Below are positions 1 through 64,000 of a stretch of DNA of 64,000 nt, one piece after another. Position numbers and translations under genes: made by a program. How positions within the stretch are numbered: position 1 is the stretch's first letter; each line of letters opens with the position of its first letter. Below the pieces are notes generated by a model. That model saw nothing but the letters and a program-made list of their open reading frames with translations. It was not told where the DNA came from and ran no database searches. Location: positions 1,389,501 to 1,453,500 of the forward strand of contig NZ_CP031395.1 in NCBI RefSeq assembly GCF_004328645.1, given 5' to 3'. This DNA comes from Hylemonella gracilis (GTDB lineage Bacteria > Pseudomonadota > Gammaproteobacteria > Burkholderiales > Burkholderiaceae_C).

Positions 1-603
1 GCCAAGCGGGCGGATCGCAGTAGCGACGGCTGGCTCAAGCGCATGAGCGCGCTGGGTTTCTACAAGCTCCACAACCGCCTGGCAAAGGTTCCGCTCCCAG
101 AGAACGTGGGGGACTGCCGGTTGATGGCGCGCCCTGTGCTGGAAGCGCTCAAAACTTTGCCCGAGCGGACCCGCTTCATGAAGGGGCTGTTTGCCTGGGT
201 CGGCTTCAAGACCGTCACGCTGGAGTACACGCGCCCGGTTCGTGCTGGGGGCACAAGCAAGTTCTCGGGCTGGAAGCTCTGGAACCTGGCACTGGACGGC
301 ATCAGCTCTTTCTCCACTGTCCCTTTGCGCATGTGGACCTACCTGGGTGCTCTGGGGGCACTGTCAACGGCCTGCTACGCGCTCTTCGTAGTCGTCCGCA
401 CCCTGGTGCATGGCGTGGACGTGCCGGGTTATGCGTCTCTGCTGGTTGCAATCCTCTTCTTCGGCAGTGTGCAGCTCATCAGCGTAGGGGTGCTGGGCGA
501 ATACATCGGGCGTATCCACGAAGAGTCCAAGCAGCGTCCGGTCTATCTGTTGCGTGCGGTGCATCGGCAGGATGCCGGGGACGCACCTACTTCCGAGGCA
601 TGA
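1..603 (+). CDS. Polyprenyl-phosphate glycosyltransferase, GtrB/ArnC-like (C-terminal part)
   Basis: The reading frame is open from the first base of the window, so the gene starts upstream and only the last 200 residues are seen. This is the end of a GT2 enzyme of the GtrB/YfdH type, which moves a sugar from a nucleotide donor to undecaprenyl phosphate at the inner membrane. The typical C-terminal signature is visible: a basic YTRPVRAGGTSKFS stretch at about residues 78-91, then two membrane helices (about 110-135 and 145-167), and the ending GVLGEYIGRIHEESKQRPVY. The stop overlaps the next ATG (ATGA), so it is co-translated with a GtrA-like flippase. The sugar cannot be deduced because the catalytic domain is outside the window. 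Confidence 0.85.
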   Translation, partial: AKRADRSSDGWLKRMSALGFYKLHNRLAKVPLPENVGDCRLMARPVLEALKTLPERTRFMKGLFAWVGFKTVTLEYTRPVRAGGTSKFSGWKLWNLALDGISSFSTVPLRMWTYLGALGALSTACYALFVVVRTLVHGVDVPGYASLLVAILFFGSVQLISVGVLGEYIGRIHEESKQRPVYLLRAVHRQDAGDAPTSEA

Positions 604-1031
604 GCTTGCCGCTGCGCTTGCTTCTGCGACAGCTTGCCTGCTTCGTGGCTGTGGGTGTTACCGCCACTGCTATGCATTGGTGCTTGGCTGTGTGGCTGGT
701 TGAGGCATGGAGTCTGCCGGCAGCAGCGGCCAACTTGGCGGGATGGGTGCTGGCTTTCGGGGTTTCGTTTGCCGGGCACTACACCTTCACGTTCCGTCAT
801 GCACACACGGATTGGAAGCGTTCGGCCTGGCGCTTCTTTCTGATTTCAGTAAGCGGCTTCGCCGTCAACGAACTGGGATACGTCGGTTTGTTGCACACGA
901 CGGCGCTGCCCTATGACCTGCTGCTCGCACTTCTTCTCGTCACCCAGGCTGGATTGACCTTCCTGGTAAGTCGTCTCTGGGCCTTTCGCCACTCAGCGTC
1001 CGTGCCCCCCTCTCAAGAAACACCCTCATGA
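600..1031 (+). CDS. GtrA-like membrane protein (putative sugar-lipid flippase)
   Basis: A 143-residue protein with four predicted membrane helices and the usual GtrA-family ending, a final helix followed by FLVSRLWAFRHS. The family is proposed to flip undecaprenyl-phosphate-linked sugars across the inner membrane. I chose the ATG at 600 because it overlaps the stop of the GtrB-like gene (ATGA) and gives the family's normal length; the frame is open further upstream, but that part is antiparallel to nothing family-like. The next gene starts in this gene's stop codon, so the three genes form one translation unit. Confidence 0.85.
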   Translation: MSLPLRLLLRQLACFVAVGVTATAMHWCLAVWLVEAWSLPAAAANLAGWVLAFGVSFAGHYTFTFRHAHTDWKRSAWRFFLISVSGFAVNELGYVGLLHTTALPYDLLLALLLVTQAGLTFLVSRLWAFRHSASVPPSQETPS

Positions 1032-2581
1032 AGAACACAGCCTCACAAACGTCGCTCGTCCTGACTTGGCTGATTGCATTGGCCGTTCTGTTGCGCCTGA
1101 TTACCTTGGGGCTCTATCCCCTGTCGGATCTGACGGAAGCACGCTACGCGGAGATCGCGCGCAAGATGGTGGCCTCCGGCGACTGGATCACGCCCTGGTA
1201 TGCCGAAGGCGTGCCGTTCTGGGGCAAGCCGCCGCTCTCCACCTGGTTAACGGCCGGGAGCATGCAGCTGTTCGGTGTGAATGAGTGGGCTGCGCGACTG
1301 CCTCACTTCCTGTGTGCTGCGCTGGTGGCCTGGCTCATGTGGAGCTGGCTGCGGCTCTACAGCGCCCGAACGGCTCAACTGGGATTGGCTCTGCTGATCG
1401 GTTCAGTGCTTTATTTCGTGGCCGCAGGCGCGGTGATGACTGATATGGCTTTGCTCGTTGGCCTGGTCCTGGCGATGCGTGGCTTCTGGTTTGCAATCAC
1501 GCGAACGGATGGCTTCAAGGTAGCGAAGCGTGAGGGCTGGTTGTTCTTCATAGGTCTCGGTCTGGGGCTGCTCGCCAAGGGGCCAGTGGCCCTCATACTC
1601 GCGGGCCTGCCTATTGGCTTGTGGGTACTAGCCTGGCTCGTCTCACCACATCAAAGCAGCGTCCCGGGTATAGGACGCAAGCTGATCTGGTTGTGTAAGC
1701 GGTTGCCTTGGCTGCGAGGTCTGGCCTTGATGTTGTTGATGGCCGTGCCTTGGTACGCGCTGGCCGAATGGCGTACACCCGGATTCCTGAACTATTTCCT
1801 GATCGGCGAGCACTGGCACCGATTCACCCAACCAGGCTGGAGTGGTGACCTCTACGGCACCGCGCACGTCGAGCCTCGTGGAGCGGTCTGGCTTTTCGCG
1901 CTGGCCGCCTGCCTGCCATGGAGTTTTCTGCTGCTAGCGCTGTTGCCTGGACGAGCAAAGGCAAAAAATGAAACGGCACAGAACCCACCAGTGCAGGATG
2001 CGAAGCCATTGGGCTCTGCATCGCTGCGCTGGTATCTCTGGGCTTGGGCGATCGCGCCCTGTTTCTTTTTTACTGCGTCGCGTAATACCTTGTGGACCTA
2101 CGTCTTGCCGAGCTTGCCGGCTGCATTTGCATTGATGGCTCTGTGGCTGGCTAGAGATTCACGTGATCACCGAGTGAACGCCATTATTGGCAGCGGCTTG
2201 CTCGCCGCAAGTGTTTCATTTACTGTTGCGGTGCTGGGATTCCCTGAAATTCACAACTCGGCAAAGGACGTGATCGCCGCATATGAGGAGCGTCGAAGGC
2301 CTGACGATGAAATCGTGTTCATCGGGTCGGGGAACTACTCGGCATTGTTCTATTCGCTCGGGCAGGCACGCATCGTGCGCGTCGGCCAGACAAAGGATGG
2401 GAGTGCACGGAAAATTCTGGAGCGACTACCGGCCATTCATTCAACAACGGGGACTCAGTTTCTGGCTTTACAGAAATCGCAGTGGAAGCGATGGGGCGCG
2501 GGACTGGATAGACGGGCGCAAGATGTGGGGGAGCACAGAGGCTACAAACTTCTAAGATTGCTAAAAGACGAGAGGCAATAG
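1028..2581 (+). CDS. Glycosyltransferase family 39 (ArnT/PMT-like) membrane protein
   Basis: A 517-residue integral membrane protein of the GT-C fold. The first loop holds the acidic motif DLTEARYAEIARKM (about residues 34-47), where the PMT/ArnT family has its catalytic Asp/Glu, followed by WITPWYAEGVPFWGKPPL, which is also typical. About ten hydrophobic helices follow, then a soluble C-terminal part of about 120 residues. Such enzymes take a sugar from a polyprenyl phosphate carrier and put it on lipid A, glycans or protein in the periplasm. With GtrB- and GtrA-like partners in the same operon, a complete make-flip-transfer route is plausible; the acceptor is unknown. It overlaps the previous gene by ATGA. 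Confidence 0.82.
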   Translation: MKNTASQTSLVLTWLIALAVLLRLITLGLYPLSDLTEARYAEIARKMVASGDWITPWYAEGVPFWGKPPLSTWLTAGSMQLFGVNEWAARLPHFLCAALVAWLMWSWLRLYSARTAQLGLALLIGSVLYFVAAGAVMTDMALLVGLVLAMRGFWFAITRTDGFKVAKREGWLFFIGLGLGLLAKGPVALILAGLPIGLWVLAWLVSPHQSSVPGIGRKLIWLCKRLPWLRGLALMLLMAVPWYALAEWRTPGFLNYFLIGEHWHRFTQPGWSGDLYGTAHVEPRGAVWLFALAACLPWSFLLLALLPGRAKAKNETAQNPPVQDAKPLGSASLRWYLWAWAIAPCFFFTASRNTLWTYVLPSLPAAFALMALWLARDSRDHRVNAIIGSGLLAASVSFTVAVLGFPEIHNSAKDVIAAYEERRRPDDEIVFIGSGNYSALFYSLGQARIVRVGQTKDGSARKILERLPAIHSTTGTQFLALQKSQWKRWGAGLDRRAQDVGEHRGYKLLRLLKDERQ

Positions 2582-2801
2582 CAAAAATCTGCATCGTCAA
2601 ATGCCAACACCCAGGCAATGACTGCTTTTGATGCTGCATGAGATAGGGCAGCTCAAGGCTGGTTGCAGTCTTTGCATTTCAGTACTCCAATGACTGCATT
2701 TGGCGCAAGCGGTCAACTTGGAAGGTCTGATAGCTAATTCAGCTATCCTGTTGGGCGCATTTCGCCGACCGTAGGCGTCGAATAGGAGAGCCGGTGCCCT
2801 G
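2582..2801. other. Intergenic region before the CBASS genes, with an attC-core-like heptamer
   Basis: No gene is seen here. At 2750-2756 lies GTTGGGC, which fits the integron recombination core GTTRRRY and sits 45 bases before capV, as expected if capV opens a cassette. No matching RYYYAAC half was found in the preceding 150 bases, and no integron integrase lies upstream, so this may be a decayed attC/attI or chance. An AGGAG at about 2784-2788 is 13 bases from the capV ATG, a long spacing. Confidence 0.35.
2729..2747. promoter_or_regulatory. Perfect inverted repeat upstream of capV
   Basis: GATAGCT and AGCTATC are separated by five bases (AATTC). It has neither a T-run nor a GC-rich stem, so an operator is more likely than a terminator. 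Its position, 55-73 bases before the capV start, fits an operator for the CBASS genes, but no regulator gene is adjacent. Confidence 0.35.
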
Positions 2802-3797
2802 ATGTGGACGAACGAAACCCCTTTCCAAGCGCTCTCGCTCACGGGCGGAGGCTATCGTGGCTTGTTCACGGCTAGGTCCCTCCAAGTCATCGAGGAGCAC
2901 GTTGGTGTGCCAATCGGCCAGCGCTTCGATCTGACCTGCGGCACGTCCATCGGCGGCATCGTCGCCCTAGCTGTGGCTTTTGAAGTCCCGATGAAGCAGG
3001 TTGTGGAAGTGTTCGAGCAGTATGGCGCGGCAATCTTCCCGCCGCACGATCCACCTTCGACAAAAGTTGGCAAAGGATGGGATCTTTGGCAGCACGCCCG
3101 CAAGCCTCGCTACTCTACAGCCCCACTTCGCGAAGCCATCTCGAAGCTCCTTGACAAAGACGCAACGCTGAACGATGCAAAGCATGCAGTTGCTATTCCA
3201 GCGGTCAATGTGACCCAAGGAAAACCCCAGGTCTTCAAGACGCGCCACAAAGAGGAATGGGCCCGCGATTGGAAGTTCAAGGCGGTAGACGTGGCACTGG
3301 CGACAGCCGCGGCTCCAACGTTTTTTGAACTAGCGGAACTGGGCGGAAACCTGTATGCCGATGGTGGCCTGTTCGCGAATGCTCCTGATCTCTTGGCACT
3401 GCACGAGGCTGAATACTTCTTCAATGTGCCAACAGATGCAGTACGCATTTTGAGTATAGGTACTACGACAAAAAGCTACTCAGTTTCCTTTGCTTCTGGC
3501 CGACAGTTCGGGATTGCAGATTGGATGGAAGACCAGCGCCTCTTTTCTGTCACTATTTCCGCGCAGCAGCAGTTTGTAGATCAGCTCATTCAGCACAAAC
3601 TGCAGGATCGCTATTTCCGGCTAGACCACGAGCCGTCGCAAGAGCAGACCAAGGACCTGGGGTTAGACGTCGCGACCGAAGCCGCCAGAATGACCTTGAA
3701 GGCCCTTGCAGATAAGGCGACAACGGATGTACTCAGCAACCGCCTAAAGGACTACTTGGTACATCAACCGCAACTCAAACTCGCGAAGGAAAACTGA
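2802..3797 (+). CDS. capV: CBASS effector: patatin-like phospholipase (CapV family)
   Basis: A 331-residue patatin-like lipase. The oxyanion loop GGGYRG is at residues 15-20, the nucleophile elbow GTSIG at 47-51 gives the catalytic Ser49, and the dyad Asp lies in DGG near residue 187. CapV proteins are activated by the cyclic dinucleotide made by the neighbouring CD-NTase and then degrade membrane phospholipids, so an infected cell dies before phage release. The stop overlaps the start of the CD-NTase gene (TGATG), which is strong context. Similar catalytic motifs occur in patatins without a CBASS role; the linked CD-NTase is what makes the call. No membrane helix or signal peptide is visible, as usual for CapV. 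Confidence 0.9.
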   Translation: MWTNETPFQALSLTGGGYRGLFTARSLQVIEEHVGVPIGQRFDLTCGTSIGGIVALAVAFEVPMKQVVEVFEQYGAAIFPPHDPPSTKVGKGWDLWQHARKPRYSTAPLREAISKLLDKDATLNDAKHAVAIPAVNVTQGKPQVFKTRHKEEWARDWKFKAVDVALATAAAPTFFELAELGGNLYADGGLFANAPDLLALHEAEYFFNVPTDAVRILSIGTTTKSYSVSFASGRQFGIADWMEDQRLFSVTISAQQQFVDQLIQHKLQDRYFRLDHEPSQEQTKDLGLDVATEAARMTLKALADKATTDVLSNRLKDYLVHQPQLKLAKEN

Positions 3798-5203
3798 TGG
3801 GCCAAGCGTCTAAGCTGTTCAATGGGAACACCGATCAGACGCTTATCGGGCGCGTCACCCCGACGGCGGAGCAGCGAGAGTTCCTGCAGCAGCAGTGGAA
3901 CGACCTCGCCGACTACTTGAAAGAGATGCTTGCTAAGCACGGCTACGCCATCTCCACGTGGCTTCAGGGCTCCTACAAGTACGGAACGCTCATCAAGCCG
4001 GTTCGCCACGGCGAAGAGTATGACGTTGACGTTGGCCTGTACTTCGAGTGGGACGACGACCAAGACGCAGAACCAACGCCTAAGCAACTCCGGAACTGGG
4101 TTCAAGCCGAACTTCTTGAGTATGAGAAGGCGTGCGAAGAGTTGAAGAAGGTGGAGGTGCCGCCCAAGGAACGTTGTTCTCGCGCGTCATACGTTCGACA
4201 GTTTCACATCGACACGCCGGTCTACCACCTCAACACGGACTCCGACGTACGGCGCTTGGCCTGCCTGTCGGGGAAGTGGGAACACAGTGATCCGAAGAAA
4301 CTCTACAAGTGGTTCAAGGACGCCGCCAGCGGCGATGACCGTGATCAGCTTCGGCGGCTTGTTCGATACCTCAAGGCCTGGGCAGCGGTCTCCTTTGACG
4401 ACGCTCCCGACTCCCGGCCGTCATCAATCTTCCTGACAGTCGTCGCCACTGAAGCCTATCAGGTCTTGTGGATGGAGCGCATTCTCGGGTTGACTGATGA
4501 TACTGCGCTCATTGCGATCATCAAGAAGATGCACGACCGATTGTTCGACGACCGCAGGATCGAGAATCCGGTAGACAAGAACGAAGATCTCAATCGGATG
4601 TCTTCGGATGCGTGGGATGGATTTCTGCCCAGACTTGCCGCGCTGCAGAACATCGCCGACCGCGCTGGCGACACTGAAGATGAGGTGTCGGCCGCACTCA
4701 TTTGGTCGGAGGCATTCTCGTTTCTCATGCCGCTGCCTGAAACTGACCAAGTAGAAATCGTCGACGAAACCTTCGGGCGAGCAGTCATGCAATTGCCAGA
4801 GGTTGAAGTCAAGGTATTCACAGGTACGCCACCTCGCCTCTTGGCAACGCATCGTAACGAAGTGCCAGGCGTGGCAAAGGACTGCGACCTGACGTTCACA
4901 ATCGTCAACCCACATGTAGTGCCGGAGTTCGCGATAGTAGAGTGGACAGTCCGCAATGAGGGCGAAGAGGCCGATCAGCGGAGCGACTTGGGACACCGAC
5001 GAGTTGGAATGCGCCTCCTCAGCGCCGAGGAACACACGGCCTACGTGGGCAGACACTTTATGGACTGCGTCGTTCGCCTAAACGGGCAGGTTTACGCAGT
5101 TCGGCGCGTGCCGGTAACGATCCGCGACGTTCGGCATGTGGCACGCAACCCAGCGAAACCATCGTACACAAAACTCCGGAGTCGTTTCCGCCAACGCCGG
5201 TGA
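3797..5203 (+). CDS. CBASS CD-NTase with C-terminal AGS-C-like sensor domain
   Basis: A 468-residue nucleotidyltransferase. The pol-beta fold core shows QGS at 57-59, the metal-binding pair D76 and D78 in YDVDVGLYF, and a third Asp in HIDTPVYHL near residue 139. This layout is that of DncV-like SMODS cyclic nucleotide synthases. Residues from about 330 form a second domain; the stretch EWTVRNEGEEA ... HTAYVGRHFMDCVV resembles the adenylyl/guanylyl and SMODS C-terminal sensor (AGS-C) domain. The protein should make a cyclic oligonucleotide that activates CapV; which one cannot be read from the sequence. AAGGA about 8 bases before the ATG is the ribosome site. No Cap2/Cap3 genes are adjacent, so this is a minimal (type I) CBASS layout. 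Confidence 0.88.
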   Translation: MGQASKLFNGNTDQTLIGRVTPTAEQREFLQQQWNDLADYLKEMLAKHGYAISTWLQGSYKYGTLIKPVRHGEEYDVDVGLYFEWDDDQDAEPTPKQLRNWVQAELLEYEKACEELKKVEVPPKERCSRASYVRQFHIDTPVYHLNTDSDVRRLACLSGKWEHSDPKKLYKWFKDAASGDDRDQLRRLVRYLKAWAAVSFDDAPDSRPSSIFLTVVATEAYQVLWMERILGLTDDTALIAIIKKMHDRLFDDRRIENPVDKNEDLNRMSSDAWDGFLPRLAALQNIADRAGDTEDEVSAALIWSEAFSFLMPLPETDQVEIVDETFGRAVMQLPEVEVKVFTGTPPRLLATHRNEVPGVAKDCDLTFTIVNPHVVPEFAIVEWTVRNEGEEADQRSDLGHRRVGMRLLSAEEHTAYVGRHFMDCVVRLNGQVYAVRRVPVTIRDVRHVARNPAKPSYTKLRSRFRQRR

Positions 5204-5278
5204 CACCTTCTATTGGGCCTCAGGTTTGACGCGCAGGAGTGTCTACCGAAATCGGGGCAATTCAGACCGCACAAACCG

Positions 5279-5743
5279 ATGTCCGCCAAACTCGATCAGC
5301 TAGCGTTCCGGTTCTTCAAGCTTTTCGCTCAATACGAGTACGCGTTGAAGGCAATGGGCTATGGTCGCGCCGGGAACGCGGACGCAGCCGAGCCCGAGTG
5401 GGATCGGTTCGCGAATGAAGTGGGCACTCTTCTACTTCAGGCGGAGAACCCTGACGTCGTGGCAGCCCGGACATATCTCTTCGAAAATCCACCGAAGCGT
5501 CAAGTGTGGGTCAATGGGAACGCTGCCTGGGCTGAGGTTCCAAACGTCGAGCGCTCAGCTCAGATGCTGGTTGCTCACATTCGTCGGGTGCGGAACAATC
5601 TGTACCACGGAGGCAAGTTCCATGGACAGTGGATCGACCCAGACCGCAGCTTGGAACTCCTTTCCAAGTCACTGCTGCTCCTGGAACACTTGGTCAGTGC
5701 AGATGCGGGGTTGCATGAAGCGATCCAAGGCAATGCGGTCTAA
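5279..5743 (+). CDS. HEPN-like protein with RNNLYH motif, linked to CBASS
   Basis: A 154-residue, mostly helical protein that I do not recognise as a named gene. It carries R105-NNLY-H110, the Rx4H signature of HEPN ribonucleases, in the context VRNNLYHGGK that recurs in HEPN proteins of defence islands. It begins 75 bases after the CD-NTase stop and may be a third component or an independent gene in the same cassette. The ATG at 5279 was preferred over an upstream in-frame ATG at 5213, because the added 22 residues look unstructured and this start gives a compact fold. Its TAA stop lies inside the R'' core of an attC-like site, as is normal for the last gene of an integron cassette. Confidence 0.6.
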   Translation: MSAKLDQLAFRFFKLFAQYEYALKAMGYGRAGNADAAEPEWDRFANEVGTLLLQAENPDVVAARTYLFENPPKRQVWVNGNAAWAEVPNVERSAQMLVAHIRRVRNNLYHGGKFHGQWIDPDRSLELLSKSLLLLEHLVSADAGLHEAIQGNAV

Positions 5744-5800
5744 CAAGTCGGTCGACTCGGACGTGCCCCGGCAGCGCGCCACTCACCTCCAACGTTAGAC
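5738..5800 (+). other. attC-like integron recombination site 1
   Basis: GTCTAAC at 5738-5744 matches the R'' core (RYYYAAC) and GTTAGAC at 5794-5800 matches the R' core (GTTRRRY). The two heptamers are exact reverse complements, 63 bases end to end, with an imperfectly self-complementary GC-rich centre. The upstream gene's stop codon lies in R'' and the next gene starts 18 bases after R', which is the usual cassette geometry. L boxes are not clear. Confidence 0.65.
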
Positions 5801-5817
5801 ATCATTGGGTACACGTT

Positions 5818-6639
5818 GTGGCACACGAGAAGCTGCGAATCGCCAGGACAAGCCAGGATGTTCTTATCGCCAACGTGCGCGGCCAAGTCGGCGAGTCGAT
5901 CACGACTTGGGTCATGCTCAGGCACGCGATGGCGCAAGCGGCAACGATCCGCTCTACTGACCCGATAAAAGACATTGGAAACCGGGAGTTGGCCTACCTG
6001 GACATCTTGGTCCAGAAGCTGAAAGACGAACTCATCGCGAATCTGGCGGAACTAGGTGATGAGAAAGTTGGGAGAGCCAATTTCTACTTCGCATCAGTGA
6101 AGATTGGCTCTCTCACTAACGAGACTAGCAAATTCTCAAAGTTCGTCATATCAAAACAGTTTCGACGCAAACGGAACCAAGAGATAGCACATCGAGAACA
6201 GCCAGAGCAATGGTTCGAGGACCGTCCAATCTATATCGGATACCAAACAGTCTTGCGTGGCCTGGCAATGGCCGTACGTCTAATGAAGGCCTTCGATCGC
6301 AAGCATCTCGGTCCTGCCTCGCCGTACCTGTGGGGAGAGGCTCGCAAGAAGCGCGGTCAATTCCTAGCGCCGGCGCGTGCCGCCTATCTCTTGCTACCGT
6401 ATCTTCGCCTCCCCTCAGAGACCAGAGTTCGTGTCGCGCTTCAAGAGCAAGCGGAAGGGAAAGTGATCTGGACAGAGATGAAAACGACGATCAATGGCGC
6501 CCCGGCAAGCATCTTGGCAAACAAGGAGTGGGGTTTACTACTCCTTGGCAATCGAATCCTGCCACTCGATGAGTATCCGCTCCAGAGTCTTGATTCAGTC
6601 AACTTCGGCCCCGAAGCGACACTGCCGAATGACGCCTAA
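5818..6639 (+). CDS. Unknown cassette protein with HEPN-like Rx5H motif
   Basis: A 273-residue protein starting at GTG 5818. The function is not recognised. Residues 119-125 read R-NQEIA-H in the context FRRKRNQEIAHRE, like the Rx4-6H motif of HEPN/AbiU2-type proteins, with helical predicted surroundings. The C-terminal third (KKRGQFLAPARAAYLLLPYLRLPSE) has no family I can name. The gene lies alone between two attC-like sites: it starts 18 bases after site 1, and its TAA stop is within the R'' heptamer of site 2, so it looks like a single-gene cassette. No clear ribosome site precedes the GTG. Confidence 0.6.
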   Translation: MAHEKLRIARTSQDVLIANVRGQVGESITTWVMLRHAMAQAATIRSTDPIKDIGNRELAYLDILVQKLKDELIANLAELGDEKVGRANFYFASVKIGSLTNETSKFSKFVISKQFRRKRNQEIAHREQPEQWFEDRPIYIGYQTVLRGLAMAVRLMKAFDRKHLGPASPYLWGEARKKRGQFLAPARAAYLLLPYLRLPSETRVRVALQEQAEGKVIWTEMKTTINGAPASILANKEWGLLLLGNRILPLDEYPLQSLDSVNFGPEATLPNDA

Positions 6640-6725
6640 CTCGAACGTTGAGGCACCGCTCCCCCTGGCGCTGACTGTCCGGTATGTGGCCGCAACCTGA
6701 CGGCCCCATTTTTAGTGAGTTAGGC
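6634..6725 (+). other. attC-like integron recombination site 2
   Basis: GCCTAAC at 6634-6640 (R'' core) and GTTAGGC at 6719-6725 (R' core) are exact reverse complements, 92 bases end to end. The stop of the preceding gene is inside R''. A smaller inverted repeat (GGCCG/CGGCC) lies within the centre. It fits attC consensus cores, but the interior arms are poorly paired, so the site may be weak. Confidence 0.6.
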
Positions 6726-6773
6726 AGCAATCGCTGCACAGCCGTCGGTCAAAGCTCAAGGTCCAGTTCAGGC
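6723..6773. repeat. Degenerate ~50-bp direct repeat, copy A
   Basis: This stretch begins GGCAGCAATCGCTGC and matches 9468-9518 in the same orientation: 15 identical bases, then about two thirds identity, many of the differences being transitions. The two copies flank the minus-strand nuclease-NTPase gene. Copy A begins inside the last bases of attC-like site 2. Confidence 0.55.
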
Positions 6774-6852
6774 TGCAAGCGGCCAGTCAGCGCGCAGATT
6801 CTTGATGGCCGGTTTGCCTGAGAGCGGACGCCGGGGATACCTGACCCGATAC

Positions 6853-9177
6853 TTAGTGGAATTGTGGGAGAGCCGCCAGCGCCGGTCGGAACTCGTTGGC
6901 TAGCATATCCTTGGCCCAGTTGCCAATTCCTTCGAGCTTAGAGAGGTGACTGAGGGCTTGGCCCAAGCGATTCACGAGCGCAGGCGATCCGCTCGCGGCG
7001 GCCTCTCTGACCCAAGCATCTCGATCAACGCCAGGTATGTCTTTCGACAGTAGTTCGGCGATCGACCAGGTAATTGGTTCGGCAATCCCATTCTGGAGGC
7101 AGGATATGGAGCCACCTTCGATCTCGTGAGTATGAAACCCTTCAAGATCTGAACCAGGACGTCTGAGAACCTCTGTGCAACCACCCAGTTCCAGCAGAAG
7201 GGGGGCAGCGAGATTGAACAAACTGCCGTCCTCTTCTTGGAAGGCTACGCGATATTCGCGAAGCTGAGACAGTATTAGCCAGCCATCCATATTGGCTACT
7301 GTCGTGAGGTCGTCATCTTCAATGGGAACGGTCAGAGTTTGCGCTGCGCTTCCTCGGGTACTCAGTGTCAGCATACCGTCTCGTCCGATATTCACATCGA
7401 CCAAGCCCACGCTGGGCAGGAGAGTCACCATCCGCGAACCGGCGGGCAATTTCTCTCGGCGTGGCGGCAGGCGCAGCAACGAGTTGATGAGTTCGATGTA
7501 CAGCCTGCCTCCCAAATCGGGAATGGCTCTTGAAATTGCATGGGCGCAGATAGCATCGCCAAAAAAAATCTTGGAGCCGATGGCTATCAACCACTTGGCA
7601 GCCTCTTGCGAGTCCTTGCCTACCTTTTTCGGAAGAAGACTTGCTATCCGCGTCGCAATCTGTTGGCCGAATAGCTCCGGAACTCGGAAGACCCACGTCG
7701 CTTCGTCAGAGAATGACGCGCCGCGACGCAAGATCCCTGATTGAACTAGATCCTGAACCGCCTGGCGGTCAAGGTGCTGCCGAACGACTTTCTGACGAAT
7801 CGAGAATAGCTGAAGCGAGCTAAGAACGTCTCCATGGTGGCGTTTCGTATTCAGATCGTTCAGGTACGCCACAGTCAGGCGCTTGAGATCGTCGCGCAAC
7901 TCGCCGAGATCTGAGAACCTGTCGTCCGCGACGTCAAACATCTGGACCCCGAGAAGCGGAGCGAGGACCGCTCGACGCTCTGGGGAAGCTTCAACCATTT
8001 GGTCTGCAACTGCTGCGCGAAGAACCCAAGGGGCGCGCAGCTCGATAGCGTACTGTGCACCGTAGACGAGTCCACCTCCAAGGTCTGCCAGTACCCGCAC
8101 TGCCGCCTTGAACTCATCGTCGTCGTAGTTCCCTATCTTGATCGTTGAACTGATCCGACCGATCCGTGTCTTCTCACGCCGATTGGGCTTGAGCACCAGC
8201 GAGTCGAGATCGTTTTCGTCCAAGGAGACTACGACTCGCAATCCGTCTCCAAAGCTCCACAGCAGTTCATCCAGTTCGCCAAGGAGGACCGCGCTAGCAA
8301 GTGGGAGTGTGTCGATGCAAATCACCAGCAACCGGTCGCCTCTGTTCGTCAACTGGCGGACCCACACCCGCGCGTCGTCCGTACTGGCTGGCCAACTGAA
8401 CTGAGCCGCCAGCACGTTCGCAAGGCGGCGGAACAGACCTTCCCCGCAGGAGGAGCCCTCGACGTAAAGCACGTCCCATTCATCCTGGTCGCTCGTGAGC
8501 GCGAGTTCGCGCAAGACCGAGCTCTTACCGGAGAGGGGAGGTCCAGCCAACACTGCTACCTTACGTCCGGAACGCAGTGCCACCCGCACCTCCCGCGTAG
8601 CGCGTCTAGGCACGATGAAGCCCTCTACAAAGCGCTCGCCGCCTTCCCAGCCCGAAGTGAGCTCAGCAAGTTCATTCGAGGTCAGGGCTTTCACCGCGGA
8701 CGTTGCCAGATCCGTTCCGAGCAGCTTGCTGATGGCGGTCGATACCCCCGTCCGCGCTGCTGTGGCAGCCGTCTTAACTCTTTGCGCGAGTTCGACTGCT
8801 TCGAGAGTCGTGCCTTCGAGACGCGCCATGTCATGCGTCTGGAAGATTCGCGTGTCCGTTCCGTTCGTGATGACCACAAGGGGCGCCTGAGCCAAAAGTG
8901 CGTAGGAACGCCCCTGCTCTTCATCGGCTGGCGTAATTGCAAGTCCTTCCCGCTTCAGCTCCAGGACCGCAAGCGGGGTCTCCTTCTGGTAAACGAGGAT
9001 GTCTGCGCGACCCTCCACATAGTCCGCGGTTCCTGCATCAAACACCGTGTGCCCCAACTGCACTTTGAATCGCAGCTGGTGGCGCAGGTCCATGGTTCCA
9101 ATGAAGACGCGGCTGAGTGTCGCGTTGATACGCGACTCGAGTTGAGCCTCTGTCGGTGTGGTTGTCGTTATCGGCAC
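6853..9177 (-). CDS. Stand-alone nuclease-NTPase (HsdR-N-like domain plus P-loop), putative defence protein
   Basis: A 774-residue protein. The N-terminus resembles the type I restriction HsdR N-domain, a PD-(D/E)XK nuclease: D59 in RADILVY, then E73-L-K75 in LAVLELKRE, then a Q...Y motif. A P-loop GPPLSGKS follows at 212-219 and a Walker-B-like LLVICIDTL near 283-291. The remaining 480 residues are helical and look like a STAND-type regulatory/sensor region, although I cannot name the domain. No methylase or specificity subunit is adjacent, so it is not a classical restriction enzyme; an effector-plus-switch ATPase for phage defence is the best inference. It is monocistronic and opposite in direction to the flanking cassettes. 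Confidence 0.7.
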   Translation of the reverse strand: MPITTTTPTEAQLESRINATLSRVFIGTMDLRHQLRFKVQLGHTVFDAGTADYVEGRADILVYQKETPLAVLELKREGLAITPADEEQGRSYALLAQAPLVVITNGTDTRIFQTHDMARLEGTTLEAVELAQRVKTAATAARTGVSTAISKLLGTDLATSAVKALTSNELAELTSGWEGGERFVEGFIVPRRATREVRVALRSGRKVAVLAGPPLSGKSSVLRELALTSDQDEWDVLYVEGSSCGEGLFRRLANVLAAQFSWPASTDDARVWVRQLTNRGDRLLVICIDTLPLASAVLLGELDELLWSFGDGLRVVVSLDENDLDSLVLKPNRREKTRIGRISSTIKIGNYDDDEFKAAVRVLADLGGGLVYGAQYAIELRAPWVLRAAVADQMVEASPERRAVLAPLLGVQMFDVADDRFSDLGELRDDLKRLTVAYLNDLNTKRHHGDVLSSLQLFSIRQKVVRQHLDRQAVQDLVQSGILRRGASFSDEATWVFRVPELFGQQIATRIASLLPKKVGKDSQEAAKWLIAIGSKIFFGDAICAHAISRAIPDLGGRLYIELINSLLRLPPRREKLPAGSRMVTLLPSVGLVDVNIGRDGMLTLSTRGSAAQTLTVPIEDDDLTTVANMDGWLILSQLREYRVAFQEEDGSLFNLAAPLLLELGGCTEVLRRPGSDLEGFHTHEIEGGSISCLQNGIAEPITWSIAELLSKDIPGVDRDAWVREAAASGSPALVNRLGQALSHLSKLEGIGNWAKDMLANEFRPALAALPQFH

Positions 9178-9538
9178 GCGCTAATACCCCTTTGCAGTTC
9201 GAAATTTTCTCTGAGTCGGCATTCAGCGCAAGTATCGGACAAACGCCGAACCGACAGGGGTGAGTCCTGCTGCAATAGAGACGAGACGTCCTTCAACTAT
9301 GTCATCCAGTTGACTCTGACGATGACATACGCCGCCAACAGCAGCGTGAATGCGGTGGAAAGGTCTGCCCCATTTAACGCCTTTCGGCGTCGAGGTCGAC
9401 GAGATGTTTGAGTTGGTACCGACCGCTCTTTGTCGCACTTCCGCCCATCGCATCAGGACGGTCGACCGGCAGCAATCGCTGCGCAGCTGCCCTCCGACAC
9501 TGAAGATCCGGTTCGGATCACTCATCGTCGAAGGCGGA
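9178..9538. other. Intergenic region without a recognisable gene
   Basis: This 361-base stretch lies upstream of the nuclease-NTPase gene and should hold its promoter. I see a small hairpin (ACGCC/GGCGT at about 9377-9390), an isolated RYYYAAC heptamer at 9372 with no partner, and repeat copy B at 9468-9518. No open frame in it resembles a protein family. Confidence 0.5.
9468..9518. repeat. Degenerate ~50-bp direct repeat, copy B
   Basis: Starts with the same GGCAGCAATCGCTGC as copy A at 6723, followed by about 65 percent identity over the next 30 or so bases, in the same orientation. It lies just downstream (minus sense) of the HTH gene. Confidence 0.55.
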
Positions 9539-9967
9539 TTATTCGGTTTCGGCTAATTTTGCTGCCGCACCTCGTCTGCCCAATTTTCTAACCTCGGCAA
9601 TTCGTTCTAGCTGGCTTGCCCTGGGTTTAGATGTCCCCTTTTCCCAGTGGTAAACGGTTTGAAGGGAAACGTCGAGAATTTTCCCCATGTCTGCAGCTGA
9701 CAGACCAAGCTTCTTACGCAGGCTCGCAAAGCCCGCAGCACGAAAACGCAGCTTCGGGTTGTCGTTTGGCGTCTCACTGACGGCAGTAGTCGCGCTCTTG
9801 CCTAGGCTGAAAATCTTCTTCTCCTGTGCAGTCAGCTCTCGTTTCAGTTTGGCTATTTCGCTACGGTATTGGGCTGCAGCTTTCTTCAGGCTTTCGACTT
9901 CGGCACGGATCTCTTTTCGAGCTAGACGTGTTATTTCCGATTTCAGAAGGCTTGTAATATTTGCCAT
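9539..9967 (-). CDS. Coiled-coil HTH (XRE/YiaG-like) DNA-binding protein
   Basis: A 142-residue protein starting MANITSLLKSEI. The N-terminal half is charged with coiled-coil character (about residues 10-60). The C-terminal half (about 75-125) is a helix-turn-helix: FASLRKKLGLSAADMGKILDVSLQTVYHWEKG, typical of the Cro/CI and YiaG-like group common in betaproteobacteria. The ATG at 9967 has AGGA about six bases upstream; an in-frame start further upstream would add 34 unlike residues. It probably regulates transcription locally, perhaps of the genes on either side, but no operator is evident. Confidence 0.8.
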   Translation of the reverse strand: MANITSLLKSEITRLARKEIRAEVESLKKAAAQYRSEIAKLKRELTAQEKKIFSLGKSATTAVSETPNDNPKLRFRAAGFASLRKKLGLSAADMGKILDVSLQTVYHWEKGTSKPRASQLERIAEVRKLGRRGAAAKLAETE

Positions 9968-10306
9968 ATCGGTCCTGGTAGCTTTTGTACAGACAATAAA
10001 AAAATCGAGTAGATGAGTCGTGAACGCCATCACAGCATTTGATATCTGGCCGTTTCTTACCAGAATCATCTTTTAACAGAGATGCGGTTGAACGCCTAGA
10101 AGAGGCTGACTCCGGTCACTTGGTCTCGATTCCCTAGTGACTATTGGTATCGGAACCAGTCATTGATCATTCTGCAGGCTTGCTGGCTGCTTCGAGTCGA
10201 AAAGTGGATTCACTAGTCACTTTCCTTCCTCGGCCTGTTCTTGCAGCGATTGGGTTTATCAAGGTATAAAGAGTGCAGGCTAATAAAAATGCCTCTGGAG
10301 GGAGCA

Positions 10307-12481
10307 ATGCAACAAGAAGATATTTTCTACGAAGACCGGTTCCTTGAAAGTTGGGCTGGCCCCATCGTTACAAATCCCAGTACGGCAATTGTTGAGCTTG
10401 TCGCAAATTGCTGGGACGCCTATGCCACCGAAGTCAACATAAGCTGGCCTAATTCGAAGAACCACAAGCAATTCTCCATCTCGGACAACGGCAAGGGCAT
10501 GACGAAGGCTGAGTTCGATTACATCTGGCGTGCCATGTCCTATGACCGCATCGCCAAGGGCGGTGTCACAACAACACCGCCACTAGGTTTAGAAGGTCTT
10601 CCTCGCTTTGTCTTCGGCAAAAATGGCAAGGGTCGGTTCGCCAGCTTTTGCCTCACCACGAACTACCAGATCAATTCGATTAAAGACGGTCAGAAGTTCA
10701 TCTACAAGGTCAGCAGGACACCCAACAAGCCACTGATCACAGAACTCGTGGAGTTCATTGAAAAGGACGTAGAGGGACATGGTACGACTATCACCGGGGA
10801 AGGAGAAATCCCTCAAATCAATCTTTCGGTGGAACAGGCAAGAGAATTACTTGGTGGGCGGTTCCTTGCTAATCCGTCCTTCAAGGTCATCCTGAATGGA
10901 TCACCGATTTCGTTTGCCGACATAAGCAAGTCATCTCTATCTATCGTAGAAGTTGAAGTGCAAAACTACGGAACGGTCAAGATCTATCACATTGATACCC
11001 GCAAGGCAGACAAGACGACGAAGCAGCATGGCATAGCGTGGTGGGTGATGAACCGTGCTGTGGGTGAGTGCCGTTGGCGTGGTACTGACGTTGAACGCAT
11101 TCTTGATGGTAGAACAGAGAAGGCCAAACGCTTTACCTTTATCGTTCAAGCAGACTTCCTTAATAAGGAAAACGCCGTAAAGGAAGATTGGTCGGGCTTC
11201 GTTGAAATGAACCCGGCATGGGAAGCGACCAGGCCAATCGTCCAAGACAAGATTCGGGAAATCATTGACAACACCAATGCGGCCGAACGCGAAGAGAAAC
11301 GTAGTGCTGTCCTTGAGCAAGTAGGGCAGTCGGTCAACGCCCTTCCTCTTCTGAGCAAGGATCGTGTGACCACGTTCGTCAATGAGGTTGTGGATACCTG
11401 CCCGAACTTCGGTGAGCAAGAGATCGTGCAACTGACAGGTATTCTGGCGAAACTGGAGAAGAGTAAGTCTCAGTATGGTTTGCTAGAAATCCTGCACAAA
11501 CAAGACCCGCATGACCTCGACGCTCTTCACGAAGTACTGAGCCAGTGGACCATTGGCATGGCGAAGGTCGTTCTTGACGAAATTCAGGGCCGCCTGAAGG
11601 TCATTAACGAACTTCGGATCAAGATTCAGGTAGCAGGTATCGATGAAGTCAAAGAACTTCAACCGCTATTTTCCAAGGGCCTGTGGATGTTCGGGGACAA
11701 GTTTGAATCTATTCACTTCACATCAAACAAGGGCATGACAACGGTCATCCGCGAGTTGTTTGACGGTAAGGCTGACAAGGCTTCATTGAATCGGCCAGAC
11801 TTTGTGATACGCGGCGATGGAAGCACAGGTTTTTACTCGCTTCCATCCTACAACGAGGATCACCAAGAGGTAGGCGTTGGTCACCTAGTCATCGTAGATC
11901 TGAAGACCACCAAGCTTTCACTCGGGTCCAAGGAAAAAGAGCAAATTTGGAAGTATGTGAAGGAGTTGAGGAAGAAGGGTTATATCCAAGCGGAGACGAG
12001 GATAGATGGTTTTGTTCTTGGAGATCAGATTGAGAGTGGTGAAGGCGGCACCCGCACGGAAGACAACGACAAGGTGAAGATTCAACCCTTGCTGTACAGC
12101 GTTATCTTGAACCGGGCTGAACAACGCCTTCTGAAGCTCTATGAAAAGGTAAAGGAAGCTCCGTTCCTTGTGGCACAGCAGGAAGAGTTGAACAAGTTCA
12201 TTGAGCCCATCGCCGTACAGCAGCCTGCCTTTCTGGGGCGGAACCAGTGGCGGCAAAATGACTTCTTCCTTGAACTAGATTGCTGCCTACAACAACTTCT
12301 TTGCGGCGTTGAACAGCAAGAACAAGGCGTTTTACGTCAGCAGTGCCACGTTCGGCCGCATGGTTCAACAGGTCAACCCTGGATCACCCAGCTACCAGCA
12401 GCTCACGCCATTGAGGCAAAGTCAAGGCAAGTCCAGCTCGCGTTTTTTTCGTTACCTTTCCATTCATGGCATAGAAACTAG
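10307..12481 (+). CDS. GHKL ATPase fused to PD-(D/E)XK nuclease, putative defence protein
   Basis: A 724-residue protein. The GHKL (Hsp90/MutL/MORC-like) ATPase comes first: N-box E30-LVA-N34, DNGKGM at 60-65, and the glycine-rich lid FGKNGKGRFASF at about 103-114. A C-terminal nuclease shows D498 in RPDFVIRG and D531-L-K533 in IVDLKTT, the PD-(D/E)XK pattern. GHKL ATPases with attached nucleases occur in defence islands, where ATP-driven clamping is thought to gate cleavage. The ATG at 10307 has a strong GGAGG site; an earlier TTG in frame was rejected. From about residue 645 the translation becomes low-complexity and unlike the rest, which suggests a disrupted C-terminus (see the fragment at 12279-12485). 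Confidence 0.7.
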   Translation: MQQEDIFYEDRFLESWAGPIVTNPSTAIVELVANCWDAYATEVNISWPNSKNHKQFSISDNGKGMTKAEFDYIWRAMSYDRIAKGGVTTTPPLGLEGLPRFVFGKNGKGRFASFCLTTNYQINSIKDGQKFIYKVSRTPNKPLITELVEFIEKDVEGHGTTITGEGEIPQINLSVEQARELLGGRFLANPSFKVILNGSPISFADISKSSLSIVEVEVQNYGTVKIYHIDTRKADKTTKQHGIAWWVMNRAVGECRWRGTDVERILDGRTEKAKRFTFIVQADFLNKENAVKEDWSGFVEMNPAWEATRPIVQDKIREIIDNTNAAEREEKRSAVLEQVGQSVNALPLLSKDRVTTFVNEVVDTCPNFGEQEIVQLTGILAKLEKSKSQYGLLEILHKQDPHDLDALHEVLSQWTIGMAKVVLDEIQGRLKVINELRIKIQVAGIDEVKELQPLFSKGLWMFGDKFESIHFTSNKGMTTVIRELFDGKADKASLNRPDFVIRGDGSTGFYSLPSYNEDHQEVGVGHLVIVDLKTTKLSLGSKEKEQIWKYVKELRKKGYIQAETRIDGFVLGDQIESGEGGTRTEDNDKVKIQPLLYSVILNRAEQRLLKLYEKVKEAPFLVAQQEELNKFIEPIAVQQPAFLGRNQWRQNDFFLELDCCLQQLLCGVEQQEQGVLRQQCHVRPHGSTGQPWITQLPAAHAIEAKSRQVQLAFFSLPFHSWHRN

Positions 12482-12485
12482 GTAG
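12279..12485 (+). other. Out-of-frame protein-like fragment overlapping the GHKL gene end
   Basis: In the frame offset from the GHKL gene, 12279-12485 encodes 68 residues with natural-looking composition (AYNNFFAALNSKNKAFY and SSATFGRMVQQVNPGSPSYQ), while the GHKL frame here reads Cys/Gln-rich. The fragment has no start codon and is preceded by an in-frame stop. It is either the displaced true C-terminus of the GHKL protein after an indel or a remnant of another gene. No family was recognised. Confidence 0.35.
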
Positions 12486-12493
12486 GGAGAGAC

Positions 12494-13198
12494 ATGACAG
12501 ATATTGACGACGAAGACCCTAAAGTTCGCCGCAATTTGGTGGCTTTCAGTTCGGCCATCCTGCTTTTCGCGTGGCTGGAGTTGCCAATGAAGGCGGTTAC
12601 GGAAAAATTCGTATCAACGAGTTGGTCCGCCGAGCCATTGCGAGTGTGGCTGGCGATCGCCGGGGTACTGATCTACCTTGCAATGCGCTTTCACTTCATA
12701 GGCGGAGGCAAAGAAGCATTCAGTACGTTAGGGGATGGGTTCCTGACTGACCTACATTGGCAAGTCGGTGCTTACATGAAACGCATTGAAGATGCACCTG
12801 CTAGTCGAAAGCAAATGCGTCACCCACTCGCCGACGCAGTGGACTTTGGTATACGCACCTTTGCTGTGTCAGGCAAGGCAACACCTGACGCTTTACACCA
12901 CGTCCACGTAAAGCCGCAGGGGTACGACAGTGGTAAGACTTGGCGTTTCTCGGGTGTCGCGGAGATCAACTTGGAATTTTTCAGCAAGGCCGATCGTGTA
13001 GAGCCCGTGCTTGATAGCAAAGAATTCGAAGTGAGCTACTCGCTTCCTTTCTGGCTGCGAGCATGGTACCTGCTGAAAGCCGCTTGGACGTCCTTCATTT
13101 TTTCAGAGCGGGCAATTACTGGGATGGCCCCAGTGTGGCTAGCGACTACAGCTAGTTTCGTGACAGGGCTGCGGCTTGGGACACTTTGGTCTGCCTAG
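12494..13198 (+). CDS. Membrane protein of unknown function, paired with the GHKL nuclease
   Basis: A 234-residue protein with an ATG at 12494 and GGGAGA a few bases before it. Two hydrophobic helices (about residues 16-34 and 50-66) lie near the N-terminus, and a possible membrane-associated stretch near 190-230 ends it; a soluble middle domain faces one side. I do not recognise the family. It lies 12 bases after the GHKL-nuclease gene on the same strand, so co-transcription is likely, and a membrane partner for a defence ATPase is a reasonable but untested idea. Confidence 0.6.
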   Translation: MTDIDDEDPKVRRNLVAFSSAILLFAWLELPMKAVTEKFVSTSWSAEPLRVWLAIAGVLIYLAMRFHFIGGGKEAFSTLGDGFLTDLHWQVGAYMKRIEDAPASRKQMRHPLADAVDFGIRTFAVSGKATPDALHHVHVKPQGYDSGKTWRFSGVAEINLEFFSKADRVEPVLDSKEFEVSYSLPFWLRAWYLLKAAWTSFIFSERAITGMAPVWLATTASFVTGLRLGTLWSA

Positions 13199-13291
13199 CT
13201 GATGTGTGTAACACCAGAAAAAATCATGAATGGTCTCTGTGAAATTCGATCCGAATCAGTCGGACCGTTTTCCACCTACCCTTTCCGTCAA

Positions 13292-13324
13292 GGGGCAAAG
13301 TGTCGCAAGACGCACTTTGCTCCC
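13292..13324. terminator. Hairpin between convergent genes
   Basis: GGGGCAAAGTG pairs with CACTTTGC-T-CCC around a 10-base loop, with one bulge. It sits between the ends of the membrane-protein gene (plus) and the STAND gene (minus), the expected place for a shared terminator. There is no good T-run, so this is tentative. Confidence 0.35.
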
Positions 13325-13402
13325 GACATCCCTCCGGTTTCAGTAGCACTTGTCTTTGAAATCTGTTCGTTTTCGCTATAGTCCCGTCCCTCACGGAGAT
13401 GA

Positions 13403-16400
13403 TTAATGCCGAGCGACCCCGTCCTCGTTTATCAGGCGCTCGCCCCTTGCTGCCTCTACCAAACGGACAAACCAAAACCAGCAATCTTCGCGGAAGTGGA
13501 TTGATGAATCGATAATATGCAATACCTCCTCCCGTGAGTATGCGCGTAGCATATCTGCAACGTAACGCAGATTGTTCAGTTGAAGAGGCGCATCCAGGAC
13601 GCGCGTCATGAGCTCCTCATGCACGGCGCGGTGCATAGGGTTGGCCGTAGCGGCCAGCCGATACAACAAGCTATCTTGGTCAATTTCGCTCGATGCAATA
13701 CAGCATTGGAGTGCCTCAACAGGAAACAGATCGAAGCCATCGGCGAACACTTGTGGAATGAGCGCAGCGAGGGAAGGCACCGCAAGCATGCGATCCAGCA
13801 GTCGAGCGCTGTAAGTAGCAGTTCCATTCAACGCCATCAATACCGCAGCCGCGCGCTTGTCGTCGAGATGGTGCACGACACAGTCAATGGCTAAGTCTGG
13901 AGAAAGAGCCAAAAATTGTGGAGTGAAGTGATCCTCCCATCGGTTCATCACACTATGAAGTGCGATCCAATAGGGAAAAGGATGTTCGATACCATCGCGT
14001 GTCTTTATGCGAAGCACGAGACCAGATCTCTTCTGCCAATCCTCGTAGAGTAAAAGCGCTTGTCGGATGTGGTATGTCGGCAGAGCATTCGGCTGCTTCG
14101 CGATGAACATTACAAGGTGGGGAATGCCCTTTGGGTAGACTCGCGCAGTAGCGTTAAGCACATCCTGCATAGCCTTGGGCCGCATCGGACTACCTAGCCG
14201 CCGCCAGATCTCATCGATTAGTGTGTCAGGCGCAGTCGAAAGCCAGCGCATGTGGGCAAGCGCGGGGATGTGGTGGATGCCCGCGAAGGACTGGGGCAGT
14301 TGTTCAATCAGTTCCGGTAGCAGGGCCTCGCCATGACGTGCAATTAATACCCGCCAACCAGCCTCGTCATGACCTGCGGCGATCCAGGCCCGCGCTGTTT
14401 CGTCATCAATCTCAAACGAGAGCACCTCAGCAAGTTTGTGATGATGAGCAGCACCAGTTGCTAAAGCTACACGCTGATAGCGGGCTACCCATGGTGAGCC
14501 ACATTCCACAATAGCAAAACCGAGCAGTTCTTGTGCACGTGGCCCCATAGAAGGGAAACGAGAGAGTAGTAACCCTAATATATCGTCATCACCGCAGCCG
14601 ACGAGCACTCTGTTGAGTTCGATCCATCCACTGGAATTTAGTGCTACAACAGATTCGACCAAGCGTTCGTATTCGATAGCGATGAATCGAGCCAGGCTTC
14701 TGTTGCTGCGTCTTGTTGCTGCGGCCCGAAGTAGCCAGGGGTGTGAAGCAATGACAGTGTCAAGATGCGGATGAACCCATTGCGGCACATCGCCGCAGCA
14801 GCCAAGCGCGGTTGCTGCCGCCTCTGCCCAACTTATTCGACCTGTTGCTGCAACTTGCTCAAGCCAAGGGCTCCACTCTGGCCCTCCCCTTTCGGCGATT
14901 GCATTGAGGACAAGGTCGCTATTCGGTGACCCTAGCCAGTCGGCAAGCGTAGCCCGCTGCGCATATAAGGCGTTTGGGCGGAGCGCCTGTTTCCACTCAG
15001 GGAGATACAGTTTGGATCGGCCAAGTTCAGCGAGCACCTCCAGAGCGGGGCGAAAAAAATCCGGGCGCGAGCCTTCCAGCGCAGCCATGGCGGCGCGATT
15101 GCGCACGGCTAGCCGAGGATCTGCAAAAGCGCGAGAGAACGATTCTGTTAGGAGCGAGAGAGGTCGTTCAACACTGCGACTTGTTTCGAGAACGGCTGCC
15201 AGGACAATATCTTCCTCAACTATTGCATTGACGTCGCTCTCTGCAGCACGTCCACCTGCTTGGATGGCCAGAGCATAGCTCTCGCGCGTCCGGAGCGGGC
15301 TTATCGCACGCTTGGCGACGGCGTCTTCCAGCAAGCCGCGTCCTGCAAGCCAGCTCCAGTAAAGGTCGTGGACAGGAACTGCCTGACCGCTACGTTCCAG
15401 AATAGTACCGAGGCTTCTCAGTAGACTAACCGGGTCTGTAATGCCCGCCTTCACTGATCGAATTTGGAGCTCATTCACGAGGCGCCCAAAAGATCGTGTT
15501 CCTGCTAGAGATAAGTCGGCTACGGCTCCAGCGAGCACCTGTGTAAAGCTCTCGGGTAACCCGTGCATAAGGTGCTCGTGGAATTGACGCAAGAGGTCGC
15601 CGGTCGTCGCAGAGCGTATACCTGAAAGAATTTGAATGGACAGAAGGAGAGGCAGTCGCAGAAGGTCGATCACCGAACTAGGTGGAAGCGGTTCACTTGG
15701 CGCTGCAGCAGCGAATACACGCGCCACTTGGTCAGGTGAAAGCAGATCGAGAGACCATTGCTTAAAAGCGCCGTCGTCGATGTCTACGAATTTGGCCGTC
15801 ACAACCAAACGTGAGCTTCGTAGAGCACGCAGCGCGCGTCGTTTCTCACCTGCTTGTGCAGTTCCTGAAAACTCGGACCAGCTATCAATGAAAACGCAAA
15901 TTCGAGGATCTTGGAATAGGGCAGATAGTTCGATCCCTGGTGCCGCCTCTGTGATCATTACCTCTAGGTCGCGCCAGCCTGTCACTTGCCCCGCAGGAAG
16001 ATACAGCGGAACGGTCGTACCGGCTTTGAGTAATTTATTTGCTGCATGCCAGAGAGCATGTGTCTTGCCAGAGCCTGGCTGTCCGATGATGACGTGTTTT
16101 TTCTCCGAAAGACCAATTAGCCCCACTAGCGACACACTCGATGGATCCCCGTTAGGCTTTATTTCAATGAGACGTGGCTCGATTGAGAATGCTTCCATAA
16201 GAGCATCTCGAGCCGAGGCCTCGGCTGCGGGGTAAAGCAGGTCTATCGATAGCGGGGCGCCAATCTCAATCAACGACTGTGCTAAGCCACGTAACTCTTC
16301 AACGGACAGAATGGTAATTGGTCGTGCGACGCGCTCACCCAGCAGATTTACGGCGACGCTTGACGGAACAGCGATTGCCGTCGCACTCTCAAGGCAAGCC

Positions 16401-17155
16401 TGAAGTTGTGCTCTATTTAAGCGACGCAGAGCCTTCCCAAGTGCGCACGCAACGATATCGCGGAAAACAGCATCGTAGGCGCGACGGGCCATGTCTGCAG
16501 TCGCCTGGAACTCACCTCGGCGCGCGACTAACGTTCGCCGGTTGGCCTCCTCGAGAGCGTGCCAATCCGGAGCACCGCATGCAAACGTCACTGGGCCGAG
16601 AAGTTCGGCCTTGAGCTGATCGGGAGGGCTATTCGCGACAAAATACCGAAGCTCCTCAGACAGGGGACGCTTAAGAAGAGCCACGCGGAGCTCTTCAACT
16701 TCGTCTTCGGAGGTGGCAACTTCCCAAGCGATCAGGCCAGCCACTCCGGAAGGCAAAGCATCCTTTTGCTCCTGTCCGATGCCCGATGTTGTCAGAAACA
16801 CGAGCCTTACTTCCCGCCCAGGGTTGCTGGCACGAAGTCTATACAGTGCCTCAATGGCGGCCAGAACATCTGGCGAGTTCAGCGTTATCGATCTGGACTC
16901 GCGCGTGTCTTTTACCTGCGTGGCTCTAAGCACTTCATCGACCCTGCCCGGTTCGCGTAGAAGTTCGGTGTAGTCCTCGGCAACTTCTAGGTAGAGTTCA
17001 TCGTGCGCTCCTAACGCCAACCATGCTGCGGCCGAGGCGTGGAGCTGGTAGACATAGCCCCTAAGCGACGCAGTAGCTTGTCTGCCCAATTCTTCGGGCG
17101 GAACACTCCATATCTGAGACGCATCTCCTAAGTAAGAAACGGGCGTGGTCGGCAT
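13403..17155 (-). CDS. STAND NTPase with N-terminal DUF4297-like nuclease (Avs-like)
   Basis: A 1250-residue protein. Residues 1-200 resemble the DUF4297/Cap4-type nuclease domain: a GYVYQLHA motif at 33-40, E57xxED61 and Q80-V-K82, the usual E...QVK catalytic pattern. A P-loop GQPGSGKT is at 358-365 and a Walker B ICVFIDSW at 419-426, as in STAND NTPases. From about residue 600 to the end the protein is made of helical, HEAT-like repeats that would act as sensor. This effector-NTPase-repeat order is that of Avs antiphage proteins, which detect phage proteins and then cut DNA. It is the last gene of a probable operon with a protease and a CoiA-like nuclease (gap of 109 bases). Confidence 0.75.
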   Translation of the reverse strand: MPTTPVSYLGDASQIWSVPPEELGRQATASLRGYVYQLHASAAAWLALGAHDELYLEVAEDYTELLREPGRVDEVLRATQVKDTRESRSITLNSPDVLAAIEALYRLRASNPGREVRLVFLTTSGIGQEQKDALPSGVAGLIAWEVATSEDEVEELRVALLKRPLSEELRYFVANSPPDQLKAELLGPVTFACGAPDWHALEEANRRTLVARRGEFQATADMARRAYDAVFRDIVACALGKALRRLNRAQLQACLESATAIAVPSSVAVNLLGERVARPITILSVEELRGLAQSLIEIGAPLSIDLLYPAAEASARDALMEAFSIEPRLIEIKPNGDPSSVSLVGLIGLSEKKHVIIGQPGSGKTHALWHAANKLLKAGTTVPLYLPAGQVTGWRDLEVMITEAAPGIELSALFQDPRICVFIDSWSEFSGTAQAGEKRRALRALRSSRLVVTAKFVDIDDGAFKQWSLDLLSPDQVARVFAAAAPSEPLPPSSVIDLLRLPLLLSIQILSGIRSATTGDLLRQFHEHLMHGLPESFTQVLAGAVADLSLAGTRSFGRLVNELQIRSVKAGITDPVSLLRSLGTILERSGQAVPVHDLYWSWLAGRGLLEDAVAKRAISPLRTRESYALAIQAGGRAAESDVNAIVEEDIVLAAVLETSRSVERPLSLLTESFSRAFADPRLAVRNRAAMAALEGSRPDFFRPALEVLAELGRSKLYLPEWKQALRPNALYAQRATLADWLGSPNSDLVLNAIAERGGPEWSPWLEQVAATGRISWAEAAATALGCCGDVPQWVHPHLDTVIASHPWLLRAAATRRSNRSLARFIAIEYERLVESVVALNSSGWIELNRVLVGCGDDDILGLLLSRFPSMGPRAQELLGFAIVECGSPWVARYQRVALATGAAHHHKLAEVLSFEIDDETARAWIAAGHDEAGWRVLIARHGEALLPELIEQLPQSFAGIHHIPALAHMRWLSTAPDTLIDEIWRRLGSPMRPKAMQDVLNATARVYPKGIPHLVMFIAKQPNALPTYHIRQALLLYEDWQKRSGLVLRIKTRDGIEHPFPYWIALHSVMNRWEDHFTPQFLALSPDLAIDCVVHHLDDKRAAAVLMALNGTATYSARLLDRMLAVPSLAALIPQVFADGFDLFPVEALQCCIASSEIDQDSLLYRLAATANPMHRAVHEELMTRVLDAPLQLNNLRYVADMLRAYSREEVLHIIDSSIHFREDCWFWFVRLVEAARGERLINEDGVARH

Positions 17156-17264
17156 GGGGTTGGCTCATTAGAAAAAGAGTGGCATAGCCAGACATGAATT
17201 TTTTGGTTCAATTCACCGCAGGAAGTGTATTTTCCCCACAGGTATGCCAGCTAATCTAGGTCGA

Positions 17265-18062
17265 CTAACCAGAATCCTTGATTGATCCATCCGGATTGAT
17301 CAGCCCTGCTGGACGCAGGAACAAAATGTCGAATGATTCCGCATGTTGATAGATGATCCCTGCGAACTCAAATTGAAGACCACGATCCACAAACGCAGGC
17401 CCTCCGCTAAGCCCACCTAGTTCTTTGAGGGTAATGGCCTTATCGCTGTCTCCACGGGCCACTGATGAAATCCAGTAGTCACGCTCCAATTGGCAGGACA
17501 AGCGATCTGAATGGGAGGTTGTCACCTTAATTCCAGCCGTACTGAATGAGCCGAAAACAAGTTCGTCGTGGGCTACCCATTCTCGCCAAGCACCCGGGAA
17601 CCCACCAAACATAATTGGCTGCCCTACTTCCACTGGTTCCGGGGGCCATTTGGCAGGTCTGATAACGCGACTCCCGATCTCCCCCTCACGCTGAAGAGCA
17701 TCAAGTTGCGCTGTCGTGAGCCGGATCGTGACCAAGTCTGTTGTGTCGTTCTTGCAAACCAGTTGGTCCTCGACCGATATTTCAGTCATTCCGATTTGTA
17801 GCAGCGCATCACCCAACTCGTTGCGCACGTCGTAGTACGCGTCTATGACGTGGGCACAGGTGACAGCGTAGATACCGCTGGGTAGCTCTAAAAGCGTGGC
17901 AGTACCGTTAAAGACTTTGGTTGTACCGCTCTTTCGTGGTCTTCCTCCTAAAAATACAGCTTTGCAATACTGCAACGGGTACTTGACCATGATCTCACCG
18001 CCGGGACCAGTGGCGAAGCGTCGCCCTTGCTCTTCTGACATGAACTGCAACGGATATGTCAC
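17265..18062 (-). CDS. Trypsin-like serine protease in the STAND operon
   Basis: A 265-residue protein with a visible chymotrypsin-fold triad: H71 in AVTCAHVID, D109 in NDTTDLVTI and S219 in GGLSGGPAF. There is no signal peptide, so it is probably cytoplasmic. The GTG at 18062 is 16 bases after the upstream gene; an ATG at 18041 is an equally possible start, and neither has a clear ribosome site. In Avs1 systems a trypsin-like protease accompanies a STAND protein, so a similar role, being switched on by or acting on the neighbouring NTPase, is a reasonable inference. The target is unknown. Confidence 0.75.
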   Translation of the reverse strand: MTYPLQFMSEEQGRRFATGPGGEIMVKYPLQYCKAVFLGGRPRKSGTTKVFNGTATLLELPSGIYAVTCAHVIDAYYDVRNELGDALLQIGMTEISVEDQLVCKNDTTDLVTIRLTTAQLDALQREGEIGSRVIRPAKWPPEPVEVGQPIMFGGFPGAWREWVAHDELVFGSFSTAGIKVTTSHSDRLSCQLERDYWISSVARGDSDKAITLKELGGLSGGPAFVDRGLQFEFAGIIYQHAESFDILFLRPAGLINPDGSIKDSG

Positions 18063-18077
18063 GAGGTTGAAGACGAG

Positions 18078-19214
18078 TTAAAGATCTGGCGGAAAACCGG
18101 GTAACTTAGACGGATCGCTATCGTTGAAGGTTCCTTTCCGCAAATTTCCGATGAAATCGGTGACTGTTGTGACGTCTTTTGCGATCAATGACCTACGATT
18201 AGGCTCAAGTAAAGCAACAGAGGGTGGAAAAAATTCATCCCACCCGTCCCAGCGATTCGGCCAAGGCAGGACACGCACACTCCCCGCCTTCGTCTGGTAA
18301 ACCACCCAGGCTCCTCCATCCTTGAGTGGGAAGAGAAAAAACGAGGCATGAGGCTTTGCATCTGGCGCCCAACTCCAGCCCTGAACTGACTTCGGGGTTA
18401 CCAGAGGAGGACTCAACGCAAAGCGACGCAACTGCTCAAACGCGTCAGTATTGGAGGTCGAGTTGAGCATGCCTTGACGCTGCTGCTTCCGCATCGATTC
18501 CTCTGCCTCTAGCCTGCGATTGGCTTCATCTGCCAATGCATTTACCTCAGCTAGCGCGGCCGAGCGCTGTCCATCCTTATCGGGAAAGTAAATCCATATC
18601 CAGCGCAGCGCATGCTGCAGATATTCAGTCGCGATCTTGGTTGAGGTGACTTCGCCTGGCTTGGGTGCAGGGCACCAGCACAAAAGTTTGAAGGCGTTCG
18701 GGTTGCCGGCTGCCTCATCGCCCAGAGAGGTACCGAGGTTCTCAGCGCGCACGTCGACGAAGATTTCCAGTTGCGCGCCATTGGCAAGAGGAGCCGTCCC
18801 GATCGGATGGGTGCGAGGCGGAAGGGCTTTGGGACCAAAACTATCGGCCCAAGTGATTGCGGCACCTGAAGCCAGCATTAGCCGGGACTCGATCGCTTTG
18901 GAGATACTCCTGCGACCGTAGATATGTGGCCTAGTATCTGTGACATGCTCCAAATGGGCCGGAATCGGGAAGGGTGAGCTCGTGCTCAGAATCTGTAATG
19001 CCAAACGGCGAAGCAAATTGAGGGCACCGGCGAGACACTCTGGCCGCTCTTGGCCGGCAACGTGGGCGAAATGCCAGATGCGAACGGTGCCTTTTTTTGC
19101 TTCAAGACGGCTTGAGCAACTAAGGCAGAAGCACCCACAGGCAAGCCCGGAGGGAACGTCCCCGATGAAACGGGTTTCACCGGTTTCGCTGATTCCTGCA
19201 AAGAGGGTGCTCAT
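18078..19214 (-). CDS. CoiA-like nuclease-related protein, first gene of the STAND operon
   Basis: A 378-residue protein. The N-terminus carries CoiA-type features: a cysteine cluster C26-x-C28-x-C30-x2-C33 in ACGCFCLSC, then KKGTVRIWHFAH with H48 and H51, and a following Cys. CoiA-like proteins combine a Zn-binding module and a PD-(D/E)XK-like nuclease; the nuclease residues are not obvious here. The rest (coiled-coil near 220-255, then a folded C-terminus) is unrecognised. ATG 19214 was preferred to a GTG at 19256 because it gives the MSTLFAG beginning common in the family. It is followed by the protease (16 bases) and the STAND gene. Confidence 0.6.
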   Translation of the reverse strand: MSTLFAGISETGETRFIGDVPSGLACGCFCLSCSSRLEAKKGTVRIWHFAHVAGQERPECLAGALNLLRRLALQILSTSSPFPIPAHLEHVTDTRPHIYGRRSISKAIESRLMLASGAAITWADSFGPKALPPRTHPIGTAPLANGAQLEIFVDVRAENLGTSLGDEAAGNPNAFKLLCWCPAPKPGEVTSTKIATEYLQHALRWIWIYFPDKDGQRSAALAEVNALADEANRRLEAEESMRKQQRQGMLNSTSNTDAFEQLRRFALSPPLVTPKSVQGWSWAPDAKPHASFFLFPLKDGGAWVVYQTKAGSVRVLPWPNRWDGWDEFFPPSVALLEPNRRSLIAKDVTTVTDFIGNLRKGTFNDSDPSKLPGFPPDL

Positions 19215-19477
19215 GAAGGCTTCAGTTCTTTGAAGTGCCCAGAGAGATGGCGTCACAATATGATAAACCTCGGAATTCTGCGCGCATGCAGATAGCTTTC
19301 AAGAGTCAAGGTATCGAGTGACGGACAGTAGGACGTCGATGACCAAACTGTAGGGCTAAGAAGCGGAGTGAGATGCAATGTCCGTTTTGTAGAAGTTACC
19401 CAGGAATTTCATTTGCAAAGTGCCCGCTCGCATCGCGACCGAAAGGCCAAATGAGAGTGGGCATATGTGATGCGTTT

Positions 19478-20410
19478 TCAGGCGGCCTCAGAAGTGACCT
19501 TGATTGCCAGCTTCTGACTCAGGCCAGTTCGATGCTCGGGTTTGTGCTCTTGAGCATGAGGTAGTCGTTGTTCAGGGGAAGCGTTCTGCGCCTGCTCAGA
19601 GTTGTAGAACTCCTCCACGACGCTGGATGCCTCCTCAATCGACTCCTCGAATGCCCCGTTCGCAAAACCCATGCGTGCTGCGTTGTCCAGTCCCTGCTGA
19701 CTGAAACCAGCCTCCAGCCTGGCCTGTGCCAGAACCTTGGCCTGCTTGATGGCCTCTTCGAGTGCCAGCCCAGTTCGAACTGTCAGGTCGACGTAGTAGA
19801 TCGCCGACCGATGGCTCTGAGTGGTGGACTTGCCTCGAATCTTTAGTTCCAGCGGCATAGCTGCCAGCACATCGCCCGAAACGCCCTTGAAGTACTGCAG
19901 GCGTGCCGCCAGCGTGCGGATGGAGTTGAAAGACGTGGTGCGGAAGATGAATGAGCCCAGCTCATCAAGCGTCGCGTCGTCTCCCCCACCATCGATCACC
20001 ACGTTCAGGCGACCATAGGGCTTGCACTTGCCCCAGCCAAAGTCGCAGCCCTCAGGTGACGGACAAGCCATTTCCTTGACGCCATCCTCCGTGGCTCGAC
20101 GACAGGTTTCCCCGTTGCCCACACAGACGGGGCGCCCTGTCTCCTTGTCGAAAGCCGAGAACTCCGCCCGCAGATTCAAGTCCGGGTCATTGAAGAGCAC
20201 CCGTACTGGAATCGAGCGCAGCTTGGCGTTGGCCTCCTTGCGCAGCTTGCCGTCCATTGGATGCAGCATCCAGCCATCACGGTTCTGGACCTGGGTGGTG
20301 ATGGTGAACTGGTCATCCTTTTCCGGCAGACGCTTGCCATTCTTCTCCACCACGCGACCGATGGAGATGCGCCCGATGACGGGCGGGGTGATTGCAAGAC
20401 CTTTGAGCAT
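19478..20410 (-). CDS. Recombination-directionality-factor-like / hydrolase or metal-binding protein of mobile elements
   Basis: A 310-residue protein starting MLKGLAITPPVIGRISIGRV, which I recognise as the family often labelled hydrolase or metal-binding protein in ICEs and plasmids and as related to Gp3-like recombination directionality factors. A cysteine-rich segment (C-V-GNGETC, then CPSPEGC, then CKPYGR, about residues 95-135) may bind metal. AAAGGA lies eight bases before the ATG. It follows the YqaJ nuclease by 21 bases, on the same strand, within a module of mobile-element genes. A role in processing or excision of the element is inferred; direct activity is unknown. Confidence 0.65.
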   Translation of the reverse strand: MLKGLAITPPVIGRISIGRVVEKNGKRLPEKDDQFTITTQVQNRDGWMLHPMDGKLRKEANAKLRSIPVRVLFNDPDLNLRAEFSAFDKETGRPVCVGNGETCRRATEDGVKEMACPSPEGCDFGWGKCKPYGRLNVVIDGGGDDATLDELGSFIFRTTSFNSIRTLAARLQYFKGVSGDVLAAMPLELKIRGKSTTQSHRSAIYYVDLTVRTGLALEEAIKQAKVLAQARLEAGFSQQGLDNAARMGFANGAFEESIEEASSVVEEFYNSEQAQNASPEQRLPHAQEHKPEHRTGLSQKLAIKVTSEAA

Positions 20411-20431
20411 GGGTTGATTCCTTTCTGATGT

Positions 20432-21439
20432 TCAAGATGAAGCGGTGACGAGGAATCGCCGCGCTCCGGGTTTGGTAATGACGTAGCGCTCAGCCAAGTC
20501 AGGGTGATCGGCCAGGAGACGCTTGAGGTCTACGCCCTCGCTGTCCTTGCTGCGCTTCCAGGAGACCTCGCCGGACTCGAAGACGGCCCGACTGGCGTCG
20601 CCCATGGCTTGTTGGATGGATTGAGTGAGCTGGGCTTCTTCTTCCGTCAGTCCAGCGATGCGAGAGCGCAGGGTCAGGAGGTCTGCGAACGTGGTTGACA
20701 GGCTGCGCTCCGAGCTGAAGTCCACCGTCGTTCCCGCGTCACGGGGATAGAGGCACCGCAGAGCCTGGTCCGCCGATTCCGAGCCGTCTGCTGGCGGTGG
20801 GTTTTCGTCCTGCACGTACTTCCAGAAGCGGGCTTCCAGTTCGATGAGGTTGGCAATCAGCGCGTCGTCCCGCTTGATGCGGTGAACCTCCAGTCGCTGA
20901 CCGCAGAGCAGCACAGCCACGTCCGCAGCGCGCTTGCCTGTCACGGCCAGTTGGTGCTGTACCTGGATCTGGACGTACTCGGGCACTCCCTGTTTCCAGA
21001 GCCTGGCGCCGAACTCTCCCGCCGTCTTGCATTCCAGAATCTGGACTTCGGGCACGCTCACGACCTCACGGTCGAGGTTGGCCAGCATGAAGGCGTATCG
21101 GGGATGCTGCAGGATGGCGTTGACCTTGCGCACCTTGTTGCCCGTCTGCTGGGTATAGGCTGCGGCCACGATGGGCTCCAGCAGCGTTCCCCAATAGACG
21201 GGCTCCGTGGTGTCGGTCGGATCTGGCTTCTTGAGATCGATATCCCTGCCAGTCTTTTCCATCCAGAGTTCGAGCTGGCTCTTGTAGGGCGACAGGCCCA
21301 CGGCTGCGGCGGCATCTGAACCGCCGATGCCAGTGCGCCGGACCTCCAGCCAATCCTCCCGCTTGATGTGGCGGGTTTCGACCAGGCGCAAGGCTGGCCG
21401 GCGAGCGGTCCCCGCCGATACCTGCTTGAGATGAGACAT
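20432..21439 (-). CDS. YqaJ-family viral recombinase / exonuclease
   Basis: A 335-residue YqaJ-type (lambda-exonuclease fold) 5'-3' exonuclease. Seen in order: WLEVRRTGIGGSDAAAAVG (about residues 29-47), WGTLLEPIV with its Glu, ANLDREV with a catalytic Asp, and LECKTA, the E-x-K pair, then a QIQVQHQLAVTG motif. Such enzymes resect double-strand ends for single-strand annealing and are common in phages, ICEs and plasmids. GGGAG lies before the ATG. Its neighbours (DUF6878-like, DUF932, RDF-like) support a mobile-element recombination module. A dedicated annealing protein (RecT/Bet) was not recognised nearby. Confidence 0.85.
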   Translation of the reverse strand: MSHLKQVSAGTARRPALRLVETRHIKREDWLEVRRTGIGGSDAAAAVGLSPYKSQLELWMEKTGRDIDLKKPDPTDTTEPVYWGTLLEPIVAAAYTQQTGNKVRKVNAILQHPRYAFMLANLDREVVSVPEVQILECKTAGEFGARLWKQGVPEYVQIQVQHQLAVTGKRAADVAVLLCGQRLEVHRIKRDDALIANLIELEARFWKYVQDENPPPADGSESADQALRCLYPRDAGTTVDFSSERSLSTTFADLLTLRSRIAGLTEEEAQLTQSIQQAMGDASRAVFESGEVSWKRSKDSEGVDLKRLLADHPDLAERYVITKPGARRFLVTASS

Positions 21440-21457
21440 TGGAAACTCCCAATAAAA

Positions 21458-21486
21458 AAGCCCCGCCTGAATCTCAGGCGAGGCTT
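21458..21486 (-). terminator. Rho-independent terminator after the DUF6878-like gene
   Basis: A 13-bp stem (AAGCCTCGCCTGA with one mismatch) and a three-base loop, followed on the minus strand by a run of T. It separates the DUF6878-like gene from the YqaJ gene. Confidence 0.75.
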
Positions 21487-21514
21487 CGGGTTTGCGAAGG
21501 TGATTTCGTTGGGG

Positions 21515-21949
21515 TCAGAGCACGTAGTAGTGGTAGCTGCTCGTCGTGTGGAGCTGTTCGTACTCTAGTTCGAAGCGGTTGTCTTCGACGTGAATGGTCA
21601 CAGTTCCCTTGCCGCCGTCATTGCGCTCCCAGCCCGGGTGGTTCTGACCCACCCAAGCCAAGACGAAATCCTCCAAGGATTTGTGCAAGAGGCAGGCGCT
21701 CTCTTCGAGCTCAAAGCGAACGATGCTGTCCTGGATGCGCTTCAGGACACGGCACTGGATCACCTTCTCGGTTTTGAGCAATCGCGCCATCATCTCCGGC
21801 TCGATGGTTGGCTCTGATACCTTCCCGATTCCGCCACGCCCTTCGTAGTCAATGATGACCGTCCGCATGTCCAACTGATGCAGCCGGACCATCAAGGCTT
21901 CGCGGTTGAACTTCAGCGCTCGCTCGTGAACCTCACGATCTCCGTTCAT
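21515..21949 (-). CDS. Conserved mobile-element protein, DUF6878-like
   Basis: A 144-residue protein. The pattern near residues 90-125 (LEDFVLAWVGQNHPGWERNDGGKGTVTI) resembles the DUF6878 family, for which no function is known to me. It has a nearly ideal ribosome site (AAGGAGGT, five bases from the ATG) and is followed by its own terminator. Found between DUF932 and YqaJ genes, as in other integrative elements, it likely belongs to the element's recombination or anti-restriction set, but nothing in the sequence shows a reaction. Confidence 0.55.
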   Translation of the reverse strand: MNGDREVHERALKFNREALMVRLHQLDMRTVIIDYEGRGGIGKVSEPTIEPEMMARLLKTEKVIQCRVLKRIQDSIVRFELEESACLLHKSLEDFVLAWVGQNHPGWERNDGGKGTVTIHVEDNRFELEYEQLHTTSSYHYYVL

Positions 21950-21981
21950 GAGTACCTCCTTCTTGAAACAAAAAAAGCAAA

Positions 21982-22007
21982 AGCCCGGCAGCTTTCGCTG
22001 TCGGGCT
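21982..22007 (-). terminator. Rho-independent terminator after the DUF932 gene
   Basis: AGCCCGGCAGC/GCTGTCGGGCT stem around a TTTC loop (one G-T pair), followed on the minus strand by a T-rich run. It ends the DUF932 transcript before the next gene starts at 21949. Confidence 0.7.
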
Positions 22008-22030
22008 CTATGACGAGTTGAAAGATCTGC

Positions 22031-23017
22031 TCAGGCCACCAGCTTCAGGGCTTCTTCCCAGGCTTTCTGCTTGATGGCTGCCCCTTGGCCGAACCAGGCT
22101 GCGTCGCGGCGATGGTCATCACTGCGGGCACGGCGGTGATGGTCCACGTACTCGGTAATGCTGTTGAGCAGCCCCCAGGCCGTACCGGTTGCCGAGGCCA
22201 ACTCGGAGCCCTTGCCACGGCCCGCGTACAGCTCCTGAGCGGCCTTGAGGGCGCTGTCATTGACGGTGAGATTGACCCCTTCGTTGCTGTTAACCGGGTA
22301 GGTCAGCACACGACGCAGGAATCCCTCAACCGCTCCATCCTTGATCTTGCAATCGGCCAGAGCCTTCATACGAACCATGAAGCCATCCCAGGAAGAGATG
22401 GCAATGCCGAGCTGACGCTTGACGGCCTGGGCATCGAATTGGCTGCGGTGCATGACCTTGATTGCGCCTTCTCCTTCACGCAGGGCGATTTCCAGCGAGT
22501 TGCTGCACGTCACTCTAAGAGCGGTGAACTTCGCTGTAGTCGCCAGCGTGCCATCGCAAGCCGTTGCCAGCAGCAGATAGCCATTGACCTTGTCACGACC
22601 CTTTAGACAGGCACTTTGGCCGGTCTTGGCCAAGGCCCAGAGCTTGCGGCCTTCTTTGAGGACGCCAGCGGTTTCGAGCTCGAAGCCGCCTGCCTCGGTC
22701 AGGTCGCGGTAGAACTCCAGGATCTCCGAAGGCTGAACGACCTGGAAGCGGCTGGAGACGACCGATAGAGGCATCTTGGTGTCCGAGCGGTAGAGGACTC
22801 GCTGCTCGGGGAAGGCGCGGATCGAGCCTAGGCCACGGTTGCTGTCGTTGCCGTCCTTGCCCTCGTTGGCAATGAACCGGACATCGGCAGATTCGATGCG
22901 CCAGTCCATGCCGGCGCGCTCGGCCCAAACCTCGATGGGTTGCCCGGGCGAGAGTTGGTTGCCCAGGCCATGCCAGGGCGCTTCGTTGGCATAGGCCATC
23001 GTTTGTACGAGATGCAT
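22031..23017 (-). CDS. DUF932 phage/plasmid-like protein
   Basis: A 328-residue member of the DUF932 / phage-plasmid-like family (TIGR03299 type). Diagnostic stretches are MAYANEAPWHGLG (near residue 7), LYRSDTKMPLSVVSSRFQVVQP (about 74-95) and a DGTLATTAKFTALRVTCSNSLEIAL block (about 154-178). The family is frequent on plasmids, phages and ICEs and has been linked to recombination or anti-host functions without a proven reaction. GGAG precedes the ATG by about eight bases. Flanked on both sides by terminators, so it seems to be transcribed on its own. Confidence 0.8.
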   Translation of the reverse strand: MHLVQTMAYANEAPWHGLGNQLSPGQPIEVWAERAGMDWRIESADVRFIANEGKDGNDSNRGLGSIRAFPEQRVLYRSDTKMPLSVVSSRFQVVQPSEILEFYRDLTEAGGFELETAGVLKEGRKLWALAKTGQSACLKGRDKVNGYLLLATACDGTLATTAKFTALRVTCSNSLEIALREGEGAIKVMHRSQFDAQAVKRQLGIAISSWDGFMVRMKALADCKIKDGAVEGFLRRVLTYPVNSNEGVNLTVNDSALKAAQELYAGRGKGSELASATGTAWGLLNSITEYVDHHRRARSDDHRRDAAWFGQGAAIKQKAWEEALKLVA

Positions 23018-23037
23018 GTAGGTGCTCCAAAAGGCAT

Positions 23038-23068
23038 AAAGCCCGGTCAGCTTGCGCTGCCGGGCTTT
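23038..23068 (-). terminator. Rho-independent terminator after the zinc-ribbon gene
   Basis: AAAGCCCGG-CAGC stem with one bulged base and a short TTGC-type loop, between 23107 and 23017 on the minus strand. It closely resembles the terminator at 21982-22007. Confidence 0.65.
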
Positions 23069-23106
23069 GTGAGGTGAGGAATGAAAAGATGAAGAGGAAG
23101 CGGAAT

Positions 23107-23457
23107 TCAGTCTTGAGACACGCTGAAGGTGTGATCACAACGCAAGCAGTGGTAGTTGTCGAGGACGTTGCTGTCCACGACATCTCCCAGCGCGCTGCCA
23201 GCCATACCGCCGACCGTGCCTCCGGCAATACCTGCGAAGACTGCTCCCAGAAAACCGCCCACAGCTGAACCAACGGGGCCGGCAATCGCGCCGACCATTG
23301 CGCCCGCTCGCGCGCCGGACAGCGCCGAGAAGAATCCACCAACTGATCCTGCGGCCGCGCCGACCGCACTGCCGACGCGACGGCCTCGGTTCAGGGTTTC
23401 GATATTGAAAGAATTGCACTTGGGGCAAGCCATGGGCCTGCCCGGGAAATGGGACAT
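23107..23457 (-). CDS. Small glycine-zipper membrane protein with two CxxC zinc-ribbon halves
   Basis: A 116-residue protein starting at ATG 23457, which has AGGAG five bases upstream. It has CPKC near the N-terminus and CLRC near the C-terminus; between them lies a roughly 60-residue Gly/Ala-rich segment (GSAVGAAAGSVGG ... GGTVGGMAG) that fits a pair of glycine-zipper membrane helices. The two CxxC pairs could form one zinc ribbon on the cytoplasmic side. Function unknown; such small proteins occur with mobile-element modules. An upstream in-frame start at 23511 was rejected for lack of a ribosome site. Confidence 0.6.
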   Translation of the reverse strand: MSHFPGRPMACPKCNSFNIETLNRGRRVGSAVGAAAGSVGGFFSALSGARAGAMVGAIAGPVGSAVGGFLGAVFAGIAGGTVGGMAGSALGDVVDSNVLDNYHCLRCDHTFSVSQD

Positions 23458-23771
23458 ATTCACTCCTGAGTGGGATGCGCCGGTGCAACAAAGCACAGAC
23501 GAAGGAACCACTATTGGTCCGCTCAGGTAGGGAATATGTGTCTGAAAAAAAATAGAAACCTGAGGTGCTTAGCTCCCCCCCATCATTCCGCCAATCGACT
23601 CTTCGGGCCTTAGCGAAAGCAAGAATGGTTAGACAATAGCCTCAGATTTTTTGTTCCACTTCTTATGGCAACGGGTGGCCTCCCAGCTATTTGGAGAGGG
23701 CCAAAATCGTTGCCTCAACACTAAAGCCGTTTGCATCGCGGAGGGCAAAATAGGGCAGGTACACTTGCGCA

Positions 23772-24530
23772 ATGAAAAATCTTCGTGCAGTCACGAAGGG
23801 CATCCTAAACCGCGTCGAAGAACTTAGCGGCAAGAGCATCCAGTTCGTGCGTGACGAGAATCTTCCTCTTCTTGCAACGCTGCAAATAGCTCGGAACGGC
23901 GCGGAGTTTCATGTCCTTCGCTATCAGCCGAGCAACGATCCGCTCGACTACTTAATCGCCTACCAGGCCGGCTTCCTCTTGCGTATGCTCGAGAATCCAC
24001 CGACACATCGATTCGACTTCGCCCCCTCCCCAGAGGCAGGAAAGTGGGTCGAACCGCTGGTGGCAGCGGGCCAGCCGTTAGATGCACCCGATCGGCAGAT
24101 GCTGCCGGAGTTCTCCAAGATTGTTGCCCAGTGGGCTCTGATGAACTTGCGGTCGTTCCCTGTCGGGATGCGTATCGACCAGTGGATAGCGTCCGAGTGC
24201 CAGGAACTGCTAGAACTACAAGCTTCGAGCATTTCTCTACAGCAACAGCAGAACGTTGACTTGCTAGCTTTCCGTAAGGGGAAACTGACTATCCCGACTA
24301 CCCTGATGGGCAGCATCGCGGCTTATGCCCTGTTCGCGGACCGCCTGACTGGCCAGGGGACATACGCCATTCCCTATGGTGCGGCGGGCGTGCTTTCTTA
24401 CGGAGAGCAACTGCTTAAACTTTGGGAAACTGTGCCATCGGGCGCTCAGCACGACTGCGAGCTGGTTGACCAATGGGCGGAAGCCCAAGGCCTTTCCGGC
24501 TGGTACACCTGGATTCCCTACCGCCCATGA
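23772..24530 (+). CDS. Unknown protein, first gene of the TPR-DUF2075-MazG operon
   Basis: A 252-residue soluble protein that I do not recognise. The N-terminal part (about residues 30-100: FHVLRYQPSNDPLDYLIAYQAGFLLRMLE) has the mixed strand-helix look of a peptidase-like fold but lacks an HExxH or other catalytic motif. The rest is helical. The stop overlaps the next ATG (ATGA), so it is translationally coupled to the TPR gene. The 240-base gap to the divergent gene at 23457 should hold the operon promoter. Base use is a little lower in GC than the core genes at 32-40 kb. Confidence 0.6.
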   Translation: MKNLRAVTKGILNRVEELSGKSIQFVRDENLPLLATLQIARNGAEFHVLRYQPSNDPLDYLIAYQAGFLLRMLENPPTHRFDFAPSPEAGKWVEPLVAAGQPLDAPDRQMLPEFSKIVAQWALMNLRSFPVGMRIDQWIASECQELLELQASSISLQQQQNVDLLAFRKGKLTIPTTLMGSIAAYALFADRLTGQGTYAIPYGAAGVLSYGEQLLKLWETVPSGAQHDCELVDQWAEAQGLSGWYTWIPYRP

Positions 24531-25612
24531 CTGCAAAGCCGTCGCTCTTTACTCTCCCTGTCGAGCGTTTCGACCTGGGCCTGCTTCCTCACGACGCGAG
24601 GAATATTGGCTCGGATGCTTTCAAGACTGCGGTCGTAACCCATTTCGCTGTGCAGTACGCAGCTAAGAGGCAACAAGCCGTTGTCTCGGTCAACGACCGC
24701 GAGATATTGGTGCTCGTTCTGCCGGATGAATCTGATCCGTTGGACTTCGTAATGACGATGCTCCAGTCTGGACGCATCAAGGAAGCCATGCCATTCCTTG
24801 AAGCCTTGGCCAAGGCTGACCCAGACAACGTCCAAATTCTCTACAACCTGGGGATCGCCTACAGCGAACTGGAGCATTTCGACGAAGCCATCATTCGCCT
24901 CAAGCGCGCCGTGGCCCTAAACCCGCAGCATGCTCACGCCTGGACTGGCATCGGCGTGGCTTACCAACGAATGGGCAAACGTGCTCAAGCGTTGGAGCCA
25001 ATGCAGAAAGCCGTTGAGGCAGACCCTTCGGATGGGTACGCACGGCGCAATCTCGCAGCAATCCTATTGGGGGTAGGTCGTGCCGCCGAAGCGCTCGAGC
25101 ACCTACGAGCAGCCCGAAAGGCGCTTCCTCATGACGCACAGACGCTCTACGGGCTTGCAAGTGCGCTAGAGACTGTTGGTGGTGAATACAACGATGATGA
25201 GGCTGACGAGCTTTACCAAGTCGTCATTCAGAAGTTCCCAGGCTCCCAGGTCGCCGAACTTGCCAGAGAGGCTCGTACCAAGAGAGCCGGCAAGAGCATG
25301 CGTGAGGCGGTCGGTGGAGGGCTTCGCCCTGACGTGATGATGTACATCGCAGGAGCACTGGATACCTTTTCCCAAGTTGGCCCCGAGAAGAGCCGCCAAA
25401 TCACGATGGAGGTCGCCATGAAGGGGCAGGACGGCCTTGACATTCACGACCCAGAGCAGAAGTACACCCTGACATCACTGCCAGGAAAGTTCTCGGGTAT
25501 GCATTTGGTGTCCATCATGTACGCCGGCATGAAGACGATCAACCCCAATATGGATGTTGGCATCGACCTAAGTGCTGAATACGAGGCAGCCAAAGCGATG
25601 CGCTGCAACTAG
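24527..25612 (+). CDS. Tetratricopeptide-repeat protein
   Basis: A 361-residue protein with at least four TPR units (about residues 85-225), for example VQILYNLGIAYSELEHFDEAIIRLKRAVALNP and HAWTGIGVAYQRMGKRAQALEPMQKAVEADP. About 80 unrecognised residues precede the repeats, and a C-terminal domain of about 110 residues (MREAVGGGLRPDVMMYIAGALDTF ...) follows. The ATG at 24527 overlaps the stop of the previous gene; an earlier in-frame ATG at 24473 would overlap it by 58 bases and add nothing conserved. TPRs mediate protein binding, so it may be the scaffold or sensor of the operon. Confidence 0.75.
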   Translation: MTAKPSLFTLPVERFDLGLLPHDARNIGSDAFKTAVVTHFAVQYAAKRQQAVVSVNDREILVLVLPDESDPLDFVMTMLQSGRIKEAMPFLEALAKADPDNVQILYNLGIAYSELEHFDEAIIRLKRAVALNPQHAHAWTGIGVAYQRMGKRAQALEPMQKAVEADPSDGYARRNLAAILLGVGRAAEALEHLRAARKALPHDAQTLYGLASALETVGGEYNDDEADELYQVVIQKFPGSQVAELAREARTKRAGKSMREAVGGGLRPDVMMYIAGALDTFSQVGPEKSRQITMEVAMKGQDGLDIHDPEQKYTLTSLPGKFSGMHLVSIMYAGMKTINPNMDVGIDLSAEYEAAKAMRCN

Positions 25613-25642
25613 TAAGAACACCATAAGAGGAACAGGGACGGA

Positions 25643-27513
25643 ATGCAGCTTTACGCAGGGACTTCTAAAGACTTCATCTCAGACGCTACGCGCAATGGCA
25701 TCGCAGCCAAGCTGGAGCGAGCGTTCCTCGACGCCTTTCACTACAAGCCATCCATCCAGGAGGTTCAGTCTTGGCAGAACTCGCTCTTTAGGATGGCGTT
25801 TGCGCTGCAGCAAGGCAGTTTCCTAGACCACGGCATCCTTCTGGAATACCAACTCCCTCTGTCTAGTCGCCGCCTGGACTGCATGGTCACAGGTACCAAC
25901 GCGGGAGGCCACCCATACTCGATCATTGTCGAACTGAAGCAGTGGAGCGATGTCGAGGAGTCCAACGCTGAAGACTGTGTCACCACCTGGATCGCAGGTA
26001 GCAAAAAGGACATTCTTCACCCCTCGCGGCAGGTTGGACAGTACGAGGAGTATCTGCGTGACATGCACTCAGTGTTTGTGCGAGGAGAGGTGGGTCTTCG
26101 TTCTTGCGCATTCCTGCACAACCTCTCTTACGACCCAAAGAGTGAAATCTTCGCTGAGCGGCACAGACAAGTCTTGAAGCAGTACCCCGCATTCACAGGT
26201 GACAAACAAGACGACCTCATAACCTACATGGGGGACCATCTTCAAGCCGGGCGAGGCGAAGCCGTTCTCGACCAAGTGCTGAAGAGCAAGTTTTTGCCCA
26301 GCAAGAAGTTGCTAGAGCACACTGCCGAAGTCGTTCAGGACCAGAAGGCGTATGTTCTGCTAGACAGCCAGCAGGTCGTCTTCGCCAAGGTTCTGGCAGA
26401 AACCCGCGAAGGTGCCAAGGCTTTAAAGCTCAAGAAAACTGTTGTCTTGGTCCGAGGGGGCCTGGCACAGGTAAGTCGGTCATCGCCTTGCATCTTCTTG
26501 GACGGCTGTCGGGCGAGGGACTCAAGACAATGCACCTCACAGGTTCGAAGGCATTCACTGAGAACATGCGAAAACTCGTTGGTTCGCGAGCGGCCGCTCA
26601 GTTCGGCTACTTCAACATCAATAAGCGCGGAGACCTGCCTCCGAACCAATTTGATGCACTCGTGCTGGATGAGGCTCACCGAATCCGTGAGAACGGCAAG
26701 GATCGATTTACCAAAGCTGAGGACTGGTCAGGCCTCCCTCAAATTGACGAGCTGATCCACATCGCCCGGGTGAGTGTCTTCTTTATCGACGACCGTCAGA
26801 TTGTTCGACCTGGCGAAGTTGGAAGCTCGGAACTCATCAAAGAGGCTGCGAGCCGAGCAGGCGCGAAGCTGCTCGAATACGAGCTGGACGCCCAGTTTCG
26901 ATGCAGTGGCTCTGACGGGTTCATTAACTGGGTGGATAACACCCTGGACATTCGCCGAACCGCCAACGTCTTGTGGAAGCGTGACGACCCCTATGAATTC
27001 CGCGTCATGGACTCAGTGCAAGAGCTGGAACACGCCATCCGACAGAAGGCCGTGGACGGTAGCGCTCGTCTCGTAGCGGGCTTCTGCTGGCCTTGGTCAG
27101 TTCCGAAGAGCGACGGAAGTTTGGTTGCAGACGTGCAAGTCGAAGGCTGGGCAATGCCATGGAACGCAAAGCCTGATGCGGGTCGATTGGCGGCTGGAAT
27201 ACCAAAGTCAAGCTTCTGGGCCTCAGACCCCGGGGGCCTAGACCAAGTCGGTTGTGTCTACACTGCCCAAGGATTCGAGTTCGACTACGTCGGCATCATC
27301 TTCGGCTTGGACCTTCGCTATGACTGGAACAATAATGAGTGGGTGGGTGACAAAAAGCAATCCCACGATTCGATGGTCAAGCGCAGTAAGGAGCAGTTTC
27401 TCGACTTGGTCAAGAACACCTACCGAGTGCTGTTCACACGAGGCATTAAGGGCTGCTACGTCTATTTCATGGACGAGGGAACTCGTCGATTTTTCCAGAG
27501 CCGCCTTGAATGA
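25643..27513 (+). pseudogene. DUF2075 (Schlafen-like) helicase with frameshift in the Walker A motif
   Basis: Two overlapping frames make one protein of about 622 residues. The first (from ATG 25643) has an N-terminal PD-(D/E)XK-like domain (RLDCMVTG ... IIVELKQW) and runs to VVLVRGG at 26460. The second continues PGTGKSVIALHLLGRL, with Walker B LVLDEAHRI and motifs FFIDDRQIVRPGE, AQFRCSGSDGF and VYTAQGFEFDYVG of DUF2075 helicases. One base is missing in the G5 run at 26456-26460 (G6 would restore GGPGTGKS). As written the helicase is split; it could be a real mutation, slippage-based switching or a sequencing error. It lies in an operon with the TPR and MazG-like genes. Confidence 0.8.
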
Positions 27514-27878
27514 ACGCCATGGCAAATCCATCACGCCTTATCGACGTCACAGCTCTCGAAGCCGCTTTGCAGAAGTTCGCCGACGAGCGAGACTGGAACC
27601 AGTACCATTCACCAAAGAACTTGGCCATGGCTCTGACCGGTGAGGTTGGGGAGCTTGTTGAAGTCTTTCAGTGGCTTACCGAGGAACAGTCTAAGGCAGT
27701 CGCCCAGGACCCAAAAACAGCGCGCGCCGTCCGTGACGAGTTAGCAGACGTGGCCCTTTACCTGGTTAGGCTTTCATCTGTCCTCGGTGTCGACCTTAAC
27801 GAGGCGGTAGTGACAAAGCTGAAGTCGAACGCGCAAAAGTATCCCGTTGGAGACTCTACGCCGAAGCGTACGACTTAG
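27510..27878 (+). CDS. MazG-like nucleotide pyrophosphohydrolase
   Basis: A 122-residue protein of the all-alpha NTP pyrophosphatase (MazG/RS21-C6) group. The metal-binding pattern is seen as E-V-G-E in LTGEVGELVEVFQWL (about residues 43-57) and E-L-A-D in VRDELADVALYLVRL (about 77-91). Members hydrolyse NTPs or dNTPs to the monophosphate and pyrophosphate; substrate preference is not readable. Its ATG overlaps the stop of the DUF2075 gene (ATGA). Linkage of such an enzyme to a DUF2075 helicase is known from other defence islands as I recall, and suggests a nucleotide-related defence step. Confidence 0.85.
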   Translation: MNAMANPSRLIDVTALEAALQKFADERDWNQYHSPKNLAMALTGEVGELVEVFQWLTEEQSKAVAQDPKTARAVRDELADVALYLVRLSSVLGVDLNEAVVTKLKSNAQKYPVGDSTPKRTT

Positions 27879-28112
27879 GTGAATAGGTTCTCGGGCGTAC
27901 GTTGAACCGCCCCGACTTTCGTGGAGGCGGGTTGGTTTAAGTAAGGCCCCCACCATGGGAGCGACCGACGTCCCTTCGGAACTGACTGGCGAGTTGTCAG
28001 CAGTAGTTCACCCATTGTCAACATACGGGTGAGCAAGTCATTCAATCTCGAGCAAATGTCGAAAAAATACTAAACACGTTCAAAAGAGCGGCCGAATTAG
28101 CTTTTTCTAGTT

Positions 28113-29336
28113 TTAGAGATTGACTCTAGTGACCCGAGGACAGTGATCACTCGTTTCAATCACCTGCGACGATTGAGTCTGAACTTGGATCTTTGAGGAT
28201 ATTGGCTTGTTCTTTTGACGGGCGTTAAGGGTAGCACTTAGGAGAATGTGATCAAGACCGACAAACCCTCTACATCCGGTGGCAACTCCACTCAGCGGAA
28301 CCTGTACTAAGCTGGGATCTCCATCAGATATCTCCTGCCACAGATATTTGGATTTGACGCTACCTTTGCCATCCATTTTGTTGGGCTTATTCGGAAGAAC
28401 ACCATCTGTTCTCACTTGATCAGGGGGTATCTTTTTATCCTCAGCGAGTTCGTCATCGATCTTGCGATTGAAATCTCCCAGCACCACGAAGAGTGGTGAT
28501 CGCTGGGCCACTGCTTCGATCCAAGTTTCTAATGGAGCTACTTGGCGATTCAAAACTTGGCAGGCGGGAGCCTCACTTGTCAGCAACTTCCCTTCACCGA
28601 ATTTATCCTTGTGGAGATTCGCACAGCTCGACTTCAGATGGACATTCAGTAGGCTAAGTTTTTGCTGTCCGATACTGAGCGAAAGCTCAATGCCTGGACG
28701 CAGAAATTTTTGAACGGATGAGGAATTTTCCAAATCCTCTTCAATGGATAGGCTTGGCTCAGGTTTGCAGACACCTTCCCCAAGAGACTTCCTCCACGCA
28801 AAGCCAATAGTCTGAAAAGCTGTGTGGGGCGCAGCGCAGGTCTCGAAATCGGCTACGTGCTCACCTAAGAGAATCCGAATAACCTCTGCAGATTTGACCT
28901 CTTGGAAAGCCAAGATGTCCACCTTATGTTTATCCACCAACATGTGGATGGTGCCCTTTAGACCTTCCAATTTCTGCCTATACAGGTCTGCCGGCTTTCC
29001 AGGATTCTTAGCCAATATCTCGTCAGAAAGATCGTAGGCATTGCAGGGTGCGACCTGAAGCGCTTGTCCAGGGCCTCCTGCTACTTTATCGAACGCGGCT
29101 TGGCAGCTTTTGGCCCGCTCCTTTTCTTGCGGCGTAGGCTCGGTGGCATCTTTGGGAATCTTGGCGCGTGTGTCGCACCAATTCACCTTTGGGTCCTTAC
29201 AGACTCGAATGTGCTCCTTGAAATCATCCTCTGTCCCTGCCCAGGCCAAATTGAACGAGGCAATGCCAAGCTCTACAGCCGTGGCGGGCAAAAGAATGCA
29301 TGATGCAATTGTTCCTGCTAGAACCTTTTTGAACAT
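28113..29336 (-). CDS. Secreted endonuclease/exonuclease/phosphatase (EEP) family protein
   Basis: A 407-residue protein with a signal peptide (MFKKVLAGTIASCILLPATAVE) and an EEP domain. Signature parts: IASFNLAW at about 25-32, ILAFQEVKSAE (catalytic Glu), LLNVHLKSS, VVLGDFNRK (Asp-Asn), GLDHILLS, and SDHCPRV near the C-terminus. The domain hydrolyses phosphodiesters (DNA, RNA or lipid phosphates); here it should act in the periplasm or outside. It is the last gene before the tRNA fragment and lies alone on the minus strand, with GAGGG before the ATG. Substrate unknown. Confidence 0.8.
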   Translation of the reverse strand: MFKKVLAGTIASCILLPATAVELGIASFNLAWAGTEDDFKEHIRVCKDPKVNWCDTRAKIPKDATEPTPQEKERAKSCQAAFDKVAGGPGQALQVAPCNAYDLSDEILAKNPGKPADLYRQKLEGLKGTIHMLVDKHKVDILAFQEVKSAEVIRILLGEHVADFETCAAPHTAFQTIGFAWRKSLGEGVCKPEPSLSIEEDLENSSSVQKFLRPGIELSLSIGQQKLSLLNVHLKSSCANLHKDKFGEGKLLTSEAPACQVLNRQVAPLETWIEAVAQRSPLFVVLGDFNRKIDDELAEDKKIPPDQVRTDGVLPNKPNKMDGKGSVKSKYLWQEISDGDPSLVQVPLSGVATGCRGFVGLDHILLSATLNARQKNKPISSKIQVQTQSSQVIETSDHCPRVTRVNL

Positions 29337-29510
29337 GTCCCGATCCCTCTGGAGGTTGTAAGCACATTACTTACTAATCATCCAGTAACCGGAATGCTTT
29401 GCAAGCCTTGTTAGCTTTCTGAAGGATTGCACCGCCGTCCCCGCGATTTTGTTGCCTCGATTCCCAGTCAATTAGCTAGCAGCACACTGGCAAATTCACG
29501 GTATTTAGTA

Positions 29511-29576
29511 GAGCGGGGGGGTAAAAAATTTAGTCCCGAAGGGGGAATTTGAATTTACCCCCCGATTTACCCCCGA
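29511..29576. repeat. TTTACCCCC repeats next to the tRNA fragment (integrase-arm-like)
   Basis: TTTACCCCCC occurs at 29554-29563, ATTTACCCCC at 29565-29574, and the inverted form GGGGGGGTAAA at about 29515-29525. Repeats of this GGGGGTA type flank tRNA att sites of many tyrosine-integrase islands, where they serve as arm-binding sites. They lie about 115-180 bases from the tRNA fragment. Confidence 0.45.
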
Positions 29577-29622
29577 TTTGGCTTGGAACACACTGGATTA
29601 TGTTGGACGACTCGGGAAGCAA

Positions 29623-29657
29623 AAAAGCCCTAAGTGATTGATTCACTTAGGGCTTTT
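29623..29657. terminator. Bidirectional terminator-like hairpin
   Basis: AAAAGCCCTAAGTGA pairs with TCACTTAGGGCTTTT around a five-base loop. A/T runs on both sides let it work in either direction. It lies just inside the presumed island border. Confidence 0.7.
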
Positions 29658-29688
29658 GGACTAAGATGGACTGTCTTAGACAAATTTA

Positions 29689-29718
29689 TGGTGGCCTGGG
29701 GCGGAATCGAACCACCGA
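29689..29718 (-). other. tRNA 3' fragment (tRNA-Phe-like), presumed attachment site
   Basis: Read on the minus strand, the 30 bases give a complete T arm (GGTGG, loop TTCGATT, CCGCC), then the 3' acceptor strand CCAGGCC, discriminator A and CCA. Upstream of the T arm the sequence no longer fits a tRNA, so this is only a 3' end. As I recall betaproteobacterial tRNA-Phe, the TCGGTGGTTCGATTCCGCC part matches it. A displaced 3' tRNA end is the usual att scar of a tyrosine-integrase island, so this likely marks the right border. Confidence 0.6.
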
Positions 29719-30049
29719 TCGGATGCGTAGCCCAGGCTCGCAGCAACAATCACTGAAGGGCGCTCTCTCGGCAAGAGTCGCCGCTCAGCGAGCAGACCTG
29801 ACTGGCCGTAACCAGCCTGTCGCCGCTTTTGGCGTGGCCGAATCTGTTCGTGACCTGACCTGCGGACAATCTGTCGGGCAACGCGTTGAAGCAGGTCCGT
29901 TTCACTTGCCCAATCTCAGTTCCGAAGCAGATCTGTGATGGAGCCGTCGTCAAAGGAGAAGCGGGGAGTGCAGTGGCGTCCAAGTTGATCCGAGGACAGC
30001 CAATTTCCGGTTTACCCATGGGTTTACCCATGAGGCTCTAGAAACGGGA
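29719..30049. other. Region between island border and tRNA-Pro, no gene
   Basis: No protein or RNA gene is seen. At 30009-30032 a 12-base unit GGTTTACCCATG occurs twice in tandem; TTTACCC matches the arm-like repeats at 29511-29576. Otherwise nothing stands out. Confidence 0.5.
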
Positions 30050-30081
30050 AAGGGTTAGCAGCCACTCAGCTGCTAACCCTT
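30050..30081 (-). terminator. Terminator of the tRNA-Pro transcript
   Basis: A perfect 13-bp stem AAGGGTTAGCAGC/GCTGCTAACCCTT with a six-base loop, nine bases beyond the CCA end of tRNA-Pro on the minus strand. Confidence 0.8.
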
Positions 30082-30089
30082 CAATTTGT

Positions 30090-30166
<77 letters not shown>

Positions 30167-30222
30167 ACTGGTTCAAAGCGTTGTTTCATTGACGACACCG
30201 CGCTTCGCCGCCGCTTGTCGCG

Positions 30223-31221
30223 TCAGGATTGACGTGCGAGCAGCTGAGTCGCCAATTGTACCAAACTGGCACTGTGCAAATTTGCTGGCAGTCCCCGGGT
30301 CGCCGCGATAGCACGTTCCGCTTCGCGGCTCGCGGCAGCGCGGGCGATGTCCAGCGCGCCGGTGCGCTGCACGATGCCGATGACTTCCTGCAGCACCTGT
30401 GCATTGCGCGCCTCGTCCTCACCCAGGCCGCTTTCGATCGCGCCACGAATCAGTTGCCGTTCCTGGGCCGTCCCTCGTTGCATGGCGGCGATTAGAGGCA
30501 GCGTGGCTTTGCCCTCGCGTAGGTCGTCGCCCAGGCTCTTGCCCATGACGGTGGCGTCGCCCGCGTAGTCCAGCACGTCGTCGATGACCTGGAAGGCTGT
30601 GCCCAGGGCCTGGCCGTAATCGGCGCAGGCGGCTTCGAGCATCGCGTCGGCGCCGGCCAAGATGGCGCCACAACGGGCGCTGGCTTCGAACAGCTTGGCT
30701 GTCTTGGAGCGGATGACCTGCACGTAACCTGCCTCGTCCAGGTCGGCGTTGTGCATGTTCATCAGCTGCTGCACCTCACCCTCGGCGATCACGTTGGTGG
30801 CCTCGGCCAGCACTTCCATGATGCGCATGCTTTGCGCTTCCACCATCATCTGGAAGGCGCGCGAATACAGAAAATCGCCCACCAGCACACTGGCCGCGTT
30901 GCCGAAGGCTTCGTTGGCTGTGGGGTTGCCTCGGCGCAGCTTGGAGTCGTCCACGACATCGTCGTGCAACAGGGTGGCGGTGTGGATGAATTCCACCACG
31001 GCGGCCAGCGCATGGCGGTGAGGGCCCTGGTAGCCCAACGCGCCGCTCACCAGCAGAAGCAGGGCTGGACGCAGGCGCTTGCCGCCCGCGCTGATGATGT
31101 AGTGGGCGACTTGGCCCACCAGCGGCACGCCCGAATCGAGCCGTTCAGCGATGACCCGGTCCACGGCCCGCATGTCATCGGTGATCAGGGAGAGCGGGGA
31201 GGGGGACGATGGGGAGGACAC
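30223..31221 (-). CDS. ispB: Octaprenyl diphosphate synthase (polyprenyl synthetase)
   Basis: About 332 residues of a trans-polyprenyl synthase that builds the ubiquinone side chain from FPP and IPP. Both Asp-rich motifs are present: first [15 protein letters not shown] (DDxxD), second [10 protein letters not shown] (DDxxD), with [12 protein letters not shown] before the first. It lies between tRNA-Pro and the divergent rplU gene, the usual place for ispB in beta- and gammaproteobacteria. The start is uncertain: the frame is open to 31362. I chose the GTG at 31221, which gives the usual length; an ATG at 31278 is an alternative. Neither has a clear ribosome site. Confidence 0.88.
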
Positions 31222-31506
31222 GACGGCGGGCCAGAGCGAGGGAAAGAAAAGCGGGATTATAGGAAGCAGGGGGGCCATCTGCCTGACCCTGACCAGGGCT
31301 TTGAGGTCGCCCCGCCAGCGGGGGAAGCGCATGTATTTGGCTTGGGCGGTCCCGTTGGGCATAAAGCGGCGGTCATGCTAAAATCTTGGGCTCCGTGGAA
31401 ATCCGTCTGCGGGGTGGATCTGTGGCGCGGCGTGAAAGCGCGTGGCGTAAAAGCCGGGCGAAGCCAGGCGCGCAGGATTCAGAAACCGATTTCTCAAGAG
31501 GTCAAT

Positions 31507-31818
31507 ATGTACGCGGTCATAAAAACCGGCGGCAAGCAGTATCGCGTTGCCGCCGGCGAAAAGATCAAAGTAGAACAGATTGCTGCGGACGTGGGCCAGG
31601 AGATCGTCATCGACCAGGTGTTGGCCGTCGGAAACGGCGCCGAGCTCAAGGTCGGGACGCCCCTGCTGTCCGGCGCGACTGTCAAGGCCACCGTGGTGGC
31701 GCATGGCAAGCACGACAAGGTGCGCATCTTCAAGCTGCGCCGTCGCAAGCACTATCAGAAACACCAGGGGCACCGCCAGCAGTTCACCGAGCTGCAGATC
31801 GGCGCCATCTCCGCATAA
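31507..31818 (+). CDS. rplU: 50S ribosomal protein L21
   Basis: 103 residues, nearly full consensus: [23 protein letters not shown] at the start and [21 protein letters not shown] near the end, the rRNA-binding basic stretch. It opens the conserved rplU-rpmA-obgE group and lies divergent from ispB, so the 285 bases between the two starts should carry both promoters. The ATG at 31507 is fixed by homology; a long in-frame upstream extension is not real. Confidence 0.98.
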
Positions 31819-31830
31819 GGAGCAGCAGAC

Positions 31831-32088
31831 ATGGCACAGAAAAAAGGCGGCGGCTCGACGCGAAACGGGCGTGATTCCAAGCCCAAGATGCTCGGCGTGA
31901 AGGTGTTTGGCGGGCAGCAAATCAGCGCCGGCGCCATCATCGTGCGCCAGCGCGGCACCAAGTTCCACCCCGGCGTGAATGTCGGCGTGGGCAAGGACCA
32001 CACCCTGTTTGCCCTGGCGGATGGCGTGGTGTCCTTCGCGACCAAGGGTGCGCTGAGCAGGCACACGGTCAACGTGACCGCGGCGTGA
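31831..32088 (+). CDS. rpmA: 50S ribosomal protein L27
   Basis: 85 residues beginning [19 protein letters not shown], the flexible N-terminal arm that reaches the peptidyl transferase centre, then the L27 core [33 protein letters not shown] lies about ten bases before the ATG and 12 bases follow rplU's stop, so the two are co-transcribed. A strong terminator follows. Confidence 0.98.
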
Positions 32089-32128
32089 TGCCTGCGGGCT
32101 GAGTGTCCTCCAGGGCGCTCCCGCACCA

Positions 32129-32167
32129 AACCCTGCGCCCACGCCGCCGGTGGGGCGCAGGGTTTTT
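32129..32167 (+). terminator. Terminator after rpmA
   Basis: AACCCTGCGCCC/GGGCGCAGGGTT, 12 bp, followed by TTTTT. It separates rplU-rpmA from obgE at least partly. Confidence 0.85.
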
Positions 32168-32176
32168 CGTTTCTAA

Positions 32177-33283
<1,107 letters not shown>

Positions 33284-33559
33284 AGGTGGCGCCGTTCTGG
33301 ATAAGTCTGTAGTCGAGGTTTTCTTGATCGACTCGGATAGACAGTTAGTCGGATCTTCCTGCTGCGTAATGCGTAGACGATGACGTGACTTCACACAGCC
33401 GTATGCACACGATTTCTAACGTTGCTCTAACTTACCTTTGGCGGGCCTGATGCCCCACTAATGGCAGGCTATACTTTCAAGCCGGTGCGTCAGTTTTCTG
33501 CTTTATCTCTAAGTATTTAACGAGAGGCAGCGCACTTTTACCTAGGGAGGTTCCAAAAA
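33284..33559. other. Gap after obgE, no gene
   Basis: 276 bases of lower GC than the flanking core genes, with no open frame of interest. It ends with TAGGGAGG, the ribosome site of the lipoprotein gene, and probably holds that gene's promoter. Confidence 0.5.
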
Positions 33560-34129
33560 ATGCGTTTCAAGTTTTTGTTGCTTACGGCGGTTCTATTGTT
33601 TTGTGGCTGCGCCACAAAAACGGCTTCAATTGATCCAGCCCAAGACATTGATGCTGGGGTTTGCAATTGGGCGTTTACTGGAAGCGCTGATTTTGAAGCA
33701 ACCAGCAAAGGCCAAGGTTCCGCCAAAAGCTACAAGTGTCATCTCGGCTCTGCGACCATTTATCGCTACACCGCTGGTCGTTCAGACTGGACAGATGGCA
33801 AAGATGATTTGCTGACGATGATTAAGCTGAATCATTCCGGCATTGTTCAAGGATACAAAAACAACGGGATTACTTCCGAGCCTTTTATTCTTACTGCTCA
33901 AAATGGTCAGCATTACCTTATCAATGGAAAGAATGTTGCGGCAATGCGCTACGACTTGCGCGATGCCAAAGGAAACAAAAGCACCAGCTTTCTTTTTCTG
34001 ACTGCTGACGCCGGGGAGATCCTCAAATACAGGATCACTTTTGCTGATTACAACAAAGATTTTCTAACTTCTGTTTCATTGTCGTTGCTGCGGCAGTCGG
34101 TGCCCAAGCCTGCAACTTCGGCCAACTAG
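33560..34129 (+). CDS. Putative lipoprotein, unknown function
   Basis: 189 residues with a lipoprotein signal peptide: MRFKFLLLTAVLLFCGC, in which LFCGC is a plausible lipobox with the Cys at about residue 17. Two further cysteines (about 35 and 56) could form a disulfide in the periplasm. The mature part is mostly beta-strand. No family is recognised. GGGAGG lies 11 bases before the ATG. Its codon use is clearly AT-richer than obgE and proB, which flank it and normally adjoin, so it looks acquired. Confidence 0.7.
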   Translation: MRFKFLLLTAVLLFCGCATKTASIDPAQDIDAGVCNWAFTGSADFEATSKGQGSAKSYKCHLGSATIYRYTAGRSDWTDGKDDLLTMIKLNHSGIVQGYKNNGITSEPFILTAQNGQHYLINGKNVAAMRYDLRDAKGNKSTSFLFLTADAGEILKYRITFADYNKDFLTSVSLSLLRQSVPKPATSAN

Positions 34130-34189
34130 GACAGTTTTTCCCTTCGCTTTCATCGTACTCGGCACCTACCCCGGCGCCAAGTAGCCATA

Positions 34190-34216
34190 CCCTCTTTCCT
34201 GATGCAGGAAAGAGGG
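34190..34216. terminator. Perfect 11-bp inverted repeat after the lipoprotein gene
   Basis: CCCTCTTTCCT / AGGAAAGAGGG around GATGC. No T-run follows, so it may be a Rho-independent terminator of weak type or an RNA-processing hairpin. Confidence 0.5.
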
Positions 34217-34380
34217 CATGTGCCCAAGCAGTTTCGGGTTCGGTGGCGACGGCTGTGTCTTGGGGAAACCAGGGGTATATGCTTTGAGCAAAAAAGCGGC
34301 AGCGTTTATGGATTGCGCCACTCAAAAAATTGCCACGGCGTTACGCTAAGACATAGCCTCGTTGCGGCTCTAAACCACAC

Positions 34381-35526
34381 ATGTCGCAATCTCCTTCATC
34401 CGTCGTTCTCCTAAAGCAAGCCACCCGCATTGTGGTGAAAGTCGGCTCCAGCCTCGTGACCAATGAGGGCCGGGGGCTGGACGAAGCGGCGATCGAGGAG
34501 TGGAGCCGCCAGCTCGCCGCCCTGGTGAAGGATGGGCGCGAAGTCATCATGGTCTCCAGCGGCGCGATCGCCGAGGGCATGAAGCGCCTGGGCTGGAGCC
34601 GTCGCCCCAAGGAAATCCATGAGTTGCAGGCCGCCGCCGCCGTCGGTCAGATGGGGCTGGCGCAAATGTACGAAACGCGCCTACGCGCCCATGGCTTGCC
34701 CAGCGCCCAGGTGCTGCTGACGCATGCCGACCTGGCCGACCGGGAGCGTTACCTCAACGCGCGCTCGACGCTGCTGACCCTGCTGGACCTGGGCGTGGTC
34801 TCCGTCATCAACGAGAACGACACGGTGGTCACGGACGAGATCAAGTTCGGCGACAACGACACGCTGGGCGCCCTGGTGGCCAATCTGGTCGAAGCCGACG
34901 TGCTGGTGATCCTGACCGATCAAAAAGGCCTCTACACCGCCGATCCACGCAAGGACCCGGCGGCGCAGTTCGTGCACGAGGCGCGCGCGGGTGATCCGGC
35001 GCTGGAACAGATGGCCGGTGGCGCAGGCAGCAGCATCGGCAAGGGCGGCATGATCACCAAGATCCTCGCGGCCAAGCGCGCCGCCGGCAGCGGCGCCAGC
35101 ACCGTGATCGCCTGGGGCCGTGAACCCAGTGTGTTGCTGCGGCTGGTGCAGGGGGAGTCCATCGGCACGCTGCTGGTGGCGCAGACCGGCAAGACACAGG
35201 CGCGCAAGCAGTGGATGGCCGACCATCTGCAGTTGCGCGGTGCGGTGGTGGTCGACGCTGGCGCGGCACGCAAGCTGCGCCAGGACGGTAAAAGCCTGCT
35301 GCCCATCGGCATGACGGCGGTCGAAGGCGAGTTCTCGCGAGGCGAGGTCATCGCCGTGCGCGACGACCTGGGCGTCGAGATTGCTCGGGGCCTGACCAAC
35401 TACGCCAGCGCCGAGGCACGCCTGCTGTGCCGCAAGCCCTCCACTGAGATTGAAAGCCTGCTCGGCTACATGGGCGAGCCGGAGATGGTGCACCGGGACA
35501 ATCTGGTGCTCACGCGCTTGACCTGA
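34381..35526 (+). CDS. proB: Glutamate 5-kinase
   Basis: 381 residues. The amino-acid-kinase domain comes first ([78 protein letters not shown]), then a C-terminal PUA domain (about 285-370). It phosphorylates glutamate for proline synthesis and is probably feedback-inhibited by proline as in other long, PUA-containing ProB proteins. It stands downstream of obgE, its usual partner, with a lipoprotein gene inserted between them. The 250 bases before the start hold no other gene. Confidence 0.96.
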
Positions 35527-35633
35527 AACCACCGGCGTAGGCTGGTGCCTGAGGGTTGGTCATGCAGCTGCGCCCATCGCTGCTGGATTGGCTTCCGGCC
35601 TGATCTGGTCAGGTCAGCCCACCCGCCTGAGGT

Positions 35634-36332
35634 TCATGCGTCCTTGCGCTCGCCGCAGGCTTCGTCCACGCCCGGTGTCGTGTCCGGGGGCTGCACATAC
35701 GCGGCTTGAGGGTCCGGGTCGAAGCTGGCGCCCGGGGGCAATTCCAGTTCCTGGCCATGCAAGCCCGGCAGGCTGCTGCCGCGCGAGCCGGTTTCACGCC
35801 CGTCGCGCAACTCACGGGTCGGACGTTGTCCCTGGCGCAGGTAGCGGTTGCGTTGTTCGGCGCGCGGCAGGAAGCGGGCGAGTTCGGTCAGCGCCATTTC
35901 GTAGACACCGCGCTTGAATTCGATCACGGCTTCCAACGGCACCCAATACTCGTTCCAGCGCCAGGCGTCGAATTCCGGATGGTCGGTGGCGCGCAAGTTC
36001 AGGTCCCAGTCCTGCCCCAGCAACTGCAGCAGATACCAAATCTGCTTCTGCCCTTTGTAGTGGCCCCGCGCTTCGCGTCGGATGTAGCGGTCCGGCACCT
36101 CGTAGCGCAACCAGTCGCGGGTACGGGCCACGATGCGCACGTGTTCCGGCTTGAGCCCGACTTCCTCGCCCAGTTCCCGGAACATGGCCTGTTCCGGGGT
36201 TTCGCCCCGGTCGATGCCGCCTTGCGGGAACTGCCAGGAATGGGTGCGGATGCGCTTGCCCCAGAAAACCTGGTTCTTCTGGTTGAGCAGGATGATGCCG
36301 ACGTTGGGCCGAAAGCCGTCCCGGTCAAGCAT
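35634..36332 (-). CDS. rppH: RNA pyrophosphohydrolase (Nudix)
   Basis: 232 residues. It begins [17 protein letters not shown], then WQFPQGG and the complete Nudix box G-x5-E-x7-RELGEEVGL (GGIDRGE ... REL). RppH removes pyrophosphate from 5'-triphosphorylated mRNA and so starts decay. The ATG at 36332 was chosen by homology; an upstream start at 36371 adds 13 unlike residues. The C-terminal 70 residues (proline- and arginine-rich) are a lineage-specific tail. It diverges from proS, with 113 bases between the starts. Confidence 0.94.
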
Positions 36333-36445
36333 AATCAAACCCCAAATTTTTAAACTGAGTCCATTATGCACGGCCCTTGCGCCGGATCAAAGTGGGCTCC
36401 TCTTGATCAGGGCTGCTCCAGGGCCCCAGTTTTGCCGTTTCCCCC

Positions 36446-38191
<1,746 letters not shown>

Positions 38192-38222
38192 GCCGCTGAC
38201 CCGAGCTGGTAAAACAGAAAAA

Positions 38223-39221
38223 CTACTGCAGAAAACCCGCGCGCGACTTGCCACTGCAGGCGCGGGGCAGGTCGTCCGCCGTCAGCGTGTCGCGTTCGGC
38301 GAGGCGCGCATTGCCGAATGCTGTCATCAGCGCGCGCCGCATCTCGCGCGGCGCGAGTTCGGCCAGTGCGTCCAGCACCTCGTCCGTGGCCTCGGGCGAG
38401 AAGCGCCGGCCCCAGCCATGCTCCTGGCGAATCGCACGGTACAACCGCTGCGCGATGGCGCGTGCCTGCTCCCGCGTGGGTGCGGGCACCTCGAACACGT
38501 TCATGCGGTTGAGGATGGGGTCGGGAATGGCGCGCTCGTCGTTGGCCGTGCTGATCCAGATCACCTGGCTCGCGTCGATGGCCACCTCGGCGAATTCGTC
38601 CACGAAAGCATGCGCCGTGTCGTGCTCCAGCAGGCCGTAGAGCGCGCCCAGCGGGTCGTACTGCGCCTCACCCGCCGCCTTGTCGATCTCGTCGACTACG
38701 ATGACCGGGTTGGCGTACTGGCCGTCCACCAGGGCTTCGAACACCTTGCCCGGGCGCGAACCCTTCCACTGCGAGGAGGCGCCCGAGAGCAGCCAGCCCG
38801 CCGTCATCGCGCTCATGGGCACCAGGCTCATGCCGGTGCCCAACAGGGCGGCGAGCTGGCGTGCGAAATGGGTCTTGCCCACGCCCGGCGGGCCGAGCAG
38901 CAGCATGGGGGTGATTTCCAGCCCGTCGCCGCTGTCCTGGCTCAGCGCCACATGGCGCTTCACGTCGTCCAGCACCTCGGTGAAATTGGGCAGGTCGTCG
39001 TAGAGCGCACTCATGTCGGGCACGCCCGCGGGCTTGACCTGGAAGCGCTCCGGCCCTCGCTCCAGCATGCGGGCATAGGTGCTGCGCAGGCTGTCGTGCT
39101 CGCGTTCGGGCAGCTTGGCCAACTTGCGCTCGACCTCGCCGGGCTGGAACACGCTGCGCATGCGTGCGATCGGCAGACGCAGGGCGGAACCTTGCGGAAC
39201 CAGGGAATGCGGTGACGCCAT
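38223..39221 (-). CDS. AAA+ ATPase, Lon-like ATPase domain without protease
   Basis: 332 residues with one AAA+ module: Walker A LLGPPGVGKTHFA (about 110-122), Walker B VIVVDEIDKA, sensor 1 IWISTAND, arginine finger region PDPILNRMNVFEV, and sensor 2 in APREMRRAL. The sequence is closest in style to the Lon ATPase domain, but no Ser-Lys protease domain follows. Its substrate is unknown; a chaperone-like or remodelling role is inferred. High-GC codon use like its neighbours, so it looks native. It converges with proS. Confidence 0.8.
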   Translation of the reverse strand: MASPHSLVPQGSALRLPIARMRSVFQPGEVERKLAKLPEREHDSLRSTYARMLERGPERFQVKPAGVPDMSALYDDLPNFTEVLDDVKRHVALSQDSGDGLEITPMLLLGPPGVGKTHFARQLAALLGTGMSLVPMSAMTAGWLLSGASSQWKGSRPGKVFEALVDGQYANPVIVVDEIDKAAGEAQYDPLGALYGLLEHDTAHAFVDEFAEVAIDASQVIWISTANDERAIPDPILNRMNVFEVPAPTREQARAIAQRLYRAIRQEHGWGRRFSPEATDEVLDALAELAPREMRRALMTAFGNARLAERDTLTADDLPRACSGKSRAGFLQ

Positions 39222-39402
39222 CGTTTGACTCTCCAGGCAACAGCCGATCGGCTAAGGCGAGGGATGATCGGCCTGGAAACATTCAAGCACAAGCCGTGCC
39301 GGTGCTCAAGATGGCAAAGCGGGGACGCGGACCCGGCTTGCAGCTTTTTTGAAACGATCGGTGAAGGGGAGTCGGGCGGACGTGCCGCCCCACTGGGGCG
39401 AC

Positions 39403-39726
39403 TCAGACCGTGGTGGCCAGCACCTTTTGCAGCTCACCGCTTTCGTACATCTCCATCATGATGTCCGAGCCGCCAATGAACTCGCCCTTGACGTAGAGCT
39501 GCGGGATGGTGGGCCAGTTGCTGTACTCCTTGATGCCCTGGCGGATCTCATCGTCCTCCAGCACATTGACCGTCTTCACGGTCTTGGGGTCCACGCCACT
39601 GGCCTTGAGAAGCTGGATCGCGCGGCCCGAAAAGCCGCACATCGGGAAGCTGGCGCTGCCCTTCATGAACAGCAGGACGTCGTTGCCCTTGACGAGTTGG
39701 TCGATGCGTTGCTGGGTGTCGCTCAT
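39403..39726 (-). CDS. grxD: Monothiol glutaredoxin Grx4
   Basis: 107 residues with the CGFS active site (FPMCGFSGRAIQLL), KGSASFPMCGFS lead-in, WPTIPQLYVKGEFIGGSDI (TVP-like cis-Pro and GG glutathione-binding) motifs. CGFS glutaredoxins carry and deliver 2Fe-2S clusters. The family normally has about 105-115 residues. It diverges from the PPIase gene with 62 bases between starts. Confidence 0.96.
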   Translation of the reverse strand: MSDTQQRIDQLVKGNDVLLFMKGSASFPMCGFSGRAIQLLKASGVDPKTVKTVNVLEDDEIRQGIKEYSNWPTIPQLYVKGEFIGGSDIMMEMYESGELQKVLATTV

Positions 39727-39788
39727 AATCGGTTTCCTCCGGAAGATTCCCGCGATTATTTCACTTCCCTATTGCGTCTGCATTCACC

Positions 39789-40268
39789 ATGAAAATCACC
39801 AAGGACACTGCGGTTACCCTGCGTTATCGCCTCACCGAAGCGAGCGGCGGCCAGTTGCTCGAGGACGGCCGCGAACCCAGCGCCTACCTGCACGGCGGGT
39901 ACGGCAACATCTTTCCCAAGGTCGAAGAGGCGCTGGAGGGCCAGGAAAAGGGCTTCCAGCTCAAGATCACGCTGCCGGTGGAAGATGCCTTTGGCGAGCG
40001 TGACGAAAGCCTGGTCCGTGTGATTCCCAAGAGCGAATTCCCGCCCGGGGTCAAGGTCGGCGGCCACTTGGAGGGCCGCAGCGACGAAGGCCAGTCCGTG
40101 CATTTCCGTGTCGTCAAGATCAAAGGACCCGAGGTCCACTTGGACGGCAACCACCTGCTGGCGGGCCTGGCGCTGAAGCTGGAATGCACCGTGCTCGACG
40201 TGCGCGCTGCCACAGCCGAGGAAATCGCCCATGGGCACGTGCATGGCGATGGTGGACACCACCATTGA
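39789..40268 (+). CDS. FKBP-type peptidyl-prolyl isomerase, SlyD-like
   Basis: 159 residues of SlyD/FkpB type: an FKBP core split by an insert-in-flap domain (about 70-120) and the signature VHLDGNHLLAGLALKLECTVLDVRAATAEEI (about 118-148). The short His-rich tail HGHVHGDGGHHH could bind nickel, like the longer one in E. coli SlyD. It catalyses cis-trans proline isomerisation and acts as a chaperone. SlyD helps nickel enzymes; the urease cluster lies 2 kb away, although a specific link is inference only. Confidence 0.9.
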   Translation: MKITKDTAVTLRYRLTEASGGQLLEDGREPSAYLHGGYGNIFPKVEEALEGQEKGFQLKITLPVEDAFGERDESLVRVIPKSEFPPGVKVGGHLEGRSDEGQSVHFRVVKIKGPEVHLDGNHLLAGLALKLECTVLDVRAATAEEIAHGHVHGDGGHHH

Positions 40269-40292
40269 CGGTGCCGCCTCAGTGCGCCTGCC

Positions 40293-40715
40293 GTGAAACC
40301 CCGCATCACCGTCATCACCCTGGGCGTGGACGACCTGGAAGCGTCCCTGCGCTTCTACCGTGATGGCCTGGGCTTTGCCACCGACGGCATGGTCGGTCAG
40401 GAGTTCGAATTCGGGGCCGTGGTCTTCGTGCAGCTCCAGCCCGGTCTGCGCCTGGCTTTGTGGCCGCGCAAGAGCATCGCCCATGACACCGGCCAGCCCC
40501 TGGGTTCCCGCAGCGCCACCGAACTGACATTGGGCCACAACGTGGGTTCGAAGGCGGAGGTGGACGCCGTGATGGTCCAGGCCCGCATGGCTGGCGCCGC
40601 CATCACCAAGCCCGCGCACGACACCTTCTGGGGCGGTTACTCAGGCTACTTCCAGGACCCGGACGGCCACCTGTGGGAGGTGGTCTGGAACCCGCAGTGG
40701 ACAGACCTGGATTGA
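40293..40715 (+). CDS. VOC (glyoxalase/bleomycin-resistance fold) family protein
   Basis: 140 residues with two beta-alpha-beta3 repeats: VITLGVDDLEASLRFYRDGLGF at the start and GGYSGYFQDPDGHLWEVVWNP at the end, with the metal-ligand Glu in WEV. VOC proteins include glyoxalase I, dioxygenases and antibiotic-binding proteins; which one this is cannot be told. It starts 24 bases after the PPIase gene, so the two may be co-transcribed. Codon use is native. Confidence 0.85.
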   Translation: MKPRITVITLGVDDLEASLRFYRDGLGFATDGMVGQEFEFGAVVFVQLQPGLRLALWPRKSIAHDTGQPLGSRSATELTLGHNVGSKAEVDAVMVQARMAGAAITKPAHDTFWGGYSGYFQDPDGHLWEVVWNPQWTDLD

Positions 40716-40776
40716 ACGAGCGCCGTCCGTCCGTTCGCACCTTAAGCCTGCGCACCCACACGAATCGCATCACACC

Positions 40777-41307
40777 ATGCAACTGATAGCTTGCACCCTC
40801 GAAGCCCATGGCGAAGCCATTCTCGCCATCCTCAACGACGCCATCGTGCGCACCACGGCGCTGTACGACTACAAGCCGCGCAGCATGGACAGCATGAGCA
40901 CCTGGTTCCAGGCCAAGCGCGCGGGCGGTTTTCCGGTCATTGGCTTCGTCGACGGTGACGATGGGCAGGGCGAGTTGCTGGGCTTCGCCAGCTACGGCAC
41001 CTTCCGCAACTTCCCGGCCTTCAAGTACACGGTGGAGCATTCCGTCTACGTGCACCACGCCCACCGTGGCAAGGGACTGGGGCGCAAGCTGCTGCAAGCC
41101 CTCATCGAACGCGCCCGTGCGCAGCAGGTGCATGTGATGGTCGGCGCCATCGACGCCACCAACAGCGGCAGCATCGCCTTGCACGAGCAACTGGGTTTCA
41201 AGCCCTGCGGTGTCGTGCAGCAGGCTGGCTTCAAGTTCGGGCGCTGGCTGGACCTCGCGCTCTATCAGCTCATTTTGGAGACGCCGGAGCGGCCGGTGGA
41301 TGGGTAA
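40777..41307 (+). CDS. GNAT N-acetyltransferase, phosphinothricin-acetyltransferase-like
   Basis: 176 residues with the GNAT fold; the acetyl-CoA loop is HRGKGLGRKLLQALIERA (about 91-108) and the beginning IYNDAI-like ILNDAIVRTTALYDYKPRS matches the Pat/Bar group. The family acetylates the amino group of glutamate analogues such as phosphinothricin or of methionine sulfoximine/sulfone. Here the true substrate is not known. No obvious ribosome site was found. Native codon use. Confidence 0.85.
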   Translation: MQLIACTLEAHGEAILAILNDAIVRTTALYDYKPRSMDSMSTWFQAKRAGGFPVIGFVDGDDGQGELLGFASYGTFRNFPAFKYTVEHSVYVHHAHRGKGLGRKLLQALIERARAQQVHVMVGAIDATNSGSIALHEQLGFKPCGVVQQAGFKFGRWLDLALYQLILETPERPVDG

Positions 41308-41313
41308 AAGAAG

Positions 41314-42297
41314 ATGAGGTTTTGGTGGGTCAATCAGAAGCAGACATACCGGCACGAGGTGCGGGGAGGCTATCTCTGGTCACCAAAGCTGAAATCAAAT
41401 CAAGCGCGCAACCCCTACTACGACTTCATGCGTGAAGTCGCTCCAGAGGACGTAATTTTTTCATTCGCAGATGCGCAGATTCGCGCAATTGGAATTGCTA
41501 GCTCGCATGCCTATGAGTCTCCAAAGCCATTAGAGTTTGGTGAGACAGGTGCGTACTGGGATCGCATTGGCTGGCGAGTTGACGTCAATTTCCATCCGTT
41601 GCGATTGCCAATTCGCCCAGCAGAACATATGGCGATTCTGCAGCCACTTTTGCCGGAGCGTTATGCACCATTACGTCCCAATGGCGCAGGATTGCAGAAC
41701 CTTTACTTAACAAAGCTACCTGAGGTTTTCGCTGCTGCACTCGTCGATCTACTTGGCGCAGAGGCGAGAGCTTTGATTTTGGGGCATCGTGTCGCGAATG
41801 AGCCGTTACATGCGCCTGCCACAGGGTTGGTCGAATGGGAGGAGCATGTATTGGATCAAGTCAAGAGCGATATCTCCGTGCCGGAGACGCAACGTTTGGC
41901 ACTGGTGCTAGCTCGTCGTGGCCAGGGTGTTTTCAAACAGCGCGTGATGACGATCGAAAGGCGTTGTCGTGTGACGGGGGTTGAAAACGCGGAGCATCTC
42001 AGGGCGAGTCATAGCAAACCTTGGAGAGACTCGACGAACGAGGAGCGATTGGATGGTGAGAATGGGTTGCTGCTTACACCCAGTATTGATCATCTATTTG
42101 ATCGCGGCTTCATTGGTTTTGGTGACGATGGAACACTGCTGGTGTCGCCCGTCGCGCATGCCGATTCGCTGCGGCGGATGGGTGTTGACTCCGCCCGCTC
42201 CACTCACGTGGGATCCTTTTCGCAAGGACAGCGTCGCTATCTCGAGTTTCATCGAGAGAACGTGTTGCTTATGTCGAGGTTTTTAGAGCATCTATAA
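41314..42297 (+). CDS. EVE-like/HNH endonuclease, putative modification-dependent restriction enzyme
   Basis: 327 residues. The N-terminal 140 residues (WWVNQKQTYRHEVRGGYLWSPK ... VIFSFADAQIRAIGIA ... GAYWDRIGWRVDV) resemble EVE/PUA-like modules that bind modified bases. The C-terminal part holds an HNH nuclease: CRVTGVENAEHLRASHSKPW, then NGLLLTPSIDHLFDRGFIGF. Together this is the layout of stand-alone type IV-like enzymes that cut modified DNA. The gene is AT-richer than both neighbours and sits between core genes, so it was probably acquired. No methylase is adjacent. Confidence 0.75.
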   Translation: MRFWWVNQKQTYRHEVRGGYLWSPKLKSNQARNPYYDFMREVAPEDVIFSFADAQIRAIGIASSHAYESPKPLEFGETGAYWDRIGWRVDVNFHPLRLPIRPAEHMAILQPLLPERYAPLRPNGAGLQNLYLTKLPEVFAAALVDLLGAEARALILGHRVANEPLHAPATGLVEWEEHVLDQVKSDISVPETQRLALVLARRGQGVFKQRVMTIERRCRVTGVENAEHLRASHSKPWRDSTNEERLDGENGLLLTPSIDHLFDRGFIGFGDDGTLLVSPVAHADSLRRMGVDSARSTHVGSFSQGQRRYLEFHRENVLLMSRFLEHL

Positions 42298-42320
42298 GTG
42301 CTTCTTGACTCGGGTCCAGT

Positions 42321-42971
42321 CTACGCCTTCAACAACCCCCGCTTCTCAATAAACCCCACCACCTCCTCCAACCCCGCCAGCGTCTTCAGGTTGGTCATCA
42401 CAAACGGCTTGGCCCCGCGCATCCGTTCCGTGTCGGACTTCATGATGTCCAGGTTGGCCCCCACGTGTGGTGCTAAGTCGGTCTTGTTGATGACAAAGAG
42501 GTCGCTCTTGGTGATGCCGGGGCCGCCCTTGCGCGGGATTTTTTCGCCAGCGGCGACGTCGATCACGTAAATGGTCAGATCGCTCAGCTCGGGGCTGAAG
42601 GTGGCGGCCAGGTTGTCGCCGCCGCTTTCCACGAACACGATGTCGGCGTTCGGGTACTCCTTCAGCATGCGGTCGATGGCTTCGAGGTTGATGGAGCAGT
42701 CCTCGCGGATGGCGGTGTGCGGGCAGCCACCGGTTTCCACGCCCATGATGCGTTCGGCCGGCAGGGCGCCGCTGATGGTGAGCAGGCGCTGGTCTTCCTT
42801 GGTGTAGATGTCGTTGGTGATGGCCACGAGGTCGTACTTCTCGCGCATGGCCTTGCAGAGCATTTCGAGCAGGGTGGTCTTGCCGGAGCCGACCGGGCCG
42901 CCGATGCCCACACGCAGGGGCGGCAGGGGTTTGCTGCGGTTCGGGATGTGGTGCAGGGCCGGTGTGTTCAT
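42321..42971 (-). CDS. ureG: Urease accessory GTPase UreG
   Basis: 216 residues. P-loop [17 protein letters not shown] near residue 24, the invariant Cys-Pro-His motif in [10 protein letters not shown] that binds nickel, [15 protein letters not shown], and [13 protein letters not shown] (G4). UreG hydrolyses GTP to drive nickel and CO2 delivery to urease. Last gene of the urease set, converging with the HNH gene 23 bases away. A 32-base gap separates it from ureF. Confidence 0.97.
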
Positions 42972-43003
42972 GGTGTTTCCTTGTGGGCATGCGCCCTGGC
43001 GAT

Positions 43004-43738
43004 TCAGGAGCGGAAAAGTCGGGAGTACTGGGTTTCGTGCCGGCTGCTCAGGATGGCCAGCATGGGGCTGTAGGCTTGGCGTTCTTCGTCGGGCAGTTGC
43101 AAAGCATGTTCGACGGCGGTGGGAATCTCGGCGGCCAGCCGGGCCAGGATGCGTTGGCCCGAGGTCTGTCCCAGGGGCACGGCCTTGAGCGCGGCCTGCA
43201 TCATGTTCTCGGCCCAGCCGAAGGCGTAGGCGAGCAGCACGTCGCGTTCACCCGCCTGCTCGGCCTGCGCTCCCGTGGGGCCCGCGGCACAGAGCGCGTA
43301 CATGACGGGGTAGCTCGGCTCCAGGGTTGCGGCGAAGTCCAGCGCGGCGGCGTCGGCCCCGGGCAGGTGGCGCAGCCATTCGCGCAAGGAACGGCCCATC
43401 TGTTCGGTTTGCAGGCGCAGCTCGGCGCTTTCGCGGGTCTGCAGCAGCCAGCTGTTGAGGGCGCACACGCGGGACGTGTCGCCGCGTCGCCACGCGCGCA
43501 GGGTCTGGGCCATCACGGCCAGGTCCGAGCGCGCAAGGGTCAGGTGCAGCTGTTCCACCAGCCAGTCGGCGGCTTGGGCCTCGCCAGTCACCAGACCGGC
43601 GTCGATCGCGGCTTCCAGACCTTCCGAGTAGGAAAACCCACCCACCGGCAGGGCGGGCGAGGCCAACCAGATCAGGTGCAGCAGGCTGGCCGGCGACAGC
43701 GCGGGTGAGACCGCCTCAGTGCTTGTGGTGGTGCGCAT
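43004..43738 (-). CDS. ureF: Urease accessory protein UreF
   Basis: 244 residues: [29 protein letters not shown] (about 22-50) is the family's opening motif, and the all-helical body carries the [29 protein letters not shown] segment near the end. UreF acts with UreD/H as the platform for UreG. ATG 43738 was chosen: it starts 23 bases inside the end of ureE. The frame is open upstream to 43957, but that part is the ureE His-tail read in another frame and is not UreF. Confidence 0.93.
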
Positions 43739-44381
43739 GTCCATGGGCGTGTCCATGGTCGTGGTCATGATCATCGTGCGCATGACCGGCGTGGCTGTGG
43801 CTTTCGTGATCATGGGTGTGCGCAGGCGCATGCGAGTGGCCGTGATCGTGTGCATGCCCGTGCTCATCATGTGCATGCTCGTGACTGTGACCATGTGTGT
43901 GGCCATGGCCGCCGTGTCCTGCATGGCCCTGCGCGTAGGCGCCGCCCTCGGGTTCAAAGCCCTCGTTCTGCTCGGTCACGATCAGGTGCATGGCGCGCAG
44001 CATGTCGGCCAGCACATGGTCGGGTTCGATCTTCAGGTGATCGGGCCGCAGTTCGATGGGCACATGGCGGTTGCCCAGGTGGTAGGCGGCGCGGGTCAGG
44101 TCGAAGGGCGAGCCGTGTTCGGCGCAGGCGGTGATGCGCAGCACGGGCTGAGGCGCAGCCACGACGCGGATGAGCGATCCGTCCTCGGCCACCAGCACGT
44201 CGCCGCCGCGCACCACGGTGCCGCGCGGCAGGAAGACGCCCAGCTCGCGTCCCGAGGAATCGGTGGCGGCAAAGCGGCTTTTTTGGCGCACGTCCCAGTC
44301 CAGTTCGATGGTGGGCGCGCGTTGCACGAGGACCTTGGCCAGGCCCTGGCCTTGGGAGAGAAGTTTGGAGATGGTGAGCAT
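43716..44381 (-). CDS. ureE: Urease nickel chaperone UreE with long His-rich tail
   Basis: 221 residues. The peptide-binding N-domain ([37 protein letters not shown]) and metal-binding C-domain ([31 protein letters not shown]) are intact. The last 65 or so residues are mostly His with Gly, Asp and Ala (about 30 His), a nickel reservoir longer than the tail of the Klebsiella protein as I recall it. The tail overlaps the start of ureF. The gap of 105 bases to ureC holds nothing else. Confidence 0.96.
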
Positions 44382-44486
44382 GCGACGGAGTTTAGTCTTC
44401 GTCCCTGCGGGCCCGCGCCGTGCCTGGACGAGGTCGCGACGGAGATCTGTGGAGCGCGCGGGCCGCGGACGTGTGGCTGGGCTGGC

Positions 44487-46229
<1,743 letters not shown>

Positions 46230-46257
46230 GGCGTGATATTCCGTTGAGCGTGAGGCT

Positions 46258-46563
46258 TCAGAGTTTTCCTTGCACGAGGCCACGGAAGCCGTGGACCCGG
46301 CGCTCGCCGCTGAAGTCCACCAGCTCCACCGTGCGCTGCTGGCCAGGCTCGAAGCGCACGGCCGTGCCGCTGGCGATGTTGAGCCGCATGCCGCGCGCGG
46401 CGGCGCGGTCGAAGTCCAGCGCGCCGTTGGTCTCGGCGAAGTGGTAGTGCGAGCCGACCTGAATGGGTCGTTCGGCGGTGTTCTTCACCACCACGGTGTG
46501 GGTTCGCCGCTCGGGATTGAGCGGGTGCGCGCCGTCGTCAATCAGCAGTTCGCCGGGGATCAT
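46258..46563 (-). CDS. ureB: Urease beta subunit
   Basis: 101 residues: [21 protein letters not shown], then [21 protein letters not shown] and [24 protein letters not shown], the whole UreB consensus. The ATG at 46563 lies four bases beyond the end of ureJ. A longer upstream open frame is the ureJ region in another frame. Confidence 0.98.
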
Positions 46564-46567
46564 GGTC

Positions 46568-47143
46568 TTACCCCGCGACGAGCAGGGCGCCCGTGAAGAG
46601 ACCGAAGCCAGCGACCGCGAGGCCGGCGGCGCGTGCGAGCAGCACGTGGCGGTTTTGCAGCCAGGGCCCCAGCAGCAGACCCGCGCCGTGCAGCAAGGCC
46701 GTGCCCAGCACCATGCCGGCCAGCGCGGGTGCGCCCGTGAGTTCATTGCCGTGCGCCGCGCCGTGGAACAGCGCGAACACCGCGACCAGGGCCGCGGCAG
46801 CCAAGGCGCCCAGGCGGGCGCGCAGCGTCAGCAGCAGGCCGACCACGAACAGCGAGGCGGCGATCATGGGCTCGACGGCGGGGAAGGACAGGCCGGCTTG
46901 CGCCAGCAAGGCCCCGGCCAGCAGGGTCAGCGCGAAGGCCAGCGGAGCGACCCAGATGCGACGTACCGCCAACGCGCTCCAGATGCCCACGGCCAGCATG
47001 GCGGCCAGATGGTCCAGGCCGAAGAAAGGATGGCTGAAGCCGGCGAGGAAGCCATGATGTCCGCCGCCATCCGCGCCCACATGGGCAGACGCGGCCAGGC
47101 TGGCGCCGAGCAGCAAGAGAGGGGAGAGACGGTGCAGTTTCAT
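46568..47143 (-). CDS. ureJ: HupE/UreJ family nickel permease-like protein
   Basis: 191 residues with a cleavable-looking signal segment, then six or so membrane helices. The HupE/UreJ motif [18 protein letters not shown] (about 38-55) and [35 protein letters not shown] (about 127-161) are both present, with His residues that could bind nickel. The family takes up nickel in urease and hydrogenase operons. It lies between ureA and ureB, a known order in Burkholderiales. Confidence 0.93.
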
Positions 47144-47217
47144 GCGGGTTCCTTGCGTGTCGTGTGCGTGTGAAGCAGAGGGCGCGGCCAGCCTGTGCGG
47201 CGGACCGCGCCGGAGGT

Positions 47218-47520
<303 letters not shown>

Positions 47521-47643
47521 GGTTCTATGTCTTCCCTCTTTGAACAGCCGTGTATGCAATAGGCATGCCGCCGGCACTCTTGCCTTCCGGTGGCCCACGC
47601 GGGGCATGATGCACCACGAATGGGCAATTTCAGATCAAATGCC

Positions 47644-49329
47644 TTAGATGCGTGCATGCAAGGCCGTCAATTGGCGATGCAAGGGGGCGGTGCGCGCAAG
47701 AATGCGGTGGCGATGCACCCCAAAGATGCGTCGCGCATAGGCGGTCGCAGTCGGGTCAACGATCAGCCCGTAGACCGGCAGGCCCCGCTGGGCGGCTTCC
47801 CGTACGGCTTGGCGAGCATCCTCGACCAAGTCACGCGGGTCATGCGCGTCGATGTCGCTGGGTGCGCCGTCGCTGAGCACGAGCACGGCGCGTCGTTCGG
47901 CGGGTTCGGTGGTTAGCAGCCGGGTCGCGTGGCGCAGGGCCGCCCCCAGGCGCGTGGACCACGCCGGCTGCAGGGCTTCCAACCGCGCTTGCGCGCGAGC
48001 ATCCATGGCTTGACCGAAATCGAGCAGGCGTCGGTAATGCACGCGGGCTCGGGAGTCCGAGTGGAAGGCATGGATCGCGATGCGGCCCCGTGCTGCCAGG
48101 ACGGCGCGCGTGAGCTGCCAGGCAGCCGCCTGTTCCAGCGCCATCAGGCTGCGTCCCTGGGCGTCCTGGTCCGCGGTGGACTGGGAGCTGTCGAGCAGGA
48201 GCAGCAGACTGCAGGGCGGCTGCTGAGGGGCCCGGCGTTGGAAGACCCGTCCGTCGTGCGCCTGTTGCAGGCGGCGGCTCAGTACGGCGTCGATGGCCGC
48301 GTCCAGGTCGAGCTGCTCGCCCTCGGATTGGTGGCGCAATCGGCGGACGGGGCCAACCGACAGGCGTGATGGCGAGTGGAGGCGCGAGGGGAGGCGCGTG
48401 CGCTCGAGACCGGCATCGGTGATCGGTTCCGTAACTTGCACAGGCGCCCATTCGTGCAGCGTGCACCAGTCGGGGCGCAGGCGTTCGAGGCGCCGGTCCC
48501 ATTCGGGGTAGAGGTGAATTGCCGGCCCGCCTTGGGGGATCGTTGCAGCTTCGTCCTTCGGTGATGGGGGCAAGGGTAGCGATGCGCAAGCGGGGTGCCC
48601 GACCGGGGGAGGTGCCTCGGGCGTGGGCAAGGTCTGCGCTTCCTCGGTGTTGCGCTTGTGCGTCCAGAGGTGGCTGTGGTCATCCCGATAAGGCGCGGGC
48701 ACGGCCAGCTGTTGTGGTTCGTGGCGCACGCGCATCTGCCCGAGGTCGTTGGCGAGGATGGACGCGAGCCGGCGAAAGGCCGCGGCGTCCTCCAGCCCAT
48801 GCGCGCGGCGTGCGGCATCGAAGGCGCTGCGCGCCTTGTTCACCCAGTGATGCCCATCGGGACACCGCTCGTCGTGCAGCGCCAGGTCCAGGCGCGACAG
48901 CAGGGCGAAGAAGCTCAAGCCGTCTGCCTGCCAGGCCGCGCGCAGCGGCGCATCGAACCAGGCGCGCACGCCGGGCAGATCACGCGCGAGCAATTGCTCG
49001 ACCCGTGCATCCTCGATGGCGCCCACCACGACCTGGGCCAGGGGCCGCAGCCCGTTTGGGGGCTGAGCGGGCACGGAATGCAGCAGGTGGGCGGCGGCAT
49101 GCGCCACGGCGGCCCGCTGCAGTGCTGGCGTCAGCGCGGGCAGCAGCAGGTGCATGGGCGTGAGGATGGGGCGTGTGGACGAGGGTGGTGGCGGCTGCGC
49201 TGCGCTGGATGCGTCTGTGGGCAAGTGTTGCACCGCGAGGCCGCGCAGGCTGAGCGCGCGCAGCAGCAGCCTCGGCACGGTGAGACCAGGGGCCGAGCCG
49301 GGTGCCTGGGCGTCAGGGGAAAGTGGCAT
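47644..49329 (-). CDS. VWA-domain protein, CbbO/NorD-like
   Basis: 561 residues. The C-terminal VWA domain shows a MIDAS motif DSSQS (in LLLLLDSSQST, near residue 370) and a later LVLSDGAPSDIDAHD. The N-terminal half is helical with an Arg- and Pro-rich central part. CbbO/NorD proteins pair with CbbQ/NorQ AAA+ ATPases and direct them to an enzyme that needs remodelling or metal insertion. It overlaps the end of the AAA+ gene by 17 bases. Which enzyme it serves (AmiE, FmdA or urease) is open. Confidence 0.85.
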   Translation of the reverse strand: MPLSPDAQAPGSAPGLTVPRLLLRALSLRGLAVQHLPTDASSAAQPPPPSSTRPILTPMHLLLPALTPALQRAAVAHAAAHLLHSVPAQPPNGLRPLAQVVVGAIEDARVEQLLARDLPGVRAWFDAPLRAAWQADGLSFFALLSRLDLALHDERCPDGHHWVNKARSAFDAARRAHGLEDAAAFRRLASILANDLGQMRVRHEPQQLAVPAPYRDDHSHLWTHKRNTEEAQTLPTPEAPPPVGHPACASLPLPPSPKDEAATIPQGGPAIHLYPEWDRRLERLRPDWCTLHEWAPVQVTEPITDAGLERTRLPSRLHSPSRLSVGPVRRLRHQSEGEQLDLDAAIDAVLSRRLQQAHDGRVFQRRAPQQPPCSLLLLLDSSQSTADQDAQGRSLMALEQAAAWQLTRAVLAARGRIAIHAFHSDSRARVHYRRLLDFGQAMDARAQARLEALQPAWSTRLGAALRHATRLLTTEPAERRAVLVLSDGAPSDIDAHDPRDLVEDARQAVREAAQRGLPVYGLIVDPTATAYARRIFGVHRHRILARTAPLHRQLTALHARI

Positions 49330-50128
49330 GCACCAGCTCGCGCAGGGCGGCGCTCAGATCGGGGTCATCGGTCAGCGCCTGGGTGAGGGTCATGGCGCAG
49401 CTGTCGCGCGGTTCCATGCCGTCGCGGATCAAGCGGCCCGCGTAGACCAGCATGCGGGTTGATGCGCCTTCTTCCAGACCGTGCTCGCGCAAGGCGCGCG
49501 TGCGGCGGGCGAGGCCGACCAGGCGCGCCGCGAGTTCCATCGTGACGCCTGCTTCGTGCGCGACGATGTCGGTCTCCACCTCCGGCGGCGGATAGTCGAA
49601 TGCCAGCGCGGCGAAGCGTTGTCGGGTCGAGGGTTTGAGGTCCTTGGTGTGGCTCTGGTAGCCCGGGTTGTAAGAGACGACGAGCTGGAAGTCCGGATGC
49701 GCGTGCAGCAGTTCGCCCTTGCGGTCCAGCGGCAGCAGACGGCGCGCGTCGGTCAGCGGGTGGATCACCACCGTGGTGTCCTGGCGCGCCTCCACCACCT
49801 CGTCGAGGTAGCAGAGGGCGCCATGGCGCACTGCCAGCGTCAGTGGGCCGTCCTGCCAGACGGTGCCCTGCGCGTCGAGCAGCCAGCGCCCCACGAGGTC
49901 GGCCGCCGTCATGTCTTCGTTGCAGGCCACGGTGACCAGCGGGCGGCCCAGCTTCCAGGCCATGTGCTCGACGAAACGCGTCTTGCCGCAGCCCGTGGGG
50001 CCCTTGAGCAGCAGGGGCAAGCGGTGCGCCCAGGCCCGTTCGCAGAGCTCGACTTCGCGCGCCGACGGCCTGTACCAAGGCGCGGCGGCGACGCGGTAGG
50101 CCGCCAGCGGGTCGGCGAGGGCTTCCAT
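49313..50128 (-). CDS. MoxR-type AAA+ ATPase, CbbQ/NorQ-like
   Basis: 271 residues. Walker A GPTGCGKTRFVEH (near 44-56), Walker B ALCYLDEVVEAR, sensor FQLVVSYNPGY, then the CbbQ/NorQ C-terminal part (DYPPPEVETDIVAHEAGV). Such rings activate Rubisco (CbbQ) or insert iron in nitric oxide reductase (NorQ). ATG 50128 was chosen over a TTG one codon earlier. It begins three bases after amiE's stop, and its end overlaps the VWA gene, so amiE-AAA-VWA is a unit. Confidence 0.88.
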   Translation of the reverse strand: MEALADPLAAYRVAAAPWYRPSAREVELCERAWAHRLPLLLKGPTGCGKTRFVEHMAWKLGRPLVTVACNEDMTAADLVGRWLLDAQGTVWQDGPLTLAVRHGALCYLDEVVEARQDTTVVIHPLTDARRLLPLDRKGELLHAHPDFQLVVSYNPGYQSHTKDLKPSTRQRFAALAFDYPPPEVETDIVAHEAGVTMELAARLVGLARRTRALREHGLEEGASTRMLVYAGRLIRDGMEPRDSCAMTLTQALTDDPDLSAALRELVHATFP

Positions 50129-50131
50129 CAA

Positions 50132-51169
50132 TCAGCGGTGGACGGCCGGTGCGTTCGGTATGCCCTCGATCGGGCATTCGGGCGTGCCCACGGTGCTCCG
50201 CGTGAATGACTCCACCTGCTTGCGCGTGCCCTCGGGGTCGTTGATCCATTGGCCGTAGAAGGTGTACGGGCAGGCGGCCACGCCGCTGTCGCCCTCGCCC
50301 GAGTTGATCTTGCCGGTGTAGCCGCGGTGCAGCAGCTTGAAGAGGTGGTTCTCGCTCTGGCCGTTCTTGCGGAAATCACGGATCAGGCTTTTGGAGAGGG
50401 CCGCATACTGCAAGCCCATTTCCTCCTCGCCGCATTCCCCCAACGTGCGGCCGTCGAAGCCGATCAAGGCGCTGTGGCCGAAGTAGGAATAGACGCCATC
50501 CCAGCCGGTCGCGTTGGCCACGGCCACGTAGCTGTTGTTGGCCCAGGCCATGGCCTTGGCCATCAGCACCTGCTGGTCCTTGGCCGGGTACATATAACCT
50601 TGGCAACGCACGATGAGTTCCGCGCCCTTCATGGCGCAGTCGCGCCAGATCTCGGGGTAGTTGCCGTCGTCGCAGATGATGAGGCTGACCTTGAGCCCCT
50701 TCGGGCCGTCCGAGACATAGGTGCAGTTGCCGGGGTACCAGCCCTCGATGGGCACCCAGGGCATGATCTTGCGGTACTTCTGAACGATCTCGCCCTGGTC
50801 GTTCATCAGGATGAGCGTGTTGTAGGGCGCCTTGTTCGGGTGTTCCTCATGCCGTTCGCCGGTCAGCGAGAACACGCCCCACACTTTCGCCTTGCGGCAG
50901 GCGTCAGAGAAGATGGCCGTCTCCTCGCCGGGCACGGCGGCGGCGGTCTCGTACATCTCTTTCGCGTCGTACATGATGCCGTGCGTGCTGTACTCCGGGA
51001 AGATCACCAGGTCCATGCCTGGCAGGCCCTGCTTCATGCCCACCACCATGTCCGCGATCTTGCGGGCGTTGGCCAGGACTTCCGCCTTGGTGTGCAGGCG
51101 CGGCATCTTGTAATTGACGACGGCCACGCCGACCGTGTCGTTGCTGCTGGATATGTCGCCGTGGATCAT
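50132..51169 (-). CDS. amiE: Aliphatic amidase
   Basis: 345 residues, very close to Pseudomonas aeruginosa AmiE over the entire length ([27 protein letters not shown] ...). The nitrilase-type triad is in place: Glu59, Lys134 and Cys166. It hydrolyses short aliphatic amides (acetamide, propionamide) to acid and ammonia in the cytoplasm. In Pseudomonas amiE is followed by the amiB chaperone-like ATPase gene; here a CbbQ-like AAA+ and a VWA gene follow, which may serve a similar purpose. AmiC/AmiR were not found. Confidence 0.95.
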
Positions 51170-51362
51170 TTTTGACTCCTAGGGAGTAGGTCGATTCGTG
51201 TGTGAGCGATGGCGAAGGTGAATTAAGTTCTTGCTTTTCCACCCCCTATCCCCCGCCCCTTTCCACCCTCGCCAGGGCGGAAGGGGGGCCTTCATTTGGG
51301 CTCGTCCTTGCGGACAGGCTGCTACGGCACGGGAACCGATAGCGGACTGGTGCGTGTCAAGT

Positions 51363-51716
51363 TCAATGACTGATCATCCAAGGGCGTTTGCCTGCGAAGG
51401 CCTTGGAGCCATCGGGGGCACGCACCGTCGAACTGCGCTTGGACGAGGACCCTGAGCAGCACCCGCAGCCCGCAGGATGTCGCATTCGCCCGTAGTCGCC
51501 ATCGCGCGAGGAGCGGGGCGCGTGCGCGGCCCGCTCATTGGTCTCGTGCGCCGCCCGTGTCTCGCTGCTCAGGCAGGCCAGGCGCGGCGCGGCCACGAAG
51601 ACGCGGGGCGACGTTGCCCCGCAGTCCGGGCAGGCACAGGGCTCGTCGCGCTGCGATACCGAGCGCAGCGCGTCGAAGCCGCCGCAGTCCGGACACGCGT
51701 AGTCGTAGGTGGGCAT
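51363..51716 (-). CDS. fmdB: FmdB-type zinc-ribbon protein
   Basis: 117 residues beginning MPTYDYACPDCGGFDALRSVSQRDEPCACPDCG, the FmdB zinc ribbon with two CxxC pairs, and a Ser/Arg-rich tail with CGCC. FmdB was described as a putative regulator of formamidase in Methylophilus; its role is not proven. AGGAG precedes the ATG. It follows fmdA directly (17 bases). The 193-base gap to amiE shows no gene. Confidence 0.88.
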   Translation of the reverse strand: MPTYDYACPDCGGFDALRSVSQRDEPCACPDCGATSPRVFVAAPRLACLSSETRAAHETNERAAHAPRSSRDGDYGRMRHPAGCGCCSGSSSKRSSTVRAPDGSKAFAGKRPWMISH

Positions 51717-51733
51717 GCGGGGCTCCTGCTTGG

Positions 51734-52966
51734 TTACTTGACGTCGGGCGAGATCGGCATCTGGATGCTGCCGTCGATGAACTTCACCGGACCGGCCGCC
51801 GTGGGGTTGATGTCGAAGTCGAAGATTTCGGTGGGCAGCCAGAGCGTGGCGCAGGCATTGGGCACGTCCACCACGCCGCTCACGTGGCCTTGCACCGGCG
51901 CCGTGCCCAGGATGGAGTAGGCCTGGGCGCCGCTGTAGCCGAACTTCTTGAGGTACTCGATGGCGTTCAGGCAAGCCTGGCGGTAGGCGATGGTCACGTC
52001 CAGGTAGTGCTGCTTGCCCGCCTCGTCGACCGAGATGCCTTCGAAGATCAGATAGTCCTTGTAGTTGGGTGTGATGGGGCTCGGCTTGAAGATGGGGTTC
52101 TTGATGCCGTACTTGGCCATGCCCCCCTTGATGAGGCTGACGCGCATGTGCACCCAGCCCGCCATCTCGATGGCGCCGCAGAAGGTGATCTCCCCGTCGC
52201 CCTGGCTGAAGTGCAGATCGCCCACCGAGAGGCCCGCGCCGTCCACGTAGACCGGGAAGTAGATCTTGGAGCCGCGCGACAAGTCCTTGATGTCGCAGTT
52301 GCCACCGTGTTCGCGCGGTGGCACGGTGCGCGCACCTTCGGCGGCCACCTTCTTGGCGGCGTCACCCGTGAGTTTTCCCAGATGGGCAGTGCCGGCGAAG
52401 GGCGGGTTGGCCAGGCCGGGCACGCGCGTGGGGTCGGTGTCGATCAGGGCCTGCTCGCGCTGGTTCCATTCGTCCAGCATCTTCTTGTCGGGCAGGCAAC
52501 CGATCAGGCCGGGGTGGATCAGGCCGGCGTATTCCACGCCGGGCACGTGGCGGCTCTTGGTGAACATGCCGTTGATGTCCCAGATCGACTTTTGCGCCAG
52601 CGGGAAGTGGTCGGTCAGAAAACCGCCGCCGTTCTTCTTGCTGAAGAAGCCGTTGAAGCCCCAGAGGCTGTCCTGCTTGGCGCCGATGTCCAGCAGGTCC
52701 ACCACCAGCAGGTCACCGGGCTGCGCGCCCTTGACGCCTACGGGGCCGGAGAGGTAGTGCACGGTGGAAAGGTCGATGTCGCGCACATCGTCGGCGCTGT
52801 CGTTGTTCTTGATGTAGCCGCCGGTCCAGTCGTAGGTTTCCAGCACGAAATCCTCGCCAGGGTTGACCCAGACCGCGATCGGGATGTCCGGGTGCCAGCG
52901 GTTGTGCACCAGCGGATTGCTGGGTGCGGGTTGCTTGAGATCGACCTTGATCAGAGTGTCAGCCAT
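51734..52966 (-). CDS. fmdA: Formamidase/acetamidase FmdA
   Basis: 410 residues of the FmdA_AmdA family: WHPDIPIAVWVNPGEDFVLETYDWTGGYIKNNDS at the start, PAHLGKLTG and NCDIKDLSRGSKIYFPVYVDGAGLSVGDLHFSQGDGEI in the centre (metal-site His and Asp residues), and a conserved C-terminal third. It hydrolyses formamide (and acetamide) to formate and ammonia. Length and motifs match the Methylophilus enzyme, which also neighbours an ABC transporter for amides. It lies 34 bases beyond urtE. Confidence 0.95.
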   Translation of the reverse strand: MADTLIKVDLKQPAPSNPLVHNRWHPDIPIAVWVNPGEDFVLETYDWTGGYIKNNDSADDVRDIDLSTVHYLSGPVGVKGAQPGDLLVVDLLDIGAKQDSLWGFNGFFSKKNGGGFLTDHFPLAQKSIWDINGMFTKSRHVPGVEYAGLIHPGLIGCLPDKKMLDEWNQREQALIDTDPTRVPGLANPPFAGTAHLGKLTGDAAKKVAAEGARTVPPREHGGNCDIKDLSRGSKIYFPVYVDGAGLSVGDLHFSQGDGEITFCGAIEMAGWVHMRVSLIKGGMAKYGIKNPIFKPSPITPNYKDYLIFEGISVDEAGKQHYLDVTIAYRQACLNAIEYLKKFGYSGAQAYSILGTAPVQGHVSGVVDVPNACATLWLPTEIFDFDINPTAAGPVKFIDGSIQMPISPDVK

Positions 52967-52999
52967 GGTGTTGCTCCTAAGGGTGGCGGTTGAAAGTGG

Positions 53000-53689
53000 T
53001 CAGACGGAGAGGTAGGACTTGATGCGTTGCACATCGGTCTGCGCGCGCAGGGTCTCGTGCACCAGGCGGCCGCCTTCGATGACGAAGAGGCGGTCGGCCA
53101 CGTCCATCGCGAAGGACAGCACCTGCTCGGACACGACGATGGTGATCTCGCGCAGCTTGCGGATCTCGTTCAGCGCCTTGGCGATGTCCTTGATGATCGA
53201 AGGCTGGATGCCCTCGGTGGGCTCATCGAGCAGCAGCACCTTGGGGTCGGTCACCAGCGCGCGCGCGATGGCCAACTGCTGCTGCTGGCCGCCCGAGAGG
53301 TTGCCGCCCTTGCGTCGGCGCATGTCCCAGAGCACGGGAAAGAGCGCGTAGATCTCTTCGGGGATGCGCCGGACCTTGGCGTTCTCCAGACCGGTCTGGA
53401 TGTTTTCCTCCACCGTCAGCGTGGGGAAGATCATGCGGCCCTGGGGCACGTAGGCGATGCCCTTGGCAACGCGGCGGTAGCTTTCGTCCTTCGAGACATC
53501 CTGGCCATCGACCTCGATGTGACCGGACTTGAGCGGCAGCACGCCCATCAGGCTCTTGAACAGCGTGGTCTTGCCCATGCCGTTGCGGCCCATGATGGCG
53601 ACCGTCTCATTCTTGTTCCCCTCGAAAGAGATGCCGTGCAGCGCCTCGCTCTGGCCGTAGGCCGTGTACATGTCGGTGACTTTGAGCAT
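53000..53689 (-). CDS. urtE: Urea/amide ABC transporter ATP-binding protein UrtE
   Basis: 229 residues: Walker A GRNGMGKTTLFKSLMG, signature LSGGQQQQLAIARALV, Walker B KVLLLDEPTEGIQPSII. The LivF-like UrtE form. ATG 53689 was chosen by homology (MLKVTDMYTAYGQSEALHGISF); the frame upstream is not protein-like. Together with UrtD it powers the UrtBC channel. Confidence 0.95.
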   Translation of the reverse strand: MLKVTDMYTAYGQSEALHGISFEGNKNETVAIMGRNGMGKTTLFKSLMGVLPLKSGHIEVDGQDVSKDESYRRVAKGIAYVPQGRMIFPTLTVEENIQTGLENAKVRRIPEEIYALFPVLWDMRRRKGGNLSGGQQQQLAIARALVTDPKVLLLDEPTEGIQPSIIKDIAKALNEIRKLREITIVVSEQVLSFAMDVADRLFVIEGGRLVHETLRAQTDVQRIKSYLSV

Positions 53690-53700
53690 GGTGTGACTCC

Positions 53701-54444
53701 TCAATGGCCCAGATAAACGTCGATCACCTTGGGGTCGGCCTGCACGGTTTCCATGGAACCCTCGGCGAGGATCTTTCCCTGGTGCATGACCGTGACCTTG
53801 TGCGCGATCTGCTTGACGAACTCCATGTCGTGCTCGATGACGATCACCGAGCGGTTCTTGCAGATGCGCTTGAGCAGGTCGGCCGTGAGTTCGCGCTCGC
53901 GCGCGCTCATGCCGGCGATGGGTTCGTCCAGCATCAGCAACTCGGGTTCCTGCATCAGCAGCATGCCGATCTCCAGCCACTGCTTCTGGCCGTGGGAAAG
54001 CAGGCCGGCTTCCTTGTCCAGCACCTCGGCCAGGCCGATCTCCTCGGCCACGACCTGCACGCGGGCCTTCACCTCGTCGGTGCACTTGAAGCCCAGCGCG
54101 CCGAACACCGAGCGTCCCGAGGGGAAGGAGACCTCAAGGTTCTGGAACACGCTGAGGTTTTCGTAGATTGAGGGCGTCTGGAACTTGCGGCCGATGCCGC
54201 GGCGCACGCGGATGTGCTCGTCCAGTGCGGTGAGTTCCTCGTTCTTGAACTTGATGCTGCCGCCGCTGGCCTTGGTCTTGCCGCAGATCAGGTCCAGCAG
54301 CGTGGTCTTGCCCGCGCCGTTGGGGCCGATGATCACGCGCAGCTCGTTCTTGTCGACGTAGAGCGTGAGGTTGTCGATGGCCTTGAAGCCGTCGAAGGAG
54401 ACCGTGAGGTCCTCCACGGCCAGGGCGAAGTCGGTGTTGCTCAT
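53701..54444 (-). CDS. urtD: Urea/amide ABC transporter ATP-binding protein UrtD
   Basis: 247 residues, LivG-like: Walker A GPNGAGKTTLLDLICG, LSHGQKQWLEIGMLLM as signature region, Walker B LLMLDEPIAGM. The GRSVFGALGF insert is common to UrtD. It starts about 30 bases after urtC and ends 11 bases before urtE. Confidence 0.95.
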   Translation of the reverse strand: MSNTDFALAVEDLTVSFDGFKAIDNLTLYVDKNELRVIIGPNGAGKTTLLDLICGKTKASGGSIKFKNEELTALDEHIRVRRGIGRKFQTPSIYENLSVFQNLEVSFPSGRSVFGALGFKCTDEVKARVQVVAEEIGLAEVLDKEAGLLSHGQKQWLEIGMLLMQEPELLMLDEPIAGMSARERELTADLLKRICKNRSVIVIEHDMEFVKQIAHKVTVMHQGKILAEGSMETVQADPKVIDVYLGH

Positions 54445-54474
54445 GGTGGGCTCCTGGGAGGTCCGGTTCGGGGC

Positions 54475-55689
54475 TCAGGCGCGCTGGCCGCTGAGGGAGT
54501 TCGCGGCAGCGGGGCCGCCCCCGCGACTCGTGGGTGGTTTAGGCGCCCCGTCGGCGGAGGCTGGGCTGCTGGCGTCCCGGCGCACGGCGGCGCGGATGGC
54601 GAGTCGCTCGGCCTGCTTGCGGCGCCACCACGGCACGACCTTCTGGGCCCACAGGCCGGCCAGGCCTTCCGGGAATGCCATGGTCACGCCGATGAAGAGC
54701 GCGGCCATCAGGAAGAGCCAAAGGTCGGGAAAGGTTTCGGAAAAGTAGGTCTTGCCGAAGTTCACCAGCAGCGTGCCATAGACCGCGCCGACCAGGCTCA
54801 TGCGCCCGCCCACCGCCGCGTAGATCACCATCTCGATCGAAGGCACGATGCCCACGAAGGAGGGCGACATGAAGCCCACCTGCAGCGTGAACAACGCGCC
54901 GCCGATGCCCGATAGCGCGGCGGCCAGGCAAAAGACGAAGACCTTGAACATGGCCACGTCGTAGCCCGAGAAGCGCACCCGGTCTTCCTTGTCGCGCATG
55001 GCCAGCAACAGGGTGCCGAGCTTGCTTTTCTGGATCCAGAGGCAGAGCAGGATGGTGCCCAGCAGCAGCAAGGCGCAGAGGTAGTACAGGAGGTACTTCG
55101 CGCCGTCGGTGCGGATGTCCCAGCCCATCAGGGTCTTGAGGTCGGTCATGCCGTTGATGCCGCCGGTGTAGCCCTGCTGGCCAACGATGAGCACGGTCAG
55201 GATCAGCGCCACCGCCTGGGTGATGATGGCGAAGTACACACCGCCCACGCGACGCTTGAACATGGCGTAACCGATGACGAAGGCCAGGATGGTCGGGATC
55301 AGCACCACCGCGACCAGCGCGAAGGGCAGGTGCTTGAAGGGCTCCCACCACAGCGGCAGGGCGGTGAGCTGGTTCCAGTCCATGAAGTCGGGGATGCCGG
55401 GCGTGGACTGGATCTTGGTGCTGACCGGGTCGCTGGCCTCCAGCTTGAGGAACATGGCCATGGCGTAGCCGCCCAGGCCGAAGAACACGCCCTGGCCCAG
55501 GCTGAGCACGCCGCCATAGCCCCAGAGCATGACCAAGCCGAGCGCCACGAAGCCATAGCTCAGGTACTTGCCCACGAGGTTGAGGCGGAAGATGTCGAAG
55601 GTCAGGGGAAAGAGCACCAGCAGCACCAGGGCCAGGATGAACACCTTGCCCAGGCCCTTGCTGGCGAGCCACGCGGTGAATTGCTTCAT
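54475..55689 (-). CDS. urtC: Urea/amide ABC transporter permease UrtC
   Basis: 404 residues, LivM-like, with about ten membrane helices and the EAA-like region near residues 250-290 (SGIGGALFTLQVGFMSPSFVGI). The GGVLSLGQGVFFGLGGYAMAMF motif near 59-80 is typical. A 40-residue Pro/Ala-rich cytoplasmic tail ends it. Forms the channel with UrtB. Confidence 0.95.
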   Translation of the reverse strand: MKQFTAWLASKGLGKVFILALVLLVLFPLTFDIFRLNLVGKYLSYGFVALGLVMLWGYGGVLSLGQGVFFGLGGYAMAMFLKLEASDPVSTKIQSTPGIPDFMDWNQLTALPLWWEPFKHLPFALVAVVLIPTILAFVIGYAMFKRRVGGVYFAIITQAVALILTVLIVGQQGYTGGINGMTDLKTLMGWDIRTDGAKYLLYYLCALLLLGTILLCLWIQKSKLGTLLLAMRDKEDRVRFSGYDVAMFKVFVFCLAAALSGIGGALFTLQVGFMSPSFVGIVPSIEMVIYAAVGGRMSLVGAVYGTLLVNFGKTYFSETFPDLWLFLMAALFIGVTMAFPEGLAGLWAQKVVPWWRRKQAERLAIRAAVRRDASSPASADGAPKPPTSRGGGPAAANSLSGQRA

Positions 55690-55717
55690 GGGAAGACTCC
55701 TGAAATGAAAAGCGCAA

Positions 55718-56632
55718 TCAGCGCCGGACCTTGCTGGCGAACAGGCCTTGCGGGCGGATCATGAGAATCACGACGATGAGCGAGAGCGTGAGCACCTTGG
55801 CCATGGAGCCGGTGATGAAGAACTCGCCGATGGACTGCGTCTGCGCGATGCCGAAGGCCGAGGCCACGGTGCCCAGCAGGCTGGCCGCGCCGCCGAAGGT
55901 CACGACGAGGAAGGAGTCGACGATGTAGAGCGAACCGCTGGTTGGACCCGTGGAGCCAATGGTGGTGAAGGCCGCGCCCGCCACGCCAGCGATGCCGCAG
56001 CCGATGGCGAAGGTGAGCCGATCGGTCCGGCTGGTGTTGATGCCGATGGCATTGGCCATGGTGCGGTTGCTCACCGTGGCGCGCACCCGCAGGCCCCAAC
56101 GGCTCTTGTACAGCGCAATCAGCACGCCGCCCGTCACCAGGGCGGTGAGTGCCAGCACGAACAGGCCGTTGATCGGGATGTCCAGACCTTCATGCGGGGC
56201 CCAGGAACCCATCAGCCACTCGGGCAGCGTGGGGCTGACTTCCTTGGGGCCGATGGCCGAGCGGAACACTTGCTGGACCGCCAGACTCAGACCCCAGGTG
56301 GCCAGCAGGGTGTCCAGCGGACGTTTGTAGAGAAAGCGGATCAGGCCCCATTCCACCAGCCAGCCCGCGACGAAGGCCAGCAGAAAGGCCACGATGATGG
56401 ACACGGGGAAATAGAAGGGCACGAGGTCTGGCGCGAACTTCTCCGTCAGCGTGGACAGGAGGAAGACGGTGTAGGCGCCGATGGTCATGAATTCGCCATG
56501 CGCCATGTTGATCACGCCCATCTGGCCGAAGATGATGGCCAGACCCAGGCCCATCAGCAGCAGCACCGAGAACAGGCTCAGCCCCGCGAAGCCCTGCATG
56601 AGGGTGATGTTGAGTATTTCCGAGAATTCCAT
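55718..56632 (-). CDS. urtB: Urea/amide ABC transporter permease UrtB
   Basis: 304 residues, LivH-like: LGLAIIFGQMGVINMAHGEFMTIGAYTVF (about 28-56) and a C-terminal FLVVTFGGAASLLGTVASAFGIA (EAA loop). Some UrtB proteins have a long N-terminal extension; this one is the core form of normal permease length. Starts 134 bases after urtA. Confidence 0.95.
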   Translation of the reverse strand: MEFSEILNITLMQGFAGLSLFSVLLLMGLGLAIIFGQMGVINMAHGEFMTIGAYTVFLLSTLTEKFAPDLVPFYFPVSIIVAFLLAFVAGWLVEWGLIRFLYKRPLDTLLATWGLSLAVQQVFRSAIGPKEVSPTLPEWLMGSWAPHEGLDIPINGLFVLALTALVTGGVLIALYKSRWGLRVRATVSNRTMANAIGINTSRTDRLTFAIGCGIAGVAGAAFTTIGSTGPTSGSLYIVDSFLVVTFGGAASLLGTVASAFGIAQTQSIGEFFITGSMAKVLTLSLIVVILMIRPQGLFASKVRR

Positions 56633-56766
56633 GTGTCACCTGCCTGTCTGAGCGTGTGCCCGCGCCCGCGTCGGTCCGTGGGTGCGAAGCGGAAAAACGG
56701 GGTGGCGGCCATTCCCCGTTCCAACCCGGGCCGCCACCCCGACCCCTCGCGGAGTCCGGTACCTGC

Positions 56767-58035
56767 TTACTGGTAACCCTTGGGGAAGGGATCGGGTTCG
56801 ATCAGCTTGGGCGACTCGGACACCACCTTGAAGGTGCCGTCCTTGTTGCCGATGGCGATGCGCGACTTGCTCCACAGGTGGTGGTTCTCGTGCAGCTTCA
56901 CGTAGCCTTCCGGCGCGGTCTTGAGCTCGATGCCGGGCGAAGCGGCCACGACCTTGTCTACGTCGAAGCTGCCGGCCTTCTCGACGGCGGCCTTCCACAG
57001 CCAGGGGCCCAGGTAACCGGCCTGGGTCACGTCACCGATCACCGCGTCCTTGCCGTACTTGGCCTTGAAGGCGGCGACAAACTTCTTGTTGTTCTCGTTG
57101 TCCAGGGTCTGGAAGTACTTCATCGAGCTGTAGAAGCCTTCGAAGTTCTCGCCGCCCACGCCGGTCATCTCGTCCTCGGTCACCGACAGGGTGAGCAGGA
57201 ATTGCTTGGCGCCGGTGATGCCTGCGGCCTTGAGCTGCTTGTAGAAGGCCACGTTGGAGCCACCCACCACCGCGGCGAAGATGCAGTCCGGCTTGGCGAC
57301 CTTGATCTTGTTGATCAGGGAGTTGAAGTTGGTGTTGCCCAGCGGGTAGTACTCCTCGCCCACCACCTTGCCCAGCTTGCCCACGGACTCGATGTGCTTG
57401 CGCGCGATCTTCATCGAGGTGCGGGGCCAGATGTAGTCCGAGCCGACCAGGAAGAAGGTCTTGGCCTTCTTCTCCTTGGCGCCCCAGTCCAGGCCGTAGA
57501 TGATCTGCTGCGTGGCTTCCTGGCCGGTGTAGATCACGTTCTTGGACTGCTCGAGGCCCTCGTAGAACGTCGGGTAGTAGAGCAGGCCGTTCTCCTTCTC
57601 GAAGATGGGCAGCACGGCCTTGCGCGAGGCGCTGGTCCAGCAGCCGAAGACGGCGGCCACGTGGTCGTTGACCAGCAGCTTCTTGGACTTCTCGGCGAAG
57701 GTCGGCCAGTCAGAGGCGCCGTCTTCTTTGATCACCTTGATCTTGCGGCCCAGGATGCCGCCCATGGCATTGATCTGGTCGATCGCCAACTGTTCGGCCT
57801 GGATGGAGCCGGTTTCGGAGATGGCCATGGTGCCGGACGACGAGTGCAGCTGCCCCACGACGACTTCGGTGTCGGTGACGGCCAGCTTGGTCGTGTTGAC
57901 GGCCGCGGTGGGCGGCGCTGCGGCGTGGCCGAGCGCGGGCAGGCCGGCGATGGACAGGGCCCCCAGGCCCTGCAGCAACTGGCGGCGCTGCAGGCCGGGG
58001 GCCTGCGGCGGGGTGGGGACGGACGATTTTTTCAT
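56767..58035 (-). CDS. urtA: Urea/amide ABC transporter substrate-binding protein UrtA
   Basis: 422 residues. A twin-arginine-type signal (RRQLLQGLGALSIAGLPALGHA) precedes a LivJ-type periplasmic protein: VVVGQLHSSSGTMAISETG, FGCWTSASRKAVLPIFEKENGLLYYPTFYEG, QVGEEYYPLG-like VVGEEYYPLGNTNFNSLI. The FmdD/UrtA group binds urea or short amides. ATG 58035 has AGGAG upstream; an in-frame upstream extension is unlike a signal peptide. Divergent from the sensor gene, with 217 bases between starts. Confidence 0.95.
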   Translation of the reverse strand: MKKSSVPTPPQAPGLQRRQLLQGLGALSIAGLPALGHAAAPPTAAVNTTKLAVTDTEVVVGQLHSSSGTMAISETGSIQAEQLAIDQINAMGGILGRKIKVIKEDGASDWPTFAEKSKKLLVNDHVAAVFGCWTSASRKAVLPIFEKENGLLYYPTFYEGLEQSKNVIYTGQEATQQIIYGLDWGAKEKKAKTFFLVGSDYIWPRTSMKIARKHIESVGKLGKVVGEEYYPLGNTNFNSLINKIKVAKPDCIFAAVVGGSNVAFYKQLKAAGITGAKQFLLTLSVTEDEMTGVGGENFEGFYSSMKYFQTLDNENNKKFVAAFKAKYGKDAVIGDVTQAGYLGPWLWKAAVEKAGSFDVDKVVAASPGIELKTAPEGYVKLHENHHLWSKSRIAIGNKDGTFKVVSESPKLIEPDPFPKGYQ

Positions 58036-58153
58036 GGGGCACTCCTGCTGAGAATGGTGGGAACCAAGAGCACCGGCCTTCACTTTCAGCCAGGTGCCGC
58101 GCGACACGACGTCACCGCTGGCGCCAGATTAGGGAGAGACGCTCCGCCGTCCC

Positions 58154-58171
58154 ATACGTCAATCAACGTAT
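58154..58171. promoter_or_regulatory. Palindromic candidate operator, urtA / sensor-kinase intergenic region
   Basis: ATACGT and ACGTAT are perfect inverted arms separated by six bases (CAATCA). It lies 119 bases upstream of urtA and 82 bases upstream of the divergent sensor gene, ideal for a dimeric LuxR-type regulator that would serve both. The adjacent response regulator has such a domain. No second copy was noticed nearby. Confidence 0.5.
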
Positions 58172-58252
58172 CGCCGACCCCGGCCGCCGCGAGAACACTT
58201 CTTGCATGTGCACCCGTGTGGGCATCCCATGGCCCCAGAAAGAGGCGCATTC

Positions 58253-61200
58253 ATGAATACCGCCCGGCAGCGCATCTTCCCGATCCGCCGCGACTACAAC
58301 TCCTGGGTTGCCAACGAGACCCTGGAGGACTACGCCCTGCGTTACACGCCGCGCGGTGCACGCAAATGGAGCGAATGGCGCGTGGCCAACACCGCCTTCG
58401 GCGGCATGTCTTTCCTGGCGCTGGAGGCCATCGGCGGCGCCATCGCGCTGAGTTACGGTTTCGGCAATGCGCTCTGGGCCATCCTGGTGATGGGGCTGAT
58501 CACCTTTCTCACGGGCCTGCCGATCTCGGTCTACGCCGCACGTCACGGCCTGGACATGGACCTGCTCACGCGGGGCGCGGGTTTCGGCTACCTGGGTTCC
58601 ACCGTCACCTCGCTGATCTACGCCAGCTTCACCTTCATCTTCTTCGCGCTGGAGGCGGCCATCATGGCGCTGGTCCTGGAGATGGCCTTCGGCTGGCCGC
58701 TGGTGTGGTGCTACGTGTTGTCCTCGCTGGTCATCATTCCGCTGGTCCTCTACGGCATCACCTTCATCTCGCGCCTGCAGACCTGGACGCAGCCGGTGTG
58801 GATCGTGCTGCTGCTCTGGCCCTTTGCCTGGTTCGCGCTCGAGCAGCCTCAGCTCTACCGCGATTTCACTGGCCTGTCGGGGCTCACCTCGGGCAGCAGC
58901 GAGTTCGAGCCGCTGATGTTCGGCGCCGCTGCCACCGTGGCGTTCTCGCTCATCGTGCAGGTGGGTGAACAGGTGGACTACTTGCGTTTCATGCCCGAAC
59001 GCACGCGCACCAACCGCTGGCGCTGGTGGGGCTGCGTGCTGCTGGCCGGGCCGGGCTGGATCGTCATGGGCATGCTCAAGATGCTGGCCGGCGCCTTCCT
59101 GGCCTTCGTGGCCCTGCAGTACGGCGCGTCGCCCGGCCAGGCGGCCGAACCCACGCAGATGTTCCTAGTGGGTTACATGCGAGCGGTCGACAGCCCGACG
59201 CTGGCTTTGTGGCTGACGGTGGTCTTCGTCATCATCTCCCAGGTCAAGATCAACGTGACCAACGCCTACGCGGGCTCGCTGGCCTGGAGCAATTTCTTCG
59301 CGCGCATCACGCGCAGCCATCCGGGGCGCGTGGTCTGGCTGGTATTCAACGTCATCATCGCCATGCTGCTGATGACGCTGGGCGTGTTCGGCGCGCTCGA
59401 ACACGTGCTGGGTCTGTATGCCAATGTGGCGATCGCCTGGGTTGGTGCCCTGGTGGCCGATCTGGTGATCAGCAAGCCGCTGGGTCTCAGTCCGCCCGGC
59501 GTGGAGTTTCGGCGTGCCTACCTCTACGACCTCAACCCCGTGGGCCTGGGCGCCATGCTGCTGGCCGCAGCACTGGCCTGCGTGGCCTACGCGGGTTTGC
59601 TGGGTGTCTGGGCCGAAGCCTTCGCGCCCTTCATCGCGCTGTTCACGGCCATGCTCACCGCGCCGCTGCTGGCCTGGGCCACGCGGGGGCGGTATTACCT
59701 CGCGCGCCAGGATCCTTCGCCGTGGAAGCCGGGCGAGCTCGTGCGTTGCAGTGTCTGCGACAACCACTTCGAGAGTGCCGACATGGCGCATTGCCCGGCC
59801 TACGGTTCACCCATCTGCTCCTTGTGTTGCTCGCTCGAATCGCGTTGCCATGACCGCTGCAAGACCGAGGCGCGCGCGGCCGACCAGGTGAGCCGGGCAC
59901 TGGCCTGGGTGTTGCCAGCCGGGCTGAACAACCGGTTCAATTTTCGCGTCGCGCAGTACTTCGCGGTCTTTCTGGGTCTGTCCGCGCTCATGGGATTTTT
60001 GTTGGGCGTCGTTTATGTGCAGGAAAGCCTGCAGGGCGCGGCGCATGCCGAGGCCCTGAGGTTGCCCTTCATCAAGGCCTTCTCGTTGATGGCGGTGCTG
60101 GCCGCCGTCTGCGCCTGGTGGGTGGTGCTGGCCAACGAGAGCCGGCGCATGGCGCACGACGAGTCCGAGCGGCAGACCCAGTTGTTGCAGAAGGAAATCG
60201 ACGCCCACCAGCGCACCGACGAGGCACTGCAGAGCGCCAAGGAGGCGGCCGAATCTGCCAGCCAGGCCAAGACCCGTTACGTGGCTGGCATGACGCACGA
60301 GTTGCGCACGCCGCTCAACAGCATCCTGGGCTACGCTCAGATCCTCCTGCGCGGCAACACGCTCAAGGGCGGCGCGCGCGAGGCCGTCACCACCATCCAG
60401 CAGAGTGGTCAGCACATGCACGCGCTGATCGACGGTCTGTTGGACCTGGCGCGCATCGAAGCCGGCCGCCTGCGGCTGGACCCGGCGCCCTTGCCCTTCC
60501 AGGAATTCCTGTCCGAACTCGCGCGCATGGTCCAACCCCAGGCCGAGGGCAAGGGCCTGGCCTTCCGGCTCGAAACCCTGGGGCGTGTGCCAGCCTGGGT
60601 GCGCGCCGACGCCAAGCGTTTGCGCCAGATCCTGATCAACCTGCTGGCCAACGCGGTACGTTTCACGGACCGGGGTCGCATCGTGTTCCGCGTCGACTGC
60701 CGGCACGAGGTGCTGCGCTTCGAGGTCGAGGACACGGGCATCGGCATCGCGCCGCAGGACCAGGAGCGCATCTTCATGCCCTTCGAGCGCGGCAGCGCGG
60801 GTCGGCGCTCCAGCGAATCCGGCACCGGTCTGGGTCTGGCCATCACCCACTTGCTGACCGAGCTGATGGGGGGCGAGCTGCTGCTGCAGAGCGAGGTCGG
60901 TCGGGGCAGCATCTTCAGCGTGCGCCTCTACCTGCGCGAGATCGAACCGCCGGCCCGCCCGGCCGTCAACGCCCTGCGACCCATCGCGGGTTACCTCGAT
61001 CCACGCCGCACCCTGTTGGTGGTGGACGACCAGCCCGTGCAACGCCAACTGCTGGCCAGCCTGCTGCTGCCCCTGGGCTTCGTGGTGCGCGAGGCCGCCA
61101 GCGGCCGTGAAGCACTGGAGATCGTTCAACAGCGCCTGCCCGACGCGGTGCTGCTGGACATCAACATGGACGACCTCAACGGCTGGCAGACCGCGCAACT

Positions 61201-61636
61201 GATGCGCGACGTGGCACCGACCCTGCCCATCCTGCTGGTCTCGGCCGACCCCTTCGAGAACCGTCCCGAACTGCTGGCCGCGGTCGGCGCACGCGGTTTC
61301 GTGAACAAGCCGGTGATCGAGTCAGAGCTGCTGGACCTGCTGGCGCGCATGCTGCAGCTTGAATGGGTGCACGAGGTGCAGCGTGTCGACGCCCCGCCTC
61401 TCACGTCCCTGGGCGTCGCGGGCGTCTTGCCCCTGCCGCAGGAGCTGCGGGAGCGTCTGATCGCGCTGGCCCGTCAGGGCAACGCCAGCGGCCTGCGCAG
61501 CCTGCTGCGCGGACGCGCCGAGCAGGCACCGGCCCTGGCCGAGACCTTGCAAGTGCTGGTCGCCTACGTGGATCGGTTCGACTTTCCCGCCTTGATCGCC
61601 CGCTTGAGAGAGACCGAAGATGCCTCCCCTGCCTGA
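58253..61636 (+). CDS. NCS1-permease / histidine kinase / receiver fusion protein
   Basis: 1127 residues. Residues ~1-480 are an NCS1 (purine-cytosine permease) transporter with about 12 helices (TLEDYALRYTPRGARKWSEWRVANTAFGG ... GLDMDLLTRGAGFGYLGSTVTSL). A cysteine cluster follows near 500-545 (CSVC, CPAYG, CSLCC, CHDRC), then two helices, a histidine kinase (H-box MTHELRTPLNSILGYAQ near 680, N-box, DTGIGIAPQD) and a receiver domain (LLVVDDQ ... LLDINM). The permease probably senses or co-imports an NCS1-type ligand. ATG 58253 has GAGG upstream. The stop overlaps the next start by 17 bases. Confidence 0.9.
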   Translation: MNTARQRIFPIRRDYNSWVANETLEDYALRYTPRGARKWSEWRVANTAFGGMSFLALEAIGGAIALSYGFGNALWAILVMGLITFLTGLPISVYAARHGLDMDLLTRGAGFGYLGSTVTSLIYASFTFIFFALEAAIMALVLEMAFGWPLVWCYVLSSLVIIPLVLYGITFISRLQTWTQPVWIVLLLWPFAWFALEQPQLYRDFTGLSGLTSGSSEFEPLMFGAAATVAFSLIVQVGEQVDYLRFMPERTRTNRWRWWGCVLLAGPGWIVMGMLKMLAGAFLAFVALQYGASPGQAAEPTQMFLVGYMRAVDSPTLALWLTVVFVIISQVKINVTNAYAGSLAWSNFFARITRSHPGRVVWLVFNVIIAMLLMTLGVFGALEHVLGLYANVAIAWVGALVADLVISKPLGLSPPGVEFRRAYLYDLNPVGLGAMLLAAALACVAYAGLLGVWAEAFAPFIALFTAMLTAPLLAWATRGRYYLARQDPSPWKPGELVRCSVCDNHFESADMAHCPAYGSPICSLCCSLESRCHDRCKTEARAADQVSRALAWVLPAGLNNRFNFRVAQYFAVFLGLSALMGFLLGVVYVQESLQGAAHAEALRLPFIKAFSLMAVLAAVCAWWVVLANESRRMAHDESERQTQLLQKEIDAHQRTDEALQSAKEAAESASQAKTRYVAGMTHELRTPLNSILGYAQILLRGNTLKGGAREAVTTIQQSGQHMHALIDGLLDLARIEAGRLRLDPAPLPFQEFLSELARMVQPQAEGKGLAFRLETLGRVPAWVRADAKRLRQILINLLANAVRFTDRGRIVFRVDCRHEVLRFEVEDTGIGIAPQDQERIFMPFERGSAGRRSSESGTGLGLAITHLLTELMGGELLLQSEVGRGSIFSVRLYLREIEPPARPAVNALRPIAGYLDPRRTLLVVDDQPVQRQLLASLLLPLGFVVREAASGREALEIVQQRLPDAVLLDINMDDLNGWQTAQLMRDVAPTLPILLVSADPFENRPELLAAVGARGFVNKPVIESELLDLLARMLQLEWVHEVQRVDAPPLTSLGVAGVLPLPQELRERLIALARQGNASGLRSLLRGRAEQAPALAETLQVLVAYVDRFDFPALIARLRETEDASPA

Positions 61637-62561
61637 GTCCCTCGTCCCCCTTGCCTCGCAAGTCTCCCACGTGGTGCTGGTGGTAGACGACGCACCCGAG
61701 ACCTTGCGCATGCTGTGCGACGCCCTGGCGCTGGAGGGCTACACCGTGCTGGTCGCGCGCGACGCCACCGAGGCGCTGGAGCGCTTCGAGATGGGCGTGC
61801 CTGACGCGGTGCTGCTGGATGCGCTGATGCCGGGCGAGGACGGTTTTTCCCTTTGCCGTCGACTCAAGGCCGAACCGCCGTGGGCCCATGTGCCTGTGAT
61901 CTTCATGACCGGCCTGGCCGAGACCGAGCAGATCCTGCAGGGGTTTGCCTGCGGCGGCGTGGACTACGTGGTCAAGCCCTTGCGCATCCCCGAGGTGCTG
62001 GCCCGTCTGGCGACGCACCTGCGCAATGCCCATGTGAGCCGACTTGCGCGCGAGGCCGTGGATGTGGCCGGTCTGGGTGTGCTGCTGCTGGACAGCCAGG
62101 GCCGCATCGCCTGGCGTTCACCTCAGGCCACGCGTTGGTTGCAGCAGATTCCGGCGCTGCGCGAGGGCGAGGCCGCCTTGCGTCGCTGGCTGCTGCAACT
62201 GCTGGACCAGGGTGAGGCCCTCGTGACCTTGCCCGATGGCAGCCAGTTGCAGGCCCGCCACCTCGGTCAGGGGGGACCAGGCGAACGCATGGTGCTGTTG
62301 CGGCAACTGCCGGCTGCGGCCTCCGGAATGGTGCCGCGCGATCCGTCCCAGCGGCGCTTGAGCGGCGCGGCACTCACGCCGCGTGAGACGGAGGTGCTGT
62401 CCTGGCTGGCCAAGGGCAAGACCAACCGCGACATTGGCGACATCCTGGGCATGAGCCCGCGCACGGTCAACAAGCACCTGGAGCACATTTTCGAGAAACT
62501 GGGCGTGGAGACCCGAACGGCCGCGGCCGCCATTGCCAACAGCCTGCTCTTGGAAGACTGA
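61620..62561 (+). CDS. Two-component response regulator with LuxR-type HTH
   Basis: 313 residues. Receiver domain: VVLVVDDAPETLRMLCDAL, phospho-acceptor in AVLLDALMPGEDGF, and VDYVVKPLR (Lys). A linker/PAS-like middle part of about 100 residues follows, then a GerE/LuxR HTH: LTPRETEVLSWLAKGKTNRDIGDILGMSPRTVNKHLEHIFEKLGV. Its start overlaps the sensor gene, so the pair is co-translated. It is the obvious candidate to bind the palindrome at 58154-58171 and to control urtA-fmd-ami-ure. Confidence 0.92.
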   Translation: MPPLPESLVPLASQVSHVVLVVDDAPETLRMLCDALALEGYTVLVARDATEALERFEMGVPDAVLLDALMPGEDGFSLCRRLKAEPPWAHVPVIFMTGLAETEQILQGFACGGVDYVVKPLRIPEVLARLATHLRNAHVSRLAREAVDVAGLGVLLLDSQGRIAWRSPQATRWLQQIPALREGEAALRRWLLQLLDQGEALVTLPDGSQLQARHLGQGGPGERMVLLRQLPAAASGMVPRDPSQRRLSGAALTPRETEVLSWLAKGKTNRDIGDILGMSPRTVNKHLEHIFEKLGVETRTAAAAIANSLLLED

Positions 62562-62602
62562 GCGCGAAAGCCCAAAAAACTTCTGCTACAATGCGCAGCT
62601 TC

Positions 62603-62679
62603 GCGGCTGTAGCTCAGTTGGATAGAGTACTTGGCTACGAACCAAGGGGTCGTGGGTTCAATTCCTGCCAGCCGCACCA
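62603..62679 (+). tRNA. tRNA-Arg (ACG)
   Basis: 77 bases with encoded CCA. Acceptor GCGGCTG/CAGCCGC, D loop with AGTTGGATAGA, anticodon stem CTTGG/CCAAG with loop CTACGAA giving anticodon ACG, and T loop TTCAATT. A terminator follows immediately. Confidence 0.97.
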
Positions 62680-62687
62680 AAAAAGAA

Positions 62688-62718
62688 AAGCCCGCAACCG
62701 CAAGGTTGCGGGCTTTTT
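62688..62718 (+). terminator. Terminator after tRNA-Arg
   Basis: AAGCCCGCAACC / GGTTGCGGGCTT, a 12-bp stem with a GCAA loop, followed by TTT. Ends the tRNA transcript. Confidence 0.9.
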
Positions 62719-62743
62719 CCTTTTTTGCCACGATTCTTCCGCC

Positions 62744-63301
62744 ATGAGCAAAGCCTTCACCCGCGAAACCGATGCCGATGACGACGAGGACATCGGCCTG
62801 CCCGCCCTGCCCGCAGGCGGCAAGAACTACATCACGCCCGCTGGCTACGCGCGGCTGCGCGCCGAGCTGATGCAACTGATCGACGAAGAGCGTCCGAAGG
62901 TCGTGGAGGTGGTGCATTGGGCGGCCAGCAATGGCGACCGTTCCGAGAACGGGGATTACCTTTACGGCAAGAAGCGCCTGCGCGAAATCGATCGGCGTAT
63001 CCGTTTTCTGACCAAGCGCCTGGAGATCGCCGAAGTGGCCGACCCGAGCGTGCACCATGGCAGCGATCAGGTGTTCTTCGGCGCGACGGTCACCTACGCG
63101 GATGGTTCCGGTGCGGAGCGCACCATCACCATCCTGGGCATCGACGAAGCGGACAATCTGCGCGGCCAGGTGAGTTGGATTTCACCGGTGGCGCGCACGC
63201 TGCTGAAGGCGCGCGTGGGTGATGTGCTCAAGCTGGTGACACCGGCTGGCGTGGAGGAGATTGAAGTGCTGGAAGTGAGCTACCCCAAATCGGGGGCTTG
63301 A
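62744..63301 (+). CDS. greB: Transcript cleavage factor GreB
   Basis: 185 residues. After a short acidic leader (DADDDEDIGLP), the Gre coiled-coil domain appears (YITPAGYARLRAELMQLIDEERPKVVEVVHWAASNGDRSENGDYLYGKKRLREIDRR), including the acidic tip D-x2-E; a C-terminal FKBP-like domain follows (DQVFFGATVTYADGSG ... GQVSWISPVARTLL). The GDYLYGKK form is GreB rather than GreA. It rescues backtracked RNA polymerase. The ATG at 62744 is fixed by homology. Confidence 0.94.
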   Translation: MSKAFTRETDADDDEDIGLPALPAGGKNYITPAGYARLRAELMQLIDEERPKVVEVVHWAASNGDRSENGDYLYGKKRLREIDRRIRFLTKRLEIAEVADPSVHHGSDQVFFGATVTYADGSGAERTITILGIDEADNLRGQVSWISPVARTLLKARVGDVLKLVTPAGVEEIEVLEVSYPKSGA

Positions 63302-63364
63302 GTGGCAGGCGGCACGCAGGTCCTTGGGCTTGGGGAGTGATGGCCTGTGGATGCCGTCGCCTGT

Positions 63365-64000
63365 TCAACTGGAGCTCGCGCGGCGTGCACGCAGGACGGC
63401 CGGGGTGCGCTTGAGCGCGCGCAGGGCCGCGGCCAGGTGGACGCGATCGCGCACAGCGATGATGAAGCGCAGATCGGTCACTTCCTGCGGGCCTTCCTGG
63501 CCCATGTCGATGTGGACGATGTCGGCCTCCGCGCCGGCCAGGGCCGAGGCCACACGCGCCAGCACGCCCTTGCCGTTGTTGAGGGTGACCACGATGGCGG
63601 TCTGGAAGGGGCGCGTCGGCTCGTCCGACCATTCGACGCCGATGAAGCGGTCGCTGTCCTTGTTCAGCAGCTTGCGGGCGGTGGCGCAATCGGCCGTGTG
63701 CACCACCAGGCCTTCGCCCCGGCCGAGGTAGCCAACGATGGCATCGCCGGGAATCGGGCGGCAGCAGGGGGCGTAACGCACCGACGCGCTTTCGCTGCCA
63801 TCGACGGTGATCGGGGCTTGCCGTTCCTGGCGGCGCAGGAACTGCTCCTGGCTGACGCGGATCGCGTCGGGCCGGATCTTGGCGCCCTCCATGCCCTCGG
63901 CAATCAGGATGGCCAGGCGCTTGGCCACGATGTCGGCCACCCGCTTGCCCAGGCCGATGTCTTCCAGCAGCTCGGCGCGGCTGCGGTTGCCGGTGAAGTG
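63365..64000 (-). CDS. spoT: Bifunctional (p)ppGpp synthetase/hydrolase SpoT/RelA (C-terminal part)
   Basis: The frame is open to the right edge, so only the last ~211 residues are seen. It is the C-terminal regulatory part of a Rel-Spo protein: GLGKRVADIVAKRLA, then YAPCCRPIPGDAIVGYLGRGEGLVVHTADC (the CC motif region) and a final ACT domain (FQTAIVVTLNNGKGVLARVASALAGAEADIVHIDM). Betaproteobacteria carry both SpoT and RelA; the CC motif and GRGEG stretch favour SpoT, with some doubt. Convergent with greB; 63 bases lie between. Confidence 0.85.
   Translation of the reverse strand, partial: HFTGNRSRAELLEDIGLGKRVADIVAKRLAILIAEGMEGAKIRPDAIRVSQEQFLRRQERQAPITVDGSESASVRYAPCCRPIPGDAIVGYLGRGEGLVVHTADCATARKLLNKDSDRFIGVEWSDEPTRPFQTAIVVTLNNGKGVLARVASALAGAEADIVHIDMGQEGPQEVTDLRFIIAVRDRVHLAAALRALKRTPAVLRARRASSS

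What the first reader, a model, noticed from the sequence alone, without database searches (positions are those of the whole stretch)
13403..19214. Candidate new defence operon: CoiA-like protein, trypsin-like protease, DUF4297-like STAND NTPase
Three tightly spaced minus-strand genes combine a Zn/CoiA-like protein, a cytoplasmic serine protease with a complete triad (H71, D109, S219), and a nuclease-STAND-HEAT sensor of Avs type. Avs1 pairs a protease with a metallo-beta-lactamase and a STAND protein; here a CoiA-like protein takes the first place and the STAND protein has its own nuclease. This composition is not one I can name.
Basis: partly seen in the sequence, partly recalled or inferred. 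Interest (0 to 1): 0.82.

Follow-up and report, generated by a model that had tools for sequence, protein, structure and literature searches.

The report
Nuclease-NTPase defence gene beside protease
A mobile genomic island in a bacterium carries a large sensor protein that probably kills phage-infected cells by cutting DNA, next to two small genes (a protease and an inactive-looking CoiA relative); the three genes are real, but the relatives found for each lack the other two, so they look more like neighbours than a proven new three-part immune system.

Summary
The three minus-strand genes are real: CoiA-like (start 19214 by comparison with relatives), protease (18062 or 18041), STAND-type protein (17155). 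The protease triad H71/D109/S219 is invariant in its five-member alignment. The large protein keeps an E57/D61/Q80-x-K82 nuclease signature and a P-loop (K364). Its DUF4297 assignment rests on relatives (PADLOC DUF4297 hit by 9 of 14 rows; PDB DUF4297 E=0.004), not on the window protein alone.

The 'new operon' reading was tested and not supported: none of 17 full-length CoiA-like relatives, 5 protease relatives (plus a fragment) or 13 opened nuclease-domain relatives carries either other gene. Over 100 aa or more no relative exceeds about 38% identity, so a rare lineage-specific system is not excluded. The CoiA-like protein keeps its zinc-type N-terminus; its central domain has weak PD-(D/E)XK-like fold matches and lacks the usual catalytic residues.

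The locus lies in a 36.3-kb tRNA-Pro island with an integrase, a MobA/MobL gene and a CBASS. Most likely: a solo Avs-like DNA-degrading sensor beside separately acquired cargo. A proteolytic relay like the nuclease-protease pairs of Avs1/Hachiman remains possible (about 0.2).

The parts
13403..17155 (-). STAND-type protein, 1250 aa: N-terminal DUF4297-like nuclease domain (about residues 20-265), P-loop NTPase (about 350-450, Walker A K364), unassigned C-terminal half
   Evidence: ORF; sub-cut-off nSTAND/AAA matches; conserved residues; DUF4297 match of relatives
16910..16987 (-). Nuclease signature E57...D61...Q80-V81-K82 of the STAND-type protein (coordinates computed from residue numbers)
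   Evidence: E57, D61, Q80, V81 invariant in A8; K82 is K or R in relatives
16064..16066 (-). Walker A lysine K364 (coordinates computed)
   Evidence: nearly invariant column in A4
17265..18062 (-). Trypsin-like serine protease, 265 aa (GTG 18062, or ATG at 18041, where the start of relative L014 aligns); triad H71, D109, S219
   Evidence: Trypsin_2 E=0.0022, under cut-off; PADLOC LmuA E=5.6e-8; triad invariant in A7
18078..19214 (-). CoiA-like protein, 378 aa from the ATG at 19214 (open frame from GTG 19256): CoiA_N zinc-type N-terminus (C26, C28, C30, C33, H48, H51, C60), central domain with weak PD-(D/E)XK-like fold matches and without the usual catalytic residues, C-terminal domain with a conserved GW
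   Evidence: CoiA_N E=1.2e-6, over cut-off
30090..30112 (-). Right end of the island: 23-bp 3' end of tRNA-Pro(CGG); the exact second copy lies at G000:C1:1383268-1383290, about 6.2 kb left of window base 1

Best explanation
The large gene (13403-17155) is a one-protein, Avs-like defence gene: a DUF4297/Cap4-type DNA-cutting domain held off by a STAND-type NTPase switch and released when the C-terminal half senses a phage product, so that the infected cell's DNA is degraded (abortive infection). The protease and the CoiA-like gene are separate cargo genes of the same mobile island that have come to lie, and may be transcribed, in front of it; the CoiA-like protein is probably a non-catalytic zinc/nuclease-fold DNA-binding relative of CoiA. 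Shown here: ORFs, motifs, island, separate occurrence of the relatives. Inferred: nuclease activity, phage sensing, cell death, the non-catalytic state of the CoiA-like protein, independence of the three genes.
For: Nuclease signature and P-loop conserved. Relatives of the N-terminal domain match DUF4297 (PADLOC 9 of 14 rows, best 3.4e-7; PDB DUF4297 8xav E=0.0041), a family reported as a dsDNA nuclease in an abortive defence system (PMC11291478, passages). In 13 opened relatives the gene stands without the protease and CoiA-like genes, with varied neighbours such as HEPN, DUF4145 or Gamma_PGA_hydro (scanned in one of three such loci). 17 of 17 full-length CoiA-like loci and 5 of 5 protease loci (plus one fragment) lack the other two genes. 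Defence-rich island: CBASS cyclase and phospholipase, second nuclease-NTPase candidate at 6853-9177, integrase and MobA/MobL.
Against: Gaps of 15 and 109 bp on one strand with no promoter-like match inside the run (a consensus scan that found fewer matches than its shuffles) fit one transcript and perhaps one system. No relative exceeds about 38% identity over 100 aa or more, so no close orthologue was available to test linkage, and some loci are cut by contig ends. A CoiA family gene lies directly behind two trypsin-like genes on one Cupriavidus plasmid (L011), though those proteases begin with signal-peptide-like sequence (by eye) and were matched neither by the window protease in tblastn nor by its five-member HMM. 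The window protein itself does not reach PADLOC DUF4297 at E<=0.01, and a profile comparison of its nuclease domain with one Cap4 found no match.
Confidence: 0.5

Rival explanations
1. One three-gene system with a proteolytic relay: the STAND protein senses infection and assembles, the protease becomes active, and it cuts the CoiA-like protein (releasing a DNA-binding or nuclease-fold effector) or the STAND protein itself. This would be a new, non-MBL version of the nuclease-protease pairs of Avs1 and Hachiman.
For: Gene order (nuclease-fold gene, protease, STAND) and 15/109-bp gaps; the protease resembles a PADLOC LmuA model (E=5.6e-8); the CoiA-like model gives weak PD-(D/E)XK-like fold matches; [quoted passage not shown]
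Against: 0 of 17 CoiA-like, 0 of 5 protease (plus one fragment) and 0 of 13 STAND-domain relatives show the pairing. In the known systems the protease is fused to the defence enzyme and the nuclease is MBL-type (PMC12799240, section 3 part 1); here it is not fused and Pfam shows no MBL domain. The window CoiA-like protein lacks the acidic residues that most of its family has at two positions, and no conserved lysine stands in the core.
Confidence: 0.2
2. The CoiA-like gene and the protease form a two-gene unit of their own (mobile-element maintenance, DNA processing or a separate defence), with the STAND gene an independent neighbour.
For: 15-bp gap against 109 bp to the STAND gene; CoiA-like relatives sit on plasmids and next to recombination or defence genes (DnaB on L009, DNA methyltransferase on L008, DUF932 on L021, TIR on L029); one CoiA-trypsin neighbourhood exists on L011; here the gene lies downstream of the Gp3-like/YqaJ/DUF932 genes on the same strand.
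Against: No other CoiA-like locus has a relative of this protease.
Confidence: 0.2
3. The protease is itself an independently spread small defence gene (cassette-like), brought beside the STAND gene by chance.
For: Relatives lie in unrelated contexts: what looks like an integron cassette array (L045, judged by eye from many same-strand short ORFs with a shared MSNVR start), behind an HTH gene (L047), near a Cap4-SAVED CBASS-like cluster (L044), beside housekeeping-like genes (L115, by eye).
Against: The tight gap to the CoiA-like gene.
Confidence: 0.1

Closest known systems
Avs (AVAST) STAND sensors with a nuclease effector, in particular Avs3 with its Cap4-type domain
   Same: N-terminal DUF4297/Cap4-like nuclease, P-loop NTPase, long C-terminal half, single large gene in a defence island; the Avs3 'cap4 domain' and DUF4297 are superposed in PMC11291478 (figure-legend passage); nuclease effectors of Avs1-Avs4 are said to cause altruistic cell death (PMC12931631, passage)
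   Different: No Avs model hit in PADLOC; the PDB sequence search at E<=1 gave only one chance-level match (E=0.98); the C-terminal half has no relative in any fetched locus
Avs1 / HamMAB / protease-type LmuA nuclease-protease pairs (PMC12799240)
   Same: A gene with nuclease-fold features upstream of a trypsin-like protease next to a STAND gene; the protease matches a PADLOC LmuA model
   Different: Protease not fused to the defence enzyme; upstream gene is CoiA-like, not MBL; no co-conservation found
DUF4297-HerA
   Same: The nuclease family (PDB 8xav matched by profile A8, E=0.0041; PADLOC DUF4297 matched by 9 of 14 rows)
   Different: The ATPase is in the same protein and STAND-like; no HerA family among the Pfam matches of the neighbouring genes that were scanned
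CoiA competence protein family
   Same: CoiA_N domain over cut-off; zinc-type Cys/His pattern
   Different: Lacks the RPD...E core that some other CoiA_N proteins keep (motif found by regular expression in L011, L079, L085 and, varied, L089); extra C-terminal domain

Membership tests
Avs (AVAST) | matches a curated Avs model | tested here: not met
   PADLOC at E<=1: only a Cas5d match that looks spurious. That the library holds AVAST models is recalled, not checked.
Avs (AVAST) | effector - STAND NTPase - C-terminal sensor in one protein | tested here: inconclusive
   Effector and P-loop supported; all STAND matches below curated cut-offs; C-terminal half unassigned; structure model of residues 1-480 unusable
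Avs1-type nuclease-protease pair | MBL-fold nuclease gene upstream | tested here: not met
   Upstream gene hits CoiA_N only
[quoted passage not shown]
   Separate ORFs 17265-18062 and 13403-17155; definition from PMC12799240 section 3 part 1
Avs1-type nuclease-protease pair | nuclease and protease co-inherited | tested here: not met
   0 loci outside the own genome with two of the three genes; limited to distant relatives
Avs1-type nuclease-protease pair | protease cleaves and activates its partner | not testable with these tools
   needs biochemistry
DUF4297/Cap4 nuclease | E...D...QxK active-site pattern | tested here: met
   E57, D61, Q80, V81 invariant in 7 rows; K82 present in the window, K or R in relatives. 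The pattern as family signature is recalled.
DUF4297/Cap4 nuclease | match to the family model | tested here: inconclusive
   9 of 14 rows match PADLOC DUF4297 but the window row does not at E<=0.01; NCBIfam E=0.19; profile A8 to PDB DUF4297 E=0.0041; no match to one Cap4
Trypsin-like serine protease | His-Asp-Ser triad with GxSGGP | tested here: met
   Invariant H71, D109, S219-G-G-P in 5 of 5 rows
Trypsin-like serine protease | Trypsin_2 gathering score | tested here: not met
   19.2 bits against 27.6
CoiA | CoiA_N domain over cut-off | tested here: met
   28.3 against 26.3 bits; 31.8 bits
CoiA | nuclease catalytic core | tested here: not met
   In residues 61-215 of 14 full-length rows no lysine column and no RPD...E core is conserved; E at 74 (11 of 14), E at 102 (10 of 14) and D at 144 (9 of 14) are Q, R and A in the window; D212 is acidic in 14 of 14
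PD-(D/E)XK fold (CoiA-like central domain) | fold match | tested here: inconclusive

The most novel reading that the evidence does not exclude
A lineage-specific three-part immune relay in which a STAND/DUF4297 sensor controls a stand-alone trypsin-like protease that cuts a CoiA-type nuclease-fold protein: a proteolytic cascade built on a non-MBL, DNA-uptake-related partner, extending the nuclease-protease principle of Avs1/Hachiman to a new protein class.
Probability: 0.15. Interest if true: 0.75.

Novelty: new member of a known kind. Interest (0 to 1): 0.36.

Why it matters
If the simple reading holds, this adds a nuclease-type STAND defence protein that the PADLOC search does not recognise, with a C-terminal sensing half that has no relative in any locus fetched here, so its phage trigger may be new. 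If the relay reading holds, it would show that bacterial immune proteolysis recruits nuclease folds other than MBL and uses free proteases. The family of CoiA-like proteins without the usual core (17 distinct loci here) is not described in the listings I saw (of which 120 and 121 show 8 of 54 and 8 of 363 papers).

Tried and rejected
Co-conserved operon: rejected at the available distances. A regular expression for trypsins near CoiA genes missed the known trypsins of L011 and was replaced by HMMs. The wider trypsin HMM (whose training set includes the L011 proteases, so their recovery is by construction) also found weak matches in L027, L028 and L030, more than 4.8 kb from the CoiA gene, not counted as neighbours.

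STAND structure: the alignment could not be used for prediction, no permitted relatives were found, and the single-sequence model of residues 1-480 has pLDDT 37 and was not searched. Profile comparison with one Cap4 nuclease gave nothing. Viral contigs: nothing for the protease or STAND gene, one CoiA-like locus. Phage records: no match for any of the three. Genome samples, own genome included: STAND in 1 of 398 (phylum) and 6 of 399 (family; three others match the nuclease domain, two only the P-loop); CoiA-like in 3 of 100 relatives (the other two by partial matches); CoiA_N in 18 of 349 (order); protease in 5 of 399 and 2 of 293.

Literature listings: searches (coia + anti-phage + protease + defense, 3 papers; coia + nuclease + immune + ntpase, 2 papers; serine protease + stand + coia, 8 of 54 listed) show no paper on a CoiA-protease-STAND system; open-licence PMC papers only. 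One search (avs3 + cap4 + stand + terminase) found none.

What the counts leave out. Three of 13 plasmid STAND hits were not opened (H13, H16, H19), nor H5, a copy of H4. L042/L043 match only the P-loop. L003-L005, L010, L011, L032, L033 and most CoiA_N loci match only part of the CoiA-like protein and are not among the 17; they too lack the other two genes, many of them on short stretches. On the downstream side, where the protease lies in the window, L019 has 0.2 kb, L056 2.4 kb, the other 15 at least 5.9 kb. Protease loci L047, L115 and the fragment L046 lie about 1 kb or less from a contig end on one side; L047 is a weak relative (24% in A7). Opened STAND relatives: L012, L013, L015-L017, L051-L055, L048-L050; they carry about 5-6 kb or more upstream of the gene except L048 (1.8 kb).
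Full report
What is there. One search confirms three minus-strand ORFs: CoiA-like 18078-19256 (GTG; relatives favour the ATG at 19214), protease 17265-18062, and a 1250-aa protein 13403-17155. Gaps are 15 and 109 bp. The consensus scan found one promoter-like site in 12900-20000, ahead of the CoiA-like gene, fewer than in shuffles (1 against a mean of 3.8), and no terminator-like site in the two gaps. One transcript is possible but not shown.

The large protein. Pfam matches are all P-loop/STAND models under their cut-offs (best E 0.036). Aligned with 13 relatives, G363 and K364 are nearly invariant, and G33, Y36, Q37, W45, E57 and D61 invariant. In the closer set of seven E57, D61, Q80 and V81 are invariant. 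Nine of 14 rows match PADLOC DUF4297 (best 3.4e-7) and nine match an LmuA model (best 1.1e-12); the window row is not among them at E<=0.01. The seven-row profile matches the PDB DUF4297 chain 8xav at E=0.0041; a comparison with one Cap4 protein found nothing. DUF4297-HerA is reported as a dsDNA nuclease with abortive defence, and its domain is superposed on the Avs3 cap4 domain (PMC11291478, passages).

The protease. Trypsin_2 is below cut-off, but triad and GxSGGP are invariant in five proteins, and a PADLOC LmuA model matches at 5.6e-8. Relatives: one plasmid, four genomes besides the own among 399 of the family, one of them a fragment, and one besides the own among 293 of the class. They sit in unrelated places: beside an AlbA_2 gene (L014), near a Cap4-SAVED gene in what looks like a CBASS cluster (L044), in an array that looks like integron cassettes (L045, by eye), behind an HTH gene (L047) and beside housekeeping-like genes (L115, by eye).

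Co-conservation. tblastn of the three proteins against every locus fetched found no locus, outside the window's own genome, with two of the three. That covers 17 distinct full-length CoiA-like loci, 5 protease relatives and 13 opened STAND-domain relatives; a sixth protease locus is a fragment found by search and HMM. The protease HMM agrees. Only one locus opened joins any CoiA family gene to trypsin-like genes directly, the Cupriavidus plasmid L011, with a different CoiA protein and proteases that begin with a signal-like sequence. Limits: nothing above about 38% identity over 100 aa or more was found, a few loci are cut by contig ends (see Tried and rejected), and the large protein database was not available.

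Setting. GC is mostly 0.49-0.60 between 2 and 30 kb of the window and mostly 0.60-0.70 beyond. An exact 23-bp copy of the tRNA-Pro 3' end lies at G000:C1:1383268 and again at window 30090, enclosing 36.3 kb. Two of 25 genus mates were opened at this site: in G403 the two flanks are contiguous at an intact tRNA-Pro; in G404 a different stretch of about 3.9 kb lies there. An integrase and a MobA/MobL gene lie at the left end, a patatin-cyclase CBASS at 2802-5203.

Mechanism. By analogy with Avs and DUF4297 systems, I infer that the large protein senses a phage product, assembles through its NTPase and degrades DNA. In PMC12799240 (abstract, section 3 part 1, sections 7 and 9 read) an MBL pro-nuclease is activated by a trypsin-like domain fused to a defence enzyme (HamA, Avs1a or LmuA, as printed there). 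The present locus resembles this in gene order but has neither defining element, so I file it as Avs-like in working, not as an Avs1 member. The relay remains the most novel reading not excluded.

Noticed in passing
2802-5203: CBASS core: patatin-like phospholipase effector (PADLOC E=2.8e-114) and DncV-like oligonucleotide cyclase (PADLOC E=1.8e-189).
   Followed up: partly
6853-9177: 774-aa minus-strand protein with a type I restriction HSDR_N-type nuclease domain followed by a weak STAND/AAA P-loop match under cut-off: a second nuclease-NTPase candidate in the same island.
   Followed up: no
10241-13198: GHKL-ATPase protein (HATPase_c_3; NCBIfam BbrUII-type restriction enzyme E=1.6e-21, under cut-off) followed by a 234-aa protein without Pfam or PADLOC hits.
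   Followed up: no
25643-27513: A Schlafen group 3 helicase domain (E=8.6e-75, profile 74-354) starts in a second, overlapping frame after a 370-aa ORF without Pfam hits; possibly one gene in two frames. Described only.
   Followed up: no
19478-23017: Gp3-like, YqaJ/RecE-like exonuclease, DUF6878 and DUF932 genes on the same strand just upstream of the CoiA-like gene: recombination-type mobile element genes.
   Followed up: partly
L048, L049, L050: DUF4297-like STAND relatives sit directly behind a gene that looks like a poly-gamma-glutamate hydrolase (Gamma_PGA_hydro E=8.5e-28 in L050; the other two judged by eye): a recurring two-gene arrangement.
   Followed up: partly
L044:2926-8987: Cap4-SAVED gene with a trypsin-like gene of another type beside it (by eye) and, about 3 kb further on the other strand, a relative of the window protease.
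   Followed up: no
L055:4956-8995: On a Rhizobium plasmid the STAND relative is annotated as two adjacent genes near a GTPase-associated-system gene.
   Followed up: no
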